From NCBI RefSeq assembly GCF_000297495.1, contig NZ_ALWX01000014.1:1-64000 (forward strand): a DNA stretch of 64,000 bases, written 5' to 3'. The number at the start of each line of letters is the position of its first letter. The stretch's first letter is position 1. The DNA comes from Janibacter hoylei PVAS-1 (GTDB lineage Bacteria > Actinomycetota > Actinomycetes > Actinomycetales > Dermatophilaceae). Position numbers and translations under genes: made by a program. Below the pieces are notes generated by a model. The model ran no database searches, had not been told where the DNA came from, and was given only the letters and a program-made list of their open reading frames with translations. Of this stretch, positions 1 to 64,000 are shown piece after piece.

Positions 1-885
1 ACGGCGAGGTAGTGGGGCCGGACGGGCCGGAGTGGAAGGGCCGTAACAAGCCCCATCGCAAGGATCGTCGTTGGACGCAGGCGTGGAGCCCGGAGCAGAT
101 CGCGCGTCGGTTGCCGATCGACTTCCCGGATGATGAATCCATGCGCATCAGCCACGAGGCGATCTACCAAGCGCTCTACGTCGAGGGCCGCGGTGCGTTG
201 AAGCGGGAGCTGGTCAGTTGCCTGCGCAGTGGACGTGCGCTGCGCGTTCCTCGAGCCCGAAACCGTCAGAAGGCTTGGGGGCACGTGACCGAGGAAGTGC
301 TGATCAGCCAGCGCCCCGCAGAAGCGGAGGACCGCGCGGTTCCAGGCCACTGGGAGGGCGACTTGATCATCGGCCTGGAGCGTTCAGCGATCGGCACGCT
401 GGTCGACCGGACCACGCGCTTCACGATGCTCGTCCACCTGCCGCGGGAGGAGGAGTACCGCCACAAGCAGACCGTGAAGAACGGGCCGGCGTTGGCCGGC
501 TACGGCGCGATCACGATGAAGAACGCACTCGCCGCGACCATGACGACGTTGCCTGAGCAGATGCGGCGATCACTGACCTGGGACCGCGGCAAGGAACTGT
601 CGGCGCACGCCGCATTCAAGGTCGAGACAGGCATCCCGGTGTTCTTCGCTGACCCGCACAGCCCGTGGCAGCGCGGAACCAACGAGAACACCAACGGGCT
701 CCTTCGCCAGTACTTCCCGAAGGGCACCGACCTGTCGCGGTGGAGCAACGACGAGATTCAGGCCGTCGCCATGGCGCTCAACGGACGACCCCGCAAGAGC
801 CTTGGCTGGAAGACTCCCGCCGAGGCCTTCGAGGAGCATCTACAGTCGATGCAAACAGCCGGTGGTGCGACGATCGATTGAATCT
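1..885 (+). mobile_element. IS30-family insertion sequence, left end outside window
   Basis: The stretch carries the IS30-type transposase reading frame, which is already open at the first base, so the left end and N-terminus lie outside the window. The right end is placed at about 880-886, because IS3-type coding similarity resumes there in another frame. The exact inverted repeat was not defined. Confidence 0.75.
3..881 (+). CDS. IS30-family transposase, N-terminally cut by window edge
   Basis: This is a DDE transposase that cuts and joins IS30 ends. Numbering from the GTG at 12, the catalytic triad is visible: D117 in HWEGDLIIG, D191 in LTWDRGKELS and E225 in GTNENTNGLLR. The last two are separated by 33 residues, the usual IS30 spacing. 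The family HTH region should lie upstream; only its end (SPEQIARRL) is present. The frame is open from base 3, so the real start is outside. The copy looks intact within the window and may be active. It has inserted into an IS3 element, which makes it the younger of the two. Confidence 0.85.
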   Translation, partial: GEVVGPDGPEWKGRNKPHRKDRRWTQAWSPEQIARRLPIDFPDDESMRISHEAIYQALYVEGRGALKRELVSCLRSGRALRVPRARNRQKAWGHVTEEVLISQRPAEAEDRAVPGHWEGDLIIGLERSAIGTLVDRTTRFTMLVHLPREEEYRHKQTVKNGPALAGYGAITMKNALAATMTTLPEQMRRSLTWDRGKELSAHAAFKVETGIPVFFADPHSPWQRGTNENTNGLLRQYFPKGTDLSRWSNDEIQAVAMALNGRPRKSLGWKTPAEAFEEHLQSMQTAGGATID

Positions 886-1179
886 GGTCAATTTCGAAGC
901 CGCCGATACGTCCACCGCCTGGGCCGCCACCAGCTCGTCGGGTCCATGGGCCGAGTCGGTGCCTGCGGTGACAATGCCGCGATGGAATCCTTCTTCGCCC
1001 TCCTGCAAAAGAACGTCCTCAACCAACGCCGCTGGGACACCCGCGACGAGTTGCGGATCGCGATCGTCACCTGGATCGAACGCACCTACCACCGCCGACG
1101 ACGACAAGACCGCCTCGGCCGATTGACGCCCACCGAATACGAGACAACCATGACCACACCAGCCGACCAGGCTGCGTGA
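886..1179 (+). pseudogene. IS3-family transposase OrfB, C-terminal fragment
   Basis: The frame encodes the end of an IS3 OrfB integrase core: SGQFRSR, then GSMGRVGACGDNAAMESFF with the catalytic Glu, then LLQKNVLNQRRW and the terminal RRRRQDRLGRLTPTEYE. The first two catalytic Asp residues are missing because the frame begins at the IS30 junction. It is a non-functional relic and may lack any start codon of its own. Confidence 0.75.
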
Positions 1180-1212
1180 CTACCACTGTCACCTATCCGT
1201 GCAGCAGTCCCA
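886..1212 (+). mobile_element. IS3-family remnant, right part
   Basis: The remnant holds the last part of an IS3 orfB plus a right terminus of the ctgtcacctatcc...gcagcagtccc type at 1187-1211, which resembles the ends of actinobacterial IS3 elements. The left part was displaced by the IS30 insertion. The terminus abuts a headless helicase reading frame, so this IS probably broke that gene. Confidence 0.65.
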
Positions 1213-2317
1213 TTCTGCGCTGCGTGGGCTGGCCGAACGCGACGTCAGCATCCAGAGCCTGGCCATGTTCTTCGAGAACACGATCGGAGCCTCCCACAAG
1301 CTCGAGGGATCCATCGACTACGGGGTGGATGAGGTCGACGCGTCATTGATGTCGTTGGCGCAGTCGGCCACGAAGATCATCGGCAGTAGTGAAGGATGGG
1401 CCCGGGGCAAGGGATCCCATGAGGCGAATCTGGCGTCCGTGTATACGGCGATTCGCTACGGGACGACGATTTCCAACGTGCCGATCGGGGTGCCGGAGGC
1501 GCTCCGAGGTTTCACCAGAGATCTGCCATCCTTCGGAGCAGCACGCGGCAGGCGCTCTCTCCAACCTCTTCTGGCAGCGATCTCCGTCGCGGTTCAGGGC
1601 CCTTCGCGCACTTTCGATCACGTGCTCGTGGACGAAGCGCAGGACATCTCGCCGCTGACCTGGGAGATCCTTCGTGCCCGCACCACGGGTAACTTCACGA
1701 TCGTCGGAGACATGAACCAGCGTAGGAACGACGTCGGGTACGGGTCGTGGCAGCGGGTCATCGACACACTAGGGCTGACGGGTCCTGCGGGTGGGGACTG
1801 TGAACCAGTCACCCTCACCCGCGGCTACCGGTCGACTCAGGCCATCCTGGACTTCGCTAGACCATTGCTCCCTGCTTCTCAACGCGGCACCAAGTCTCTG
1901 CAGAGCGGCGGCACGGCACCGGCGGTACGGCGAGCGCCCACTCACAGAGCCAGAAATGGCCTGGTCGAGGAGGAGGCGCTGCGTCTTCGGTCCGCTCACT
2001 CGACAGGTCAGGTCGCGGTCATCGTTCTTCGCAACGAGTTGGACGAGTTCCACACTCACCTGCTGAAAGCCGGCTGGAAGCGCAAGCCTCACCACACGTG
2101 GGTCAAGGCAAGCAAGTCCATCAAGGTGATGACCCCAACGACTGCTCGAGGCCTGGAGTTCGACGCCGTCGTGGTCGTCGAACCGGGAGACTTCCCGCGC
2201 AACGTCGGTCGTGTCGGGCAGTTGTACACCAGCCTCACCCGCGCCAACCGAGAGCTGTCGGTCGTGCACTCCAGGCCACTCCCCGACGAACTCCGCAGGC
2301 ACGGCCGCCGCGGCTGA
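1213..2317 (+). pseudogene. UvrD/HelD-like superfamily 1 helicase, N-terminus lost
   Basis: The frame shows the C-terminal motor motifs of a UvrD-like DNA helicase in order: motif II VLVDEAQDISPLTWE, motif III GDMNQ, motif IV LTRGYRSTQAI, motif V TARGLEFDAVVVVEP and motif VI YTSLTRANRELSVVHS. The Walker A motif and N-terminal region are absent. The reading frame begins inside the IS3 terminus (GTG at 1199), so IS insertion has removed the front of the gene. Family members couple ATP hydrolysis to unwinding; without motif I this remnant should not work. Its position next to defence genes hints that it was once part of the island, for example a UvrD partner of a restriction or NTPase system. 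That is inference. Confidence 0.7.
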
Positions 2318-2338
2318 CTCACCACTTCGTCGACACTC

Positions 2339-2872
2339 TTAAAGCAGCTCTCGAGGAGAACTCGGTATCCGCAGCCCGCGTTCGGCGTAGATGTCCTGAA
2401 GCACCGCAAACGCGCCGTCCGGGGTCAGGTCGCCATCCGCCACTAGTGCGCGAAACAGTTCGACGGTGCCTCTGGTGAGGATCCCCCGGCTCTGGGCGAA
2501 CTCGAAGGCATCCCGGTCATCGGTTACCCACACCGAATCACTCCACTGGTCATCGCTGGTCAGCAAGAAGCATGACTGCGCCTCGCCGAGGTGCTGCAGT
2601 GGTCGGACGCGCGTGCCGCCAAAGACGGTGACGCGCAAATGCTCGACTGCACGCACATCGGCAGGCTCGACGATCTCGATCGGCTCCCCGAGCCACCCTC
2701 GCTCGATGAGCCTCCGAAGGTCGGGCAGATGGCCAGCGGAGGCCTCCGCTTCTGCGGCAACCGCTTCTACCCAGCGGCCACGTCCCCGCAGGTGATCACC
2801 TAGGAGGTCGACTCGCCCCACGCACGCGAAGTTGCACAGCACCGTGTTGTCCGGGAAGACCGCAGCCGCCAT
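2339..2872 (-). CDS. PIN-domain-like protein, putative toxin nuclease
   Basis: The 177-residue protein has PIN-like features: an early acidic residue in VFPDNTVLCNF (D8), an acidic mid-region and VTDDRDAFEFAQSRGI near the C-terminus, where PIN nucleases carry their last metal-binding acids. PIN domains are Mg2+-dependent RNases, often toxins. The gene follows the XRE-ImmA gene with a 3-base gap, so the two form an operon. Pairing of XRE-COG2856 (ImmA) proteins with PIN proteins is a recognised type II toxin-antitoxin-like arrangement. The substrate is unknown. It could instead be a non-catalytic PIN relative, since the full acidic quartet cannot be confirmed by eye. Confidence 0.6.
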   Translation of the reverse strand: MAAAVFPDNTVLCNFACVGRVDLLGDHLRGRGRWVEAVAAEAEASAGHLPDLRRLIERGWLGEPIEIVEPADVRAVEHLRVTVFGGTRVRPLQHLGEAQSCFLLTSDDQWSDSVWVTDDRDAFEFAQSRGILTRGTVELFRALVADGDLTPDGAFAVLQDIYAERGLRIPSSPRELL

Positions 2873-2875
2873 CTC

Positions 2876-3948
2876 TCAGGAGCCTGCGCTCTCGAGCGAC
2901 GCGCGCAGCGACTCAGTGTCTGTGCCCAGCAACGAGGCGTAGGGGCGCAGAGTGGTGTCACCGTCCAGATATGCCTCATACAGGTCGCGACCGAGCGTCG
3001 GTGGCGGTCGATCCTGCATCGCGAGTTGGCTCGCCGCGGAGGCCTCGGCCCCGCGGTCAGCCAACGCCTGAGCCTCACGCATGGTCATGGACTGCAGCGC
3101 CGTCTGCGTCATGCCGTCCACCAGCCTCAGTCTCTTGAGCCGGATCGCCAGCGCACTCGGCGACACCTTGAGATCCAGCACCAGATTGGCGAAGGCGACG
3201 TCATCCAACGAGTCGACCACGACCTCGCGGAGATAGGCCTCCGGCATAAGGAGCGCTGCCGCAAAGGCGTTGGCGCGCTGCTCGCTCTCCCGATGACCGG
3301 CGGCGAAGACGTCTTCGTCGACGTGGATCCCTGGTCGTCCTCCGCCAGTACGTGACCCAGCTCGTGGGCCAGGGTGAAACGTTGCCTTGCGAAGATGGGG
3401 GTCGGCGCTGCCAAGATCGCCACGGCCTCGTCTGTCCGAGCACAGAGGCCGTCCACGGCATCACCAAGGTCCATGATCCCGACATCCACCCCGAAGAGAC
3501 GGTCGATCTCGGAGGCCAGGTCGTCGGCCAGATGCACCTCGCCGCCGATGGCTTCGCGCGCCGAGAGCGCCAGAGCCTCTCCGTCCGCCGCCCACTGACC
3601 TGAGCGAGGCATCTCGACCTTCGTGGTCACTCGCCCGCGCCCCAGTGCAACAGCACTGCTACGGAGCTCCGTGATGCGAGCAGCCATAGCTGCGGCACCT
3701 CCGATGTTGGTACCACCCTCGGCGCGCGCCGCCATCGCGACCGCGTCCTCCTCCCCCGTGAGGAGCCAGTCGACGGAGACATGGCCAAACTCGGCGATCC
3801 TGGCCAAGTCCAGAGAGCTGAACCGACGAGCTCCCGCAAGGGACTTCGACATCTTCGAGGCGTCCAATCCCACCTGCTGGGCGAACTCCCCCTGGCTCAA
3901 TCCGGTGCGTTCCATGACAAGGCGCACGCGTTCCACGGGGGTTTCCAT
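2876..3948 (-). CDS. XRE HTH + ImmA/IrrE metallopeptidase regulator (one frameshift)
   Basis: Residues ~7-65 form an XRE helix-turn-helix (SQGEFAQQVGLDASKMSKSL). Residues ~130-250 form an ImmA/IrrE peptidase domain with the zinc motif HELGH at 195-199. At residue ~207 (bases 3329-3331) the frame shifts: adding one G gives DDQGIHVDEDVFAAGH and then a continuous second half, about 357 residues in total, normal for the family. The deletion is probably an assembly error. Such proteins repress promoters, and in ICEBs1 and Deinococcus the ImmA/IrrE part cleaves a repressor. The start ATG at 3948 faces drmD across palindromes, so it likely controls itself and possibly DISARM. It forms an operon with the PIN gene. 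Confidence 0.8.
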
Positions 3949-3954
3949 GCGACC

Positions 3955-4004
3955 CACACTAGGGGTGTGTTGCGATTTTCGCAACTGTGTGTCAGAGTCC
4001 ACAC
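3955..4004. promoter_or_regulatory. Inverted-repeat cluster between XRE-ImmA and drmD
   Basis: Three perfect inverted repeats lie side by side: CACAC-N5-GTGTG (3955-3969), TTGCGA-TTT-TCGCAA (3970-3984) and GTGTG-N8-CACAC (3987-4004). They sit 7 bases upstream of the XRE-ImmA start and ~60 bases before drmD. This is the expected place for an XRE operator controlling both directions. Binding by the adjacent regulator is inferred, not shown. Confidence 0.6.
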
Positions 4005-4066
4005 CAGAAAGCCCAAGTGGCGTTGGCTCGGCCAGCGTCCTCCTTCCCGTGAATTCGAGGTCACCG

Positions 4067-7000
4067 GTGACTGTCTCAGCTGCCACCAGCACCAACAGTG
4101 CCACCGCGAGCCGACAGCCGCGGCCTGAGCTTCCACAGGCTGGCCATGTGGTCTCCGTCCGCGGGTCCACGTGGGCGGTGACCGAGGTGACCACGCAGGG
4201 CCTCCTGCGCAGCCCGGCCGACGAGACGGCATCCGAGTTGCAGCACCTTGTCTCGCTCCAGTCCCTGGACGAGGACCGGCTGGGCGAAGAGGCAACCGTC
4301 GTGTGGGAGCTTGAGGTCGGACAGTCGATCATCCCCGACCGGGGACTTCCCGAGACTCTGAGCGCCGAGACCTTCGACGACCCCAACACGCTCGGAGCCT
4401 TCGTCGACGCCGTGCGCTGGGGCGCGGTGACTTCGGCGGACGAGCACGCCTACCAAGCGCCGTACCGCTCAGGCGCCAACGTCGAGCCGTATCAGCTCGA
4501 GCCGCTGCGGCGAGCCTTGGCTGCGCCCCGGACCAACCTGCTCCTCGCCGACGACGTCGGGCTCGGCAAGACCATCGAAGCCGGACTCGTCATCCAGGAG
4601 TTGCTCCTACGCCACCGAGCGCGTTCGGTCATCATCGTGTGCCCACCGAGCCTTGCCGTGAAGTGGCAGGACGAGATGCAGGAGAAGTTCGGGCTGGACT
4701 TCACGATCGTCAACTCGGCCACCTTGGCCCAGACCCGCCGGACACATGGCTTGGCGGCCAACCCCTTCCGCCTGTACCCCCGCATCATCGTCAGCATGGC
4801 GTGGCTGCCCACACCCCGAGCGCAGCGCATGCTCAGGGACGTCTACGCGGGCGTGACCGGCGCCAGCACCGCCAAGCGCTATGCCTTCGACATGCTCGTC
4901 GTCGACGAAGCCCACCACGTCGCTCCGGCCAGCCCGAGTGGTGTCGGCGGAGGTCGCGGTTACGCCGTCGACAGCAAGCGGACCATAGCCGTGCGCGAGC
5001 TCGCTGGCGTCTGCGAGCACCGCCTCTTCCTCAGCGCGACTCCGCACAACGGCCACACCGAGTCCTTCACCGCCCTCCTCGAGATGATCGATAACCGGCG
5101 CTTTGCCCGCGGCGCGAAGGTCGACCAGCGTGCCCTTGAGGAGATCAAGGTCCGACGGTTGAAGTCCGACCTACCAGAGATGGGCTTCAAGAAGCGTCAG
5201 GTCAAGCAAATCCCCTTCACCCCGGCGAAGGGGGAAGAGGACGCCTTCGCTCTGCTCACCCGGGTGCTGGAGTCCAGCGCACAGGCAAACGGTCGCCGCC
5301 GGGCCGGCGACATCGTCGCCCTCCTCCTGAAGAAGCGCTTTCTCTCCAGCCCGTGGGCGTTCGCCCTCACCCTGCAGCACTACCTCGCCGCGGACGCCGG
5401 GGCGGGCTGGCCCGACGACATCGATGAGGCGTACTACGACGAGGTGCTCGGCACCGGCCAGAGCGACGAGGAGGAGGGTCACGTCGAGCAGCCTGAGCTG
5501 ACCGCTCTGCGCCAGAGCAAGGGCACCGACCCGCTGGTGTCAGCCACGGACGACGAAATCGACGAGCTCTTGGCCTGGGGCGAGAGCTACCAGCACCAGC
5601 CGGACGCCAAGCTCAGCGCGCTCGTCGAATGGCTCGACAGCATCTGCAGACCGGATGGCAAGCACTGGTCAAACGAGCGCGTCGTCATCTTCACCGAGTA
5701 CTCCGCCACGCTCAGGTGGGTCATGGGAGTGCTCGAGCAGCGCGGATACGGCGACCGCGTGGCCGCCATCGAGGGGTCGACGGACACGGATACGCGCGAG
5801 ATCATCCGCGAGCGGTTCACCACCGAGCCGACCAAGGAGGACATTCGCGTCCTCGTGGCCACGGACGCCGCCGGCGAGGGGATCGACCTGCAGGACTTTT
5901 GCCACCGGATGGTCAACCTCGACGTCCCCTTCAACCCCTCGCGACTGGAGCAACGCATCGGCAGGATCGACCGCTACGGCCAGACCCAGAGTCCTGAGGT
6001 CTTCACCTTCGCCCCCGTGGCCACAGCGAGCACCTACGGAGCGGACCTCGACTTCCTCCAGCGCATCGCGAGCAAGGTCGACACCATCGCGTCCGACCTG
6101 GGCCGTGTCAACCAGGTGATCGACTCGCAGATTCAGGAGCGTTTCCACCCCAACCGCTCCAGGACGGCTCCGTCGACGAGCGATGACAGCAGCGACGGCG
6201 TGAACCGCGCCCTCTCGAGCAACCTCAACCTGAACAAGGAACTGACCGCACTGTCGCGGAACTACGAGGCAAACAAGGTACGCATGCACCTCACCCCTTT
6301 TGCCTCCCGACGAGTGGTCGACACCGCCCTGACTGTGGCGAATCAACCTCCGCTCAAGGTCATCGATGACGACCTCACCGACGCCCAGGTGTTCGCGGTG
6401 CCGACTCTGGGGTCCAACTGGCAGCAGGCCCTGGAAGGACTCGACACCCGACGCGAACCCGGAGTCCTTCGCCCGATCACCTTCGACGACTCAGCCATGA
6501 CCGCCCCCGATGACCTGGACGGAGGTGGGCGACGCCGCGACGACCTCGTCCACGTCCATCTCGGTCATGCCCTCATGCAAAAGGCCTCACGCATCCTGCG
6601 CAGCGCCCTCACCGGCGGCTCGAGCGACCTGCACCGGGTCACCGCCGTCGTCGTTGACGGGCTGCCCACGTCGTGCGTCGCCACGGTCTCCCGGCTCGTC
6701 CTCGTGGGACGTGGAGGCTTGAGGCTCCACGAAGAGGTGTTCCTGACCGGCATCCGGCTTCGTGGCCATACGATGGCGGAGGCCAAGGTCGAGGAGCTGC
6801 TCGACACCGCCCTCGACAGCCCCGGCCTCCAGCTCGCCAGCCACGACGTCCGGGCCGGACTGGCCGACGAGTGGAATGGCAGCACCAGCACCACGTCGAG
6901 GATGCGCACACGACTGGAGGAAGCCGTGCGTCAGCGGGCCACGCAGAAGCAATCAGCCGTCACGGGCGATCTCGCCGCACGCGCCGAAGCAGACGAGGAG

Positions 7001-7294
7001 CGTGCGCGGGGCATCTATGCAGCTTTCCGAGGCGTGCTCGAGGAGTCTGTGGCTGAGCTCTCCGAGCAGATCGAGGCGCAGTCGACGATGCTCTTCGCCG
7101 ATGACCAGCAGCGCCAGCGCCAAAGGGACCTCGTCAAGATGCAGGCCAGGGCTGCGGAACTTGACGACGAAGAGCGGCGCGAGCTCGCTGCGATCCGCGA
7201 GAGGTACGAGGACGTCCGGCAGTTCGTCAGCACCGCCGGAGTCGTCTTCGCCCTCACCCCGGAGGACGCGGTTGCCCGAGGAGGTGCAGCGTGA
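4067..7294 (+). CDS. drmD: DISARM SNF2-type helicase DrmD
   Basis: This is a SNF2-like superfamily 2 ATPase of ~1075 residues. Motifs: I LLADDVGLGKTIEAG (~165), II VVDEAHHV (~280), III FLSATPHNG (~321), V VATDAAGEGIDLQ and VI RLEQRIGRIDRYGQ (~628). The C-terminus (~950-1060) is charged and coiled-coil-like. DrmD is the signature of class 1 DISARM, a restriction system that limits phage replication. The GTG at 4067 was chosen because GAGG lies 6 bases upstream and because the frame further upstream is only the antisense shadow of the regulator gene. GTG 4148 is an alternative start. It overlaps drmMI. Confidence 0.9.
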   Translation: MTVSAATSTNSATASRQPRPELPQAGHVVSVRGSTWAVTEVTTQGLLRSPADETASELQHLVSLQSLDEDRLGEEATVVWELEVGQSIIPDRGLPETLSAETFDDPNTLGAFVDAVRWGAVTSADEHAYQAPYRSGANVEPYQLEPLRRALAAPRTNLLLADDVGLGKTIEAGLVIQELLLRHRARSVIIVCPPSLAVKWQDEMQEKFGLDFTIVNSATLAQTRRTHGLAANPFRLYPRIIVSMAWLPTPRAQRMLRDVYAGVTGASTAKRYAFDMLVVDEAHHVAPASPSGVGGGRGYAVDSKRTIAVRELAGVCEHRLFLSATPHNGHTESFTALLEMIDNRRFARGAKVDQRALEEIKVRRLKSDLPEMGFKKRQVKQIPFTPAKGEEDAFALLTRVLESSAQANGRRRAGDIVALLLKKRFLSSPWAFALTLQHYLAADAGAGWPDDIDEAYYDEVLGTGQSDEEEGHVEQPELTALRQSKGTDPLVSATDDEIDELLAWGESYQHQPDAKLSALVEWLDSICRPDGKHWSNERVVIFTEYSATLRWVMGVLEQRGYGDRVAAIEGSTDTDTREIIRERFTTEPTKEDIRVLVATDAAGEGIDLQDFCHRMVNLDVPFNPSRLEQRIGRIDRYGQTQSPEVFTFAPVATASTYGADLDFLQRIASKVDTIASDLGRVNQVIDSQIQERFHPNRSRTAPSTSDDSSDGVNRALSSNLNLNKELTALSRNYEANKVRMHLTPFASRRVVDTALTVANQPPLKVIDDDLTDAQVFAVPTLGSNWQQALEGLDTRREPGVLRPITFDDSAMTAPDDLDGGGRRRDDLVHVHLGHALMQKASRILRSALTGGSSDLHRVTAVVVDGLPTSCVATVSRLVLVGRGGLRLHEEVFLTGIRLRGHTMAEAKVEELLDTALDSPGLQLASHDVRAGLADEWNGSTSTTSRMRTRLEEAVRQRATQKQSAVTGDLAARAEADEERARGIYAAFRGVLEESVAELSEQIEAQSTMLFADDQQRQRQRDLVKMQARAAELDDEERRELAAIRERYEDVRQFVSTAGVVFALTPEDAVARGGAA

Positions 7295-10200
7295 TGGCTG
7301 GTCGCGTCTCATCCAGACGGCGTGCGCCCAAGGCCTCGGAACAGCATCGCGCGTGGCTGAGTCTCGTCGACGCCGAAGGTCCCTTCCTTTCGGTCCCTGC
7401 TCTCACCCGCCTGTGGCCCCAGGGGATGCCGACGCTGACGGAGCACCAGCGGGCCACCCTCACCGACACCAAGCCGGCGCTGGACGCAGCGTGGGATGCC
7501 TGGCGCATCGACCCAGACGGCGATCTCGGGCGCTACCGCGAGGTCCGGGACCGCTGGGTCCACACCGTGCTCAATGAGGTCGTCGGCTGGGATCAGGTGG
7601 ACTCAGGATCGACACCGGCCGCGGCGACCGTGTCGTCCCCCGACCAGTCGGTGACCGTCTCCCCCACGACGACGTTGGGAGATGCGGAGGCACTCGTGTG
7701 GGTCGTCGACCCGGTGCTCTCGCTCCGCGATCACCTGGACGACGGGTGGGCCACCTCACCGATCGACCGCATGGAGATCATGCTCCGCGCGAGCCGAGTG
7801 CCGATCGGGATCGTCTCCGATGGCCGGTGGTGGGCGCTCGTCAGCGCTGCCGAAGGGGGTCTTGCCGCCTCAGGCATCGTCGATGCCTTAACGTGGATCG
7901 AGGAAACCACCGTCCGTGATGCCTTCCTCCACCTCGTCGACCCGCTCCGTCTGATCGGCGGCGCCGAGGCTGACCGTCTGCCAGCACTCTTCGTCGAGTC
8001 CGTCGCCGCAGCAGAGGAGATCACCACCTCACTCGGTGTGCAGGTCAGGCGTGCCGTCGAGCTCGTGATCTCGGACTTCTCGAGGGCTGGGGCGACCGCC
8101 CGCGCCCTCGGCGACCCAGATCCCCTGCCCGACGACGGGGCCGAGATCTACGAGGCCGCCGTCACGGTCATGATGCGAGTCGTCTTCCTGCTCTTCGCCG
8201 AGGAGCGTGGGCTCCTGCCAGAGGGATCCCTCTACTCCGCCGGCTACGGGCTGGCCACGCAGTTGGATCATCTCGATGACCGAGCGCGCCACGAAGGTGA
8301 GGAGGCCCTCGACGGGACCCACCAGACGTGGCACCGTTTGCTCGCGACCTCGACTGCGTTGCACAGGGGCTCGACCTTCGAGGACATGCGCCTGCCCGCG
8401 TACGGAGGTTCGCTGTTTGACCCGGAACGTTTCACCTTCCTGACGACGACCACCTCGAGTGGCGGCCTCTCGGTGATGGTCAGTGATCGCGTCATGCGAG
8501 CTGTCCTCGACGCCGTCCAGGTCGCTCGCTTGTCCGGTCAGGACGCACGCCGGATCTCCTTCCGCGACATCGATGTCGAGCAGATCGGCTACATCTACGA
8601 AGGCCTGCTCGGCTACACCTGCACGCGCGCCACCTCTCTGACCGTCGGCCTGATCGGCAAGGAAGGTTCCGAGCCCGAGGTGCCAGTCTCCGTCCTGGAC
8701 GATCTCGCTGAGCGGCACGGCGCATCCAGCGACCCCGACGGAGAGCTCGCCGCGGCGATCATCGCCTGGGCCAAGACACATCAGCCTGCCAGCACCCTGC
8801 AGTCGAAGGCAGCCCTGAAGAAGGCGCTCGCGTCGTCTGACTCCATGGAAGGAGTCGAGCAGGCACTGCGCGCGGTGGCTCCTCATGACGAGCAGGTCCG
8901 CGAGGCATTGCGCCCGTGGATCGGCGCGATCCGACGTGATCTGCGGGGTCGCCCCGTCGTGGCGCATCCCGGCGACCTCCTCGTCGTCGAGACCCCCTCG
9001 CGCAGCAATGCCGGCGCTCACTACACGCCTCGCGATCTCGCCGAATCGGTGGTCCAGCACGCTCTCGATCCGCTGTGCTACCGCCCCGGGCCACACCAGA
9101 CCAATGACCGGGACCAGTGGCAGATCCTCCCACCCGAGGACCTGCTCGACCTGCGCATCGCCGACATCGCCTGCGGCTCTGGAGCCTTCCTCGTGGCAGC
9201 TGCCCGGTACCTCGGTGCACGACTCGTCGAGTCGTGGCAACGCCACGAGCAGTCCGTCCACGGATCGGCTGAAGACGTGCGCATCCAGGCGGTCCGCCTC
9301 GTCGTGGCGAACTGCCTCTACGGAGCCGACATCAATGCGATGGCCGTCGAGATGTGCAAGCTCTCCCTGTGGCTCGTCTCTCTGGACCGCCACGAGCCCT
9401 TCTCCTTCGTCGACGACAAGATCATCGTCGGAAACTCCCTGCTCGGCCTGACGAACCTGCGCCAGCTGGAGGAGCTGCACATCGAGCCGCACTCACGGCA
9501 GGATGCCGGGCGGTGGAGCCTGACCGACGACAACGAGCTCGACCTCAGCCTCGACATCGACGAGCACCTCTCTCAGGCACTCCGCCTCCGCTCTGCCTTG
9601 CGCGGGGTCATCGCGGAGGGCGACGCCCAGCGCGATGGTCGGGCGAAGCGCCGCCAGCTCGCCCGTTTCCGCGGCGAGGTGGCGCCTCTCAAGCGCGTCG
9701 CCGACGCTGTGATCGCCACGGGCCTGCGCCTCGGCGGCAAGCGCGGCCGGGCGCTGGACGAGGCGTACGCCGACCTCCGGGCCGTCGTCCGCTCCGACGA
9801 CGGCAGCGACAACAGCCTCCTCGCGCGTCGGGTGGAAGCCGGTCTCACGCCAGCCGTGCAGACCGACTACGAGCGGTGGCAGCCGCTCCACTGGCCGCTC
9901 GAAGTCCCCGACGTCATGGAGCGCGGCGGCTTCGACGCCATCATCGGCAACCCGCCCTTCCTCGGAGGGAAAAAACTCTCCCCCGCGTTGGGTTCCAACC
10001 TTCGCGAGTGGCTGGTGAATATCTTGGCACAGGGGCAGAAGGGCAACGCAGACCTCGTCGCGTACTTCTTCCTGCGGGCTGTTACGCTACTCAGCCCCAA
10101 CGGGGTTATCGGACTCATCGCGACCAACACGCTTGCTCAAGGTGACACCCGGGAAGTTGGTCTCGACCGCTTGGTCTCCGATGGCTTCACCATCATCCGC

Positions 10201-11313
10201 GCAGTCCGGTCGCGGTCTTGGCCGGCAAAGAGCGCCAATCTCGAATATGCCGCTGTTTGGGGTACCACGGCCACGGTCGCTAACGCCATCACGCGCGTCT
10301 GCGATGACGAGCCTGTGCGAGCGGTCTCCACCCTGCTTGAGCCCGAGGGGCGAGTCTCCGGTCATCCCTCGCGGTTGAAGGAGAACGAGGACACTGCGTT
10401 TATCGGCTGCTACGCCTTGGGAAAGGGATTCGTCCTCCAGCCCGAGGTTGCGCTTGCTTGGATCGACGCAGACCCGGCTAATGCCGATGTGCTCTTCCCA
10501 TACCTCAACGGCGAAGACCTGAACTCCCGCCCCGACGGCTCACCTTCCAGGTGGGTCATCGACATGGGAGAACGAAGCCAAGAGGAAGCTGAACGCTATG
10601 CCATCCCTTGGCAGCACCTAGACGCCGCCGTGAAGCCCGAACGGATTGCCAAAGACGGCAACAAGTACCCCCGCATGGTCCACGAGTGGTGGAAATTCTG
10701 GAATCCGAGGCCCGCCATGCGGAAGGCCCTCGCAGACGTGCACGAATGCCTCGCCATCGCGCGAGTCAGCAAGACCGTAATGCCTGTCAGGGTGCCAATC
10801 TCAGGGGTGCCCAGCGAACAACTGGTGGTTTTCGCCACGGACAGTTTCGTTGACCAGGCGGTACTCTCGTCCTCCGTTAACCAGCTCTGGGCCGTCACTC
10901 ATGCCTCGACACTCGGAACTGGGGTCAGGTACACCCCGTCCGACGTGTTCGAGACCTTCCCGCGCCCATCTAACTACGCCAGGCTGGGAGTCGTCGGACG
11001 TCGCCTTGACGAGGACCGACGCGAGATCATGCTGCGTCGAGAGCTCGGGCTCACCGCGCTCTACAACCTCGTCAACGACCCCGACCTTGCCTCCGACAGC
11101 GATGCTGATGTCGCCCGGGTGCGGGAGATCCACGTCGACCTCGACCACGCGGTGATGGCGGCGTACGGCTGGGACGACGTGCCGCTCGACCACGGGTTCC
11201 ACACGTACCGCCAGATGACGCGGTGGACGGTCTCTCCCGCCGCACGAGTTGCGATCCTCGACCGCCTGCTCGAAGAAAACCATCGCCGCGCAGCGGAGGA
11301 AGGCACTCGATGA
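7294..11313 (+). CDS. drmMI: DISARM adenine-N6 DNA methyltransferase DrmMI
   Basis: The protein is large, ~1339 residues. An N-terminal ~600 residues without clear motifs is followed by an Eco57I-type N6-adenine methyltransferase core: SAM motif I IADIACGSGAFLV (~622), GADINAMAVEMCKLSLWL, and catalytic motif IV GNPPFLGGKK (~885, NPPF). The rest resembles the target-recognition part of type IIG enzymes, but no nuclease motif is apparent. In class 1 DISARM this enzyme marks host DNA as self. The ATG at 7294 is preceded by GAGGAGG 8 bases upstream and shares bases with the drmD stop; a GTG at 7291 is also possible. The gene ends in a 4-base overlap with drmA. Confidence 0.9.
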   Translation: MAGRVSSRRRAPKASEQHRAWLSLVDAEGPFLSVPALTRLWPQGMPTLTEHQRATLTDTKPALDAAWDAWRIDPDGDLGRYREVRDRWVHTVLNEVVGWDQVDSGSTPAAATVSSPDQSVTVSPTTTLGDAEALVWVVDPVLSLRDHLDDGWATSPIDRMEIMLRASRVPIGIVSDGRWWALVSAAEGGLAASGIVDALTWIEETTVRDAFLHLVDPLRLIGGAEADRLPALFVESVAAAEEITTSLGVQVRRAVELVISDFSRAGATARALGDPDPLPDDGAEIYEAAVTVMMRVVFLLFAEERGLLPEGSLYSAGYGLATQLDHLDDRARHEGEEALDGTHQTWHRLLATSTALHRGSTFEDMRLPAYGGSLFDPERFTFLTTTTSSGGLSVMVSDRVMRAVLDAVQVARLSGQDARRISFRDIDVEQIGYIYEGLLGYTCTRATSLTVGLIGKEGSEPEVPVSVLDDLAERHGASSDPDGELAAAIIAWAKTHQPASTLQSKAALKKALASSDSMEGVEQALRAVAPHDEQVREALRPWIGAIRRDLRGRPVVAHPGDLLVVETPSRSNAGAHYTPRDLAESVVQHALDPLCYRPGPHQTNDRDQWQILPPEDLLDLRIADIACGSGAFLVAAARYLGARLVESWQRHEQSVHGSAEDVRIQAVRLVVANCLYGADINAMAVEMCKLSLWLVSLDRHEPFSFVDDKIIVGNSLLGLTNLRQLEELHIEPHSRQDAGRWSLTDDNELDLSLDIDEHLSQALRLRSALRGVIAEGDAQRDGRAKRRQLARFRGEVAPLKRVADAVIATGLRLGGKRGRALDEAYADLRAVVRSDDGSDNSLLARRVEAGLTPAVQTDYERWQPLHWPLEVPDVMERGGFDAIIGNPPFLGGKKLSPALGSNLREWLVNILAQGQKGNADLVAYFFLRAVTLLSPNGVIGLIATNTLAQGDTREVGLDRLVSDGFTIIRAVRSRSWPAKSANLEYAAVWGTTATVANAITRVCDDEPVRAVSTLLEPEGRVSGHPSRLKENEDTAFIGCYALGKGFVLQPEVALAWIDADPANADVLFPYLNGEDLNSRPDGSPSRWVIDMGERSQEEAERYAIPWQHLDAAVKPERIAKDGNKYPRMVHEWWKFWNPRPAMRKALADVHECLAIARVSKTVMPVRVPISGVPSEQLVVFATDSFVDQAVLSSSVNQLWAVTHASTLGTGVRYTPSDVFETFPRPSNYARLGVVGRRLDEDRREIMLRRELGLTALYNLVNDPDLASDSDADVARVREIHVDLDHAVMAAYGWDDVPLDHGFHTYRQMTRWTVSPAARVAILDRLLEENHRRAAEEGTR

Positions 11314-14300
11314 GCACGACGCCCGGCCCTGCCAATCGCCTCGATTCGCCGACGCCACCCATGGACCCGGACGGCTCCTCGTGGACCGCACGGGAGTCCC
11401 TGACCCGAGTCCTCCATCGCGAGCTCGTAGGACCGGCCGGCGGTCCTGACGAGCTCCTCCCGATCAAGCCGGACGGACGCTACCTCGTCGGGCGCATCGC
11501 CCCCGTACGGCTCACGGCCGGACAGGGTGCGGCTCCGAGCACGGACGGCGCCACGGACCAGAACTCCCAAGATGACGACACCATCGAACTGGGCGACGAG
11601 CATGACGCGCGTGACGTCCGCGGGCTCCCGGTCACCAATGTCGACGACTCGGCCATCGACTCCGACGAGGACACCGGCGCCGAGGACACCCCGATCCGTC
11701 GAGGGTTGACGATCCCCGCCTCCATGGGACTCCGGTTCCAGGTCGCCGCTGCCTGCCCGGCCGTCACCGTGACGGCCACGTGGGGTACCTACTCAGCCGA
11801 AAAGGTCGCCGTCGAGACGAACCCCAAGAACGGCGCGCCTCCCGAGCCGACGCAGGAACGCCGTCACTACCGGCGCACGCATCACCAGCACGCGGTCCCC
11901 CTTCGCCTGGCGGACATGACCTCGGGGCAGACGCACACACTGACCATCGAGGAGTCAGTGACCCTCCGGGTCGACATCACCGATGACACCGAGCTGGGCC
12001 GACGCATCGTCGAGGTGGCCCTCTGCAACGACCTCGAGACGCCGCCGACGATCCCCGTCCATGCCTGGCTCTACCAGACCCACCTTGCTGTCGAGGCCGA
12101 CGGTGACGCGACTTTCCTCCCAGTCCGTGATGTCCTCACCGACACTCGACCCGACCCTGATCCCGAGGTGCAACGACTTCGGCTGCAGTACCGGGACCGG
12201 CTCGAGTTCGCCATCGGCCGGACCTGCTCGGCGACCTGGACGACTCCCGAGGGCGATGACGACCAACGCGCAGCGGTCCGAGTGGAGACGACATGGCTTC
12301 CCCAGGCCGAGACTCCACAGGTCACGGCGCAGAGCATCGACGACGCACTCCTCGACATGCGACAGCTCGCGGAGGCAACCCCCGGGGCCCTGGAGGCCGG
12401 GCTGCGTCCCATTGCTGATGGTTATGCCGCGTGGCTGGGCGAGCAGCAGGATCTCGCCGGCACCCTTCCGGACCATTTGCGGTCGACGGCGGACGAGGCC
12501 ATCGAGGAGGCCTGGGCAGTGCACACCCAACTCGTCGACGGCATCGACTTCCTCGTCGAGGACGATGAGGCACGACGCTGCTTCTCCTTCATGAACTCCG
12601 TCATGGCCGAGCAACGAGTCCGCAGCCAGATCGCGCAGGGACGGACCGGCGACGCGCCCGCCGACCTGGACACCATCACCCGGGCCGTGGACGCCAGGGA
12701 GGAGAGCGCCCACTCATGGCGCGCCTTCCAGCTCGCCTTCGTCCTCATGCAACTCCGGTCCCTCAGCGAGCCCACCTCACCGAGACGCTCCGGTCCCATC
12801 CCGAGCGTGGAGCTCCTCTTCTTCCCCACCGGTGGCGGCAAGACCGAGGCTTACCTCGGCCTCGCCGCCTACACCTTCGCGGTGCGGCGCCGGCAGGGAG
12901 TCGTCGAGTCCACTGACGGACCACTCGACGGCACCGAGGGCGTCGCGGTCCTCATGAGGTACACCCTCCGGCTGCTCACCGCGCAGCAGTTCCAGCGGGC
13001 GACCACCCTCGTCTGCGCAGCCGAAGTCGCACGCCGTGCCGACACCGCGACGTGGGGCCAGACCCCCTTCCGGATCGGCCTCTGGGTCGGAACTGATGTC
13101 ACGCCCAAGCGCATCAGCGAGGCCGCGGCGACGGTCTCCGACGCCCAGTCCGGCAGGACGAAGCGCCTGCCCGTCCTGCAGTTCAAGCGGTGCCCGTGGT
13201 GCGGTCACTCGATCGCCCCCGCCAACGTCAAGGTGGATGAGGACGCCGGGCGGGTCTTCGTCCGCTGCGGTGACAAGTTCGGCCGCTGCCCCTTCTCCGA
13301 GGGCGGATCCGTCGACGAGGGACTGCCTGTCCTGACCGTCGACGAGGAGATCTACCGACTGGCGCCTGCCTTCGTCATCGCCACGGTCGACAAGTTCGCG
13401 CGACTAGCCCGAGAGGGGGAGGCCGCGGCCCTCTTCGGCTACGTCAGCCAGCGGTGCGAGCTGCACGGTTTCGTCCACCCCGACTCGCAGTCGTGCACGA
13501 TCAAGCTCAACAACAAGCACCAGCAAGCCAAGGGCGGTGGCCGGCGGCTGCCACACGGCCGGCTCCGCCCACCAGACCTGATCATCCAGGACGAGCTGCA
13601 CCTCATCACCGGCGCCCTCGGCACAACCGTCGGCCTCTTCGAGGTTGTCATCGACACCCTCTCGACGTGGCGCAACGCCGCCGGCCATGCGATCAAGCCG
13701 CTGATCGTTGCGTCGTCGGCGACAGTGCGCAACGCTCCGGAGCAGGTCCGTAGCCTTTACGGGCGAGCCGTGACCTTCTTCCCACCACAGGTCATCGACG
13801 CGTCAGAGACCTTCTTCTCCACCGAGATCAAGCCCACGCAAGACTCCCCTGGTCGCAGGTATCTCGGCGTCTCGACGACCGGCGTGCGGTTCACCGTCGC
13901 CGAGATCCGCCTTGTCGAGACCCTGCTGGCGACCGGCCAGCTCCTCTTCGACGCGGAACCCGAGACCGCCGATCCTTACATGACGCTGGTCGGTTACTTC
14001 AGCGCCACACGCGAGCTGGCGGGACTTGCGAGGTACATCCAGGACGACGTGCAGACCGCGCTGGCCAAGGGCCGCCCGGGAGTGGATCTCCCGCGGAGGT
14101 TCGGCTCCGCCTTCGGTCTGCACACGGCGGAACTGACGGCTCGCGTCTCGGGGGCCGACATCACCGGCACCCTCGACCAGATGGGTCTGCAGTTCGACCC
14201 TGCCTACGACACCAGCCAGGCACTCGCCACTCGGATCGAGGACTCGCGTGCCGGCAAGGAGGTGGCGCGTCGGCGGATCCATCCCTACGACGTAGTGCTG

Positions 14301-15068
14301 GCCACTTCGATGTTGCAGGTCGGGGTCGACGTGCAGCGCCTTGGCCTGATGCTCGTCGTCGGTCAGCCCAAGAACACCGCCGAGTACATCCAGGCCTCTT
14401 CACGTGTGGGACGTGCCGCCGACCGGCCGGGTCTCGTCGTCACTCTTGGGAACTGGTCCCGCCCCCGCGACCTCGCGCACTTCGAGCAGTTCCGGCACTA
14501 CCACGAGACCTTCTACGCCCAGGTCGAGGCGCTCTCCGTCACTCCCTTCTCCGTCACGGCGATGGAGCGCGGGCTCGACGGAGTCCTCGTCAGCGCCGCC
14601 CGTGTCCTCGACGCGGGCCGGAGCGCCCATGCGACGTCGCTGTCCCCGGAAGCGGGTGCGGCCCGAGTCGCCGACCGTCGTCCAGCTCTGGAGGCCCTCA
14701 TCGACTCGATGACGGAGCGAGTCACCGCAGCATCGGACGAGACCTCGGCCCAATGGGCCCGCAGCCGTCTGGTCAACCGACTGGACACTTGGGAGCAGCG
14801 GCGCACCACGCTGCGTGATCGGTCGCTCTCCCTCACCTACGAAAAAGTCAGAGACACCTCGACCCACGCGCCCTTGCTGCGGAGTGCGGAGAACGTGACA
14901 TCGCGGGACGCGTTGGCCGGTGAGGCACCCTTCGTCGTCGCCAACTCGATGCGTGAGGTCCAGCCCGAGATCAATCTCCTCGTCAGCCCGATCAAGGAAC
15001 GGCTCTACTACGTGGCCCCGCCCGGCGCACCGGTCTGGGCAGCCCAAGGGAAGGACCGGAACCCATGA
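11310..15068 (+). CDS. drmA: DISARM helicase DrmA
   Basis: This is a superfamily 2 helicase of ~1252 residues. Walker A is FFPTGGGKTEAYLG (~508), a Cys4 zinc ribbon lies at ~628-655 (CPWCGHS...CGDKFGRCPF), the DExH-type motif is IIQDELHLITG (~760), motif III is SSATVRN (~802), and motifs V/VI are LQVGVDVQRLG and QASSRVGRA (~1030). DrmA and DrmB form the core complex of DISARM, which acts on incoming DNA. The ATG at 11310 overlaps the drmMI stop as ATGA and follows GGAGGAAGG. The 500 residues before Walker A include an acidic, low-complexity part (~50-110). Confidence 0.92.
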   Translation: MSTTPGPANRLDSPTPPMDPDGSSWTARESLTRVLHRELVGPAGGPDELLPIKPDGRYLVGRIAPVRLTAGQGAAPSTDGATDQNSQDDDTIELGDEHDARDVRGLPVTNVDDSAIDSDEDTGAEDTPIRRGLTIPASMGLRFQVAAACPAVTVTATWGTYSAEKVAVETNPKNGAPPEPTQERRHYRRTHHQHAVPLRLADMTSGQTHTLTIEESVTLRVDITDDTELGRRIVEVALCNDLETPPTIPVHAWLYQTHLAVEADGDATFLPVRDVLTDTRPDPDPEVQRLRLQYRDRLEFAIGRTCSATWTTPEGDDDQRAAVRVETTWLPQAETPQVTAQSIDDALLDMRQLAEATPGALEAGLRPIADGYAAWLGEQQDLAGTLPDHLRSTADEAIEEAWAVHTQLVDGIDFLVEDDEARRCFSFMNSVMAEQRVRSQIAQGRTGDAPADLDTITRAVDAREESAHSWRAFQLAFVLMQLRSLSEPTSPRRSGPIPSVELLFFPTGGGKTEAYLGLAAYTFAVRRRQGVVESTDGPLDGTEGVAVLMRYTLRLLTAQQFQRATTLVCAAEVARRADTATWGQTPFRIGLWVGTDVTPKRISEAAATVSDAQSGRTKRLPVLQFKRCPWCGHSIAPANVKVDEDAGRVFVRCGDKFGRCPFSEGGSVDEGLPVLTVDEEIYRLAPAFVIATVDKFARLAREGEAAALFGYVSQRCELHGFVHPDSQSCTIKLNNKHQQAKGGGRRLPHGRLRPPDLIIQDELHLITGALGTTVGLFEVVIDTLSTWRNAAGHAIKPLIVASSATVRNAPEQVRSLYGRAVTFFPPQVIDASETFFSTEIKPTQDSPGRRYLGVSTTGVRFTVAEIRLVETLLATGQLLFDAEPETADPYMTLVGYFSATRELAGLARYIQDDVQTALAKGRPGVDLPRRFGSAFGLHTAELTARVSGADITGTLDQMGLQFDPAYDTSQALATRIEDSRAGKEVARRRIHPYDVVLATSMLQVGVDVQRLGLMLVVGQPKNTAEYIQASSRVGRAADRPGLVVTLGNWSRPRDLAHFEQFRHYHETFYAQVEALSVTPFSVTAMERGLDGVLVSAARVLDAGRSAHATSLSPEAGAARVADRRPALEALIDSMTERVTAASDETSAQWARSRLVNRLDTWEQRRTTLRDRSLSLTYEKVRDTSTHAPLLRSAENVTSRDALAGEAPFVVANSMREVQPEINLLVSPIKERLYYVAPPGAPVWAAQGKDRNP

Positions 15069-17122
15069 CCGACTTCATCCACGATGCCGGACGGGCCCCC
15101 GATGCCTTGGGCGATGCCGCGGCACAGCAGGAGGACGGGACCAAGAAGAACTACGCCCGGGTCGGCAGTCAGCGCCCTTCGGCGCTGCTCTACACCTACG
15201 GTCCCGGATCGATCATCGACCTCCCCCACTTCACTGTGATGCCCTGTGGTTATGACGAGTGGGAGCCGGTGTACGCGCGCCGCGACGGCTCGCGGCCGAT
15301 CCACGCCCCGCGACTCCTCCAGACGGTCCGCACGATGCTCGGCAACCAGATCGGTGAGCTGCGGGGCTTTCCCTGGTCGCCGAAGGAGATCGCCTCCTCG
15401 AAGGAGGGCGTTGACCTCGGTGTGCAGAGCATTGTCTTCCCTCAGTGGATGCGCTGTACGGGGTGCGACCGATTAGCGCCGCTGTCTGTCTGGGAGTATG
15501 CCAACGAGCGAGCCCGACGACCTGATCTGGCACAGTTCACGCACGCTGGGTGTCCCGGCCGAACCCGACGGGGACAGCGCCAGAGCACCTTGGCGGCGAA
15601 GGGGCGCAAGCTGAAGAACCAGCCGGTGGTCACCGCGCGGTACCTCTTGGCGTGCGAGAACGGGCACCTCGACGAGTTCCCTTACGAGTGGTGGGTTCAC
15701 GAGGGCGGGTCATGCGGCAAGCCCGACGTGGAGGTGCCCATCCTGGCCATGCGCGAGCTCACGTCGGGGCGTGGCGCCAACGCGATCATCGAATGCCGCT
15801 CGTGCGGAGCTAGCAGATCCATGACCTTGGCGCTGGGCGAGGCCGGTCGTGAGCGGCTGCCTCGCTGTCGTGGTCGCCATCCTCACCTCGACGGGTTCGA
15901 ACCGAAGGGGTGCTCCAAGGAAGCACGTGTGATGCTTGTCGGGGCTTCCAACCTGTGGTTCCCCGCCGTGACCTCGATCATCGTCATGCCGGACTCCACC
16001 ACAGAGGAAACTCTGCAGGAGCTGGCGCTCACAGTGGCTGCCCGTCATGCGGAAGACCTCGAGGAGTTCGGCGACAACGTCAAGATGATGCGACGCATCC
16101 TCCGGGAGAGCATCGACGTGTCGTCCCTCTCCGACGACGAGGTGGCCGAGCTCGTGCAGCTCGCCCTCTCCCCGGCCGAGAGCGAGGATGACCGGCTCGC
16201 ACGGAAGGAACGCTGGGATCCCGTCGAACTTCTCGAGCCGGAGTGGCGCTATCTTCAGGATGACCCGCCGGGCGAACGTCACGAGAACAAGGCAAGCGGT
16301 CTGACGCTCTCTCCGAGGAAGGTCGCCGCCGACATGGCTCCGGGCATCGCGCGGGTCCTGGCGGTCGATCGCCTCCGCAAGGTCAACGCGGTACTCGGGT
16401 TCACGCGGATCGACGAGCTCGACCGCATCAACGATTCGACGTCACGTCTGGTCAGGCTCAACCGCAACGGTCGCCCACGCTGGACCGTGGCGACCGAGGA
16501 TCGCGGCGAGGGGATCTTCATCCAGCTCGACGAGAAGATGGTCTCCGAGTGGGAGGCCCGGGTCGAAGCGAGCGAGCTCTGGGCCCACCATGTCGCCGCC
16601 CACGAGAGGAACTTCCGCAACCGGTACTCGGAGACCTCCGACATCGCCGATCATCACGACCGACTGCAGCCACCGCGGTACTGGCTGGTCCACAGCCTGA
16701 GCCACACCCTCATCCGGCAGATGGCGATGTCGAGTGGCTACGGCGGGGCCAGCATCAGTGAGCGTCTCTATGCGTGGAAGGGAACCGCCGAGCGTGAGCC
16801 AGCCGCGGGGATGATCATCTGCACGACCGCCTCGGACAGCGACGGAACTCTGGGAGGCTTGGTTCGCCTCAGCGAGGAAGCGCGGCTCGCGGCCCTGGTG
16901 CACGACTCCCTTCGGGTGACGTCTCGCTGCTCCTCCGACCCGATCTGCTCATCCCGTACACCCCAGGACCCCGAGGACTTCCTGCACGGGGCAGCCTGCC
17001 ACTGCTGCACCTTCGTCTCGGAGACCTCCTGCGAAAAGGGCAACCGCTTCCTCGACCGGAGATTCCTCCTGTCCTTGCCTGATTCCGACCTCGGCTTCTT
17101 CGGTCGACCTGATGTCTGGTGA
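15065..17122 (+). CDS. drmB: DISARM DUF1998 protein DrmB
   Basis: DrmB (685 residues) is the DUF1998 partner of DrmA. It contains several Cys/His clusters suited to zinc: RCTGCD (~130), ACENGHLDEFPYEWW (~196), CRSCG (~244) and a C-terminal CHCC set (~645) after RCSSDPICSS. The DUF1998 core is seen as HSLSHTLIRQMAMSSGYG (~543). The gene overlaps drmA by ATGA and drmC by 11 bases, so all five drm genes appear cotranscribed. Composition matches the rest of the operon. Confidence 0.92.
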   Translation: MTDFIHDAGRAPDALGDAAAQQEDGTKKNYARVGSQRPSALLYTYGPGSIIDLPHFTVMPCGYDEWEPVYARRDGSRPIHAPRLLQTVRTMLGNQIGELRGFPWSPKEIASSKEGVDLGVQSIVFPQWMRCTGCDRLAPLSVWEYANERARRPDLAQFTHAGCPGRTRRGQRQSTLAAKGRKLKNQPVVTARYLLACENGHLDEFPYEWWVHEGGSCGKPDVEVPILAMRELTSGRGANAIIECRSCGASRSMTLALGEAGRERLPRCRGRHPHLDGFEPKGCSKEARVMLVGASNLWFPAVTSIIVMPDSTTEETLQELALTVAARHAEDLEEFGDNVKMMRRILRESIDVSSLSDDEVAELVQLALSPAESEDDRLARKERWDPVELLEPEWRYLQDDPPGERHENKASGLTLSPRKVAADMAPGIARVLAVDRLRKVNAVLGFTRIDELDRINDSTSRLVRLNRNGRPRWTVATEDRGEGIFIQLDEKMVSEWEARVEASELWAHHVAAHERNFRNRYSETSDIADHHDRLQPPRYWLVHSLSHTLIRQMAMSSGYGGASISERLYAWKGTAEREPAAGMIICTTASDSDGTLGGLVRLSEEARLAALVHDSLRVTSRCSSDPICSSRTPQDPEDFLHGAACHCCTFVSETSCEKGNRFLDRRFLLSLPDSDLGFFGRPDVW

Positions 17123-17848
17123 CGCCGCACGCTTGTCCCTGGCTCGCCAGCTGACCGCGGACGAGGCAGCGAAGCTCGCCGAGCGACTCGGGTCAGGCGC
17201 TTCGGCCTCGCAGGCCCTGCAGATGATCTCTCCCTCTCGGCACCTCGAGGTGGGCAAGCTCCTCACGCAGGCAGGCCTCAAGGAGGACCGCGAGGGACTC
17301 GTCCAAGTCCTCCGAGTCGTGCACGAAGCCCGGAGCCAGTACAGCCCGATCAGCACCATCTGGACCACTCCGAAGGGATTGGCGCAGACGGGCTCGCTGA
17401 CCTCGTCCCTCCACCAGCTGGTAGCGAACGCGCGCGAATCTATTGTGTGTGCCACATTCAACTTCCAACGCTCGTCTGCTCAGTGGGACGCCTTGCGTGA
17501 CGCGGCGGCTCGGCCCGACCTGTCAGTGCGCGTATACGTCGATCGCGATGCCGCGGACCACAAACCCGAATCCTGGAAACCCACCACTCAGCAGATCGCG
17601 GCGAACTCGTGGGCGCCACCGTGCTGAGGTCGCGACCTCTGAAGGGCAAGCAGGTGCGAACTCACGCGAAGTTCTTCGCGATCGACCACCGCACCCTCGT
17701 CATCACCAGCGCGAACTTCTCGAAGAGCGCCGAGTTTCACAACGTCGAACTGGGCCTGCGCATCGACGATCCCGCTCTGACGGCATCCATCGAGAGTCAG
17801 ATGCAGAATCTGGAGCAGTACATATACGAAGTGGTGCGTCGGACCTAG
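17112..17848 (+). CDS. drmC: DISARM phospholipase D-like protein DrmC (one frameshift)
   Basis: The protein has a PLD-like fold with an HxKxxxxD motif (HAKFFAID, ~184-191) and ANFSKSAEFHNVELG after it, ~245 residues in all. As read, the frame ends early at 17627 (SWAPPC, stop). Adding one G at 17600-17601 gives QQIAGELVGATVL and joins the two parts without loss. The cause is either an assembly error or a true loss. DrmC was reported as dispensable for DISARM protection in the Bacillus system, so real decay would be tolerable. It starts inside drmB, with ATG 17112 overlapping its end. Confidence 0.82.
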
Positions 17849-17864
17849 TGCAGCGTGTTGGCCG

Positions 17865-17878
17865 CCCTCAGCTGAGGG
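17865..17878. repeat. 14-bp palindrome after drmC
   Basis: CCCTCAGCTGAGGG is a perfect palindrome between the convergent ends of drmC and the GmrSD-like gene. It has no loop or T-run, so terminator function is doubtful. It is the only structured sequence in this 107-base gap. Confidence 0.3.
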
Positions 17879-17955
17879 ACGCAACCTCGGGTACTGGCGG
17901 CAGAACCTGACGCATTCAGTCCGAGAGCGAGCGTTCCACCCAGCGTGAGAAAAAG

Positions 17956-20478
17956 TCACGGCCCGACGACTGTCCACGCATCGCGGAACTGGGACTGAGC
18001 GCTGATCAGCCACTCGATAGCGTCGTCCCACGACGCGCGGTCGTCGATGGATGTGAAGGTGGAGACCAAGGTGACGCGAGCTGCCTTCCTGCCGTCCATG
18101 GGGTCCCACTCCGGTGACTGGTCCAAGTGGGACTCAACCTCCGCGCGCTTATCGAAGAGCGCCTCGAACCTCTGATGATTCAGCGCGGCGTCCGCGGAAT
18201 TGAAGTAGAGCTGGACCTCCAGGCCGGTCCTCCTCCACACGGTGGATACGGTGACTCCCGAGCTGCCGACCGAGGCATCGATCCATGGTCCGGTCGACGT
18301 GGTGCCGCGCGTCCAGGTCGGATGATCATCGCGCATGCGCTCCAGTGCCAACGACCAGAACTCCCGGTAGACGGCAGGTCTGCCCGATGTCTGTGGCTCA
18401 CCGAGAAACTCCTGCCGCACGTCCCGCAACCGTCGACCATCGGCGATCGACCAGAAGTACCACCCGTTCGTGGCGCTCTGACGCAGATGCCGAGCCGCAC
18501 CCGACGGGGATTCAAAGGCCTTGCCGTCAAGGTGGAGAAGCATGTCATCACCAATGGTCGCCTCGCGGCCGGCGAAGTCCCGGTGCGTCGAGGTCAGGGT
18601 GTCGCCCACCTGGATCAGGCCACCTTCGACGAGATGCTTGAGCTCGACCCAGTCTCCCGCCTTTGTCTGCGGGTCGGCCACCCGGCCCTCGTGGCCCTCC
18701 GGGACCGGCCAGACGCGGAGCAGGACGTCGATCAGCTCGCCGGTCCGATCATCGATCCGTCCCTCGTCCCACGAGACCTGCTGAGCGCTGTCGACGAGTC
18801 GCCCGGTCATCGTGATCGTGTTGTGCCGCAACAACGCCGTCTGCTTGTCCGCCCACGGGCCGTTGGACACCTTCGAGTTCAGGGAAGACGTCAACAGGGT
18901 GAGATTGCCGAGACGGTGAACCCTCTCCTGCCGCTCGAGTTCTTCCTCCGCTGTCTCGACGGGCCACCAGTCCTGCCACTTCTGCGGCAAGATGTGCTCG
19001 ATCGGCAGACCGATCCGCTCCACCTGCGGCTGACGTGTCTCGGCGCGGTAGGCGTCTTCGATGGCCTCGAGGTACATCCTCATGCGGGCTCGTGGGTACC
19101 GCCGGTACACCGCCTCTCGGGAGAGCGCCTGACGGACCTCATCGTCACCCGGCCAGTAGGTGCTCGTCACATCCAGGCGCGAAAGGTGGCCCACGACCCG
19201 GTCCGCCAACTCGTCTGCTGGCGCCGAATCGTGAGCCGCGATGATGTCCGCGACCACGCGACCCAGGGCAGAGGTGGTCATTCGCAGGAACTGCCGCCGC
19301 ACGACCCAGCTCTCTGCCGCAGTCACAACACGGTTGATGACATCTCCCGGGACGTCACGTCCGGGCGCGTGCAGCCAGAGCAAGAGAGGCTTGAGCAGCT
19401 CTAACCCACTCGCCTGCATGCGGTACATGGCCATCTCGACGACGTCCAGCTCGCCCCCCCGGGCGGGCCGCGGCCTCGGTCCACGCTGGTACTGGTCGGC
19501 CTGCTGCTTGATGACCGGCAACAGTTCCGCCATGGTCCGCTCGGGGTGATGCTCGACGTAGGCCTTGAACCGGGTGAACGTCGACTGCGGGCTCACCTCC
19601 TCACCCGTCCGGGACATGAGCCACTGGTTGAGGAAGAGCGAGCTGCGGCTGACCAAGTACCGCCCGACACTGACCTCCTTCGTCCAGAACTTCTTCTCGA
19701 AGGGCCACTCCTGGCGGTAGATCCGCTCGGCATCTCCCCCTTCGGCCTCAACGCGTTGGAAGACGAAGTTGCGCACGAGGTCTGCTGCGGTCAGTGGGGT
19801 GCCACGCGCGTTGAGGATCTCGAAGATTTCCTGAGATTTCTCGGAGGACTCGAGCTCGATCGACACGAGAGTGAGTCCTTCCACGAGGACGTCGGTGATT
19901 TCCTTGGCCCGCGGGCCGAACGCGTCCGAGTCCGGGTCCCCCAGCCACTGCTCGACCGCACCGACGAAGTAGTGGTGGGCTTGGACGACGAGACTCTCCG
20001 AGTTGTCGAGTGACGCGTGGTCGATGGGTGTCTCGGCGGTCATGACCTCGTCGAAGGCCTGCCGGTCGATGTTGAGGTGGCGCAACTTGAGTGGGCTGTC
20101 GCCAGCGAACCGCTGCGGGTTGTGGGTCAACGACTCTAGCCGATCGGCGTGGTCACTGCCGGCCAGAACTGCCTGTGTGGCATCCATGAGCAACTGCAGA
20201 GTCGTGATGCGCTGCTGACCATCGACGACATTCCACGACGGCAGTCGGTTGCCCTGCAGCTGCTGGCTCTGCATGACCACGGCACCGAGGAAATGCTGGG
20301 GACGCAGGTGTGGCTGTGCCAGACGAACGTCGGCCACTCTCTGGATGTCCTGCCACAGTGGCACCCACTGTTCTTCCTCCCGCCAGACGTATGGGCGCTG
20401 GAAGAGCGGGATGACGAAGTGCTGTGGCATGTCGAACAGGTCGAGTGGCGTGCGCTTGTAAGTCTCCACGCTTCGCAT
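17956..20478 (-). CDS. GmrSD-like DUF262/DUF1524 nuclease with RAMA and DUF4268 domains
   Basis: The 840-residue protein has four recognisable parts. DUF262 (~1-240) carries the NTP-binding WNVVDGQQRITT (D86-R90). DUF1524 (~485-560) is an HNH-like nuclease with IEHILPQKW and RLGNLTLLTSSLNSK. A RAMA-type domain (~608-695) shows GDWVELKHLVEGGL and ATNGWYFW. DUF4268 lies at ~740-835. DUF262-DUF1524 proteins (GmrSD, BrxU) cleave modified phage DNA using NTPs. RAMA domains are linked to adenine-methylation systems and may read methylated DNA. The protein may therefore sense modification, a useful complement to the neighbouring adenine methylase. It is transcribed toward drmC and divergent from the SIR2 gene. 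Confidence 0.82.
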   Translation of the reverse strand: MRSVETYKRTPLDLFDMPQHFVIPLFQRPYVWREEEQWVPLWQDIQRVADVRLAQPHLRPQHFLGAVVMQSQQLQGNRLPSWNVVDGQQRITTLQLLMDATQAVLAGSDHADRLESLTHNPQRFAGDSPLKLRHLNIDRQAFDEVMTAETPIDHASLDNSESLVVQAHHYFVGAVEQWLGDPDSDAFGPRAKEITDVLVEGLTLVSIELESSEKSQEIFEILNARGTPLTAADLVRNFVFQRVEAEGGDAERIYRQEWPFEKKFWTKEVSVGRYLVSRSSLFLNQWLMSRTGEEVSPQSTFTRFKAYVEHHPERTMAELLPVIKQQADQYQRGPRPRPARGGELDVVEMAMYRMQASGLELLKPLLLWLHAPGRDVPGDVINRVVTAAESWVVRRQFLRMTTSALGRVVADIIAAHDSAPADELADRVVGHLSRLDVTSTYWPGDDEVRQALSREAVYRRYPRARMRMYLEAIEDAYRAETRQPQVERIGLPIEHILPQKWQDWWPVETAEEELERQERVHRLGNLTLLTSSLNSKVSNGPWADKQTALLRHNTITMTGRLVDSAQQVSWDEGRIDDRTGELIDVLLRVWPVPEGHEGRVADPQTKAGDWVELKHLVEGGLIQVGDTLTSTHRDFAGREATIGDDMLLHLDGKAFESPSGAARHLRQSATNGWYFWSIADGRRLRDVRQEFLGEPQTSGRPAVYREFWSLALERMRDDHPTWTRGTTSTGPWIDASVGSSGVTVSTVWRRTGLEVQLYFNSADAALNHQRFEALFDKRAEVESHLDQSPEWDPMDGRKAARVTLVSTFTSIDDRASWDDAIEWLISAQSQFRDAWTVVGP

Positions 20479-20552
20479 CCTGCCGGAATCACGGCGTCAG
20501 AACCGGAACTCGGCTCGGACGTCCTCACAGCATCGCGAGGTGGGAGTGTCAC

Positions 20553-20588
20553 TCTAAATAAGCCCCTGTTGCGCTCGACCCCGAGGAG
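20553..20588 (+). promoter_or_regulatory. AT-rich promoter and RBS of the HD-macro-SIR2 gene
   Basis: In a GC-rich gap between divergent genes, TAAATA (20555-20560) is the only AT-rich hexamer and could serve as -10. GAGGAG at 20583-20588 lies 8 bases before ATG 20597 and decides that start over the GTG at 20594. No clear -35 or operator was seen. Confidence 0.4.
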
Positions 20589-20596
20589 TACCCGTG

Positions 20597-22624
20597 ATGA
20601 CACCCGATAGGCCCGAGCGCCTCGCCCGGGACATGCACGCAGGGCAGAGGGACAAGCTCGGCCGCGACTACGTCACGCGGCACCTGCGCCCGGTCGTCGA
20701 CAAGCTCAAGGACAAGGGCGACCACGCGATCATGGGTGGGTGGCTCCACGACATCATCGTCACGGACACCAAGACCACGCTGGCCGAACTGCTCGATCGG
20801 AACTTCCCTCCAGAGGTCGTCCGCGCCGTCGACTCCGTGACCAAACGACCGGGTGAGTTCTACGAGGACCTCATCACGAGAGCCTCCGTCGACGAACTCG
20901 GACGCCAGATCAAACTCGCAGACATCGAGGTCAACACGGAGTCCAACCCGGCGCTGGCGAAGAAGGACCCGGCCAAGGCGAAGCAGCTCCTCGAGAAGTA
21001 CGAGCGGGCACGCCGGCAGCTCGGGCATCATCCGAGCCACCTCTTCGTCGTGCACGGCAGGATCGAGCACCTCACGCACGACGTCGCGATCATCCCCACC
21101 GACGTCGACGTCACCGTTGAGCCTCACTGGGATGCGGCGTCGCCCGAGGCGGATGCAAAGCCGGCTCGTCTCAACGAAGGGTGGGCGCGCTGGGGCGAGT
21201 CGAGCTGCTGGTTCGTCGACGTCGCCTCTGGTGACGTCGACGCAGTCCTGCGCCGGGTGCGTGCCGCGTTGTACGACATCGCCCAGACGCACCCCTGGCG
21301 AGTGCTCACGCCCGGCTCGTTGGAGGCACAGGGCACACCCCAGGGGCGTCGTCCGCTCCCCCTCATCGCCATGCCCGTCCTCGGCATCGGACAGGGCGGT
21401 CGCGGCGATCAGCAGGGCGAGGTGATCGAGCACCTCATCCGCGGCCTCACAGAAACACTGAAGAACCTTCCCTTCGACATCGCTCTGGTCACGCCGGACC
21501 CGGCCGTGTACGCGGCCGCGCAGCATGCCCGTGTTCGCGCTGCGTCAGACCACCCCCTCGCAGGCAAGGCGAAGGACCTGGCGAGCAAGGCACGGGCCGG
21601 AGAGCTGGCCCTATTCCTCGGCGCCGGGGTGAGCATCCCCGCGGGGCTGCCGACCTGGCACGAGCTGATCGTCCAGCTCGGCAAGAGCCTGGACCCCGGT
21701 GACCGAGAAGTCCTCGACGGTCTCGACATCACCGACCGGGCCCAGCTCATCCAGCAGTTGAAGCCGCATGGCTTCCAGCAGAGCGTCGCCGACATCACGA
21801 GTGAGGTCACGCGCCCTTCGCTCGTCCACACGCTGCTCGCAGGTCTCGACGTCGCCAATGTCGTGACGACCAACTACGACGCCCTCTTCGAGTCAGCCAT
21901 GCGCGCCGCTGGTCACGCCGCCGACGTCGTCCTGCCCCACACGTCGGCCATCGGTCAGCGGCGATGGGTGCTCAAGATGCACGGCGACGTGGACCACCCG
22001 GCCACCATCGTCCTCACCCGACGTCACATGGTCCGGTACGACGCGGCGAACCGCCCGAGCGCTGCCCTACTGCAGTCACTCCTGCTCACGAAGCATCTGA
22101 TGGTGGTCGGTGCGTCGATGACCGACCCCAACGTCTTGCGCCTCATCCACGAGGTGGATGCCTATCGAGATGAGCACGGACAGGCTCGTGACGGGGACTA
22201 CGGGACAGTGCTGGACGCGGGTCCGACGAGTCCCGGACAGACTCGGCTGTGGGAGGGCCAGCTCGACTGGGTCGACCTGACACGTCAGGGCATCGGCAGT
22301 GGGCCGAGGACGCTCGAGATCCTGCTCGACCTCGTCGGGGTCTTCGCCTCGCGCGACTCGTCCTGGGTGCTCGACGAGCGCTTCGGGAGCCTCCTCGAGC
22401 CCTCGGACAGAGAGTTCGCCGAGCGTCTCCGACAGATCGCCGTGGACACGCCAAGCGGCGAGACATGGGCACCGCTGCGACGAGTCCTCGACGAGCTCGG
22501 GATAAAGCAGGCGGAGTCGCCCCGCGGCAAGTGTGGCGCTGCTGCACATGTGGGCGACTGCCCGTCGCGCCGTGGTGAGCCCCGTCGGTACGGCCACGGA
22601 GGCGCGACTGGCCGAGGGCAATGA
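20597..22624 (+). CDS. RelA/SpoT-type HD + macro-like + SIR2 fusion protein
   Basis: The protein has 675 residues. Residues 1-140 match the RelA/SpoT (MESH1-like) HD hydrolase: MHAGQRDKLGRDYVTRHL with H29, GGWLHDIIVTDT with H51-D52, and IKLADIEVN with D109, a full Mn-site set. Residues ~149-315 look like a macro-type domain (MPVLGIGQGGRGDQQGEVIEHLIRG). Residues ~325-560 are a defence-type SIR2 domain: LFLGAGVSIPAGLPTWHELI (~340), TTNYDALF (~427) and KMHGDVDHP (~460). SIR2 domains of this class destroy NAD+ in phage-infected cells; MESH1-type HD enzymes remove phosphate from ppGpp or NADPH; macro domains bind or hydrolyse ADP-ribose products. All three point to nucleotide signalling and NAD(P) depletion. 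The exact reaction is unknown. Confidence 0.8.
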   Translation: MTPDRPERLARDMHAGQRDKLGRDYVTRHLRPVVDKLKDKGDHAIMGGWLHDIIVTDTKTTLAELLDRNFPPEVVRAVDSVTKRPGEFYEDLITRASVDELGRQIKLADIEVNTESNPALAKKDPAKAKQLLEKYERARRQLGHHPSHLFVVHGRIEHLTHDVAIIPTDVDVTVEPHWDAASPEADAKPARLNEGWARWGESSCWFVDVASGDVDAVLRRVRAALYDIAQTHPWRVLTPGSLEAQGTPQGRRPLPLIAMPVLGIGQGGRGDQQGEVIEHLIRGLTETLKNLPFDIALVTPDPAVYAAAQHARVRAASDHPLAGKAKDLASKARAGELALFLGAGVSIPAGLPTWHELIVQLGKSLDPGDREVLDGLDITDRAQLIQQLKPHGFQQSVADITSEVTRPSLVHTLLAGLDVANVVTTNYDALFESAMRAAGHAADVVLPHTSAIGQRRWVLKMHGDVDHPATIVLTRRHMVRYDAANRPSAALLQSLLLTKHLMVVGASMTDPNVLRLIHEVDAYRDEHGQARDGDYGTVLDAGPTSPGQTRLWEGQLDWVDLTRQGIGSGPRTLEILLDLVGVFASRDSSWVLDERFGSLLEPSDREFAERLRQIAVDTPSGETWAPLRRVLDELGIKQAESPRGKCGAAAHVGDCPSRRGEPRRYGHGGATGRGQ

Positions 22625-22826
22625 CCCTACGACGTAGGACAGAAGAACCTTTTCGACGCCCACCAATTCCTGCACATTCATTTTCGCTCCATGTGACGTG
22701 TTCACCCCGAACAATATCCTCACACACAATGCCGGTGAGAGCCTTTCAGGAATATCCCGAATACAGCGAATGGTGCGTGACGAAGAATGTTCGCCCCGCA
22801 CCATCGCGCCTCATGTGCAGGTCACG

Positions 22827-23675
22827 TCAGATGTCCAGGTCATCGAGGTCGCCACCGCCACCGACGCCGACTCCGACGACGTCGTGGGCGGCGATGGCAG
22901 CCTGCCTGCCCTCCCGGATCACCTTCGGCCAGATCGGGTGGATCCCGAGAGCCTGCCGCGCACGCATCACGACGTCCTCCTGGATCACCGTGACGCAGGG
23001 CCGCGCCATGTCACGGTGGATCGTCGTCACCGCCTTGCCGGTGTCGGCGACCCGCACCTCGAGGAGACCGTCGTCCGGCGTCTCCCAGGTGAAGGTGGTC
23101 GTCCCCTCCCGCACGCTCATCTGCGGCTCGGGGGCGCCCGACCCTTCGAAGACCTTCTCCTTGACCTCGAGCGCCCGGGCAGTCGGCCGCTCGCCGGCTC
23201 CAAGGCCTGCGTGCCGCTCGAGACGGATGAGCTCGGCATCCGCCCCGTCGCGCCACCAGCGAGGGAAGGACTCGTCGGTCTCTCCCTCCTCCGCCGCGTT
23301 CACCCAGGCCTCCCACTCGGCGATCTCACGGTTCAGCAACAGGTCCTCGGCACCCTTGCGGGTCACGCGGTAGCCGCAGGCGACGGCGACTGCCCCGTCC
23401 ACGATGAGCACCCACGCCACGTCGGGCACGCTCCCGCCCCGGTGGATCTCGTACACCGTGTCCGGGACCTCGAGGACGTCGTAGGCACTCGGCATCCCAC
23501 GGATCGCCCGGAACTCGTCGACCGGGATCTCGAGCCACTGCTTGACCGCGTCGTACGCGGCCCGGTCCTCCCGCGACTTCTCCTCGGCACGAGCGCGAGC
23601 GGCCTCCTCGGTGACGTGGAATCCTTCACCCTCAGCCGGGCCGAAATCGGACATGACAAGCCAGACAGAACTCAT
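22827..23675 (-). CDS. Unrecognised acidic protein
   Basis: I do not recognise this 282-residue protein. It is acidic and Trp-rich (AWVLIVDG, PRWWRDGADAELIRLERH), with no signal peptide or membrane segment, and ends in a glycine-rich tail (GVGVGGGGDLDD). A GAAAGG ribosome site precedes ATG 23675. Both flanks (22625-22826 and 23676-23877) are clearly AT-richer than the rest, and the gene stands alone, convergent with the SIR2-fusion gene. It may be the last cargo gene of the defence island or a late arrival. No function is assigned. Confidence 0.6.
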   Translation of the reverse strand: MSSVWLVMSDFGPAEGEGFHVTEEAARARAEEKSREDRAAYDAVKQWLEIPVDEFRAIRGMPSAYDVLEVPDTVYEIHRGGSVPDVAWVLIVDGAVAVACGYRVTRKGAEDLLLNREIAEWEAWVNAAEEGETDESFPRWWRDGADAELIRLERHAGLGAGERPTARALEVKEKVFEGSGAPEPQMSVREGTTTFTWETPDDGLLEVRVADTGKAVTTIHRDMARPCVTVIQEDVVMRARQALGIHPIWPKVIREGRQAAIAAHDVVGVGVGGGGDLDDLDI

Positions 23676-23864
23676 GATGAGCCTTTCGGTTACATGGGAT
23701 GAAGCTGCGTATTTCCCCCGCTGCTTCGTCTCCTATTTTAGTGCCCATGGGAGGTATTCACCAACTCGAAAACCCCTGCCTGTCAAGGCATTCTGAGCGT
23801 CTGCAAATTCTCAAAAAACGGTGTACATCATGGCCGCTGCCACCTGCCCGTCAGCCACCTGCCA

Positions 23865-23870
23865 TAGCCT
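23865..23870 (+). promoter_or_regulatory. -10 element TAGCCT of leaderless dnaB-like gene
   Basis: TAGCCT fits TANNNT and ends 7 bases before ATG 23878, so transcription should start at or next to the start codon. No ribosome-binding site is present. The site fixes ATG 23878 as the likely start rather than in-frame codons further upstream. Confidence 0.5.
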
Positions 23871-23877
23871 CTGTGGG

Positions 23878-24759
23878 ATGGACACACGAGCGGACGCCCT
23901 CGGCGATGACACCCTCGACCTGACGATCGCCCGCCTGATCGGGTCGGCTTGGCCGCTCGGCAGCCGTAAGGTCCCCACGAGCCTCGTCAAGCTCGACCAG
24001 CTCCTCGCCGGAGGCCTGCACCCCGGGCAGACGACGATCGTCGCGTCACGCTCAGGTGAGGGGGCCTCTCGCTTCGCCACCGGGCTGGCCCGCTCAGCGG
24101 CGCTGCACCACGGCAAGCAGACCGTGATCCTCGCCCCCGACGCCCCCGAGATCGAGGTCTCGCTGCGCATCATCGCCGCAGAGACGCGTATCCCACTGCG
24201 CCACCTACGCTCCGGCGACCTGTCCGACCGGCACCGCGAGCGCCTGAGCGAGTGCCAGCAGCGTCTCGCCGACGCGCCGCTGTCGATCTACGCCGACTGC
24301 CCACCGGCAGGCACGCTCCCCGACTCCGTGGGCATGGTCAGCCACGAGGACGACGTGGAGCTCGTGGTCGCCGACGGCATCGCCCTGCTCGGTGACACCG
24401 TGCGCCACGACGTGACCTACATGGCCGACTGGGCACGTCGCGAGCACTTCGCCCTCGTCCTCGTCTCGAGCCTGCACAACCCGCGCGCCGGGGAGCAGCG
24501 CAGGACCCCGCAGCTGAGCGACCTGCGGGACTACGACGAGGTCATCGACGTCGTCGACAACGTCCTGCTCATCGAGCGGCCCGAGCTGGAGTTCGACCCG
24601 CTCGACGCGACCGTCCACGTCGCGAAGCACCGCTACGGCGCGCTGGGCAGCGTCGACGTCACCTTCGACGAGAGCACCGCGGGCTTCGTCAACCCGCCGG
24701 GGGTCGAGGAGGCCGACCCCGCTTGGCAGATGTCCTCCGTGTGGGAGATGACGGGCTAG
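23878..24759 (+). CDS. DnaB-like RecA-fold ATPase with altered Walker A
   Basis: The 293-residue protein matches the C-terminal RecA-like domain of replicative DnaB helicases: LVKLDQLLAGGLHPGQTTIV, a Walker A position reading SRSGEGASRF, LVVADGIALL at Walker B and the DnaB-like HRYGALGSVDVTFDESTAGF at the end. The Walker A Lys-Ser/Thr of DnaB is replaced by Ala-Ser, so nucleotide hydrolysis is probably lost or changed. It lacks the DnaB N-terminal domain, hence is not the replicative helicase. The next gene starts 25 bases downstream and may be cotranscribed. Confidence 0.65.
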   Translation: MDTRADALGDDTLDLTIARLIGSAWPLGSRKVPTSLVKLDQLLAGGLHPGQTTIVASRSGEGASRFATGLARSAALHHGKQTVILAPDAPEIEVSLRIIAAETRIPLRHLRSGDLSDRHRERLSECQQRLADAPLSIYADCPPAGTLPDSVGMVSHEDDVELVVADGIALLGDTVRHDVTYMADWARREHFALVLVSSLHNPRAGEQRRTPQLSDLRDYDEVIDVVDNVLLIERPELEFDPLDATVHVAKHRYGALGSVDVTFDESTAGFVNPPGVEEADPAWQMSSVWEMTG

Positions 24760-24784
24760 CGACGTGCGAGGAAAGAGGGGACGG

Positions 24785-25348
24785 ATGTCCTGGTACGAGG
24801 GCGCGTGCGAAGTCTGCGTCGACGCGTGCACCCGCGGCGCACGGCACACGAGCGTGCGTCAGGTCGCGACCGCCGCCGGGGTGCAGATCCGTCACTGCAG
24901 CCGGTGCGACGCCTGGTGGGACATGCAGCCGGCGACCCGGCCAGCTGTCATCTCTCGCCAGGAGGCCGCGCGCCGCGCGCCTGACGCGGACCGCTGGACC
25001 ATCGTCGGCCCCCTGCTCGAGCCCCGCGACCCCGCTGGTCTGCTCGTCGACGCCCAGCGAGTCGACGCCCACCCGGGCGATCTGCTCGACCTGCACCGGC
25101 AGGCCGAGCTCGCCGGCGACGCGACATTGCAGGACGTGCTGACCACGGTGCTCGTACCCTTCATCCGCAACGCTCCCCGCACCGCGTGGACCTGTCGCGG
25201 AGGCGTGGACGGGCAGTGGACGCCCTTCGCCGAGGTCGTGACCGCCGGCTCATCTGGCACTCACGGCGCGCGGCTGCTCGTGCCGAACGAGCTGGCGCGC
25301 ACATTCGCCGGCGGGCCCCGGCTCGACGTCGGCTGTCGGCCGCGGTAG
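24785..25348 (+). CDS. Hypothetical protein with N-terminal zinc-ribbon-like cysteines
   Basis: The gene encodes 187 residues from ATG 24785, chosen because AAAGAGGGGA lies just upstream; a GTG at 24764 has no such site. Two CxxC pairs (CEVCVDAC near residue 6 and CSRCDAWWD near 38) could bind zinc. The remainder shows no domain I know. It follows the DnaB-like gene closely, and the two may act together; that is inference only. Confidence 0.6.
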   Translation: MSWYEGACEVCVDACTRGARHTSVRQVATAAGVQIRHCSRCDAWWDMQPATRPAVISRQEAARRAPDADRWTIVGPLLEPRDPAGLLVDAQRVDAHPGDLLDLHRQAELAGDATLQDVLTTVLVPFIRNAPRTAWTCRGGVDGQWTPFAEVVTAGSSGTHGARLLVPNELARTFAGGPRLDVGCRPR

Positions 25349-25423
25349 CCGGCGGACCCTCGCCGGGAGGGGCGGGCTAGGCTCCCCGCGGGCGTCGCCG
25401 AAGCGCCCCTCCAGGAGGACCCG

Positions 25424-26659
25424 ATGACCGACACCCGCCCCGCGGACCCGCCGGCAGACCTCACCACCTCCGCGCACCGTCGCACCGGTCTCATCACCCT
25501 CGCCGCCCTGCTGTCGGCGGGGTGGGCGACCAACCACTTCGCTGCACTGGTGCCCGTCCTCGAGGACTTCGCGCACATCTCCCGGCCCGGTCTCGACGCG
25601 GCCTTCGGCCTCTACGCCCTCGGTCTGCTGCCCAGCCTGCTGCTCGGTGGTGGCGTCTCCGACCGCGTCGGTCGCCGCCCGGTCGTGCTGGCCGGGCTGG
25701 CCCTCGCGTGCGCCGGCAACCTCGTCATGCTCATCTGGCCGACGCTCGTCGGGGTCGTCATCGGCCGGCTCGTCGTCGGCCTCGGCGTGGGCATGGTCGC
25801 GAGTGCCGGCACCGCGTGGGCTGCCGACCAGGACGCGGCGAAGGGGGCCGCCCGCGCCGGCGTCGTCCTCACCGGTGGATTCGCGATCGGTCCCGTGGTC
25901 ACCGCACTCCTGACCACCGCACTACCGGGTCGCGCCGGGCTCGTCGCGGCCTACGCGATCCCCGTCCTGCTCACCGCCGGCTGCTTCGCGCTCATCGTGC
26001 TGCGGACGGTCACCGAGACCGAGGACGTCGCGGTGCACGACGACGAGGTGCGGGGCACTCCCTTCGTCGATGGACGACGCATCGGCCCAGCCCTCATCGC
26101 GGCGCTGCCGATGGGGCTGTGGGTCTTTGCATGCGTCATCTCCGCCGTCATGGTCTTCACCGGGCGGATCGGTGACCGCTTCAGCGGCCCGCTGCTCATC
26201 GCGGTGGCGTGCATCCTGGCGCTCGGCACCGGACTGCTGACCCAGATCGGCACGCGTCGCTGGGGGCACTGGCGTGCGCTGGGCGTCATCGGCGCAGGGC
26301 TCGCAGCGCTCGGGTTCGCCATCGGCGCCGCCGCGGGCGGCCGGATGAGCCCGGTGACCTTCGCGCTCACGGCAGTCATCCTCGGCTGCGCCTACGGGCT
26401 GTGCCTCGGGCAGGGACTGCAGGACGTCGAGCGGCTCGCGCCGCGCGACGCCCGCGGTCTGGTGACGGGGCTCTTCTACGTCGTCTCCTACTCCGGCTTC
26501 GCCCTGCCCTTCGTGCTCAACACCTATGAGGACCCCATCGGCCCGTCCGCCCCGCTCGTCGTGCTCGCTGCCCTGGCCCTGCTGACCGCGGTCGCTCGTC
26601 TGGTGGACGTCGTGCGGAGCGGGCAGGCAGCAACGGCGTCGACCGACAGGTCCGCCTGA
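25424..26659 (+). CDS. MFS transporter
   Basis: This is a 12-helix-type major facilitator of 411 residues in the inner membrane. The loop 2-3 signature GGVSDRVGRRPVV (~75) and repeated hydrophobic helices support the call. The substrate is not evident; small-molecule or drug export is the common role. The start ATG follows CCAGGAGGACCCG, a strong ribosome site, and TAGGCT at 25378-25383 may be the -10. It stands alone and converges on the RDD gene. Confidence 0.85.
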   Translation: MTDTRPADPPADLTTSAHRRTGLITLAALLSAGWATNHFAALVPVLEDFAHISRPGLDAAFGLYALGLLPSLLLGGGVSDRVGRRPVVLAGLALACAGNLVMLIWPTLVGVVIGRLVVGLGVGMVASAGTAWAADQDAAKGAARAGVVLTGGFAIGPVVTALLTTALPGRAGLVAAYAIPVLLTAGCFALIVLRTVTETEDVAVHDDEVRGTPFVDGRRIGPALIAALPMGLWVFACVISAVMVFTGRIGDRFSGPLLIAVACILALGTGLLTQIGTRRWGHWRALGVIGAGLAALGFAIGAAAGGRMSPVTFALTAVILGCAYGLCLGQGLQDVERLAPRDARGLVTGLFYVVSYSGFALPFVLNTYEDPIGPSAPLVVLAALALLTAVARLVDVVRSGQAATASTDRSA

Positions 26660-26681
26660 CGACCACGCCGCCCCTCAGGCG
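26653..26681. terminator. Possible bidirectional hairpin between MFS and RDD genes
   Basis: CGCCTGA (26653-26659) pairs with TCAGGCG (26675-26681) across a 15-base loop, right between two convergent genes. There is no T-run, so this is a weak call. Confidence 0.3.
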
Positions 26682-26690
26682 AACGTGGGG

Positions 26691-27104
26691 TCAACGCACG
26701 CGGCGCGACTCGTGGGCCGACTCCCAGACGTCGCCGCCCCCCGAGTCCAGCGACAAGAGCGACAGCACGACGAAGATCCCGAGCAGCGGCAACCACCACC
26801 GCAGGAGCACCGTGCGCACCGTCCCACCCCACGTGGCCCGCCGCTGGCTACCGACGTGCACGAAGGCGGTGCCCGCCACGAGACAGCCAAGGGTGCGCCC
26901 CCTTCGGCACACCGCGCCGTAGAGGAGCGGGACGGCGAAGGCCGACCCGAGCAGCACGAAGACGGCCTGCCCATCGCTCACCTCGACGCTGGCCGCGACC
27001 GCCCCGACGAGACCGACGTACCCGACGACGAGCAGGAGCTGGTCGATGGACCAGGCGAGCAGCCGTCGCCACCTCGACGGCCTGGGCAACGGAGCTGAGG
27101 ACAC
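26691..27104 (-). CDS. RDD-family membrane protein
   Basis: This small integral membrane protein has 137 residues. The RDD signature appears as RWRRLLAWSIDQLLLVVGY at the N-terminus, followed by hydrophobic stretches (VFVLLGSAFAVPLLYG; WWLPLLGIFVVLSLLSL) and a GRTLGC motif typical of the family (RTxGK-like). The GTG at 27104 was chosen because the RDD domain begins right after it; the longer upstream frame is antisense to the molybdenum enzyme genes. The role is unknown; some RDD proteins act in ion transport. Confidence 0.75.
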   Translation of the reverse strand: MSSAPLPRPSRWRRLLAWSIDQLLLVVGYVGLVGAVAASVEVSDGQAVFVLLGSAFAVPLLYGAVCRRGRTLGCLVAGTAFVHVGSQRRATWGGTVRTVLLRWWLPLLGIFVVLSLLSLDSGGGDVWESAHESRRVR

Positions 27105-27214
27105 GACGAGAGGATATGCGCGCGGCCGCCGTAGGGCTCTTCGGCTACGCCGCAGGGTGACGACGGCGGCGGTGCTACCGCCCTTTCCAGGACGCAGGAT
27201 GTGCCCTCCAGCCG

Positions 27215-27220
27215 TACGAT
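27215..27220 (+). promoter_or_regulatory. -10-like TACGAT upstream of paoA
   Basis: TACGAT lies 35 bases before the paoA ATG, and AAGGA 4-8 bases before the ATG gives the ribosome site. No clear -35 was found, so this is a moderate call. Confidence 0.35.
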
Positions 27221-27255
27221 GAGGTATCGCCCCAACCCCGACGCCAAGGACTGCC

Positions 27256-27756
27256 ATGGAGACCGACATCACCCTCGTGGTCGACGGCGAACGTCGCTCG
27301 CTCACGCTCGACACCCGCACGAGCCTGCTCGACGCGCTGCGTGAGCATCTCGGCGTCACCTCGCCCAAGAAGGGCTGCGACCACGGCCAGTGCGGCGCCT
27401 GCACCGTCTTGCTCGACGGTCGCCGGGCGACGAGCTGCCTGACCTTCGCCGTCGCCCAGGACGGCGCAGAGGTGGTCACTGCCGCCGGTCTTGCCCGGGA
27501 CGGGCTCCACCCGGTGCAGCAGGCCTTCGTCGACAACGACGCCTTCCAGTGCGGCTTCTGCACACCCGGCCAGGTGTGCTCCGCGGTCGGGATGCTCGAG
27601 GAGCTCGAGCAGGGCAGCCCCAGCTATGTCACCGAGGACCTCACGAGCACCGCCTCCGCGGACGACGACGAGATCCGCGAGCGCATGAGCGGCAACCTCT
27701 GCCGCTGCGGGGCCTATGGCGGCATCCGCTCCGCCATCCGGGAGGTCTCGTCGTGA
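27256..27756 (+). CDS. paoA: Molybdenum hydroxylase small subunit, two [2Fe-2S] clusters (PaoA-like)
   Basis: The 166-residue subunit carries two ferredoxin-type clusters: plant-type CDHGQCGACTVLLDG...SC and a second set QCGFCTPGQ...NLCRCGAYGG. In PaoABC and xanthine dehydrogenase relatives it passes electrons from the Mo site to FAD. No Tat signal is apparent, unlike E. coli PaoA, so the enzyme is probably cytoplasmic. It overlaps the FAD subunit gene as GTGA. The substrate, an aldehyde or purine, cannot be told from sequence. Confidence 0.9.
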   Translation: METDITLVVDGERRSLTLDTRTSLLDALREHLGVTSPKKGCDHGQCGACTVLLDGRRATSCLTFAVAQDGAEVVTAAGLARDGLHPVQQAFVDNDAFQCGFCTPGQVCSAVGMLEELEQGSPSYVTEDLTSTASADDDEIRERMSGNLCRCGAYGGIRSAIREVSS

Positions 27757-28742
27757 AGCCCTTCGACTACCGCCGCTCAGAGGACGTCGCGGGCGCGATC
27801 GCCCTCGCGACGTCCGGCCCGCAGGCGCGCTATCTCGCCGGCGGGACCAACCTGGTCGACCACATGCGTCTGGGCCTGGAGTCACCGCAGCTGCTCGTCG
27901 ACGTCAGCCGGCTGCCGCTCGACGGCATCGAGGACCTCCCCGACGGTGGCCTGCGCATCGGCGCCACGGTGCGCAACAGCGACCTCGCGGCCGACCCCCG
28001 CGTCCGTGAGCGGTACCCCGTCCTCTCTCGTGCCCTGCTCGCCGGGGCCTCGGGACAGCTGCGCAACCTCGCCACCACGGGCGGCAACCTGCTCCAGCGC
28101 ACCCGCTGCCCGTACTTCCAGGACGTGACGACGCCGTGCAACAAGCGTGAGCCGGGCACCGGCTGCTCCGCGATCGGTGGCTACACCCGTGACCACGCCG
28201 TCGTCGGCGCCTCCGACGCCTGCGTCGCCGTCCACCCCTCCGACATGGCCGTCGCAATGCTCGCGCTCGACGCCATCGTGCGCGTCGAAGGACCGGACGG
28301 GCCTCGCGAGATCCCCCTCGACGACTTCCACCGCCTGCCCGGCGAACACCCCGAGCGGGACACCGTCCTCGCCGCCGGTGAGCTCATCACCGACGTCGAC
28401 GTGCCGGCCACCCCCTTCGCCCGTCGCTCCGAGTACCGCAAGGTGCGCGACAGGGCCTCCTACGCCTTCGCCCTCGTCTCGGTCGCCGCGGCCGTCCACG
28501 TGGACGAAGGGAGGATCGCCGACCTGCGCATCGCCTGCGGCGGCATCGCCCACAAGCCCTGGCGAGCCCGCGCCGCTGAGGACGCGCTGCGCGGCCGCGC
28601 TCCGGACGCGGCGGCCTTCGCCGAGGCAGCCGAGGCGGAGCTCACCGACGCGAGCCCGCTGCCCGACAACGGGTTCAAGATCCCGATGCTGCGCCGGACC
28701 ATGGTCTCGGTCCTGCGCGACCTCACCGAGGAGGTCCGATGA
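27753..28742 (+). CDS. paoB: Molybdenum hydroxylase FAD subunit (PaoB-like)
   Basis: This 329-residue FAD-binding subunit shows the family motifs AGGTNLVDHMRLG and TTGGNLLQRTRCPYF. The insert with CPYF...TPCNKREPGTGCSA matches the extra [4Fe-4S] cluster that marks the PaoB subgroup and is absent from ordinary XdhB. The GTG at 27753 overlaps the paoA stop. The stop itself overlaps paoC as ATGA, so the three genes are translationally coupled. Confidence 0.9.
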   Translation: MKPFDYRRSEDVAGAIALATSGPQARYLAGGTNLVDHMRLGLESPQLLVDVSRLPLDGIEDLPDGGLRIGATVRNSDLAADPRVRERYPVLSRALLAGASGQLRNLATTGGNLLQRTRCPYFQDVTTPCNKREPGTGCSAIGGYTRDHAVVGASDACVAVHPSDMAVAMLALDAIVRVEGPDGPREIPLDDFHRLPGEHPERDTVLAAGELITDVDVPATPFARRSEYRKVRDRASYAFALVSVAAAVHVDEGRIADLRIACGGIAHKPWRARAAEDALRGRAPDAAAFAEAAEAELTDASPLPDNGFKIPMLRRTMVSVLRDLTEEVR

Positions 28743-30842
28743 CCGACATGATCACGCCCCGCGCGATGGGCACCGACCGGGCCCGCCACGACGCCGTCGC
28801 CAAGGTCACCGGCACCGCGCCCTACGCCGCCGACCACGAGCAGTCTGAGCGGGTGCACCTGCACCCGGTGCAGGCCACCATCGCCCGCGGCCGCATCGCC
28901 GACATCGACACCAGCGCCGCCGAGGCGTTGGACGGGGTGATCCTCACCCTGACGCACCTCAACGCCCCGCGGCTCGCGAGCTCCGACGACACCGAGATGC
29001 TCATCCTGCAGAGTGACGAGGTCGCCTTCCGCGGTCAGCTCATCGGTGCCGTCGTGGCGCGCACCAGCGAGACGGCCCGCGAGGCCGCCTCCCTCGTGAA
29101 GGTCACCTACGAGGAGCAACCCGTCGACGCCACCCTGTCGGCCGAGCGCGACGACCTCTACGCGCCCGACGAGGTCAACGCCGGCCACGAGACGGACACC
29201 GCGAGCGGTGACGTGGACGCCACGTTCGAGGCGGCCGAGGTACGGCTCGAGCAGACGTACACGACGCCGATGGAGCACAACAACCCCATGGAGCCGCACA
29301 CGACGGTGGCCCTGTGGCAGGAGGAGCACCTCACGCTGTGGGACTCCATCCAGGGCGCCCACACCGCGCAATCCGCCCTCGCCCCCCTGCTCGGACTCGA
29401 GCCGGAGCAGCTGCGGGTGCTCGCCCCCTTCGTCGGTGGTGGCTTCGGCTCCAAGGGCAAGCCGCACTCCCACGAGGTGCTCGCCGCGATGGCCGCCATG
29501 CGGCTGCCCGGCCTGTCGGTCTCCTTCTGCGTGACCCGCCAGCAGATGTTCACCCTCACGGGCTATCGGACCCCGACGATCTCCCGGGTGCGCCTCGGCA
29601 GCGACCGGCAGGGTCGGCTGTCGGCGATCTCCCACGACGTCGTCGAGCAGAGCGCGCGACTGTACGAGTTCGCGGAGCAGACGGCCGCACCTACGCGCAC
29701 GATGTATGCAGCGCCGCACCGCCGCACGACCCACCGGCTCGCGACGCTCGACGTGCCGGTCCCCTTCTGGATGCGCGCGCCCGGTGAGTGCCCGGGCATG
29801 CACGCCCTGGAGGTCGCGATGGATGAGCTGGCGATCGCCTGCGAGCTCGACCCGATCGAGCTGCGCGTGCGCAACGACACCGCGATCGACCCGGACACCG
29901 GCCTGCCCTTCACCCACCGCGACCTCGTCGGGTGCCTGCGCGAGGGAGCGCGGCGGTTCGGCTGGGCCGACCGCGACCCGCGACCGGGACGACGGGAGGG
30001 CGACTGGTTCGTCGGGACCGGCGTCGCCGCGTCGACCTACCCGGCACTGATGATGACGGGCAACGTGGCCCGCGTGACGTACGACGGCGATCGATACCGC
30101 GTGGAGATCGGGGCGACGGACATCGGCACCGGGACGTGGACCGCCCTCGCGCAGATCGCCGCCGACGCGCTCGAGTGCCCGGTCGAAGACGTTGATCTGC
30201 GGATCGGCGACAGCGACCTGCCGACGGGCAGCCTCGCGGGTGGCTCGACAGGTATCTCCTCCTGGGGCACGACCGTCGTCACCGCGGCGCGTGCCTTCCG
30301 CGCGGAGCACGGGCGCACGCCCGCCGCGGGGGGCGACGACGCAGGCGGAGCAGCCGGAGAGCGATCTCACCGAGCGCTTCGCGCCGCACTCCTTCGGGGC
30401 GCAGTTCGCCGAGGTGCGGGTGCACGCCGACACCGGCGAGGTGCGGGTGCCGCGCATGCTCGGCGTCTTTTCCGTCGGGCGGGTCATCAACCCGCGCACC
30501 GCGCGCTCCCAGCTGACCGGCGCGATGGTCATGGGCCTGTCGATGGCCCTGCACGAGCACAGCGTGCTCGACGAACGCTGGGCTCACGTCGTCAACCACG
30601 ACCTCGCCGGCTATCACGTCGCCGCGCACGCGGACGTCGCCGACATCGAGGCGGTGTGGCTGGACGAGACCGACGAGCACATCAACCCGATGGGCTCGCG
30701 CGGCGTCGGCGAGATCGGCATCGTGGGTGCCTCGGCAGCGGTGGCCAACGCGACCTATCACGCCACCGGTATACGGGTGCGTGAACTTCCGCTGACGCCC
30801 GACCTCTTCCTCAGGGGCGACCCGCAGAGCGTGGCGCGGTAG
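28739..30842 (+). CDS. paoC: Molybdenum hydroxylase catalytic subunit (PaoC-like), one frameshift
   Basis: This is the Moco-binding subunit of ~700 residues. Motifs include FVGGGFGSKGKPHSHE and, at the C-terminus, the catalytic Glu region GSRGVGEIGIVGASAA. Near residue 530 the frame is lost at a run of six G (30328-30333). Removing one G gives AAGATTQAEQPESDLTERF and restores HSFGAQFAEVRVHADTGEV through to TPDLFLRGDPQ. The gene is therefore probably whole in the organism. It oxidises aldehydes or N-heterocycles with water and passes electrons through PaoA and PaoB. No Moco-insertion chaperone (PaoD/XdhC) lies beside it. Confidence 0.85.
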
Positions 30843-30874
30843 GCGCACCGCCGCTCAGGCGCTCTCCGCGAGGG

Positions 30875-30950
30875 CCCGTCGAGCCCGTCGACGCCGGCTG
30901 AGCCCCAGAGGCCGGCGCGACACGAAGGCCGCTCGGCTCCCCTCGACGGG
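30875..30950. repeat. Inverted 9-mer in gap after paoC
   Basis: CCCGTCGAG (30875-30883) and CTCGACGGG (30942-30950) are inverted copies in the 132-base gap between convergent genes. It may be a terminator-like or REP-type remnant. No other copy was noticed in the window. Confidence 0.3.
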
Positions 30951-30974
30951 CAGACCGCGCGCGAGAACTCCTCG

Positions 30975-31427
30975 TCAGCGCGTCTGCGTCCTGCCGGCGC
31001 GCCCCTCCACGAGCAGGCGCAGCCGGCGAAGGGTCTCGGAGTTGCGCCACTTCAGGCCGGGCTGTCGCGCGATCCCGGGCACGAGGAGACCCGGCCCGGA
31101 GACCACGTCCTCGACCATCGTCACCTCGGTCCGGTCGTCGACCGGGGTCACTGTGATGTGCACCTTGGCCTCACCCATCGGCCAGGCGCGAGCACGCAGG
31201 GTGATGGACTCGTGCGGCTGCTGGGCCAGCACGCGTGTGTGGTCGTGGATCAATGCGGGCCACGCGCCCACCGAGTGGTGGATGCGGCTGCCGACAGCGG
31301 GCCAGTCCGGGTCGACGTCGCGCATGCGCGAGGCGCCGACGACCCACAGCGGGTAGAGCCAGCCGTCACTCAGCACCGACCAGACGTCGTCGATCGAGGC
31401 GTTGATGACCGTGGTGTTCTCACTCAT
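30975..31427 (-). CDS. SRPBCC-fold (polyketide cyclase-like) protein
   Basis: The 150-residue protein follows the START/Bet v1-like pattern of the SRPBCC superfamily: an N-terminal strand with IDDVWSVLSDGWLYPLWVVG, then TEVTMVEDVVSGPG and a long C-terminal helix ending in RRLRLLVEGR. Such proteins bind hydrophobic ligands; no catalytic residue is evident. AGGAG lies 7 bases before the ATG. The gene is downstream of the Old Yellow Enzyme gene on the same strand, with a 135-base gap, and may share its transcript. Confidence 0.75.
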   Translation of the reverse strand: MSENTTVINASIDDVWSVLSDGWLYPLWVVGASRMRDVDPDWPAVGSRIHHSVGAWPALIHDHTRVLAQQPHESITLRARAWPMGEAKVHITVTPVDDRTEVTMVEDVVSGPGLLVPGIARQPGLKWRNSETLRRLRLLVEGRAGRTQTR

Positions 31428-31562
31428 ACCCAGCTCCTACGGGTTGGCGGGGGTGTCGACCCCGAGTCTCGTCGCGGGTGCGGTGTGGTGCAACCTGTCG
31501 ACGTCGGCCCTCTCGCGCACCATGGTGCCGCCCGTACGCCGCCACCATGGGGCGGTCGCCGC

Positions 31563-32631
31563 TCAGCCGGCCACGAAGTCCGGCCACCCCGCATCGAGGT
31601 ACTCCACGAAGGTCTCGCTGACCCGCTCGCGGTGCAGGTGCTCGCGGGTCACCGGCAGCGCCGCCATGGTGAAGGCGTCGTCGTCGGCGGAGCGCTTCGG
31701 GAAGTCGTGGTGCACGATCGCCGCCCGGCCGATGTCGACGAAGTCGGCCCCCTTCGACAGGCACCAGCGCGCCTGCTGCGCGGAGCGGATCTTGCCCGCC
31801 ACGCCGAGCCGGGTCTCGCCGCGCTCGAGGCCGGTGAAGGCGTCGATGAGCAGGTCACCCTCGTCGTCGACGGTCAGGAAGGCGTCCCACAGCGACATGT
31901 CGAGGTAGTCGACGAGCCCGGAGTCGAGGACCTGCTGGGCGACGGCGACACCTTCGTCGAGGACGATGCCGTTGCCCTGTGGGGTGAGCCGCAGCCCGAC
32001 CTGGAAGTCGGGGCGCGTGCGCTCGCGGATCCCGCGGAGGACCTCGAAGAGCATCCGCGAGCGGTCCTCGAGCGACCCGCCGTAGCCGTCGGTGCGATGG
32101 TTGTGGCGTCCGTCGAGGAACTGGCAGATGAGGTAGCCGTGGGCACCATGGACCTCGACGCCGTCGAAGCCGGCGCGCTCGGCTCGCTGCGCCCCGAGGA
32201 CGAAGTCCTCGACCGCCTGCTGCACCTCCCCGGTCGACAGGGCACGGATGTCCTTGTCCAAGTCGTCCCACGGAGCGACGTTCGGCACACCGGTGACGGC
32301 CGGGTCGGAGCGTCGACCGCCGTGGTGCAGCTGCACCGAGGAGACGCTGCCGGCGGCCCGGATGCCGTCGGCCAGGCGGGTCAGGCCCTCCAGGTGCCTC
32401 TCGTCGCTGATCCCGAGCTGACCCGCCCAGGCCTGCCCCGCGGGGGCCACGTAGGTCGCGCAGGTCATCGTCAGGCCGAATCCTCCTTCGGCCCGGGCGA
32501 CGAGCCAGCGGTACTCGTCCTGCGACAGCGTGCCGTCCGCATGGCTCTGGGTGTTGGTGAGAGGGGGCGAGGGCGAGCCGGTTGGCCCAGGCGGGGCCGT
32601 GGGCCAGGTCGAGGCGGTCGTGGAGGGTCAT
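31563..32631 (-). CDS. Old Yellow Enzyme-family NADH:flavin oxidoreductase (one frameshift)
   Basis: This is an FMN TIM-barrel enzyme of ~355 residues: TSVQLHHGGR-like segment (VSSVQLHHGGRRSDPA), FDGVEVHGAHGYLICQFL, GGSLEDRSRMLFEVLRGI and the C-terminal FVDIGRAAIVHHDFP. The first ~25 residues lie in another frame. Removing one G from the run at 32563-32567 joins MTLHDRLDLAHGPAWANRL to LTNTQSHADGTLSQDEYRW. OYE enzymes reduce activated C=C bonds with NAD(P)H. The ATG at 32631 is preceded by a 20-base segment shared with another gene (38385-38404). It is divergent from the LLM oxidoreductase gene. Confidence 0.82.
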
Positions 32632-32778
32632 GGCGCCATCCTCGCAAGCCGCCGTCGCACCTCTCCACGAAGGTCGAGATCTGGTGGCGGCCTCCGGACC
32701 CGAGCCACGCGGGGTGCCTGCGGGGTGCCGAGTCCACGCCACTCGCCTCCGCGGATACTCCCCGGCCACCCCGGGAAT

Positions 32779-32796
32779 TAGTTGCCGAGACAACTA
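32779..32796. promoter_or_regulatory. Operator-like palindrome TAGTTG-N6-CAACTA
   Basis: This perfect inverted repeat has 6-bp arms and ends 12 bases before ATG 32809. TAGTTG/CAACTA half-sites are common for MarR- and HxlR-type repressors, but no such gene is in the window. TAGTTA (32795-32800) overlaps its right arm and may be a -10 element, so binding would block transcription. Confidence 0.6.
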
Positions 32797-32808
32797 GTTA
32801 CACCGGTC

Positions 32809-33858
32809 ATGCATGCCTTCGGATTCTTGAGCTTCGGGCACTACGGGCACGGCAGCGGGCCGGGTGACCCCGACGCCGGTCAGGCACTGCGCGACGCCGT
32901 CGAGATCGGAGTCGGTGCCGACGAGATCGGCGTCAACGGCGCCTACTTCCGTGTCCACCACTTCGCGCGGCAGGGCGCGGCGCCCATGCCGGTCCTCTCG
33001 GCCATCGCCGCTCGCACCCGGCGCATCGAGGTCGGCACCGGCGTCATCGACATGCGCTACGAGACCCCGCTGCAGCTGGCCGAGGAGGCCGCCGCCCTCG
33101 ACCTGATCTCCGGAGGCCGGGTCGCGCTCGGCGTGAGTCGGGGGTCACCGGAGCCCGCCCTGCGCGGGTGGGAAGCCTTCGGCCACACCGGTGCTCGCGA
33201 TCCGCGCGGCGCCGACCGCGCACGCGAGCACTTCGAGACCTTCATGTCCGCGATCCGCGGCGACCAGGTCGTCGACGCCGACCCGACGCAGGGCCCCGCC
33301 GGCCGGCTGCGGGTCGAGCCGCACTCCCCCGGCCTCGACCGCCGCATCTGGTGGGGGGCCGGCAGCCGCGAGACCGCCGAGTGGGCCGCCCGCCAGGGGG
33401 TCAACCTCATGAGCTCGACGCTGCTCACCGAGGCGACCGGAGCCTCCTTCGCCGATCTGCAGGCCGAGCAGATCGCGCTCTACCAGGCCGCATGGCGCGA
33501 GGCCGGCCACGACTGGGCGCCGCGGGTGTCGGTCTCCCGCAGCATCTTCCCGATCGTCAGCGACCTCGACCGGCACTTCTTCGGCCTGCAGGGCCAGGGC
33601 AGCAGCGACCAGGTCGGCATGATCGACGGCTTCCGCTCGACCTTCGGCAAGACCTACGCCGCCGAGCCCGACCAGCTCGTCGAGCAGCTCAAGGCCGACG
33701 CGGCCATCGCTGCCGCCGACACCGTCATGCTCACCATCCCGAGCCAGCTCGGCGTCGACTACAACCTGCACATCCTCGACTCCTTCGCCCAGCACGTCGC
33801 CCCCGAGCTCGGGTGGCGCCGCAACAGCGACGGCCCCGTCGAGCCCCTCCCCGCCTGA
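32809..33858 (+). CDS. LLM-class flavin-dependent oxidoreductase
   Basis: This is a luciferase-like TIM-barrel enzyme of 349 residues that uses FMNH2 or F420. Supporting motifs are RRIEVGTGVIDMRYETPLQL, LDLISGGRVALGVSRGSPE and WWGAGSRETAEWAARQG. The ATG at 32809 starts directly at the first barrel strand; a TTG at 32782 would lie inside the operator palindrome. No Shine-Dalgarno sequence is seen, so the message may be leaderless. The gene pairs with the Rossmann gene 24 bases downstream. The substrate is unknown. Confidence 0.82.
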   Translation: MHAFGFLSFGHYGHGSGPGDPDAGQALRDAVEIGVGADEIGVNGAYFRVHHFARQGAAPMPVLSAIAARTRRIEVGTGVIDMRYETPLQLAEEAAALDLISGGRVALGVSRGSPEPALRGWEAFGHTGARDPRGADRAREHFETFMSAIRGDQVVDADPTQGPAGRLRVEPHSPGLDRRIWWGAGSRETAEWAARQGVNLMSSTLLTEATGASFADLQAEQIALYQAAWREAGHDWAPRVSVSRSIFPIVSDLDRHFFGLQGQGSSDQVGMIDGFRSTFGKTYAAEPDQLVEQLKADAAIAAADTVMLTIPSQLGVDYNLHILDSFAQHVAPELGWRRNSDGPVEPLPA

Positions 33859-33882
33859 CCAACCCCAACCGATAGGAACACC

Positions 33883-34527
33883 ATGAGCACCATCGTCATC
33901 TTCGGCGGCACCGGCTACGCCGGCGGCAACATCGCCCGCGAAGCCGCCTCCCGCGGCCACCAGGTCATCTCCTACAGCCGCACCGCCCCGGCCGAGCAGG
34001 CCGAAGGCGTCGAGTACCGCACCGGCTCCCTGACCGACGACGTCGTCCTCGCGCAGGCCGCCACCGACGCCGACGACCTCGTCGTCGCCACGCACGGCGC
34101 CGACGTCGGCGGCTCCCCGCTCGTCGACCACGTCGCCCGGCTCACCGCTGCCGCCATCGAGCACGGTGCCCGCCTCTCCTTCGTCGGCGGTGCCGGCTCA
34201 CTCCACGTGACGAAGGGCGGTCCCCGCCTCGTCGACACCCCGGACTTCCACGACGACTGGAAGCCCGAGGCCCTCTCCCACGCCAAGGTGCTCGACGCCC
34301 TGCGCGCCGGCCCGCAGGAGCTCGACTGGTTCTACGTCTCCCCGGCCGCGCTCTTCGGCTCCTTCGCCCCCGGCGAGACGACTGGCAGCTACCGGCTCGG
34401 CGGCGACGAGCTCGTCACCGACGCCGAGGGCAACTCGGAGATCTCCGGCACGGACTTCGCCCTGGCCTTCGTCGACGAGATCGAGCAGGGCAAGCACCGC
34501 CGGCAGCGGTTCACCGTCGCCCACTGA
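33883..34527 (+). CDS. NAD(P)H-binding Rossmann oxidoreductase
   Basis: The 214-residue protein has an atypical short-chain dehydrogenase (NmrA/SDR5-like) fold. IFGGTGYAGGNIAREAASRGH is the dinucleotide-binding loop, and RLSFVGGAGSLHVTKGGPRL and WFYVSPAALFGSF follow as in YwnB/NmrA-type reductases. It follows the LLM gene in an operon (AGGA before the ATG) and likely serves the same stress response, set by the TAGTTG operator. Its 3' end overlaps the convergent ARH-phosphatase gene by 17 bases. Confidence 0.82.
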   Translation: MSTIVIFGGTGYAGGNIAREAASRGHQVISYSRTAPAEQAEGVEYRTGSLTDDVVLAQAATDADDLVVATHGADVGGSPLVDHVARLTAAAIEHGARLSFVGGAGSLHVTKGGPRLVDTPDFHDDWKPEALSHAKVLDALRAGPQELDWFYVSPAALFGSFAPGETTGSYRLGGDELVTDAEGNSEISGTDFALAFVDEIEQGKHRRQRFTVAH

Positions 34528-36089
34528 CCCCCTGCGCGTAGCTCTCCAGCGCCGCCCGGAATCCCCGGTTGGGCGACGCCTCCGGCAGCGCGGCGACGAC
34601 CTCCCGCGTCGCCGTCTCGAGGTCGACCCCGAGTTCCAGCGCGTGGGCGATGCCCACGGTGGGCGTGCGGGACTGGGCCGCGACGCAGTGGATGAGCACC
34701 CGGTGGCCTTCGGCCCGAAGGGAGGCCACCGTGCGGGCCGCGTCGGTGAGGACGGCGTCGAGGTTGGGGTTGGCCTCAGGCCCCTGGCTCGTCGATGAGG
34801 CGGAAGGGCACGTGCACCATGCCCGCCGGCACCTGCCGTGAGCCGGTGAGGCAGAGACTGACCACCGCGGTGATCTCCTCGGGCAGCTCGTCGAGGGCCA
34901 GCACGTTGCCGAGCCAGACGCCGTCGTCGAAGGGGTGCCGCACGAGGACCGAGCGGCGGGCCTGGTGGTAGTCGATGCGCTCCACCCCGGGCCAGCCGTA
35001 GGCATTGGGGCGGCCACCCCGCACGGCCAGGGTGGCCGCCTCGGCGAGGTCCTCCGCAGTGCGCCCCGGGTAGCCGTGCACGATCCGACGCCACTCGGCC
35101 GGGACCGCGGACGCACCCCACCGAGCGGCGAGCAGGCCGCCGGCGATCGCCGCGACCGTGTCGGTGTCGTTGCCGATGCGGATCGCGGTGTCGAGCGTGT
35201 GCTGGAGGTGCCGGCAGGGCATCTCGTCGGGCACCGGCGTGTGGCGGATCGCCGACCACGCAGCCTGGAACGCGGTGACGACATAACCGTTGGGCGTGAA
35301 GGTCGCCGGCTCCTGTGCCTCGGCCTCGGTGATGCGGGCGGTCCAGAAGCCCTGCGCTTCGTCGGACAGGTACGGCAGCCCGACCTGTACGTCGAGCTCC
35401 CCCTCGAGCACCGCGTGCCGGATCGCGTGCGACCACAGCGCGCACGCCTGCCCCGCGCGCTCGTCCGTGTGGGTCAGCGCCGAGACCGCCTCAGCGGCCG
35501 CCGTGAGGCGCTGCGGGTCGTCGAGGTGCGCCAGCGCGACCGGTGAAGTGCGCATCAGCGAGCCGTTGCCGCCGGTGCGGCCAGTCCGAGCGTGCAGGTC
35601 CGCGGCGGCCTGGGCCATGCGGGTGGCGAGGGGCTCGTCCGGTCCCTGAGGAGGCGCGCCAGCGCCGTCTCGAAGGGACTCCCTTCGAGACGCTTGCAGA
35701 GCAAGCTCCTCAGGGAGCGAGGTCTGACGGGGCGATGCGTGACGGGGCGAGGTGTGGCGGAGCGAGGAGAGGACCTGGCGGGTCTGGGTGCCGATGTCGG
35801 CCGGGCTGGAGGCGTACCAGTCGAGGAAACCCTGGGCGACCTCGTCCAGCGCTTCCGGGGAGGCGAGGTCCACCCCCTTCGCCGCGGCTGCGAGGACCGG
35901 CCAGGTCATGGCCGTGTCGTCGGTCCACTCGCCCGGGGCGAAGTTGCCGAGGCCGCCGCCGATCATGGCGGGACCGTCGGGTCCGACTGCGGCGCAACCG
36001 AACTCGTAGCCGGCGCCAAGGGCATCGCCCACCGCGGAGCAGAGAGGGGCACCGCAGGCGCGGTCCATCTGTGCACTGGTGAGTCGCAT
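34511..36089 (-). CDS. ADP-ribosylglycohydrolase fused to dual-specificity phosphatase (one frameshift)
   Basis: The N-terminal ~345 residues are an ARH/DraG-type hydrolase: GDALGAGYEFG, the Mg-binding EWTDDTAM (T56-T59) and IGNDTDTVAAIAGG (~310). These remove ADP-ribose from proteins or DNA. The C-terminal ~170 residues are a dual-specificity phosphatase with HCVAAQSRT (CX5R, ~470). The frame breaks at a C4 run (34781-34784): dropping one base turns the early stop into DEPGPEANPNLDAV and gives ~525 residues. An in-frame palindromic repeat (35639-35717) encodes a foreign stretch at residues ~120-150. The start overlaps the stop of the upstream gene, so they are cotranscribed next to the NrtR-like regulator. 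Confidence 0.82.
35639..35717. repeat. Double palindromic repeat inside the ARH gene
   Basis: Unit 1 (35639-35677) is identical over 39 bases, inverted, to 57164-57202. Unit 2 (35681-35717) is an inverted relative of unit 1 that shares the outer parts (CCCTTCGAGACG and CTCCTCAGGGA) and differs in the middle. Together they form a long hairpin-like element of REP type. It sits in frame within coding sequence. Confidence 0.7.
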
Positions 36090-36880
36090 CAGGCCACCTC
36101 TCCCCCGACGCGCAGCGCCAGGTCGTCTCGGGTCGTCATGGCGTCGAGGAAGACCGCCATGGTCGTCATCAGGTGGTGCGGGGCGAAGGGCATGGTCTCG
36201 ACCGTCGCCGTCTGGACGATGTCACGACCGATGACCTGCCACCAGATCCACGGGTTGGAGCGGTTGAGGATCCCGACCTCGACCGCGGCCTGCCGGCGCG
36301 AGCGCGCCCCGTGGGCCACGCGGGTGCTGATCACGGTGGCCGGCGCATCCGGCAGCACCTGCACCCAGACCCGCTGGCCGAGGTGCTCGAGATAGAGGTC
36401 GTCGTCCTCGTCGCGGCCGACGTCGTAGACGCCATTGAGAGCGTCCTCGACGATGTCGACCAGCGCCTCCCGGTCGGTCTCGGCGTACACGTCGGGAGCG
36501 GTGCGCAGGCCCCCCGTCCAGGCCAGACCGAGGACCGGCGACATCTGCGCGACCGGACCATCCGCCCTGTGCGTCAGCAGCTGCGGGTGCGGCACGCCGA
36601 CGATGTTGCGCAGCACCATGATCGCCCGGTGGACGAGCGGCTCCCGCCCGATCGCGTGGTTTTCGGTGTACTCGTCGTCACCGACGGTCGCGCAGAGCGC
36701 GCCGCTCTGCATGCGGAAGGCCACCATCGGGACCTCCACCTGCTCCCCCACCTCGAGGACCAGCCGGTCCTGCGGGTGCGCCATCGCCTCGACGAGCGTC
36801 AGCAGCTTGCGCTCGAAGGCCTTCCACGCGGCGTGGATCTCCTCGACGCCCGCCGCCATCTCCTGCTCGGTCATGGTCAT
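36089..36880 (-). CDS. Hypothetical protein, possibly YbjN/T3SS-chaperone-like
   Basis: The 263-residue soluble protein begins with a helical segment (EEIHAAWKAFERKLLTLVEAM) and has a middle part (RTAPDVYAETDREALVDIVEDAL...LEHLGQRVWVQVLPDAP) that recalls the YbjN-type peptide-binding fold; this is a weak similarity seen by eye. The ATG at 36880 was chosen because GGAGGGG lies 6 bases before it, not the ATG at 36895. The gene heads the operon with the ARH-phosphatase (1-base overlap) and is divergent from the NrtR-like gene. Confidence 0.55.
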   Translation of the reverse strand: MTMTEQEMAAGVEEIHAAWKAFERKLLTLVEAMAHPQDRLVLEVGEQVEVPMVAFRMQSGALCATVGDDEYTENHAIGREPLVHRAIMVLRNIVGVPHPQLLTHRADGPVAQMSPVLGLAWTGGLRTAPDVYAETDREALVDIVEDALNGVYDVGRDEDDDLYLEHLGQRVWVQVLPDAPATVISTRVAHGARSRRQAAVEVGILNRSNPWIWWQVIGRDIVQTATVETMPFAPHHLMTTMAVFLDAMTTRDDLALRVGGEVA

Positions 36881-36892
36881 CACATCCCCTCC

Positions 36893-36953
36893 CATTCATT
36901 TAACCCCTTGAATGAGCTAACTATAACACCTCAACCGCGCTAAAGTGCACGAC
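36893..36953. promoter_or_regulatory. Divergent control region of the ARH operon and nrtR-like gene
   Basis: The region is AT-rich against a GC-rich background. CATTCA-N10-TGAATG (36893-36914) is a perfect inverted repeat. TAAAGT (36941-36946) ends 7 bases before ATG 36954, giving a leaderless start for the regulator, and actata (36921-36926) reads TATAGT toward the other operon. Control by the NrtR-like protein itself is likely but unproven. Confidence 0.5.
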
Positions 36954-37643
36954 ATGGCTCGCCGCACCCTCGACAGCTACCCCCGCCCCGGCGTCACCGT
37001 GGACCTCGCGGTCCTCACGGTCACCGACCCGGGCACCGACGACGCGGCCCTGCGGGTCCTGGTCCAGGAGCGCACCGACCCGGACGGCCGGGTGCTGCCC
37101 GGCCGATTCCTCCGCGAGCGGCACACCATCGACGAGACCGTGCGCGAGGTCTTCGAGCACAAGGTCGGCGTGCGCCCGACCGAGGTCACGCCCCCGCGCC
37201 TGCTGCGCCTCTTCGACGCACCCGACCGCGACGACCGCACGTGGGCGATCTCGGTCGCCTACTCCGTCTCCATGCCCGAGCTCGAGCTGACGGGAGCGAA
37301 GGGAGAGCTCCTCCCCGTCGACGAGGTGGCCGCCGCGACCGGCCGGGACATGCTCTGGGACCACGACGAGATCGTCTCTGCCGCAGTCGAATCGCTGCGC
37401 GAGCGCTACGAGTTCCGCTACCGCAACGACAGCCCCCCGCCGGACCCCGACGGCTTCCTCCCGCAGCCCTTCACGCTCCACCAGCTGCGCAAGGTGCACG
37501 AGGCCGTCATCGGCGAAGAGCTGCACAAGGACAACTTCGCCCGACGGATGAAGCCCCAGCTCACGCCCGTGACCCGAGGCGGCGAGGTCGTCCGGTCGGC
37601 CGCCCAGCGAGGCCGCCCGGCGACGCTCTACCGCATCGCCTAG
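36954..37643 (+). CDS. nrtR: NrtR-like Nudix + winged-helix transcription regulator
   Basis: The 229-residue protein combines an N-terminal Nudix-like domain (~10-140; VDLAVLTVTDP, RFLRERHTIDETVREVFEHKVG) with a C-terminal winged helix (~165-225; PFTLHQLRKVHEAVIGEELHKDNFARRM, RGRPATLYRI). The Nudix box lacks its usual Glu residues, as in NrtR repressors, which bind ADP-ribose without cleaving it. NrtR proteins control NAD salvage and ADP-ribose genes. The adjacent ARH would release ADP-ribose, the expected ligand, so a feedback loop is likely. The leaderless start (TAAAGT, 7 bases upstream) favours ATG 36954 over GTG 36945. Confidence 0.82.
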   Translation: MARRTLDSYPRPGVTVDLAVLTVTDPGTDDAALRVLVQERTDPDGRVLPGRFLRERHTIDETVREVFEHKVGVRPTEVTPPRLLRLFDAPDRDDRTWAISVAYSVSMPELELTGAKGELLPVDEVAAATGRDMLWDHDEIVSAAVESLRERYEFRYRNDSPPPDPDGFLPQPFTLHQLRKVHEAVIGEELHKDNFARRMKPQLTPVTRGGEVVRSAAQRGRPATLYRIA

Positions 37644-37793
37644 CGGCCTCGGGCGTCGAGCGACACCCGGGGCAGGTGGACGCGACGCACCCCGCAGGAG
37701 GAGATGGCTCAGCTCGACCCGCGACGTACCGGCGGCTCGCCGGTCGCCCCTGCCCTGCTGATCACCTGACGGTGCCCCACGGTCGGGTCCGGC

Positions 37794-38387
37794 TCAGGTG
37801 GTAAGCCGGGTGATCACCACCAGGACGGCTGCCATGACGGCCACGCCGACCACGACGGCGAGCGTGATGGCGAGCGGTCGGTGCACCCACTGCCACCGCA
37901 GCAGTCGAGGCCACCGCCGGCGCACGTCCTCCACGCTCTGCCCGGCGACGACGTTGTGGCTGCGGCCGGCCATGACGAGGGCGTCGATCGTCTCCGGCGG
38001 CCACAGGCTGGTCTGCCACCGGCGCAGGCAGCGGCCATCATCGCCCAGCAGCCCGACGAGGCCACCAACGCCGCTCAGCTGCAGCTCGCGCACGACGACG
38101 ACCTCGGCGATGGCCGAGCGCGGGATGACCCGGGTGCCCACCAGACCACGCTCGCGCACCTCAGTGGGTGTGATCGTCACGGTGCGCTGAGTCTCCCGGG
38201 CCGTGACGACGGTGAAGAGGCCGACGACGAGCAGGACGGCCAGGATCCCCTGCCACCACGGAGCCTTGACGACGGCGGGCAGGATCGCGAAGAACACCCC
38301 GACCCCGGTCATGACGACGAAGGAGGCCGGGCTCACCCCTCCGGGCAGGACTCGACGGCCCTCATGGTGGCCGGGCTGCACAGACAT
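37794..38387 (-). CDS. Membrane protein with PH-like domain
   Basis: The protein has 197 residues. Two N-terminal transmembrane helices (FVVMTGVGVFFAILPAVV and WWQGILAVLLVVGLFTVV) are followed by a bacterial PH-like domain (TVTITPTEVRERGLVGTRVIPRSAI...) and one C-terminal helix (ITLAVVVGVAVMAAVLVVI). The start at 38387 is set by the first helix; the long frame further upstream is an artefact of high GC. Its ATG lies in a 20-base block also found at the Old Yellow Enzyme start. Function unknown. Confidence 0.72.
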   Translation of the reverse strand: MSVQPGHHEGRRVLPGGVSPASFVVMTGVGVFFAILPAVVKAPWWQGILAVLLVVGLFTVVTARETQRTVTITPTEVRERGLVGTRVIPRSAIAEVVVVRELQLSGVGGLVGLLGDDGRCLRRWQTSLWPPETIDALVMAGRSHNVVAGQSVEDVRRRWPRLLRWQWVHRPLAITLAVVVGVAVMAAVLVVITRLTT

Positions 38388-38404
38388 GGCGCCATCATCG
38401 CAAG
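38385..38404 (-). repeat. 20-bp start-site block shared with 32629-32648
   Basis: The sequence catggcgccatcatcgcaag here differs by one base from 32629-32648. In both places it covers the start codon and immediate upstream of a minus-strand gene. It includes the palindrome GGCGCC. It may be a promoter/translation element or a binding site. Confidence 0.4.
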
Positions 38405-38502
38405 GAGCACGCCCCCGGGCAGGAGGGTCAAGATCCGGTCTCGACTGGCGCGGGCTGGCGGTTCGGCACGCCCCGCGGGCCGGGTGGTGCCACCGTGGAG
38501 GT

Positions 38503-38631
38503 ATGGATCTCACTTGGGTCGCCCTCTCGGCGACCGGACTGCTGTCCATCGCGGGGCTCCCCTTTGCGATGGCCTGGGTGGAGCGGACCCTGATGACGGG
38601 CCCGACCCACGTCGAGCAGCCGCCCCGCTGA
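38503..38631 (+). CDS. Small single-pass membrane protein
   Basis: A 42-residue frame, MDLTWVALSATGLLSIAGLP and onward, has one strong hydrophobic segment and a charged tail. GGAGG lies only a few bases upstream of ATG 38503, a short but usable spacing. It is divergent from the PH-domain gene. There is no known family; the call rests on the start signal and the transmembrane character. Confidence 0.4.
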   Translation: MDLTWVALSATGLLSIAGLPFAMAWVERTLMTGPTHVEQPPR

Positions 38632-38716
38632 CCCGCCGCGCGCCACACTCCGCCGGCCGACCGGCGGGGCGATCGGTCGTCACCTCCCCCGACATGGCAG
38701 GACCCAGACCGATCAG

Positions 38717-38722
38717 TACCGT
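38717..38722 (+). promoter_or_regulatory. TACCGT promoter element of DUF6318 gene 1
   Basis: TACCGT followed by GGACGGCAGTT lies 58 bases before the GTG start. A matching TACCGTTGATGACAGTT lies the same distance before the second DUF6318 gene (40309). The conservation between paralogues suggests a shared -10 region. Confidence 0.4.
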
Positions 38723-38780
38723 GGACGGCAGTTGTGCAGGGCGGTGGACACGCCCTGCCCGTCGACGAAGGGGATGACAC

Positions 38781-39389
38781 GTGCGTTTTCATCGGGGGGC
38801 TGCCGCCAGCGCGGCTGCCATGACCGTGGCCGTCGCGCTCACTGCGTGCGCCGAGGACACGAGCACCGCAGGCGGCTCGGACCCGACGTCCACGGCCGTA
38901 TCCAGCGAGTCCGGCAGCACATCGAGCTCGCCCTCCGCGAGCGGGTCGAGCACGTCGGACGCCATCGTGGTCGACACGGGCAACATGCTGCCCCCGGTCG
39001 CCGGGCACAAGACGCGCTCGGGCGCCGAGACCTTCGCATATCACTACGTCGACGTCCTCGGCCGGGCGGGCGAGTCCGGAGACACGACGACGCTGGAGTC
39101 CCTGGGCGCGAGCGACTGCACGGCCTGCGACGACGCCGTGGCCCAGATCGATGCCGATCACAGCAAGGGGCAGACCCTCAGCACCAACCCCTACACCATC
39201 ACCGAGGTCAAGGCCACGGGCGACCCGAGGGCGAGCGTGGAGGTCACGCTCGACGTGAAGGTCAAGGCGCACGAGCGGGTCGACTCCTCCGGCAAGACCG
39301 TGGAGTCCGTCGACGCGGAGAGCCAGACCGTGACGGCTCAGCTCGAGTGGTCGGACGGCTGGGAGATGAAGGCCTGGACCGTCAGCTGA
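38781..39389 (+). CDS. DUF6318-family lipoprotein 1
   Basis: This lipoprotein has 202 residues. A signal peptide ends in the lipobox LTAC, then a Ser/Thr-rich linker (~28-60) leads to the DUF6318 domain: FAYHYVDVLGRAGESGDTTTLESL and the conserved Cys pair DCTACDDAV, with a C-terminal WEMKAWTVS. It should be anchored on the outer face of the membrane. It has two paralogues in the window (40375 and 55707). Unlike them it has no PKD-type partner directly downstream. The GTG start follows GTCGACGAAGGGGA. Confidence 0.8.
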   Translation: MRFHRGAAASAAAMTVAVALTACAEDTSTAGGSDPTSTAVSSESGSTSSSPSASGSSTSDAIVVDTGNMLPPVAGHKTRSGAETFAYHYVDVLGRAGESGDTTTLESLGASDCTACDDAVAQIDADHSKGQTLSTNPYTITEVKATGDPRASVEVTLDVKVKAHERVDSSGKTVESVDAESQTVTAQLEWSDGWEMKAWTVS

Positions 39390-39393
39390 CCCG

Positions 39394-40178
39394 TCAGCGC
39401 GTGCCCGCGTAGACCGCGGTCTTGACCCGCGTCGACGTCGGCTTGCCCTGGTCGACGGAGCGATCGACGGTCCACGCGGCGGCATCGCTGTCGAAGGTGT
39501 CCTCGATCTTTTCGTCCGTCAGCAGCTCGGAGCCGTCGCTGCACGGGTACCAGCTGAACCTCCCCTGCCAGTGCTGACCGTGGTCGTGGCTTGCGACCGC
39601 GCACGTCGTGTCGTCGTCGAGGACGACGTACATCGGGATGACCTCCTGGCCGCGCGGGTGCATCTGCCCGTCCCAGTTGTCGACGGTCGGCGAGGTGAAG
39701 CGGATCGCCTTGCGCCCCAAGGGGTCGGTGATGCACGTCGTCTTGCCCCCGTCGGCGAAGGTGCAGGCCTTGGCGCTCGCCGCGGTCGGGCCGCAGGTGA
39801 AGATCTCGTCCTGCTTCGAAAAGGTCGATTCGGTGAGGCCGCCCCCTGGGCGCACAGGTCGTCCGTGAGCTGCTCCACGGTCCACGAGTCGTCGACCCAG
39901 ACCGTGGAGATCGTCGTGGCAGCGCCTCCGGTGCTCGAGGAGGTCGATGGCGGGCTCGTCGTCGACGACGACGTCGGCGATGTCGTCGTCGACGTGGTCG
40001 CGGTCGCCGAGGTGCTGCTGGACGAGCTCGGCTCAGCTGTCGTGGTCGTCGACGAGGTCGTCGTCGTCCGTGAGCTCGCGGTGCTCGTCTCGGTAGTCCG
40101 GGTCGGCGTGTCGGACCCGCAGGCGGTCAGGGCCACGGCGGCCACCGGGACGGCCCACCAGGTGATGCTGCGTCGCAT
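39394..40178 (-). CDS. Lipoprotein with Ser/Thr-rich linker (one frameshift)
   Basis: The signal peptide MRRSITWWAVPVAAVALTAC ends in a lipobox; ~60 residues of almost pure Ser/Thr follow, then a domain with paired Cys (FTCGPTAASAKACTF, TTCITDPLGRKAIRF, DTTCAVAS, WYPCSDGSE). As read, the frame breaks at the C5 run 39842-39846. Adding one base gives AQGGGLTESTFSKQDEIF and a 261-residue protein. The extracellular domain is unknown to me. It is convergent with DUF6318 gene 1 and divergent from DUF6318 gene 2, so it is embedded in that paralogue cluster. Confidence 0.7.
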
Positions 40179-40308
40179 GACTGCTCCCCCTTCGGCCGCA
40201 ACCCCCTGTCGCAGCCCACCTCCAGCAGACCGGATGTGGCCGGTTGACGCAAGCACCGCGATGGGGTGTGCCTGTGGATCTTCGAGATGCGAAAGGCCGA
40301 CAAATGGC

Positions 40309-40314
40309 TACCGT
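40309..40314 (+). promoter_or_regulatory. TACCGT promoter element of DUF6318 gene 2
   Basis: This is the same element and spacing as upstream of DUF6318 gene 1 (60 bases before the GTG at 40375). Shared upstream sequence, including CCGTCGACGAAGGGGA just before the start, supports gene duplication together with the promoter. Confidence 0.4.
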
Positions 40315-40374
40315 TGATGACAGTTTCAGGGGGCCCGCGACGGCGCGCCTCGCCGTCGACGAAGGGGAGTCCCC

Positions 40375-41004
40375 GTGCGTTTTCACCGAGGCACCGCCGC
40401 CTGCGCAGCCGCTCTGGTCATGGTCAGCGCGCTCGCCGCGTGCGGTGACGAGGAGCCGACCGAGCCCTTCGAGACGAAGGAGCCGACCTCGCAGAGCTCG
40501 AGCTCCGGGGCGTCGGGGTCGAGCACATCGGGGTCCGGGTCCTCGAGCAGCGGGTCGAGCTCGAGCGGTGGGACGAGCAGTGATGACCTGCCTGCTGACC
40601 TGCCCGAGGAAGCTCGGGAGGAGACGAAGGAGGGCGCGGCAGCTTTCGGGGAGTACTACTTCATGACGTACGGGGAGGCCGCCCACACGGGCGACACCTC
40701 CACGCTAAAAGCGCTCGGCGCAACCGATTGCACGATCTGCTCGAATGGCGTCGACAAGATCAAGAACGATGCGGCCAAGGGCTGGACCCGGAGCAAGAAC
40801 CCATACCACGTCAGCAAGGTCGAGGCCACCAAGCGCCCAGACGAGGGCTACAAGGTCTCCATGTCGGTGAAGGTCGACGAACACGATCGCGTGGACTCCA
40901 AGGGCAAGTCCAACGGCACCGTCGAGGCGACGCAGTACACGCTCACCGAGCACGTCGTGTGGAAGAGCGGTCGGTGGCACATCCAAGATTGGGTCGTCAC
41001 ATGA
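40375..41004 (+). CDS. DUF6318-family lipoprotein 2
   Basis: The 209-residue protein has the lipobox LAAC, a Ser/Gly-rich linker (~36-65) and the DUF6318 domain with FGEYYFMTYGEAAHTGDTST, CTICSNGVDKI and a terminal WKSGRWHIQDWVVT. It starts with GTG, as paralogue 1 does, and with nearly the same first residues (MRFHRG). It ends in an ATGA overlap with the PKD-like gene, so the two are translationally coupled. The two products probably meet outside the membrane. Confidence 0.82.
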   Translation: MRFHRGTAACAAALVMVSALAACGDEEPTEPFETKEPTSQSSSSGASGSSTSGSGSSSSGSSSSGGTSSDDLPADLPEEAREETKEGAAAFGEYYFMTYGEAAHTGDTSTLKALGATDCTICSNGVDKIKNDAAKGWTRSKNPYHVSKVEATKRPDEGYKVSMSVKVDEHDRVDSKGKSNGTVEATQYTLTEHVVWKSGRWHIQDWVVT

Positions 41005-41962
41005 CCGAGTCAGTTCATAGATCTTTCGCCTTGACTGCGATCATCGCCGGGATGGTGGCGATGCCACCCGCGCTCACGGGCGACCCGGAAGGCACGCTGA
41101 CGGACTCGGCGGCTGAACTCTCGGCTGAAACTCACGGGATATCCCCCGGTACGGCCAAGGCGCCGACGCAGGCGGAACTCCCATCCGCCCCCAAGGCACA
41201 CCCCTGTCAGCCAACATCGCCAAGCCCCACGTCCGAGGAGCAGCGCAGAAGGACAAGATCGAGGTCAAGTACGGCCCCTGCACGCCCGGCACCGCCAACT
41301 GCGACGGCGCGCGGACCGGGTGCATCACGCAGTCCGGCGACCCCAACTACTTCGACCCACCCACCGTCACCTACGTCCGGGTCAACAACGGACCCTGGGA
41401 CGCGGTGCGCGTCTCGTGCGGCGTCCCCGACTCCGTGACCATCCCGGGAGCCCCCAGCGAGCCGCCGGTGACCGTCGCCGTGGAGCCGCCGCCCGTACCA
41501 ACCTTCGCCCAGATCCAGACCGCCTTCAAGGAGCTGCCCTTCAGCCAACCCAGCGTCTCGGTCCAGCCCAAGGGCATGCGCACCCTCATCAACCTGCCGA
41601 CGTACTACGAGGCCTCGTGGCCCGACGACGCAGGACTCGAGCCGGGCGAGGTCAGCAAGCCGGTCACGCTGCTGTCGTGGACCGTCGAGTTCAAGATCTC
41701 AGCGCGCGACTACCGCTACGACTTCGGCGACGACACGACATCCCGGTGGACGAGCAGCGCCGGCGGCACCTACCCGGACGGCGACGTCACCCACACCTAC
41801 ACGGACACCGGTGACATGGACGTCAAGGTCGACGCCCGCCTCACCGGCCAGTACCGCGTCAACGGCGGCACTTGGCAGGACATCGCGACCACCGCCGACC
41901 TCCAGGACGAGCCCGTCGACACCCTCGAGGTCGTCGGCACCCGCACCCGACTGACGAGCTGA
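41001..41962 (+). CDS. Secreted PKD-like protein A (one frameshift)
   Basis: The protein has an N-terminal signal segment (FALTAIIAGMVAMPPALT), a Cys-containing region (YGPCTPGTANCDG, TGCITQSGD, VSCGVP), a Pro-rich hinge and a C-terminal PKD-type domain (SARDYRYDFGDDTTSRWTSS, YPDGDVTHTYTDTGDMDVKV). The frame shifts near 41188-41204 (runs of five and four C); adding one base joins the halves into ~320 residues. It is 50% or more alike by eye to the protein at 54781-55710. PKD domains mediate protein or carbohydrate contacts on the cell surface. It is coupled to DUF6318 gene 2. Confidence 0.75.
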
Positions 41963-41990
41963 CGCGCGCGGCCCCCCTGTCGCGTCACGC

Positions 41991-42932
41991 TCAGCCCATC
42001 GCCCGGCGGACGGCGTCGTCGAAGCCGAGCAGACCCCCTTCGGGCACCCCCACGAGGTCGTCGAGGTCCTCCTCGCGGCGGACCACCTCGTGCACGAGGC
42101 TGCCGACGAGCGGCTTGGCCACGCCGGCATCGACCGGGGTGATGAGGCTGACCCAGTGGCTGGCGAGCCACGGTGTGAGGACGGGCACCCGGAGGACCAG
42201 TCGACGACGCAGTCCGGTGACCGCGGCGAAGCGCTGGATCATCTGCTCGTACGTGAGCACCTCGGGTCCGGCGATGTCGAAGGTCCGGTTGACCTCGGCC
42301 GGCAGACTCGCCGCACCCACGAGGTAGTGCAGCGCGTCGTCGACCGCGATCGGCTGGATGCGATTGCGCAACCATCGCGGTGCCACCATGACGGGCAGCC
42401 GCTCGGTGAGGTACCGCAGCATGTCGAAGGACACCGAGCCGTCACCGAGGACGACCGCCGCCTGGAGCACCGCGGCAGGCACGGGCCCGTCGAGCAACAC
42501 CTGACCGACCTCGACGCGCGAGGCGAGGTGCACCGACAGGTCCGCGCCCTCGGGATGGAGCCCGCCGAGGTAGACGATGCGCCCCACCCCGGCCTCGCTC
42601 GCCGCCGCGACGAAGCCCTCCGCGAGCTGGCGGTCCCGCCGGGCGAGGTCACCGTGCCCGTCCATCGAGTGCAGCAGGTAGTAGGCGACGTCGGTGCCCG
42701 CGAGGGCCCGGCGCAGGTCATCGCCTGATGTCGCGTCGCCTTCGACGACCTCGACGCGGTCGATCCAGTCGCGGCCGCGCAGCCGCTCGCTCGATCGCGT
42801 GAGGACCCGCACCGTCCAGCCGTCGTCGAGCAGCCGAGGCACGAGCAGCCCTCCGATGTAGCCGGTTGCGCCGGTGACGAGTGCGGTGCCGGGCTCTTCC
42901 GCCGCGGCGGAGGGCGTGGAGTTTTCGGTCAT
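41991..42932 (-). CDS. NmrA/SDR-type NAD(P)-binding protein
   Basis: The 313-residue protein is an atypical SDR: ALVTGATGYIGGLLVPRLLDDG binds the dinucleotide, VAYYLLHSMDGHGDL carries the YYL motif of this subgroup, and GRIVYLGGL follows. Homologues often carry a C-terminal DUF2867, which is missing here. It is the last gene of the light-locus operon, 7 bases after the CPBP gene. The substrate is unknown. Confidence 0.78.
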   Translation of the reverse strand: MTENSTPSAAAEEPGTALVTGATGYIGGLLVPRLLDDGWTVRVLTRSSERLRGRDWIDRVEVVEGDATSGDDLRRALAGTDVAYYLLHSMDGHGDLARRDRQLAEGFVAAASEAGVGRIVYLGGLHPEGADLSVHLASRVEVGQVLLDGPVPAAVLQAAVVLGDGSVSFDMLRYLTERLPVMVAPRWLRNRIQPIAVDDALHYLVGAASLPAEVNRTFDIAGPEVLTYEQMIQRFAAVTGLRRRLVLRVPVLTPWLASHWVSLITPVDAGVAKPLVGSLVHEVVRREEDLDDLVGVPEGGLLGFDDAVRRAMG

Positions 42933-42939
42933 GGGTGGC

Positions 42940-43662
42940 TTACCTCAGGAGGTCGAGGGCGGGTGGAAGGAGCACGAGCATCGAGCTGGACCAGATGACG
43001 TGGGTGATGATCGGGGCGAGCACTCCCCCGGTGACCCGACGCTGGGCCCCGGTGAGCAACCCCAGCAGCAGGGCGGCGAAGGTGAGCATGACGTTACCGG
43101 TGGCGGCGGTGACGAGTGTGTAGACGAGGGTCGTCACGGCGAGCGCGTGCCGACCACCGACCGCGGCGAAGAGGGCCCCGCGGAAGAAGAGCTCCTCGCC
43201 GACCCCCGTCACGACGGTGATGAGCCAGACAATCGGCAGCGAGCCGTAGCGGGCGTGGTCGAGCACCGCGTCGACCCGGTCGGCCAGCCACGGCACCGCG
43301 CCGACGACGACGGCGCCGGCGACGAAGACCCCGACGGAGAGCAGCGCCAGTGCCACGGGCTGCACCACCGGTCGTGCCAGTCCGGAATCGCGCGTGTGCG
43401 CCCACCCGAGGTGCAACCTCCCGGCCGCCAGGCCCCCGACCGCCCACACCGCGGCGAGCGCCAGCCCGCCGACGTAGAAGGACTCGTCACCCGGCGGGAT
43501 GCGCAGGGTGACCGCGAGGACGACCGCCCCGACGATGAGGGTCAGCGCGCTGACCACCCGGCGTCGGCGCACCAGCGCGTCGGGCTCCCGGTGATCACGC
43601 GGCACCGGCGCGACAACCGCTGCTGAGATGAATGCCCGCAGCTCCACCACGGGGTGGATCAT
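42940..43662 (-). CDS. CPBP-family intramembrane protease
   Basis: This integral membrane protein of 240 residues has about seven hydrophobic helices. The CPBP/CAAX signature GVGEELFFRGALFAAV (Glu-Glu and Arg) and a second motif APIITHVIW with His are in place. Family members process prenylated or membrane proteins, or act as bacteriocin immunity factors. The start overlaps the photolyase stop by 4 bases, putting it in the light operon. Confidence 0.8.
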   Translation of the reverse strand: MIHPVVELRAFISAAVVAPVPRDHREPDALVRRRRVVSALTLIVGAVVLAVTLRIPPGDESFYVGGLALAAVWAVGGLAAGRLHLGWAHTRDSGLARPVVQPVALALLSVGVFVAGAVVVGAVPWLADRVDAVLDHARYGSLPIVWLITVVTGVGEELFFRGALFAAVGGRHALAVTTLVYTLVTAATGNVMLTFAALLLGLLTGAQRRVTGGVLAPIITHVIWSSSMLVLLPPALDLLR

Positions 43663-45038
43663 GCCCGAGTCCGCTCGTACCGGTCCAGCGCCTCACGTCG
43701 CTCCTCCGCGTGGTCGACGACCCGCTGCGGGTAGCCGTGCGCATGGCCCTCGTCGTGGTCCCACGGGGAGTGCGCCGTCGCGCCGGGCAGGTGCGCGAGC
43801 TCCGGCACCCAGCGGCGCACGTAGGCACCGTCGGGGTCGAATCGCTCGCCCTGCCGCACGGGGTTGAAGACGCGGAAGTACGGCGCCGCGTCCGTCCCGG
43901 TGCCGGCGACCCACTGCCAGCCGTGGCTGTTGGAGGCGAGGTCGCCGTCGAGCAGGTGGTCGAGGAAGTGGCGTGCCCCGACCGGCCACCACACGTGCAG
44001 GTCCTTGGTGAGGAAGCTCGCGGCGACCATCCGCACCCGGTTGTGCATGAACCCCTCGGCGGCGAGCTGACGCATCCCCGCGTCGACGAAGGGGTACCCG
44101 GTGCGCCCTTCGCGCCAGGCCGTGACGAGCCGGTCGGTCTCCGGGCCCTCGTCGTAGGGCAGGTCGGCGAGCGCACCCCGCAGGTCGCGCCAGGCCGAGT
44201 CCGGTCGGTGCCAGAGGACGTCGGCGTAGAACTCGCGCCAGGCGAGCTCGGTGACGAAGCGCTGCAGGCCTTCGGAGCCGCCGTCCGGGTGGGCGGCGAG
44301 GTCAGCGAGCATCGTGCGCGGGTGGATCTCGCCGTGGGCGAGGTGCACCGACATCCGGCTCGTCGCGTCGAGGTCGGGTCGGTCCCGTGCGGTGCCGTAG
44401 TCGGCGAGGTCGTCGTCGAGGAAGGTACGCCACCGCTCCAGGGCGGCCTCCTCCCCGGCCCGTCCGTCGACCGCCTCCTCGTCGGCCGCGGCCAGCACCG
44501 CCGGGAGTGCGTCGTCGCCGAGACCCTCGAGCAGGTCGGCCTCGCGCCTCCACTCGACGTCGGGCCGCCCCGCGGGCTCAGGCCAGCCGTGGTCCCGCCA
44601 GGCCCGGGCGAAGGGGGTGAAGACCTTGTAGGGCGTGTCCTCACTCGTGCGGACCAGGCCCGGCCCGATGGCGTAGGGGCTGCCGGTCGTCACCAGCTCG
44701 CGATCCGAAGCGCTGAGCTCGTCGGCGGCTGCGGCGTCACGTTCGCGCCCCTGCGGGGTCGTGTCCCGGGTGATGTGGACCCGCTCCGCACCCACCGCCT
44801 CGGCGACTCGTGGCACGAGGTGGACGGGGTCGCCGACCCGGACCACGAGCGCACCCCCGGTCGCCCCGTGCAGTGCGGCGAGCGAGCGCCGCAGCCGCCG
44901 CGCCGGCGGGCGCTCGTCGGCCACCTGGCCCGGCTCGAGCACGACGAGGGGCAGGACCTCCCCTTCGTCGTGGGCGGCGAGGAGCGCCGGGTGGTCGGTG
45001 AGGCGCAGGTCCCGGCGAAACCACAGCACGCTCGTCAT
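43659..45038 (-). CDS. phrB: Deoxyribodipyrimidine photolyase
   Basis: This is a class I photolyase/cryptochrome of 459 residues. The N-terminal antenna domain starts VLWFRRDLRLTDHPAL, and the FAD domain shows SVHLAHGEIHPRTML, WREFYADVLWHRPD, YPFVDAGMRQLAAEGFMHNR and WQWVAGTGTDAAPYFRVFNP. It repairs UV cyclobutane dimers using blue light. The ATG at 45038 overlaps the SDR stop. Its place in an operon next to a B12 photoreceptor-regulator implies light-induced expression. Confidence 0.92.
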   Translation of the reverse strand: MTSVLWFRRDLRLTDHPALLAAHDEGEVLPLVVLEPGQVADERPPARRLRRSLAALHGATGGALVVRVGDPVHLVPRVAEAVGAERVHITRDTTPQGRERDAAAADELSASDRELVTTGSPYAIGPGLVRTSEDTPYKVFTPFARAWRDHGWPEPAGRPDVEWRREADLLEGLGDDALPAVLAAADEEAVDGRAGEEAALERWRTFLDDDLADYGTARDRPDLDATSRMSVHLAHGEIHPRTMLADLAAHPDGGSEGLQRFVTELAWREFYADVLWHRPDSAWRDLRGALADLPYDEGPETDRLVTAWREGRTGYPFVDAGMRQLAAEGFMHNRVRMVAASFLTKDLHVWWPVGARHFLDHLLDGDLASNSHGWQWVAGTGTDAAPYFRVFNPVRQGERFDPDGAYVRRWVPELAHLPGATAHSPWDHDEGHAHGYPQRVVDHAEERREALDRYERTRA

Positions 45039-45787
45039 GCTCGGCCCGCCAGGCGCGACGACAGCACCGTCCAAGCCCGGACGGGCAGGAGGCGGGCGAG
45101 CTTCATCGTCACCGCCATGGGCCACGGGAAGACGATCTCGGGTCGGCCCGACTCGAGGCCGTCGGCGATCTCGCGCGCCGCCTCGTCGGCGTCGATGATG
45201 AAGGGCATGGGGAAGGAGTTGCTCTCCGTCATCTCCGTCCGGACGAAGCCGGGGCAGACGGTCGTGACGCGAACTCCCTTCGCGGACAAGGACGCTCGCA
45301 TCGACTCCAGGAGGGTGATCTGGGCCGACTTCGTCGCGGCATAGGCCTCGGCCCCGGAGAGGCCGCGGTATCCGGCGACCGAGGCGACGCCCACGAGGTG
45401 ACCACGGCCGCGGGCGACCATCTCTGGCACGGTCGCGTCGACGACGTGCCCGAGCCCGAGGAGGTTGACCTCGACGTGCCGGGCGAACTCCTCGGCCTGC
45501 CAGTCGGTCGCGTCGAAGGTGTGCCAGTAGCCGGCACACCACACGACGGTGTCGATGGGCCCGATGGTCTCGCCCACCTGCCGTGCCCCCTCGAGCACCG
45601 CGGCGTGGTCGGTCACGTCCACCGGCACCGTGGCGAAGCGCCCGCGGGACAGCTCGTCGAGCCGATCCGCCCGGCGCGCGCTCACGGCGACGATCGCGCC
45701 GCGCTCGTGCAGCTCCTCGGCGAGAGCCGCGCCGATGCCGCTCGACGCCCCGACGAGCCAGACCCGCTGCCCCACCAGGCTGCTCAC
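45035..45787 (-). CDS. Short-chain dehydrogenase/reductase
   Basis: The 250-residue SDR has the cofactor loop VGASSGIGAALAEEL, the NAG-type segment VVWCAGYW, and the catalytic SVAGYRGLSGAEAYAATKSAQ with Ser, Tyr and Lys. The C-terminal region (PFIIDADEAAREIADGLESG) matches SDRs found in photolyase/CFA clusters. The GTG at 45787 overlaps the CFA synthase stop. The substrate is unknown; lipid or carotenoid-like chemistry is possible from context. Confidence 0.85.
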   Translation of the reverse strand: MSSLVGQRVWLVGASSGIGAALAEELHERGAIVAVSARRADRLDELSRGRFATVPVDVTDHAAVLEGARQVGETIGPIDTVVWCAGYWHTFDATDWQAEEFARHVEVNLLGLGHVVDATVPEMVARGRGHLVGVASVAGYRGLSGAEAYAATKSAQITLLESMRASLSAKGVRVTTVCPGFVRTEMTESNSFPMPFIIDADEAAREIADGLESGRPEIVFPWPMAVTMKLARLLPVRAWTVLSSRLAGRA

Positions 45788-47043
45788 AACAGCACCTCGC
45801 GCTCGAGGCGGATCTGTGCCACGTCGAGGTAGCCGGCGGCGAAGCCGGCCTCGCAGTAGGCGAGGTAGAACTCCCACGTGCGCCGGAAGGTCTCGTCGAA
45901 GCCCGCCGCGGAGATCGTCGGCCACTGCTCCAGGAAGCGCTCGCGCCACCGGCGCAGCGTCACCGCGTAGTCCTGACCGAAGTGGCGCGCGCTCGTCACC
46001 CGCAGCGAGGCGTGCCGCTCGGTCGTCTCCTCGATCGCCCGGGTCGAGGGGATCAGACCGCCGGGGAAGATGTGCTTCTGGATCCAGCCGAAGGACCGCC
46101 GGGTCGCGAGGTAGCGCTCGTGCGGCATGAGGATCGACTGGATCGCGGCCACCCCTCCGGGGGCGAGCAGGTCGTCGATCGCGCGGAAGTAGGTCGGCCA
46201 GTACTCCTCGCCGACCGCCTCGATCATCTCGACGCTGACGATCGCGTCGAACTGCCCGGTCACCTCGCGGTAGTCCTGCAGCCGGACCTCGACCCAGTCG
46301 GCGAGCCCGGCAGCCGCGATGCGCTGTCGGGCAAGCTCGGCCTGCTCGCCCGACAGCGTGATCGTCGTGACGTGGGCCCCCCGCCGGGCGGCAGCGATCG
46401 CGAGTGACCCCCACCCGGTCCCGATCTCGAGGACCCGGGCGCCGGCCCGCACGTCTGCGGCGTCGAGCACCGCCTCGATCTTGGCGCGCTGCGCGTCGGC
46501 CAGGGTCTGCTCGGCCACCGGTCGGCGTTCGTCGAAGATGGCCGAGCTGTAGCTGAGCGTCTCGTCGAGGAAGGCGGCGAAGAGCTCGTTGCTCAGGTCG
46601 TAGTGCGCCTCGATGTTGGCGCGCGACCCCGTCAGCGTGTTGCGGGTGGCGGCCGGGATGCGCCGGTCGACGACCCGGCGCATCCGAGCCAGCACCGGCG
46701 GCACCAGGGTCGGCAGCCGCTCGGCGAAGGGCACGAGCGCGTCGGCGAGGTCGGTGCCCGGCGCGGCGTCCCAGTCGCCGGCCATGTAGCCCTCGCCCAG
46801 ACCGATCTTGGGGTGGTGCGCCATCCGCTCGTAGAGCGCGGTGGCGCGCAGCATCCGCAGGGTCGGCGCGGTCGGGTCGTCCGCCGCACCGCCGAGAGCG
46901 CTTCCGTCCGGCAGGGTGACCCGCACCGGGACCCGGCCGAGCACGGTGGTGAGGATCGGGCGGGCCAGGTGCGCGCGCACACACCACGGTCGGAGGGAGG
47001 GCCGCCGCAGGCACAGCGGTCGGTCGAGGGCGGGGGCAGTCAT
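45784..47043 (-). CDS. cfa: Cyclopropane-fatty-acyl-phospholipid synthase family methyltransferase
   Basis: The 419-residue protein is a SAM-dependent CFA-type enzyme. HYDLSNELFAAFLDETLSYS is the family hallmark, VLEIGTGWGSLAIAA (~205) binds SAM, and SVEMIEAVGEEYWPTYF and QKHIFPGGLIPS follow. It adds a methylene or methyl group to membrane lipid double bonds. In this gene context (photolyase, DUF1365, FAD oxidoreductase) it likely modifies lipids as part of the response to light. The ATG at 47043 overlaps the DUF1365 stop. Confidence 0.88.
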   Translation of the reverse strand: MTAPALDRPLCLRRPSLRPWCVRAHLARPILTTVLGRVPVRVTLPDGSALGGAADDPTAPTLRMLRATALYERMAHHPKIGLGEGYMAGDWDAAPGTDLADALVPFAERLPTLVPPVLARMRRVVDRRIPAATRNTLTGSRANIEAHYDLSNELFAAFLDETLSYSSAIFDERRPVAEQTLADAQRAKIEAVLDAADVRAGARVLEIGTGWGSLAIAAARRGAHVTTITLSGEQAELARQRIAAAGLADWVEVRLQDYREVTGQFDAIVSVEMIEAVGEEYWPTYFRAIDDLLAPGGVAAIQSILMPHERYLATRRSFGWIQKHIFPGGLIPSTRAIEETTERHASLRVTSARHFGQDYAVTLRRWRERFLEQWPTISAAGFDETFRRTWEFYLAYCEAGFAAGYLDVAQIRLEREVLL

Positions 47044-47804
47044 CTCAGGTCCTCCTGGTGGTGGGGGCTGCGGGGCTGGATGGGCAGGCGCCTGGCCCAC
47101 AGCCAGACGCCGTGCAGTCGGATCAGGGCGGTGACCCGCCAGGTCATGGGCAGGTGGCGAAGGGCGGTGCGCACCACCGCAGCTCGAGACGCCTGCCGGA
47201 TCGCCCCGGTGGTCGTCGCCGTGAGCACCCGCTCGCCGTCGCGGTCGAGCGCGACGGTGACCGCGACCCGGTCGGCGTCGAGGTGCATGCGCACATCGTA
47301 GGTGCCGCGGGTGTCGTTGAAGGGCGAGACGTAGAACTGCTTGTCGGTGCGCGTACGCCCTCGGTCGTCGAGCTCGAGCAGGTAGGCGTGCCGCTCGCCG
47401 TAGGTGTTGTGCACCTCGAGGACCGTGGCGCGCAGCCCTCCGTCGGGCGCGAGGAACCAGTAGACGGTGAGCGGGTCGAAGACGTGCCCGAGGACACGGG
47501 CGTGGGTGAGCATGACGATCCGGTCGTCCGCCGCGAGGGTCGTGCCGCGGCGGGCGAGGAACCGCTCGAGGTCGCCGCGGATCCCCCCGCCGAGCCGGCC
47601 GTCGTCGAGGTGGCCATCGGCGGTGATGCGGGTGAGGAGCGACAGCGGCCACCGGTGCCGCGGCAGGTCGTCGACATCGACGAGCCACTGGTAGTGCCGG
47701 TGGGTGAAGGCGTGCTCCATCGGGGTCCGTCGTCGGTGGCTCACCGTCCCGACGACGAGGCTCGGCAGGGTCGGCAGCGAGATGAGCGTGGGCGCGGTCG
47801 TCAC
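47040..47804 (-). CDS. DUF1365 protein
   Basis: The ~254-residue protein has DUF1365 features: TPMEHAFTHRHYQWLVDVDDLP, MLTHARVLGHVFDPLTVYWF, VHNTYGERHAYLL and KQFYVSPFNDTRGTYDVR. It is almost always found between FAD oxidoreductase and CFA synthase genes and is thought to act with them, with no proven reaction. The start is GTG 47804, which overlaps the upstream stop as GTGA; GTG 47807 is adjacent and possible. Confidence 0.85.
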   Translation of the reverse strand: MTTAPTLISLPTLPSLVVGTVSHRRRTPMEHAFTHRHYQWLVDVDDLPRHRWPLSLLTRITADGHLDDGRLGGGIRGDLERFLARRGTTLAADDRIVMLTHARVLGHVFDPLTVYWFLAPDGGLRATVLEVHNTYGERHAYLLELDDRGRTRTDKQFYVSPFNDTRGTYDVRMHLDADRVAVTVALDRDGERVLTATTTGAIRQASRAAVVRTALRHLPMTWRVTALIRLHGVWLWARRLPIQPRSPHHQEDLR

Positions 47805-49091
47805 CACGACACCCCCAGACGCTGCGCGGCCTCGACCCCCGACCGGCACCCGTCCTCGTGGAAGCCCCACCCCAGGTGCGCCCCGGCGAAGGCGAGCCGG
47901 TCGCCGCCGGCGGTGCGCAGGCGGGCGGCAGCAGCGACCGCCTCGCGGGTGAAGACCGGGTGCGCGTAGTCCATCCGAGCGACGACACTCCCTTCGGCGA
48001 AGTCGTCAGCGGAGTTGAGCGACACGAGCAGCTGGTCACCGGTCTCGTCGAAGCCCTGCAGCCGGTTCATCCAGTAGGTGACCCGGGGGCGGTCGGCGCC
48101 GCCGCACGTGGCGCTGCGGTAGTTCCACGAGGCCCGGGCCCTCGGTGCCGTCGGGAGCAGGCTGGCATCGCGGTGCAGCACGGTCGCGTTGCGGGAGTAC
48201 CGGATGGCGGCGAGGTCCTCCTCTTCCTGCGGTGTCGCATCGGCGAGCAGCGCGAGCGCCTGGTCCGCGTGGGTCGCGACGACCGCCCGGTCAAAGGACG
48301 TGACCCCGGCGGCGGTGCGCACGTCGACGCCGTCGTCGTGTCGCGTCACGGAGGTGACCGGAGCACTGGTGCGCACCTCGCCCAGTCGCGCGGCGAGAGC
48401 GTCGACATAGGTGGCGGATCCGCCGACGACGGTGCGCCACGTGGGCGAGCCGGAGACGCTGAGCATGCCGTGGTGCTCGAGGAAGGCGAAGAGGTGCCGG
48501 GCGGGGTAGCCGAGCGAGTCATCGTCCCCGGACGACCAGACGCAGGAGACGAGCGGGAGCGCGAAGTGCGCCACGAAGTACGACGAGAAGCCGCCCTCCT
48601 CGAGGAACTCGCCCCACGTCGGGTCGTGCGGGGACCTCCCTTCCGCCGGTCCGTGCAGGAGGGCTCGTGCGGCCCGGTGGAAGCGCGGGATCTCCCAGAG
48701 CATCCGCACGAAGCGGGGGGTCGGCCGCCCGTCGTGGCTGGGCGAGCACCGCTGCTGGGCCGCGTCCCCCGGCCCACGACAGGCCGCACCCGTCGCAGGT
48801 GATCGACATGCTCATCTCGGTCGGCCGCGTCGCGATGTCGAGCTCACGGAAGAGCCGCAGGAGGTGGGGGTAGGTGCGCTCGTTGTGGACGATGAAGCCC
48901 GAGTCGACCCGGACCTGGCCGGCGGCGGTGTCCACGGTGTGCGTGTGGGCGTGTCCGCCGAGGCGCTCGTCGGCCTCGAAGAGGGTGACGTCGTAGGACC
49001 GGGAGAGGACGTGGGCGGCGGTCAGGCCGGAGACCCCGCCGCCGATGATGGCTGCGGTGGGTCGAGAGGCTCGGTCTCGGGGCTCTGTCAC
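47801..49091 (-). CDS. FAD-dependent amine-oxidase-like oxidoreductase (one frameshift)
   Basis: The N-terminus IIGGGVSGLTAAHVLSRSY is the FAD-binding loop, followed by LFEADERLGGHAHTHTVDT and DSGFIVHNERTYPHLLRLF; the C-terminus LAFAGAHLGWGFHEDGCRSG closes the FAD site. The frame breaks in 48757-48770: removing one G/C joins GLSWAGG to QQRCSPSHDGRPTPRFVRML and gives ~429 residues. The family (COG2907) is the first gene of the DUF1365-CFA clusters. The GTG at 49091 follows GGAG by 9 bases. The promoter with operator copies is at 49159-49221. Confidence 0.8.
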
Positions 49092-49158
49092 GTCGTGCGC
49101 TCCAACCGGGGACGAAGGGGGGGGACCTCTCGGGTTCGTCGCCGAGGGACCACAAGGA

Positions 49159-49187
49159 TTGTTCAACCTTTGTCCAAAAGGTAGGCT
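49159..49187 (+). promoter_or_regulatory. Rightward promoter of SRPBCC-litR operon
   Basis: TTGTTC (49159-49164), 17 bases, TAGGCT (49182-49187). Operator copy 1 (CCTTTGTCCAAAAGG, 49167-49181) fills the spacer between -35 and -10, the standard place for a MerR-family protein. Confidence 0.6.
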
Positions 49188-49221
49188 GGCGGCAGCCCAC
49201 ATGTCAAACCTTTGTCCAAGG
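49165..49221. promoter_or_regulatory. Two CarH/LitR-type operator copies, 42 bp apart
   Basis: AACCTTTGTCCAA occurs at 49165-49177 and 49207-49219 in the same orientation. Each lies in a short inverted repeat (CCTTT-N5-AAAGG and CCTT-N5-AAGG). The 42-bp offset is four helical turns, so both face the same side of DNA. Copy 1 overlaps the leftward -10 and rightward spacer; copy 2 abuts the leftward -35. Confidence 0.65.
49178..49207 (-). promoter_or_regulatory. Leftward promoter of photolyase operon
   Basis: On the minus strand TTGACA (49207-49202), 18 bases, TACCTT (49183-49178). The -35 is a consensus match. Both ends touch an operator copy, so a dark-state repressor would block it. The predicted transcript has a leader of ~80 bases. 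Confidence 0.6.
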
Positions 49222-49231
49222 ATGGTTCGCC

Positions 49232-49669
49232 GTGAAGATCACCCGCACGATCACTGCCCCCGACACTCCCCCGAGTGCCGTCTTCGCCTACCTCAGCGAC
49301 TTCACCACGAGCGAGGAGTGGGATCCCGGCACGCTCGAGACGACCCTCGTGGAGGGCGACGGAGGCGTCGGCAGCCGCTACCGCAACCGGTCGGTCTTCC
49401 GCGGACGCGAGACAGAGCTGACCTACGTCACCGTCGACCTGCAGCCGGACCGGCTCGTCGTCATGCGCGGGGAGAACTCGAGCGTCGTCGTGCACGACCG
49501 GATGTCGATCCGGCCGGGTGTCGGCGGGAGGGGTAGCGCGCTCGTCTACGAGGCCGACTTCCGCTTCAAGGGACTCGCCCGGCTGGCCACGCCGCTGCTC
49601 CGGCGCCCGCTGACCCGCTTGGGTGACGACGCCGAGCAGGCCCTCGCCCGGGTGCTGCCGCGGCTGTGA
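49232..49669 (+). CDS. SRPBCC-fold protein
   Basis: The 145-residue Bet v1-like protein starts KITRTITAPDTPPSAVFAYL, with TTSEEWDPGTLETTLVEGDG and a long terminal helix (RRPLTRLGDDAEQALARVL). It probably binds a hydrophobic ligand. The GTG at 49232 follows AAGGA by 9 bases. It shares the operator region with the photolyase operon and precedes the litR-like gene by 22 bases, so it is likely light-regulated too. Confidence 0.8.
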   Translation: MKITRTITAPDTPPSAVFAYLSDFTTSEEWDPGTLETTLVEGDGGVGSRYRNRSVFRGRETELTYVTVDLQPDRLVVMRGENSSVVVHDRMSIRPGVGGRGSALVYEADFRFKGLARLATPLLRRPLTRLGDDAEQALARVLPRL

Positions 49670-49691
49670 AGGAGCCAGAGGACCGCTGTCG

Positions 49692-50633
49692 ATGTACACG
49701 ATCAAACGCGCCGCCGAGCTGACCGGCGTCTCCGCCGCCACGCTGCGGGCCTGGGAGCGCCGCTACGACGTGGTCGAGCCGCAGCGCACCGACGCCGGTT
49801 ACCGCCTCTACGACGACGAGGCCCTGGCGCGGCTGCGCACGATGGCCGAGCTCGTCGCCGACGGCTGGACGGCGAGCCATGCTGCGGCAGAGGCGGGCCG
49901 ACGCCACAGCGGTATAGGGTCAGCACCAGGTCGGCCTGACCCGACACCCCCACCGGCCGCCGCGACCACACCGGCGGGTGAGGCCCACTTCGAGGCTCCT
50001 CCGTCGCACCTCAGCACACCGCCTTCGTCCGGCGCCGACGCGACCCGACGACTCATCGACGCGGCCGCCGCGATGGACCCGGCCGGGGTCGCCGCGGTCC
50101 TCGACGAGCGCTTCGCGACCGGCTCCTTCGAGGCGGTCGTCGACGACTGGCTGATGCCCGCGCTCGTCGAGCTCGGGGAGGCGTGGGCCGACAGCCGGGT
50201 CACGGTCGCCGGGGAGCACCTCGTCGCGCACGCGGTACTGCGGCGGCTCGCTGCCGCCTTCGACGCCGCCGCCAGCAGGGTCGGCGGGCCACGGGTGATT
50301 GTCGGCCTGCCCGCCGGGGCGTACCACGAGCTGGGCGTCTTCGCCTTCGCCGTGGCCCTGCGTCGGCTGGGCGTCGACGTCGTCTATCTGGGAGCCGACC
50401 TGCCGACCGACGCTTGGACCGCGGCTGTGACGGCCCACACCGCGCGGTGCGTGGTCATCGGCGTGCCGCGGCGCCCGGACGCTCGCACGGCCAGCACGCT
50501 CGCCAAGGCCCTGGCCGACCATCACGGGGTGACCGTCTGCGTGGGCGGCAGCCATCAGGACGACGTCGAGGGGGCCACCCGGCTCGGTCACGCGGTGGGG
50601 CCCGCCGCGGCGCAGGTGGCCGGTCTGCTCTGA
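49692..50633 (+). CDS. litR: CarH/LitR-type B12-dependent photoreceptor repressor
   Basis: The 313-residue protein has an N-terminal MerR helix-turn-helix (YTIKRAAELTGVSAATLRAW), a linker (~72-120) and a C-terminal cobalamin-binding region. The W-x9-EH motif of CarH is exact: W165, E175, H176 in WADSRVTVAGEH. The lower-ligand His is H212 in AYHELG, though the usual Glu of ExHxxG is Ala. CarH/LitR bind adenosylcobalamin in the dark as DNA-bound tetramers; light breaks the Co-C bond and releases DNA. The targets are most likely the two operators upstream, controlling the photolyase operon and itself. Confidence 0.88.
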   Translation: MYTIKRAAELTGVSAATLRAWERRYDVVEPQRTDAGYRLYDDEALARLRTMAELVADGWTASHAAAEAGRRHSGIGSAPGRPDPTPPPAAATTPAGEAHFEAPPSHLSTPPSSGADATRRLIDAAAAMDPAGVAAVLDERFATGSFEAVVDDWLMPALVELGEAWADSRVTVAGEHLVAHAVLRRLAAAFDAAASRVGGPRVIVGLPAGAYHELGVFAFAVALRRLGVDVVYLGADLPTDAWTAAVTAHTARCVVIGVPRRPDARTASTLAKALADHHGVTVCVGGSHQDDVEGATRLGHAVGPAAAQVAGLL

Positions 50634-50673
50634 GGGCGCGCGTCGGCAGCCGCTGCGTACACTGCCCGACATC

Positions 50674-51345
50674 ATGAGCACCCTGCAGACGCTCGACCGC
50701 GGCCTCGAGGCGATGGACGTCGTCGCCCGGCGCACGGACGGCATCTCCCCGGCCGTGCTCGCCGACGAGCTCGGGGTGCACCGCGCCGGCGCCTACCGCA
50801 TCCTCGCGACCCTCGAGCAGCGTCACCTCGTGACGAAGGGGGCCGACGGCCGCTACCGCCTCGGCAGCGGCGCCCTCGCCTACGCGGGCCGGTTCATGAG
50901 TCAGTACCGACTCGCGGCCCAGCCGATCGTGCAGGAGCTCGCCGACCAGAGCGGGTGCACCGCCTTCGTCTCCATCGCCGACGGCGACGAGTCGGTCGCC
51001 ATCGCCGTGGCCGAGCCGAGCGTCCGCGGGGCCATCGGCATCAGCTACCAGATCGGGACCCGCCACCCCTTGAGCTCGGGTGCGGACGGCATCGCGATCC
51101 TGGCCCAGCGACCGCCGCAACCCGACGACCCCGAGGCCGTGCAGACCGCTCGCGCCGACGGGCACGCCCTGTCGGACGGACAGATCCAGCCCGGCGCGCT
51201 CGGCCTGGCCATCGGCACCGGCAGCATCGCCGACGACGTGGAGGGCGCCATCGGCGTCATCCGCCTGGGCCGTCCCGGCGACCTCGACGTGGCGACCCTG
51301 CTCCCCTTCGTCCAGCACGCCCGCGAGGCCGTCACCCACCTCTGA
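50674..51345 (+). CDS. IclR-family regulator of the homogentisate operon
   Basis: The 223-residue protein has an N-terminal winged helix (LDRGLEAMDVVARR, AVLADELGVHRAGAYRILATLE) and an IclR effector domain (VQELADQSGCTAFVSIADG, GTRHPLSSGADGIAIL, GLAIGTGSI). It is slightly shorter than typical IclR proteins. It lies just before hmgA, whose promoter holds a perfect palindrome, so it most likely represses or activates homogentisate breakdown in response to a pathway intermediate. TACACT at 50658-50663 may be the -10, leaving almost no leader. Confidence 0.85.
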   Translation: MSTLQTLDRGLEAMDVVARRTDGISPAVLADELGVHRAGAYRILATLEQRHLVTKGADGRYRLGSGALAYAGRFMSQYRLAAQPIVQELADQSGCTAFVSIADGDESVAIAVAEPSVRGAIGISYQIGTRHPLSSGADGIAILAQRPPQPDDPEAVQTARADGHALSDGQIQPGALGLAIGTGSIADDVEGAIGVIRLGRPGDLDVATLLPFVQHAREAVTHL

Positions 51346-51385
51346 GGCCCCGATCGGGCCATGGTCACGCGGTACCTACGCGCGC

Positions 51386-51407
51386 TAGGATGTGCGCTGA
51401 GCGCACA
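51386..51407 (+). promoter_or_regulatory. hmgA promoter -10 with IclR-type operator
   Basis: TAGGAT (51386-51391) is a TANNNT -10. TGTGCGC-TGA-GCGCACA (51391-51407) is a perfect 17-base inverted repeat that begins in the -10 and covers the predicted start of transcription. This is the expected position for repression by the adjacent IclR protein. GAAGGA before ATG 51448 is the ribosome site. Confidence 0.7.
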
Positions 51408-51447
51408 CTCTGATCCGCTCTCCGCACAACGACGTGAAGGACAGCCC

Positions 51448-52659
51448 ATGGCCCACTACCGCCAGGTCGGACCCGTGCCGGGCAAGCGGCACACCCTCTT
51501 CAAGGACGACGACGGGCGCATCTTCTCCGAGGAGCTCATGGGCGAAGAGGGCTTCAGCTCCGACAGCTCGCTGCTCTACCACCGGCACATCCCGTCGAGC
51601 ATCGTCGGGGCGCGACCGTGGGAGCTGCCCGACCAGACGCTCACGCCCAACGAGCCGTTGCTCCCCCGGCACCTCAGGCTCCACGACCTCTTCACCGACG
51701 AGCAGGCTGCCGGGACGGACGCGGTGACCGGTCGTCGGCTCGTCCTCGGCAACGGTGACGTGCGCATCTCCTACGCCCACGTCGGGCTCACGTCCCCGCT
51801 GTACAAGAACGCCATCGGTGACGAGTGCGTCTACGTCGAGCGCGGATCTGCGCTGCTCGAGACGCAGTTCGGCGCGCTCGAGGTCGCCGAGGGCGACTAC
51901 GCGATCATCCCCCGCGCGACGATCCACCGGTGGGTGCTGCGCGAGGGCGAGGCCGCGCGTCTCTACGCGATCGAGGCGAGCAGCCACATCGCCCCGCCGA
52001 AGCGCTACCTCTCCCGCTACGGCCAGCTGCTCGAGCACGCGCCCTACTGCGAGCGCGACCTGCGCGGGCCGACACAGCCACTGCTCGTCGACGAGCAGGA
52101 CGTCGACGTGCACATCAAGCACCGCGGGCGGGGCCCGAGCGGCATCACCGGCACGATCCACACGGTGACCGAGCACCCCTTCGACGTCGTGGGCTGGGAC
52201 GGCTGCCTCTACCCCTACGTCTTCAACATCCGCGACTACATGCCGATCACGGGCAAGGTGCACCAGCCGCCGCCGGTCCACCAGGTCTTCGAGGGCCACA
52301 ACTTCGTCGTCTGCAACTTCGTGCCGCGCAAGGTCGACTACCACGAGCTCGCCGTGCCGGTGCCGTACTACCACTCCAACGTCGACAGCGACGAGATCAT
52401 GTTCTACGTCGACGGCGACTACGAGGCGCGCAAGGGCTCGGGCATCGGCAAGGGGTCGGTCTCGGTGCACCCCGGCGGCCACGCGCACGGCCCGCAACCG
52501 GGTGCCGTCGAGGCCTCGCTCGGCGTGGAGTACTTCGACGAGACGGCCGTCATGGTCGACACCTTCCGTCCGCTCGACCTCGGCGAAGGGGGCCTGGCCG
52601 TCGACGACGGGATCTACGCGCGGTCGTGGACCGGCGGGCGATGGGTGGGCGACGCATGA
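51448..52659 (+). CDS. hmgA: Homogentisate 1,2-dioxygenase
   Basis: This is a cupin-type iron dioxygenase of 403 residues that opens homogentisate to maleylacetoacetate in Tyr/Phe breakdown. Family features: GDECVYVERGSALLETQFG, DYAIIPRATIHRW, GWDGCLYPYVFNIRDYMPI and the metal-site region YYHSNVDSDEIMFYVDG with VHPGGHAHGPQPG. It belongs to the shorter bacterial branch. The ATG at 51448 was chosen because the long upstream frame runs through the operator. It overlaps the next gene by ATGA. Confidence 0.9.
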   Translation: MAHYRQVGPVPGKRHTLFKDDDGRIFSEELMGEEGFSSDSSLLYHRHIPSSIVGARPWELPDQTLTPNEPLLPRHLRLHDLFTDEQAAGTDAVTGRRLVLGNGDVRISYAHVGLTSPLYKNAIGDECVYVERGSALLETQFGALEVAEGDYAIIPRATIHRWVLREGEAARLYAIEASSHIAPPKRYLSRYGQLLEHAPYCERDLRGPTQPLLVDEQDVDVHIKHRGRGPSGITGTIHTVTEHPFDVVGWDGCLYPYVFNIRDYMPITGKVHQPPPVHQVFEGHNFVVCNFVPRKVDYHELAVPVPYYHSNVDSDEIMFYVDGDYEARKGSGIGKGSVSVHPGGHAHGPQPGAVEASLGVEYFDETAVMVDTFRPLDLGEGGLAVDDGIYARSWTGGRWVGDA

Positions 52660-53492
52660 GCACCGTGCCCGAGCAGTTCGTCGCGTTCTTCGACGACGCC
52701 GCGACCTTCCCGCCCGGGCTGGCGCCCGTGTCGCAGGCCGTGACCGATCACGTCGCGCGCCGCTCGACGCTGCTCGACGACGCCGTCGGCCCGGCCGTGC
52801 TGTCGCTGGCGGACCTGCCGCAGGCCCAGCGGGTCGCCGCCAGCTGCGACCTCTCCGGTGGTCCGGTCGAGGTCTCCGTGGTCACGCCGGCGGGGCGGCT
52901 CGGCGAGGCCCTCAGGATGGCGAAGGGGGTGGCACCCGAGCTGCGGGTCGTGGCCGTGGAGCTCAAGACGGCCCCCGACGACCGGTCGGTGTGGGAGGCC
53001 CAGATCCGCGAGGCCGCGGCGGTGACCGCCCTGCCGGTCTACGTGGAGCTGACGACAGCCCAGGTCACGCAGGGCGCCCTCGACCTGCTGGCGGGGACCC
53101 CCCTTCGGCTGAAGTACCGGACGGGTGGCATCGAGGCGCACCTCTTCCCCACCCCGCAGGAGCTCGGCGACGTCCTCGTCGCTGCGGTGGCCGCCGGGCT
53201 GCCCTTCAAGCTCACGGCCGGGCTGCACGAAGCGGTGCGCCACACCAACGCCGAGACGGGCTTCACCCACCACGGCTTCCTCAACATCGCGCTCGCCACG
53301 CAGGCTGCGCGCGCCGGCGAGGGCCGGGAGGTCATCGCCGGCTGGCTCGCCGAGACCGACCCGGCGCGGCTCGGCGCGGCCGCGGCCGCCTCGGACGGGG
53401 CGTGGCGCGCCTCCTTCACCAGCTTCGGCACCTGCAGCGTCGGCGAACCTGCCGACAGCCTGCACCGACGTGATCTCTTCCCCGCGACCTGA
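52656..53492 (+). CDS. Unrecognised protein within the homogentisate operon
   Basis: I do not recognise this 278-residue soluble protein. The pattern VYVELTTAQ, PLRLKYRTGG, FPTPQELGDVLVAAVAAGLPFKLTAG, RHTNAETGFTHHGFLN suggests alternating strands and helices, perhaps a TIM-barrel-like fold. It lies between hmgA (ATGA overlap) and fahA (16-base gap), so it is coregulated with them. The operon lacks an isomerase for maleylacetoacetate. This protein could supply that step or a side reaction; this is inference from place only. Confidence 0.75.
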   Translation: MSTVPEQFVAFFDDAATFPPGLAPVSQAVTDHVARRSTLLDDAVGPAVLSLADLPQAQRVAASCDLSGGPVEVSVVTPAGRLGEALRMAKGVAPELRVVAVELKTAPDDRSVWEAQIREAAAVTALPVYVELTTAQVTQGALDLLAGTPLRLKYRTGGIEAHLFPTPQELGDVLVAAVAAGLPFKLTAGLHEAVRHTNAETGFTHHGFLNIALATQAARAGEGREVIAGWLAETDPARLGAAAAASDGAWRASFTSFGTCSVGEPADSLHRRDLFPAT

Positions 53493-53508
53493 CGAGAGGC
53501 ACGACTCC

Positions 53509-54687
53509 ATGACGACTGCGGCACAACGACTGTCGACCGAGGGCTTCGGGCCCGACAACCTGCCCTACGGCTCCTTCTCCCCCGCCGGTGGTGACCCGCG
53601 ACTGGGCGTGCGCCTCGGCGACGCGGCGATCTCGCTGCGCGACCTCGTGCCGGCCGTGGCCACTGCCGGCGGTCCCGCACTGCCCGTCGAGGTGGGTGAC
53701 GCGGCGTCCGGGAGCAATCTCGACGCCCTGCTCGCGGCCGGTCACACCGTGTGGCAGCCACTGCGGACGTGGCTGCAGGAGGTCGTGACGACCGACGGAC
53801 TCGACGGCGTCGTCGCGGCTGCGGCGACGCCCGTCGCCGAGGTGACGATGCACATGCCTTTCACCGTCGCCGACTACGTCGACTACTACGCATCGGAGCA
53901 GCACGCGACCAATATCGGGCGCATGTTTCGTCCGGACCAGGCGCCGCTGCTGCCCAACTGGAAGCACCTGCCCGTCGGCTACCACGGCCGCGCCGGGACC
54001 GTCGTGCCGTCGGGGACCGACGTGCCGCGGCCCAAGGGGCTGCGGCCGGAGGAGGGCGGGACCCCGAGCTTCGGCCCGTCGCGCCGCCTCGACATCGAGG
54101 CCGAGATGGGCTTCGTCGTGGGTGGGTCAGCTCCCGAGGGTGAGGTCTCGGTGGCGCAGGCCGCTGCGGAGCACCTCTTCGGTGCGGTGCTCTTCAACGA
54201 CTGGTCGGCCCGCGACATCCAAGCCTTCGAGTACGTGCCGCTCGGGCCCTACCTCGGCAAGTCCTTCGCCTCGTCGATCTCGCTGTGGGTCGTGCCGTGG
54301 GAGGCGTTGGCCGCTGCGCGGGTGGCGCCGCCCGAGCGAGAGCACGCCCTCGCCGACTACCTCGACGAAGGGGGCGAGTCTTGGGCCCTCGACATCACGC
54401 TGGAGGTCGAGCTCGACGGCGAAGTCGTCTCGCACCCGCCCTACCGGACGATGTACTGGACCGCGCCGCAGATGGTCGCGCACATGAGCGTGGGCGGCGC
54501 CTCCCTGCGGCCCGGTGACTTCTTCGGCTCCGGCACGGTCTCAGGCGAAGGGAGGGACCAGCGCGGCTCCTTCATGGAGCTGTCGTGGGGTGGCAAGGAG
54601 CCGCTCGTGCTCGCCGACGGGCGCGAGCAGCGCTTCCTCGAGGACGGTCAGACGGTCGTGCTGCGGGGGGCGCGCGCCGGGCGCTGA
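53509..54687 (+). CDS. fahA: Fumarylacetoacetase
   Basis: The 392-residue enzyme hydrolyses fumarylacetoacetate to fumarate and acetoacetate, the last step of tyrosine breakdown. It has the FAH N-terminal domain (LPYGSFSPAGGDPRLGVRLG) and the catalytic domain: YVDYYASEQHATNIGRMFRP, PVGYHGRAGTVVPSG, RRLDIEAEMGFVVG and LFNDWSARDIQAFEYVPLG with the metal-binding acids. It is the third gene of the hmgA operon. Confidence 0.93.
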   Translation: MTTAAQRLSTEGFGPDNLPYGSFSPAGGDPRLGVRLGDAAISLRDLVPAVATAGGPALPVEVGDAASGSNLDALLAAGHTVWQPLRTWLQEVVTTDGLDGVVAAAATPVAEVTMHMPFTVADYVDYYASEQHATNIGRMFRPDQAPLLPNWKHLPVGYHGRAGTVVPSGTDVPRPKGLRPEEGGTPSFGPSRRLDIEAEMGFVVGGSAPEGEVSVAQAAAEHLFGAVLFNDWSARDIQAFEYVPLGPYLGKSFASSISLWVVPWEALAAARVAPPEREHALADYLDEGGESWALDITLEVELDGEVVSHPPYRTMYWTAPQMVAHMSVGGASLRPGDFFGSGTVSGEGRDQRGSFMELSWGGKEPLVLADGREQRFLEDGQTVVLRGARAGR

Positions 54688-54780
54688 CGGGTCGGTCATC
54701 GACTTCGGTGAGTGCGTGGGGACGATCCTGCCGGCTAGGTGAGCGTCGCTCCCTTCGATGGTGCGGGATCAGCGTCGGCT

Positions 54781-55710
54781 TCAGCTGACGAGACGGGTCC
54801 GGGTCCCGACGACCTCCAACTCGGTGACGGGTTCGTCCTGGAGGTCCGCGACCGCGCCCAGGTCCTGCCAGGCGCCGCCGTTGACGCGGTACTGCCCGAC
54901 GAGGCGGGCGTCCACCTTGACCTCGCGCGTCCCGGTGCTGTCGTAGGTGTGCTTGATGTCGCCGTCGGGGTACCGCCCGCCCGCGCTGCTCGTCCACGAG
55001 GACGTGCTGCCGTCGCCGTAGTCGTAGCGGTAGTCCTTGGACGCGATCTTGAACTCGATCGACCACGAGAGGAGCTTGACCGGCTTGCTCACGTCGCCGG
55101 GTTTGAGGCCGCCCGCGCTCGGCCAGGTGGCGCGGTAGTAGGTCGGCAGCCCGACGAGGGTCTTGTTGCCGACGGGCTGCATCGAGGTCTTCGGCTTGGC
55201 GAAGGGCAGCTCGAGGAAGGCCTCACGGATCTGCGTGATCGTCGGCGTGGGCGGAGGGGGTGGAGTGCGCGGGATGGTCGGGTCGTTGATGTCGGGTGGA
55301 GGGGGTGTCCCCGGCAGGCAGGTCTGCTGAGGACCGAACCACTCGTCGGTACCGACCGGCCGCTGCCACACCAGACGCGGTGTGCCGCCACCTCGCATCC
55401 GGCAGTCGATGATCACGCCGCTGCACATTGGGTCGAGCCCTCCGCCAGTGCAGGTCTTCGATCTGGACTCCCATCTAACGGCCTTTGCGTCCACACCCAG
55501 CGGACTCCTGCCCCTTGACTGACCAGAGTGACGTTGCTGATGGCGTTCCTGAGAAGCGACCTGCCGCTCTACGGTGGCAAGTGTCCTGATCCGGTGGTTG
55601 TTCGTCTTGGGCATCGGCTCAGTCGGCTCGGCCCAAGCCTCGGTCGGACCCAAACCACCGCCAATCGCAAGACCGAGCACCAGCAAGAGTCGCAGTGCCC
55701 GGTACCTCAT
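54781..55710 (-). CDS. Secreted PKD-like protein B
   Basis: The 309-residue protein has a signal peptide (MRYRALRLLLVLGLAIGG...AWA), a Cys-containing middle (KTCTGGGLDPMCSGVIIDC), a Pro-rich hinge (TPPPPPTPTITQ) and a C-terminal PKD-type domain (ASKDYRYDYGDGSTSSWTSS, YPDGDIKHTYDSTGTREVKV, LVGQYRVNGGAWQDLG). It is a clear paralogue of the protein at 41001-41962 and, unlike it, reads in one frame. It is coupled to the upstream DUF6318 gene by a 4-base overlap. Likely a cell-surface or exported partner of that lipoprotein. Confidence 0.8.
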   Translation of the reverse strand: MRYRALRLLLVLGLAIGGGLGPTEAWAEPTEPMPKTNNHRIRTLATVERQVASQERHQQRHSGQSRGRSPLGVDAKAVRWESRSKTCTGGGLDPMCSGVIIDCRMRGGGTPRLVWQRPVGTDEWFGPQQTCLPGTPPPPDINDPTIPRTPPPPPTPTITQIREAFLELPFAKPKTSMQPVGNKTLVGLPTYYRATWPSAGGLKPGDVSKPVKLLSWSIEFKIASKDYRYDYGDGSTSSWTSSAGGRYPDGDIKHTYDSTGTREVKVDARLVGQYRVNGGAWQDLGAVADLQDEPVTELEVVGTRTRLVS

Positions 55711-56342
55711 GTGAGAGCCAACAGATCGACCACAGTCCAGGTTGCACCCCGCTTGTCGAGGTACACAATGAGGTCGTAACTAACGGGGTCAACGCTCGAA
55801 ACAGCCTTGCCGGACTTGTCCAGCATCTCGTAGGCCGCGTCATCTACCTCGAGGGTGACAGCCTTCTCCGACTTCCCATCGGTCTCGTCCGTCGACGTGC
55901 TGGACCTGATCGAAATCGGATTGCGATCGGCGCGTTGCCCCTTCCTCTTCTCCGCTTCGACCGTGCCGACATACTCGTCGCAAGGCAGGCAATCGGAGGA
56001 CAGCTCCTTCAAATGAGTGGTGTCGGAGGCCTCCAGCGCACGTCCAGTCTCAGACCAATAGTGCTCGGCAAACGCGACCGCACCCTCATCCGTGTGCTTC
56101 TTCGCCTCCGCCGGGATCTCGGGGGCATCACCCTTCGCACTGGTCGACGACGAACTGCTCCCAGAGCTCGACGACGAGCTCGCACTCGACGCCCCCGACG
56201 AACCCGTCGAGCTCGACGGGTCCCGCGGCTCGATGGTCATCGTGTCGGAGCCATCGGGCTCGTCATCCCCGCAACCGGACAGCCCACCCACGGCCAATGC
56301 CAGGGCACTCAGCAGGACAGCAGGACGTCGGACAGCGCGCAC
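55707..56342 (-). CDS. DUF6318-family lipoprotein 3
   Basis: The 211-residue lipoprotein has the lipobox LSGC, a Ser/Asp-rich linker (~38-70) and a DUF6318 domain: FAEHYWSETGRALEASDTTHLKEL, the Cys pair DCLPCDEYVG and the terminal RGATWTVVDLLALT. It starts with GTG and heads a two-gene unit with PKD-like protein B, the same layout as at 40375-41962. TAGTGT on the minus strand (56393-56388) may be its -10. Confidence 0.82.
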   Translation of the reverse strand: MRAVRRPAVLLSALALAVGGLSGCGDDEPDGSDTMTIEPRDPSSSTGSSGASSASSSSSSGSSSSSTSAKGDAPEIPAEAKKHTDEGAVAFAEHYWSETGRALEASDTTHLKELSSDCLPCDEYVGTVEAEKRKGQRADRNPISIRSSTSTDETDGKSEKAVTLEVDDAAYEMLDKSGKAVSSVDPVSYDLIVYLDKRGATWTVVDLLALT

Positions 56343-56403
56343 GTGGATCCTTCCCCGGGCCCGTCACCCGGGCCCTCTCGACGATCCACACTAGAGAAAA
56401 TGC

Positions 56404-56419
56404 CGAGGTTCGCACCTCG
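56404..56419. promoter_or_regulatory. Inverted repeat CGAGGT-N4-ACCTCG
   Basis: This perfect 6-bp inverted repeat lies between the divergent DUF6318 gene 3 and the MFS gene, just upstream of the TAGTGT -10 candidate. It may be an operator for either. No regulator is nearby. Confidence 0.35.
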
Positions 56420-56481
56420 AGTTGTCCACAGGGCGGAGCCACCCACCATCCACCGCCAGCCCCACCGTCGGCACCTCGGTC

Positions 56482-56487
56482 TACATT
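56482..56487 (+). promoter_or_regulatory. -10 element TACATT of leaderless MFS gene
   Basis: TACATT ends 6 bases before GTG 56494. The spacing puts the transcription start on the start codon, and no ribosome site is present. Confidence 0.5.
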
Positions 56488-56493
56488 GACGCG

Positions 56494-57840
56494 GTGACGA
56501 CGACCCAACGCCTCCACGCACTGCTCATCACACGTGACCTCGACGCGGAGGCCGAGCTCCCCGACGACGTGCGGCGGGACGTGCCGGGCAACTCCCTTCG
56601 TCTCGTCGGAGCCAACGCGCTCCAGTCCTCGGGCGACCAAGCGGTCAGCGCCTCGACGGTCCTCCCGTGGCTCTTCCACGCCATCGGCGTGCCCGCCGCG
56701 CTCACCGGTGCACTCGTCCCCATCCGCGAGTCGGGGTCGATGCTCCCCCAGGCGCTGCTCACCCCCTTCGTCGTGCGGGTCCGCAGTCGCAAACTCGTCA
56801 CCGTCGCCGGCGCACTCGTCCAGGCCGCGGCCGTCGCCGTCATGGCCGCGACCGCCGCGCTCGGCAGCGGGCTGGCCGCCGGACTCACGATCCTCGTCGC
56901 GCTCACCGTCTTTTCCCTCGGCCGGTGCCTGACGTCGATCGCCTCGAAGGACGTGCAGGCCAGGGTCGTGCCGAAGGGAGAGCGCGGCCAGATCAACGGC
57001 CTCGCCACCACCGCCTCCGGGCTCGTCGCCATCACCCTCGGGCTGGCGGTCCGCGCCCTCGGCGAAGACCTCGATGCACAGACCCTCGCCGCGATCCTCG
57101 GGGCCGGCGCCGTGCTCTGGGTGCTCGTCGCCGGTGTGTGGGCGAGCGTGCGGGAGCCGGTGACCCTTCGAGACGGCGCTGGCGCGCCTCCTCAGGGACC
57201 GGACAGCGACGGGGCAGACGACGGGCAGAACTGGTTCGCCGAGACGATCACGCTGCTGCGGGAGGACGCGACCTTCCGCAACTTCGTCACCGTCCGCAGC
57301 TTCCTGCTCGTCTCCTCGCTCAGCCCGCCCTTCATCGTCACCCTCGCCGTGCAGGCCGGCGCGCCGGCGCTCACCGGCCTCGGCGGCTTCATCATCGCGT
57401 CGGGGCTGGCCTCGCTGCTCGGCGGTCGCACCTTCGGGCGCATGGCCGACCGCTCGAGCAAGCGGCTCATGACCTTCGGCGCCGCCCTCGCCTCGCTGGT
57501 GCTCGTCACGCTCGTCCTCCTCGACACCACGCTCGACCTCGACGGCGGCAGCCTGCTCACCTACGCCGTCTTCGTCACCGCCTACTTCCTCGTGACACTG
57601 CTCCACACCGGCGTGCGTGTCGGGCGCAAGACCTATGTCGTCGACATGGCCGAGGGCGACCAGCGCACCACCTACGTCGCCGTCTCCAACTCGGCGATGG
57701 GCCTGGTGCTCCTCGTCGTCGGTGCCGTCAGCTCCGCGATCGCCGGCTGGAGCATCATCGGGACGCTGCTCTTCCTCGCCGCCCTCGGCGTGCTCGGGGT
57801 CATCTCGTCCCGACGCCTCCCCGACGTCGAGCAGGCCTGA
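56494..57840 (+). CDS. MFS-type transporter with repeat-encoded loop
   Basis: This MFS-like membrane protein has 448 residues and about 11-12 hydrophobic helices; LTGALVPIRESGSMLPQALL and FGRMADRSSKRLM resemble a poorly studied MFS branch. The central loop (~225-237) reads LRDGAGAPPQGPD and is encoded by a palindromic repeat identical to one in the ARH gene, so it is an acquired insert tolerated between the two halves. The substrate is unknown. It precedes kynA by 34 bases, but kynA has its own leaderless promoter. Confidence 0.75.
   Translation: MTTTQRLHALLITRDLDAEAELPDDVRRDVPGNSLRLVGANALQSSGDQAVSASTVLPWLFHAIGVPAALTGALVPIRESGSMLPQALLTPFVVRVRSRKLVTVAGALVQAAAVAVMAATAALGSGLAAGLTILVALTVFSLGRCLTSIASKDVQARVVPKGERGQINGLATTASGLVAITLGLAVRALGEDLDAQTLAAILGAGAVLWVLVAGVWASVREPVTLRDGAGAPPQGPDSDGADDGQNWFAETITLLREDATFRNFVTVRSFLLVSSLSPPFIVTLAVQAGAPALTGLGGFIIASGLASLLGGRTFGRMADRSSKRLMTFGAALASLVLVTLVLLDTTLDLDGGSLLTYAVFVTAYFLVTLLHTGVRVGRKTYVVDMAEGDQRTTYVAVSNSAMGLVLLVVGAVSSAIAGWSIIGTLLFLAALGVLGVISSRRLPDVEQA
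57164..57202. repeat. 39-bp palindromic-type repeat, second copy
   Basis: This copy is identical, inverted, to 35639-35677. In both places the same peptide (LRDGAGAPPQGPD) results, so frame and strand relative to the host gene are the same. Confidence 0.75.
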
Positions 57841-57862
57841 CCTGACCGCGGGCCGCAGCGCC

Positions 57863-57868
57863 TAGTCT
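57863..57868 (+). promoter_or_regulatory. -10 element TAGTCT of leaderless kynA
   Basis: TAGTCT ends 6 bases before GTG 57875; no Shine-Dalgarno sequence lies between. This makes the GTG both transcription and translation start. Confidence 0.5.
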
Positions 57869-57874
57869 GAGGCG

Positions 57875-58717
57875 GTGACCGGCAACACACGAGACATCGA
57901 GGCAGGCGTTCACCGCGATTTCCGTGAGGAGATGTCCTACGGGTCCTACCTGGCCCTCGACACGCTCCTCGACGCGCAGCACCCCATGAGCGAGCACCAC
58001 GACGAGATGCTCTTCATCGTCCAGCACCAGACCTGCGAGCTGTGGCTCAAGCTCGTGCTCCACGAGACCCGCTCGGCCATGGAGCTGCTCGCCGCCGACG
58101 AGATGCGCATCGCCCTCAAGCGCATCGCCCGCGTCAAGCACATCCAGCGCACGCTGACCGACCAGTGGTCCGTGCTCGCGACGCTGACCCCGACGGAGTA
58201 CCAGGAGTTTCGCCCCTACCTCGGCCACGCCTCGGGCTTCCAGTCCTGGCAGTACCGCGCCGTCGAGTTCGCCCTCGGCAACAAGCACGCCGGCATGCTG
58301 CCCGTCCACACCACCGACCCCGAGGCCCACGCGGTGCTCAGCGAGCTGCTTGAGGCGCCGAGCCTCTACGACGAGTTCCTCCGCTACCTGTCACGCCGCG
58401 GCTACCCGATCCCCACCAGGGTCCTCGAGCGCGACGTCACGACCGCGCACGAGCTCAACGCCGAGCTCGTCGCCGTCCTCACCGACATCTACCGCGACGC
58501 CGAGCAGCACTGGGACGTCTACGAGGCCTGCGAAGAGCTCGTCGACCTCGAGGACAACTTCCAGCTGTGGCGCTTCCGCCACCTCAAGACGGTGCAGCGC
58601 ACCATCGGCATGAAGACCGGCACCGGCGGCAGCTCCGGCGTCGGATTCCTCCAGCGAGCGCTCGACCTCACCTTCTTCCCCGAGCTCTTCGCCGTGCGGA
58701 CGGAGATCGGCGCATGA
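57875..58717 (+). CDS. kynA: Tryptophan 2,3-dioxygenase
   Basis: This is a heme dioxygenase of 280 residues that turns L-tryptophan into N-formylkynurenine. Signature stretches are SYGSYLALDTLLDAQHPMSE, HDEMLFIVQHQTCELWLKLV, FRPYLGHASGFQSWQYRAVE and the C-terminal MKTGTGGSSGVGFLQRAL. The gene overlaps kynU by ATGA. With kynU and the hydrolase nearby it completes the route to anthranilate. Confidence 0.95.
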   Translation: MTGNTRDIEAGVHRDFREEMSYGSYLALDTLLDAQHPMSEHHDEMLFIVQHQTCELWLKLVLHETRSAMELLAADEMRIALKRIARVKHIQRTLTDQWSVLATLTPTEYQEFRPYLGHASGFQSWQYRAVEFALGNKHAGMLPVHTTDPEAHAVLSELLEAPSLYDEFLRYLSRRGYPIPTRVLERDVTTAHELNAELVAVLTDIYRDAEQHWDVYEACEELVDLEDNFQLWRFRHLKTVQRTIGMKTGTGGSSGVGFLQRALDLTFFPELFAVRTEIGA

Positions 58718-59934
58718 CCACCGACCTGCGGACCCGTGCCGCCGAGCTCGACGCGAGTGACCCCCTTCGTCACACACGTGACCTCTACCTGCCGTCGGCG
58801 GGCCTCGTGGCCTACCTCGACGGCAACTCCCTCGGACGGCCGCTGCGGGCCACCGCCGAGCGGATCACCCGGCTCGTCGAGCACGACTGGGCCGACCGCC
58901 TGATCCGCTCGTGGGACGAGCAGTGGATGCAGCTGCCGCTGCGCCTCGGTGACCGCATCGGTGAGGTCTGCCTCGGCGCCGCCCCAGGCCAGACCGTCGT
59001 CGGCGACTCGACGACCGTCATGCTCTACAAGCTGCTGCGAGCGGCGGTCGCCGCCGCCGGCCCGCAGCGCCCCGAGATCGTCCTCGACACCGAAAACTTC
59101 CCCACCGACCGCTACGTCGCCGAGGGCATCGCGGCCGAGACCGGTGCCGAGCTCGTGTGGCTCGAGCCGGACCCGGCGAAGGGGGTCACCCCCGACCTCG
59201 TCGCCTCCGCCCTGACCGACCGCACCGGTGTCGTCCTGCTCTCCCACGTCGCGTACAAGTCGGCATGGATCGCCGACCTGCCCGAGATCACCCGGCTCGC
59301 GCACGAGGCTGGCGCCCTCGTGCTGTGGGACATGTGCCACTCCGTCGGCGTCGTCGCCAGCGACCTCGACGCGCACGGCGTCGACCTCGCGGTCGGGTGC
59401 ACCTACAAGTTCCTCGGTGGCGGGCCGGGTGCGCCCGCCTTCGGCTACGTGGCTGCGCGCCACCAGGACCGGCTGCGGCAGCCCATCCAGGGCTGGATGG
59501 GACACGCCGCTCCCTTCGTCATGGGGCCCGGCTACGAGGCGGGCGCGGGGATGCGCGGCTTCATCTCCGGCACTCCCCCGGTGCTCGGCATGGTCGGCAT
59601 CGAGGACACCGTCGACCTCATCGAGTCGGTGGGTCTGGGAGCGGTGCGGGACAAGGCTGCTGGCCTCGGTCGCTTCGTCATCGCGGCCGTCGACGAGCGA
59701 CTGGCCCGGCTGGGGGTGCGGCTCGTCTCTCCCCGCGAAGACGCCACGCGAGGGGGCCACGTGACCATCGCGCACGAGGACTTCCGCGAGGTCTACCGGG
59801 CGCTGTGGGACGACGACGTCGTCCCCGACTTCCGCGAGCCCGACGGGATCCGGCTCGGGCTCTCGCCCCTCAACACGTCGTACGGCGAGGTGGCCGAGGC
59901 GCTGCTGCGGATCGAGGCGGCACTCACCCGCTGA
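58714..59934 (+). CDS. kynU: Kynureninase
   Basis: This PLP enzyme of 406 residues cleaves kynurenine to anthranilate and alanine. It shows VAYLDGNSLGRPLRAT, LDTENFPTDRYV, WDMCHSVGVVASDL and the PLP-lysine region GCTYKFLGGGPGAPAFGYV. It overlaps kynA at its start. The stop is followed 3 bases later by the convergent hydrolase gene. Confidence 0.94.
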   Translation: MTTDLRTRAAELDASDPLRHTRDLYLPSAGLVAYLDGNSLGRPLRATAERITRLVEHDWADRLIRSWDEQWMQLPLRLGDRIGEVCLGAAPGQTVVGDSTTVMLYKLLRAAVAAAGPQRPEIVLDTENFPTDRYVAEGIAAETGAELVWLEPDPAKGVTPDLVASALTDRTGVVLLSHVAYKSAWIADLPEITRLAHEAGALVLWDMCHSVGVVASDLDAHGVDLAVGCTYKFLGGGPGAPAFGYVAARHQDRLRQPIQGWMGHAAPFVMGPGYEAGAGMRGFISGTPPVLGMVGIEDTVDLIESVGLGAVRDKAAGLGRFVIAAVDERLARLGVRLVSPREDATRGGHVTIAHEDFREVYRALWDDDVVPDFREPDGIRLGLSPLNTSYGEVAEALLRIEAALTR

Positions 59935-59937
59935 GGG

Positions 59938-60660
59938 TCAGCCGGGCAACGCGGCCACGACGGCCGGCCAGTGCGGCGACGCCGGGTCGACGACGTCGAA
60001 GTGGTGGGCTCCGGTGAGCACCGTGCGTGCCCATCCGTCGCTCTGACGAAGGGGGACGCTCGCGTCCTCGTCGCCGTGAAGCACTGCGACGCGGCCCGCC
60101 GCACCAGGGTCGGCCGAGCGCAGGCGGCTCGGGTCGAGCCGGGCGTACACGTCAGGCGCCCGGTCCGGGGTGGCCCTCACCCAGTCGCGGACGGCGTCGC
60201 CACCGAGGCGATCGGTGACGGCAGTGTCGAAGTCCGCGACCGGGGCCAGCGCGAGCACACGCACCGGCGGCAGGTCGGGGTGCAGTGCGCGCCACATGAC
60301 GAGGGCGCCTCCGGCGCTGTGGCCCACCCATGCGGCGACGTCGTGGCCGGTCCGCCGCAGGTGCTCGTCGAGGCGCTGCAGGTCCTCGAGCGTCGCGTCG
60401 GGATCGCCCGGCACGCGGCGGTACTCGGCGAGGACGACCCGCCACCCGAGATCTGCGAGCGCGCGCGCCATCGGTCTCGCGTGGGTCCGGTCGACGCCCG
60501 GCCGGAAGTAGCCGCCGTGCACGACGACGAGGGTGCGTGCCGCGGCCGGTCCGTATGTCTCGTGGACGTGGTCGGGCCCGGTCCCGCAGGGCGTGCTCGG
60601 GGCGTCGATACGGGCACCCGCAGCGAGCAGGCGGTCCAGCGCGTCGTCCTCGGTGGTCAT
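59938..60660 (-). CDS. Alpha/beta hydrolase, candidate kynurenine formamidase
   Basis: The 240-residue hydrolase has an oxyanion loop HGGYFRPGVDR and the nucleophile GHSAGGAL, with late Asp (HGDEDASVP) and His (GAHHFDVV) completing the triad. HGGY is typical of AFMID/KynB-like formamidases. It sits next to kynA-kynU, which otherwise lack the formamidase step, so hydrolysis of N-formylkynurenine is the likely role. A general esterase is the alternative. The ATG at 60660 was chosen because the domain begins soon after. Confidence 0.72.
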   Translation of the reverse strand: MTTEDDALDRLLAAGARIDAPSTPCGTGPDHVHETYGPAAARTLVVVHGGYFRPGVDRTHARPMARALADLGWRVVLAEYRRVPGDPDATLEDLQRLDEHLRRTGHDVAAWVGHSAGGALVMWRALHPDLPPVRVLALAPVADFDTAVTDRLGGDAVRDWVRATPDRAPDVYARLDPSRLRSADPGAAGRVAVLHGDEDASVPLRQSDGWARTVLTGAHHFDVVDPASPHWPAVVAALPG

Positions 60661-60751
60661 GCCATCAGCCTCCCACTGTGCCGGTGTCGCCCCGGGAATG
60701 AGCACCGTTACCCAGTGACCCGGGCGAGGTGCGCCTCGTAGCGTCGCAGAC

Positions 60752-61132
60752 ATGGCCGCACTCCCCCTTCGATCCGCACCCACCGCACCCGTCCACGCCG
60801 ACCGCGGGTGGATCCACGTCGTGCCGTCGGTCGCGCTCCTCGTCCTCTGCGGCATGTACCCGCTCGTCGTGCTCGTGACGACCTTCCAGGCCGACGACGC
60901 CGACATCTCGACCCGTCCGGCGGCGCCCTTCGCCGCCGCAGCAGCCGCCTTCGTCGCGGTCATCGCGGGCCTGCTCATCGGGAGCTTCGTGACGATGGTC
61001 GCCTACTCCGCGGTCCGCTTCGGTCGGACTCCCGGGGTGCGCACGGCGCAGATGATCGGGCTCGGCCTGACGACCCTCGGCTGCTGCATCGGCATGTGGC
61101 TGGCCCTCGTCGTCGTGCCGCAGATGGCCTGA
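60752..61132 (+). CDS. Small membrane protein, three helices
   Basis: The 126-residue protein has three hydrophobic segments (VVPSVALLVLCGMYPLVVLV; AAAAAFVAVIAGLLIGSFVTM; IGLGLTTLGCCIGMWLALVVV) and a short cytoplasmic N-terminus. No family was recognised. It is divergent from the hydrolase gene. Role unknown. Confidence 0.55.
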   Translation: MAALPLRSAPTAPVHADRGWIHVVPSVALLVLCGMYPLVVLVTTFQADDADISTRPAAPFAAAAAAFVAVIAGLLIGSFVTMVAYSAVRFGRTPGVRTAQMIGLGLTTLGCCIGMWLALVVVPQMA

Positions 61133-61192
61133 GCCAGCGGTGGCTTGGGGCGCCGGAGGTCGCTGAAGAAGGAATCCCCACGGGTCTTGATC

Positions 61193-61208
61193 TCGAACAT
61201 GTGTTCGA
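61193..61208. promoter_or_regulatory. LexA SOS box TCGAAC-ATGT-GTTCGA
   Basis: A perfect 16-base palindrome of the actinobacterial SOS consensus TCGAAC-N4-GTTCGA lies 2 bases upstream of the -10 of the HNH nuclease gene. LexA bound here would block RNA polymerase, so the gene should be induced by DNA damage. Confidence 0.85.
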
Positions 61209-61209
61209 C

Positions 61210-61215
61210 TAGTGT
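61210..61215 (+). promoter_or_regulatory. -10 element TAGTGT of leaderless HNH gene
   Basis: TAGTGT ends 6 bases before ATG 61222 and starts right after the SOS box. No ribosome-binding site is present. Confidence 0.6.
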
Positions 61216-61221
61216 CTCCGT

Positions 61222-62706
61222 ATGGAGCTGACAGGGGCGGTCGAAGAGGCGATGGGGCGGTCATTGAGCCTCATCGACCTGGCCGCTGCGCGGCACCCCA
61301 TCGACTTCACCCCGAGCCTCGACTCGCTCCTGCGGGCAGCCCACCGCGAGGTGGACTCGATGATGGACCGCCTCACCGACAACGCTCTCGGCCCGGCCGA
61401 GCTGCGCGCCCAGATCGCCGAGGTCGAGCGGCTCAAGCGCCGCGTCGAGGCCGTGCAGCTGCGGCTGACGGCACAGGCCTCGCAGCGGCGAGCGCACGAG
61501 GGGTCCGGGCAGCTCGACACCCCCAGCTGGTTCGCCCGCACCACCCGGACCGACCGTGCGGACGCTGCGGGTCATGCGGCCCTGGCCGATGCTCTGGGTG
61601 AGCGGCCGAAGGGGGACGGCGGTGACGGTGACCCGGGCGGCGGCCCTGGCGCGGGCGGTGGGGCCGGTGGCGCGAGCGACGGAGACGGAGGGCGACGGAC
61701 ACCTCACCTCACCGCGACCGGCGCGGCACTCGACGAGGGCCGCATCAGCGCGGCCCACGCCAAGGTCATCATGCGGGCGCTCGACACCCTCCCCGACGCG
61801 ACGACCGACGAGCAGCGGCGACAGTGCGAGCTGGCCCTGCTCAAGCTCTGCACCAACCGCTCCCCCAGCCAGGTGCGCCGGGCATCGCGACGCATCATCG
61901 AGGTCTTCGAGTCGCGGGTCGAGACCGTCGACCAGCACGAGGACGACCTCGTCGCCGACGAGGAGGAGGCTGCGCGGGACAAGGCATCCTTCTGGATCAA
62001 GGACAACTGCGACGGGACGATGACCGGGCAGTTCACCGTCCCCTGGGTCTCGGGGATGATGCTCAAGAAGGTCATCGACGCCATGACCGCGCCTCGACGC
62101 CGGTCCGAGGACGCAACTGCCGCTGACTCGGCCCCCACCGACGGCGACCGGTCGCTCGTGACGAGCCATGCCGATCGCCACCTCGACTGGGCGCACCGCC
62201 GCGGGCTGGCGCTGGCCGACCTACTGACCCGCATCCCGACCGACCACCTGCACACCAAGGTCTCGGCGACGATGCTCGTGACGACCCGCCTGAGCGACCT
62301 GCTCGGCGACCTCGGCACCCGGGCCGCCGGCACGGACGTCCATGACGTCATGAGCGCCGGGACCGCCCGCCGCCTCGCCTGCGGCGCGGGCATCCTCCCC
62401 GCTGTCCTCGACGGCGACTCCGTCCCCCTCGACCTCGGGCGACAGCGGCGCCTCTTCAGCGACAACCAGCGGATGGCGCTCGCCGGACGCTACGACGAGT
62501 GCGCTGCCGAAGGGTGCGATCGGCCCTTCGCCTGGACCGAGACCCACCACCTCAGGCCGTGGGAAGCCGGCGGCCTCACCGATCTCGACAACGCCGTCCC
62601 GCTCTGCGGGCGCCACCACCACATGATCGACAGCGGGATGTGGTCGCACTCGATCACCCGGCGAGACCAGCGGACGGTCGCCCTGTCCTTCCACCGGCGG
62701 ACGTAG
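61222..62706 (+). CDS. DUF222-HNH endonuclease (13E12-repeat type)
   Basis: The 494-residue protein has an N-terminal DUF222 region (~20-330) and a C-terminal HNH nuclease motif (TETHHLRPWEAGGLTDLDNA then PLCGRHHHMIDSG), with CAAEGCDRP giving a zinc knuckle. A Gly/Asp-rich linker (~130-155) and an acidic patch (~235-250) lie between. 13E12-type proteins occur in many copies in actinobacteria and several are LexA-controlled; their cellular role is unclear. Here the SOS box and leaderless promoter predict tight damage-dependent expression. Confidence 0.88.
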   Translation: MELTGAVEEAMGRSLSLIDLAAARHPIDFTPSLDSLLRAAHREVDSMMDRLTDNALGPAELRAQIAEVERLKRRVEAVQLRLTAQASQRRAHEGSGQLDTPSWFARTTRTDRADAAGHAALADALGERPKGDGGDGDPGGGPGAGGGAGGASDGDGGRRTPHLTATGAALDEGRISAAHAKVIMRALDTLPDATTDEQRRQCELALLKLCTNRSPSQVRRASRRIIEVFESRVETVDQHEDDLVADEEEAARDKASFWIKDNCDGTMTGQFTVPWVSGMMLKKVIDAMTAPRRRSEDATAADSAPTDGDRSLVTSHADRHLDWAHRRGLALADLLTRIPTDHLHTKVSATMLVTTRLSDLLGDLGTRAAGTDVHDVMSAGTARRLACGAGILPAVLDGDSVPLDLGRQRRLFSDNQRMALAGRYDECAAEGCDRPFAWTETHHLRPWEAGGLTDLDNAVPLCGRHHHMIDSGMWSHSITRRDQRTVALSFHRRT

Positions 62707-62712
62707 GAGACC

Positions 62713-63540
62713 TCAGTCGCCGGGGACGACCTCGTCGCCGAGAGCGATGCGCCCTTCGTCCAGGGGCACCAACCGGGTGCCGAACCACGTCTTGCCATCC
62801 CATGTCCGGTGGCGTGCCAGAGTCCGGATGGGCTCCTTGCCGGCGACGATCGTCTCGGGGTCGATCGTCGTCATGACGCAACGGTCGCAGACCTCGGCCG
62901 TGCGAAACCTGACCTCCCCGATCCGCAGCGTCCCCCACCCGTCCTCGTCGAAGGGCTCACCGCCGTCGATGACGACATTCGGCCGGAAGCGGACCATGCT
63001 CAGCGGCAAGGCCGCACCTGCGCCCGGGTCGTCCTCTGCAGCGCGAGCGTCGACCCATTCCTGCAGCTGGGCCAGCGAGGCCTCCGACGTGAGGAGCACG
63101 GGGCCCGCGTCGGCGAGGGACAGCGTGTCTCCAACCAGGCCACCGTGCGCACCGGACATCCGTCGCTGAGTCGGCTCCTCCTGCCACACGAGGCGAAGGG
63201 GGCGCCCCACCCGCTCGCTGATCCACTCGCTGACGTCCTGGTCGGCCGGCGGGGCGAACCCCTGCCGCGCATGGCTCACCGGGATCGGCGGGAGACCGAG
63301 GGGGATGTCGACGAGGATGCTCTCGCCCCCGTCGTGGATGCGGATCGTCTCGTCGTCGACCTGCTCCGCGTGCAGCCGCAGGAGGGCGTGCAGGTCGCGG
63401 GCGGTGACCTTTTCGCCGCTCGGGTCGACCAGACCCCAGCGACGATCGCCCTCGAGCCCCCACGGCTCCACGCGGGCGGAGTCGATCGCCTGGCCGCCGA
63501 GGGACTTGACGGGGTGGATCCACAGGCCGGTGACATGCAT
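62713..63540 (-). CDS. MOSC-domain protein (YcbX/mARC-like)
   Basis: The 275-residue protein has an N-terminal beta-barrel domain (GLWIHPVKSLGGQAIDSARV, WGLEGDRRWGLVD) and a MOSC domain with the molybdenum-ligand Cys in TAEVCDRCVMTTIDPET and FRPNVVIDGGEPFDEDGW. MOSC proteins carry Moco and reduce N-hydroxylated compounds. Unlike E. coli YcbX it has no C-terminal ferredoxin, so it needs a separate electron donor. It may draw on the same Moco supply as the PaoABC-like enzyme. Confidence 0.85.
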   Translation of the reverse strand: MHVTGLWIHPVKSLGGQAIDSARVEPWGLEGDRRWGLVDPSGEKVTARDLHALLRLHAEQVDDETIRIHDGGESILVDIPLGLPPIPVSHARQGFAPPADQDVSEWISERVGRPLRLVWQEEPTQRRMSGAHGGLVGDTLSLADAGPVLLTSEASLAQLQEWVDARAAEDDPGAGAALPLSMVRFRPNVVIDGGEPFDEDGWGTLRIGEVRFRTAEVCDRCVMTTIDPETIVAGKEPIRTLARHRTWDGKTWFGTRLVPLDEGRIALGDEVVPGD

Positions 63541-63579
63541 GAGGCGATCGTAGGCGAGGCCGCCCCCCGCCCGCCGTGC

Positions 63580-64000
63580 TCAGCGCGCGCGAGCCCGGGA
63601 GTGCTCGCGCGACAGGATCGCGAAGACCTCCTGCGGACGACGGGCCACCGTGGGCGGGACACGCACCGTGCCCCCTTCGGTCAGGTGCAGCTCGACGACC
63701 GGTCTGGACTCGACCTTCCCGCGACCGACCGAGACGATGTCCGACCACGGGGTCCACCCGCCGAGCTCACGGATCCACACCCCGCGCGTCGGGTCGACGC
63801 GCACCTCGACCGAGGGGCGGATGAGCCGCCACAGCGCCGTGGGGATGCCGACCGCACCGAAGAAGACGAGGAGCGCAATACCCAGCATCTGGACGAGCCC
63901 GTCACCGGCGAGCAGGCACAGGCCGATGACCGCGAAGCCGGCGCACACCAGGAGCACGAAGACCATGCCCACTCGGGCCGCGCGCAGCTCCAGCTCGCCG
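63580..64000 (-). CDS. Membrane protein with PH-like domain, start possibly outside window
   Basis: Two adjacent hydrophobic helices (MVFVLLVCAGFAVIGLCLL and MLGIALLVFFGAVGIPTALW) precede a soluble domain (VEVRVDPTRGVWIRELGGWT...VELHLTEGGTVRVPPTVA) like that of small PH-domain membrane proteins. Possible starts are GTG 63972 and ATG 63966-63967, but the frame stays open to the window edge (ELELRAARVG), so the true start may lie beyond. Role unknown. Confidence 0.55.
   Translation of the reverse strand, partial: GELELRAARVGMVFVLLVCAGFAVIGLCLLAGDGLVQMLGIALLVFFGAVGIPTALWRLIRPSVEVRVDPTRGVWIRELGGWTPWSDIVSVGRGKVESRPVVELHLTEGGTVRVPPTVARRPQEVFAILSREHSRARAR

Follow-up and report, generated by a model that had tools for sequence, protein, structure and literature searches.

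The window analysed here is the whole stretch of 64,000 nt, positions 1 to 64,000 of contig NZ_ALWX01000014.1 of Janibacter hoylei PVAS-1 (GCF_000297495.1). It holds a gene whose 675-residue product joins an HD domain, a macrodomain and a SIR2 domain in one chain. The open reading frame is unbroken from an ATG at 20597 to a stop at 22624, with an in-frame GTG one codon upstream. The gene lies beside DISARM genes, named here according to PADLOC, and an ADP-ribosylglycohydrolase (ARG) cassette stands farther along the window:

3623 to 7294, plus strand: DISARM drmD (PADLOC DrmD, E 0)
7291 to 11313, plus strand: DISARM drmMI (PADLOC DrmMI, E 0)
11223 to 15068, plus strand: DISARM drmA (PADLOC DrmA, 3.3e-288)
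15065 to 17122, plus strand: DISARM drmB (NF038324, 2.3e-195)
17112 to 17848, plus strand: DISARM drmC, split over two frames (17112-17627 and 17609-17848; positions 6-163 and 167-240 of the 241 in the PADLOC DrmC profile)
17956 to 20478, minus strand: GmrSD-type nuclease with RAMA and DUF4268 (PF03235, PF07510, PF18755, PF14088)
20597 to 22624, plus strand: HD-macro-SIR2 gene (open reading frame; full-length model)
20597 to 21025, plus strand: RSH/SAH-type HD domain, residues 1-143 (sequence and structure match to 7smg)
20747 to 20767, plus strand: degenerate HDxxED site, residues 51-57, HDIIVTD, with the Glu lost and one residue inserted (alignment)
21032 to 21547, plus strand: macrodomain, residues 146-317 (family-based model)
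21560 to 22360, plus strand: SIR2 (SIR2_2) domain of NADase type, residues 322-588, with N426 and H462 present (PF13289; BcThsA structure match)
22361 to 22507, plus strand: C-terminal helical segment common to macro-SIR2 relatives, residues 589-637 (alignments A1 and A3; helices in the model)
22523 to 22621, plus strand: disordered tail, residues 643-675 (pLDDT <50; unaligned with relatives; codon pattern not coding-like)
34776 to 36089, minus strand: ARG of the distal cassette (PF03747, E 1.9e-45)
36089 to 36895, minus strand: TY-Chap1-type peptide chaperone of the ARG cassette (PF22551, 6.5e-18)
36945 to 37643, plus strand: NrtR-like regulator of the ARG cassette (PF21906 NrtR_WHD, 1e-13; tblastn match to the NUDIX/NrtR gene of locus L090)

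An initial annotation had named DISARM and GmrSD neighbours and proposed three folds in the order HD, macro, SIR2. Profile matches recovered drmD, drmMI, drmA, drmB, the split drmC and GmrSD, and each of the three folds is backed by a predicted model. The full-length prediction has a pLDDT of 88.4 and a pTM of 0.86, and GC by codon position is coding-like over all three domains (GC3 0.82-0.88) and not coding-like in the last ~35 residues.

The SIR2 part matches PF13289 (SIR2_2; E 1.2e-21, 77.7 bits) and ThsA profile models (E 1.4e-31), its model finds BcThsA as the nearest SIR2 structure (8bto, Z 24.7), and the GAGVS, TNYD and HGD motifs all fall within it, which bears out the defence-type SIR2 suggested earlier. 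Residues N426, D428, H462, G344, S346 and D510 are kept in 31/31 aligned rows, window included. In alignments to 9v0g (KomBC complex) and 8wc0 (ThsA), N426 and H462 pair with Asn and His; N112A and H152A abolish NAD+ cleavage by ThsA (PMC7272460). The SIR2_2 fold and the catalytic Asn and His of NADase effectors of the ThsA, KomC and DSR2 type are both present, and the structures nearest to this part are NADase effectors. These matches bear on a reading in which the chain is a modification pair and no suicide effector: SIR2 would add ADP-ribose and the macrodomain would read or remove it, akin to SirTM-macro operons. ADP-ribosyltransferase activity occurs among SIR2 domains, macrodomains can bind protein-linked ADPR (PMC11204291), and nearby ARG genes remove ADP-ribose. 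However, the domain is of the SIR2_2 type and stays under the canonical Pfam SIR2 cut-off (13.2 bits vs 24), and with NADase effectors as its closest structures we regard such a pair as very unlikely.

Between HD and SIR2, a single-sequence search gave no Pfam or PDB match. The family-based model of this part (pLDDT 84.8) has a macro alpha/beta fold, with 5fud as its best structural match (Z 15.1, rmsd 2.4, 150 residues), and most Foldseek matches at E up to 0.001 are macrodomains. The glycine-rich loop PVLGIGQGG, which we take to be the diphosphate loop of macrodomains, keeps G263 in 31/31 rows and G267 and G268 in 28/31 each. In macrodomains an acidic residue contacts adenine. Because the window has Arg155 at the presumed counterpart (assigned by motif alone), where 11/31 rows have Asp, binding of ADP-ribose (ADPr) by this macrodomain is not assured.

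Five overlapping genome surveys (297, 396, 186, 394 and 396 genomes, so fewer than 1,669 different ones in all; four of the five were limited to matches with E of at most 1e-20 or 1e-25) found macro-SIR2 relatives in 47 other genomes, called actinobacterial on the basis of the Isoptericola relative (G186, locus L002). The HD was covered by a match in 0/47, so the idea of HD-macro-SIR2 as a recurrent system is not supported. The earliest match starts at residue 120 (in G703, where the blastp match begins at 146), and in the genome search 8/47 relatives match only from residue 242-318 onward. A tblastn search of 46 relative loci (about 9-19 kb) found the HD in one, L090, as a separate gene. As far as could be seen from sequence, the conserved unit is macro-SIR2, and the HD fusion is known in this genome alone, a single case in a 122-contig draft assembly. 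Profile searches of 38 other genome-contig loci (L004-L041) found a macro or HD domain in 0/38, a scan of viral contigs gave 2 pattern matches and 0 relatives, and none of 534 plasmid-record matches covered 80 percent of the query. Likewise, none of 42 phage records covered 80 percent of the query; the best 15 of the 42 match the HD part.

Gene lists of 36 loci (window included), and the upstream genes of 18, revealed no conserved upstream partner of macro-SIR2; gene calls near relatives come from a simple caller, and some are in the wrong frame. A gene that we label, presumptively, DUF6308-like lies directly upstream of macro-SIR2 in L002 and L003, with weaker tblastn matches elsewhere in L089 and L106. 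A helicase cluster was considered as a recurrent neighbour and set aside, its longest member matching by tblastn only its own locus and L105. Our literature search found no described HD-macro-SIR2 system, in agreement with the earlier remark that no described system with this order was known to its author; nor did it find a macro-SIR2 effector family, a paper using 'macro-SIR2' or like phrases, or a description of macro-SIR2 beside ARG. Some SIR2_2 proteins also bear a Macro domain, according to a figure legend (PMC12700824).

What, then, is the HD domain doing at the N terminus? Residues 8-144 match the (p)ppApp hydrolase 7smg by phmmer (E 4e-15), and the model (pLDDT about 92) has the all-helical RSH fold of 7smg (Z 21.8, rmsd 1.6, 138 residues), of a P. 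aeruginosa SAH (Z 17.6) and of MESH1 (Z 16.8). The HD thus resembles small alarmone hydrolases and MESH1 (7smg, 6yvc, 3nr1) in fold and metal ligands; it differs from them in having lost the HDxxED Glu and in its fusion to macro-SIR2. The metal-site set of the initial annotation (H29, H51, D52 and D109) is indeed present, invariant in the 26-row HD alignment A4, but the ED half of HDxxED, which that annotation did not mention, is broken. The Glu column holds T in the window and E in 25/25 aligned relatives, six further relatives also have the Glu (31/31 in total), and residue 53 is an extra residue that none of the 25 has, which puts the motif out of register. N113 and D57, the latter from the ED pair, are retained. 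The metal ligands are kept, but with the Glu lost the HD is probably a pseudo-hydrolase, and the proposed active clearing of ppGpp or NADPH is not upheld. We take E65 of MESH1, from motif spacing, to be the HDxxED Glu. MESH1-E65A is called catalytically inactive (PMC13221220), and the failure of RelA to hydrolyse is ascribed to absence of the HDxxED motif (PMC8801413). A precedent for a pseudo-HD as a switch is the pseudo-hydrolase domain in E. coli RelA: it too is an RSH HD without HDxxED within a larger protein, although it controls a ppGpp synthetase and not an NADase (PMC8012599).

The five kept residues (H29, H51, D52, D109, N113), the close fold and the retained D57 would fit an HD that still works as a phosphatase. 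Its targets would be the 2'-phosphate on NADP(H) or the 3'-phosphate on alarmones, PAPS or CoA, and its activity would supply or modulate the SIR2 NADase. Both alarmones and NADPH are substrates of a bacterial SAH (PMC9765508), CoA is one of MESH1 (PMC13221220), and alarmone-type HD phosphatases are listed among the parts of ARG systems (Iyer et al. 2022, PMC9503650). Of 33 genomes selected for carrying an SAH-type HD, three have an HD match immediately upstream of a co-directional ARG (overlapping it in G181, about 70 bases away in G060, about 470 bases in G238). However, in the HD tree those three HDs belong to a starred group of seven that excludes the window HD; the latter groups instead with eight rows (L112, L058, L059 and L143-L147; support 87/92, not starred), so we reject the idea that it was taken from HDs upstream of ARG. 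One study, under its conditions, saw no NADPH hydrolysis by Mesh1, MESH1 and a bacterial SAH (PMC7644958). With the motif lost and shifted by one residue, we reject an active SAH and consider a working phosphatase quite unlikely.

The same features raise the question of whether the fusion is accidental or decaying, with the HD left over from a gene next door and macro-SIR2 the sole working part, or with the whole gene on its way to a pseudogene. It is a single instance among these relatives, its HD site is degenerate, the C-terminal tail is unshared and not coding-like, and the adjacent drmC is split over two frames. An accidental or decaying fusion is nevertheless unlikely, given that the HD codons are coding-like (GC3 0.875), the remaining invariant HD residues are kept, the model is confident over the HD and over the full chain, and the SIR2 residues are intact.

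The clustering of macro-SIR2 with ARG genes is a new observation. Iyer et al. (2022, PMC9503650) predict that ARG-centric cassettes work against ADP-ribosylation by viruses. Counts were made in 42 genomes, the window genome and 41 of the 47 relatives (G186, G369, G346, G304, G1244 and G1246 left out). In 15/42, macro-SIR2 has an ARG (PF03747) no more than 10 kb away, against 0.28 expected for uniform placement; distances are valid only for same-contig matches, and the counts ignore kinship, so that related genomes are not independent. The remaining 27/42 show no ARG match in that range. What is unusual about ARG is its position near macro-SIR2 and not its frequency, as any ARG occurs in 28/42 of these genomes and in 23/33 of those chosen for an SAH-type HD. 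By tblastn with the window genes, 9/46 relative loci have an NrtR-like gene no farther than about 9 kb away, all 9 with ARG, and a TY-Chap-like gene is found in 4/46. The trio present in the window (ARG, TY-Chap and NrtR) directly adjoins macro-SIR2 in L148. DrmB is also nearer than uniform placement predicts (within 10 kb in 2/42 and within 25 kb in 4/42), and it may be that macro-SIR2 and ARG prefer the same hotspots.

The initial annotation did not record this linkage, and the window has an ARG cassette of its own at 34.8-37.6 kb. The cassette lies about 12-12.5 kb from the HD-macro-SIR2 gene, and GC shifts from about 0.65 to 0.72 near 24 kb, between the two. Because it is about 12.5 kb off and beyond this shift, the cassette need not work with HD-macro-SIR2. 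The 2022 survey shares with our loci ARG, TY-Chap and NrtR-like genes, in the window and beside relatives, and its list of parts includes alarmone-type HDs. It differs in that it selected ARGs without a coupled ART or sirtuin (PMC9503650), a rule broken in the 15/42 genomes where macro-SIR2 adjoins ARG; here a SIR2 protein is a recurrent neighbour, though about 12 kb away in the window.

Because ThsA is the closest SIR2 structure, we also considered a Thoeris variant, in which macro-SIR2 would be a ThsA with its SLOG sensor swapped for a macrodomain and would answer a TIR-made messenger. In both proteins a SIR2 domain of NADase type shares the chain with a domain from a class that binds ADPr-type nucleotides, but here a macrodomain precedes SIR2, no SLOG follows it, an HD is added and no TIR match is nearby, unlike the ThsA order of SIR2 then SLOG, or TM-macro. 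SLOG domains are larger than about 50 residues, and the roughly 50 ordered residues that follow SIR2 in the full-length model are therefore too few for one. Nucleotides bound by macro-type ThsA effectors can be products of ThsB TIR proteins (PMC11204291), and the macrodomain is likewise a candidate nucleotide sensor here; that of the ThsA effectors sits on transmembrane helices with a TIR ThsB, and ours on SIR2. Profiles PF13676, PF08937 and PF01582 found TIR_2 in 11, ThsB_TIR in 3 and TIR in 4 of the 42 genomes, together 12/42, and none of the three in 30/42. No TIR match lies within 70 kb of macro-SIR2 on the same contig in the 42 genomes, the nearest being 77.6 kb away. The window genome gave no TIR_2 match and one weak, over-cut-off ThsB_TIR match on another contig (C42:14605-14871, E 4.3e-7), which could act from a distance. 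We reject Thoeris membership of HD-macro-SIR2 on the lack of a nearby TIR match despite that ThsB_TIR match, and a Thoeris variant is highly improbable.

On balance, sequence, models and analogy make it probable, by a modest measure, that HD-macro-SIR2 is a suicide-type NADase of the macro-SIR2 family, switched on by an ADPr-type ligand on the macrodomain, with a dead, regulatory HD. Such a ligand would rise in infection, for example as ADPr freed by ARG from phage-ADP-ribosylated host molecules. Its binding to the macrodomain would switch on SIR2, by analogy with ThsA and its SLOG, and active SIR2 would destroy NAD+ and abort the infection. The ADPr signal could self-amplify, because NAD+ hydrolysis itself yields ADPr. 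An SAH-type HD would have joined the N terminus in this genome alone, as far as seen, and then lost its catalytic Glu; it is most likely a non-hydrolysing nucleotide-binding or allosteric module, as in E. coli RelA. A bolder version, which we consider rather unlikely, places three nucleotide signals in one chain: the dead HD pocket would read an alarmone, NADP(H) or a 3'-phosphonucleotide, the macrodomain would read ADP-ribose products including its own, and both would gate a self-amplifying SIR2 NADase. The protein would then be a prototype of effectors tied to host repair of phage ADP-ribosylation, in which ARG clears the mark and, if ADPr still rises, NAD+ is destroyed.

If the favoured reading of a macro-gated NADase is true, recurrent macro-SIR2 effectors would tie the predicted actinobacterial anti-ADP-ribosylation ARG cassettes to NAD+ depletion, and these cassettes, so far hypothetical systems, would gain a testable killing arm. 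There would also be a case of a macrodomain gating a SIR2 NADase with no TIR partner close by, and the fused HD would be an example of a pseudo-hydrolase that has taken on a regulatory role in phage defence.

The HD-macro-SIR2 gene is an uninterrupted open reading frame (window 20597-22624, + strand) with a 675-residue product. In single-sequence profile searches, the SIR2 part matched the PF13289 and ThsA models and the protein gave a weak RelA/SpoT match; among PDB sequences, residues 8-144 matched 7smg, a (p)ppApp hydrolase (E 4e-15), and the middle matched none. With alignments of relatives as input, AlphaFold2 modelled the whole chain at pLDDT 88.4 and pTM 0.86, and the middle region alone at pLDDT 84.8. 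The modelled HD (residues 1-144) matched 7smg (Z 21.8), the P. aeruginosa small alarmone hydrolase (SAH; Z 17.6), and MESH1 (Z 16.8); the middle matched macrodomains (5fud, Z 15.1; YmdB, Z 15.0), in which Foldseek concurred; and the SIR2 part matched BcThsA (Z 24.7) as well as KomC and DSR2. Because the predicted models match HD, macrodomain, and SIR2 structures, the three domains named in the initial annotation are correct. It also knew of no described system with this order, and the portions of the open-access literature covered here yielded no description of one.

The fusion itself is not what is conserved. In five overlapping surveys (297, 396, 186, 394, and 396 genomes), 47 genomes other than that of the window carry a macro-SIR2 relative, and a shared HD-macro-SIR2 order was not found: the relatives' matches cover the HD in 0/47, the earliest starting at residue 120. 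Thus, the HD fusion is seen only in the window's genome, and the conserved unit is macro-SIR2, without HD. Identity reaches 47-48 percent in the closest relatives (G150, G982, and G1165). A cross-phylum scan gave two macro-SIR2 genes, in Isoptericola and Cellulosimicrobium, and 38 loci matching the SIR2 part only, where a profile search found a macro or HD domain in none (0/38). SIR2 residues N426, D428, H462, G344, S346, G505, and D510 are invariant over 31 aligned rows, window included, as are H148, F150, W178, G263, D294, and R312 in the macro alignment (31 rows), where one position with Asp in 11/31 rows is Arg155 in the window.

Several relatives have peculiarities of their own. That of G063 (L092 8916-10492) is broken into two ORFs, either a defective copy or an assembly error. 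Another (L087 8386-11025) is called at 879 aa, with ∼200 extra N-terminal and ∼140 extra C-terminal residues, and is possibly another fusion or a long open frame. In two loci, macro-SIR2 is directly preceded by a gene (L002 7211-7885; L003 7399-8064) that we take to be DUF6308-like, with weaker matches in L089 and L106.

Gene lists first suggested that ADP-ribosylglycohydrolase (ARG)-like and NrtR-like regulator genes lie around the relatives. Whole-genome searches of 42 genomes (41 relatives and the window's own) found PF03747, the ARG family, in 28. An ARG lies within 10 kb of macro-SIR2 in 15/42, excluding the window's own at 12.5 kb, and within 5 kb in 13, where uniform placement expects 0.28 (10 kb). 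PF03747 is no commoner here than in genomes chosen for an SAH-type HD (23/33), so it is the position of ARG, not its presence, that is unusual. For comparison, DrmB matches in 8/42 genomes (7 over the cut-off); two of these have it no more than 10 kb from macro-SIR2, and four have it no more than 25 kb away. Defence-island clustering may account for part of the ARG linkage, which across the 42 genomes is far stronger than that of TIR_2 or DrmB.

With the window's own genes as tblastn queries (∼9 kb range), 15 of 46 relative loci have ARG, nine have an NrtR-like gene (all nine with ARG), four have the peptide chaperone TY-Chap, and one, L090, has an HD. The order in L090 is NrtR, HD, ARG, macro-SIR2, and the HD stop overlaps the likely GTG start of ARG. 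G060 and G238 likewise have an HD match closely 5' of, and co-oriented with, an ARG match (∼70 and ∼470 bases, respectively), making three of the 33 HD-bearing genomes with this arrangement. L090 5452-9945 carries the window's parts as separate genes, with a standalone SAH-type HD and a convergent macro-SIR2. In another locus, L148, macro-SIR2 is adjoined by an ARG, TY-Chap, and NrtR trio, which recurs in the window:

34776-37643: ARG/TY-Chap1/NrtR-like cassette, the same trio as in L148

ARG-centric cassettes like this one are predicted, in section 3.8 of Iyer et al. 2022 (PMC9503650), to counter viral ADP-ribosylation; their parts include Nudix or WYL regulators, TY-Chap chaperones, and phosphatases, among them an alarmone-type HD. 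Since that survey, as described there, sought ARGs without coupled sirtuins, a SIR2 effector beside ARG falls outside its stated set. A figure legend in PMC12700824 mentions that some SIR2_2 proteins also carry a Macro domain, and the open-access text covered gave no description of macro-SIR2 beside ARG.

Directly 5' of the HD-macro-SIR2 gene are DISARM drmD, drmMI, drmA, drmB, and a split drmC, together with GmrSD, which bears out the neighbourhood first proposed:

17112-17848: drmC, broken into two overlapping reading frames that cover positions 6-163 and 167-240 of the 241-position profile

Either the organism's own gene carries a frameshift or the assembly is wrong here. At the window start (12-881) is an integrase core domain (rve) match, below the Pfam cut-off. 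Because GC shifts from ∼0.65 to ∼0.72 near 24 kb, position 24000 or thereabouts is likely an island edge, and the HD-macro-SIR2 gene seems part of an acquired island, with the ARG cassette beyond its edge.

Where did the HD come from? Derivation from an ARG operon is disfavoured, as in the HD tree the window HD falls outside the HDs found upstream of ARG and groups with the standalone HD of L112 and seven others (support 87/92, not starred). The L112 HD (genome G843) is the closest standalone HD of the same family, at ∼51 percent identity; it lies beside type II methyltransferase, TmtA-like, and GajB-like genes (L112 9268-18681), with DrmB ∼12 kb away. The tree grouping and these defence neighbours make acquisition within defence islands more likely.

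The HD was initially proposed to clear ppGpp or NADPH. In a 26-row alignment, it keeps the invariant G16, D19, G22, Y25, H29, H51, D52, K106, D109, N113, and Y135. Its motif, however, is HDIIVTD versus HDxxED in relatives: residue 53 is an insertion relative to all 25, and position 56 is T where 25/25 have E (31/31 with six more loci, L143-L147 and L163). MESH1-E65A is reported to be catalytically inactive (PMC13221220), the failure of E. coli RelA to hydrolyze ppGpp is attributed to HDxxED loss (PMC8801413), and RelA's dead hydrolase domain serves as a switch (PMC8012599). Given the lost Glu, the insertion, and these precedents, clearance is unlikely, and the HD more likely serves in binding or allosteric control. 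An altered activity is possible, since the metal ligands remain, as does D57 (kept in 24/25 relatives), but the best reading of the HD is a regulatory pseudo-hydrolase.

ThsA is our working analogue, as it too joins SIR2 to a nucleotide-binding domain. Unlike ThsA, HD-macro-SIR2 has a different architecture and no neighbouring TIR gene, and membership of Thoeris fails on both counts. TIR_2 occurs in 11/42 genomes, and where it shares a contig with macro-SIR2 the distance is never below 70 kb (77.6 kb at the closest); ThsB_TIR occurs in 3/42, including the window's on another contig, C42, and TIR in 4/42. The C42 match (14605-14871, outside the window) is weak (E 4.3e-7; open frame of 134 aa). 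It is possible that a TIR acts from C42 on the HD-macro-SIR2 protein. The best reading, by analogy with ThsA, is ADPr-gated NAD+ destruction, with activity, ligand, activation, and defence all putative: the macro part would bind an ADPr-type ligand and switch on SIR2, which would destroy NAD+ and abort infection, with ADPr a possible route of self-amplification. Relative to known SIR2 NADase-type effectors, what is new would be the sensor and the genomic partner, both of which differ, and an HD seen just once.
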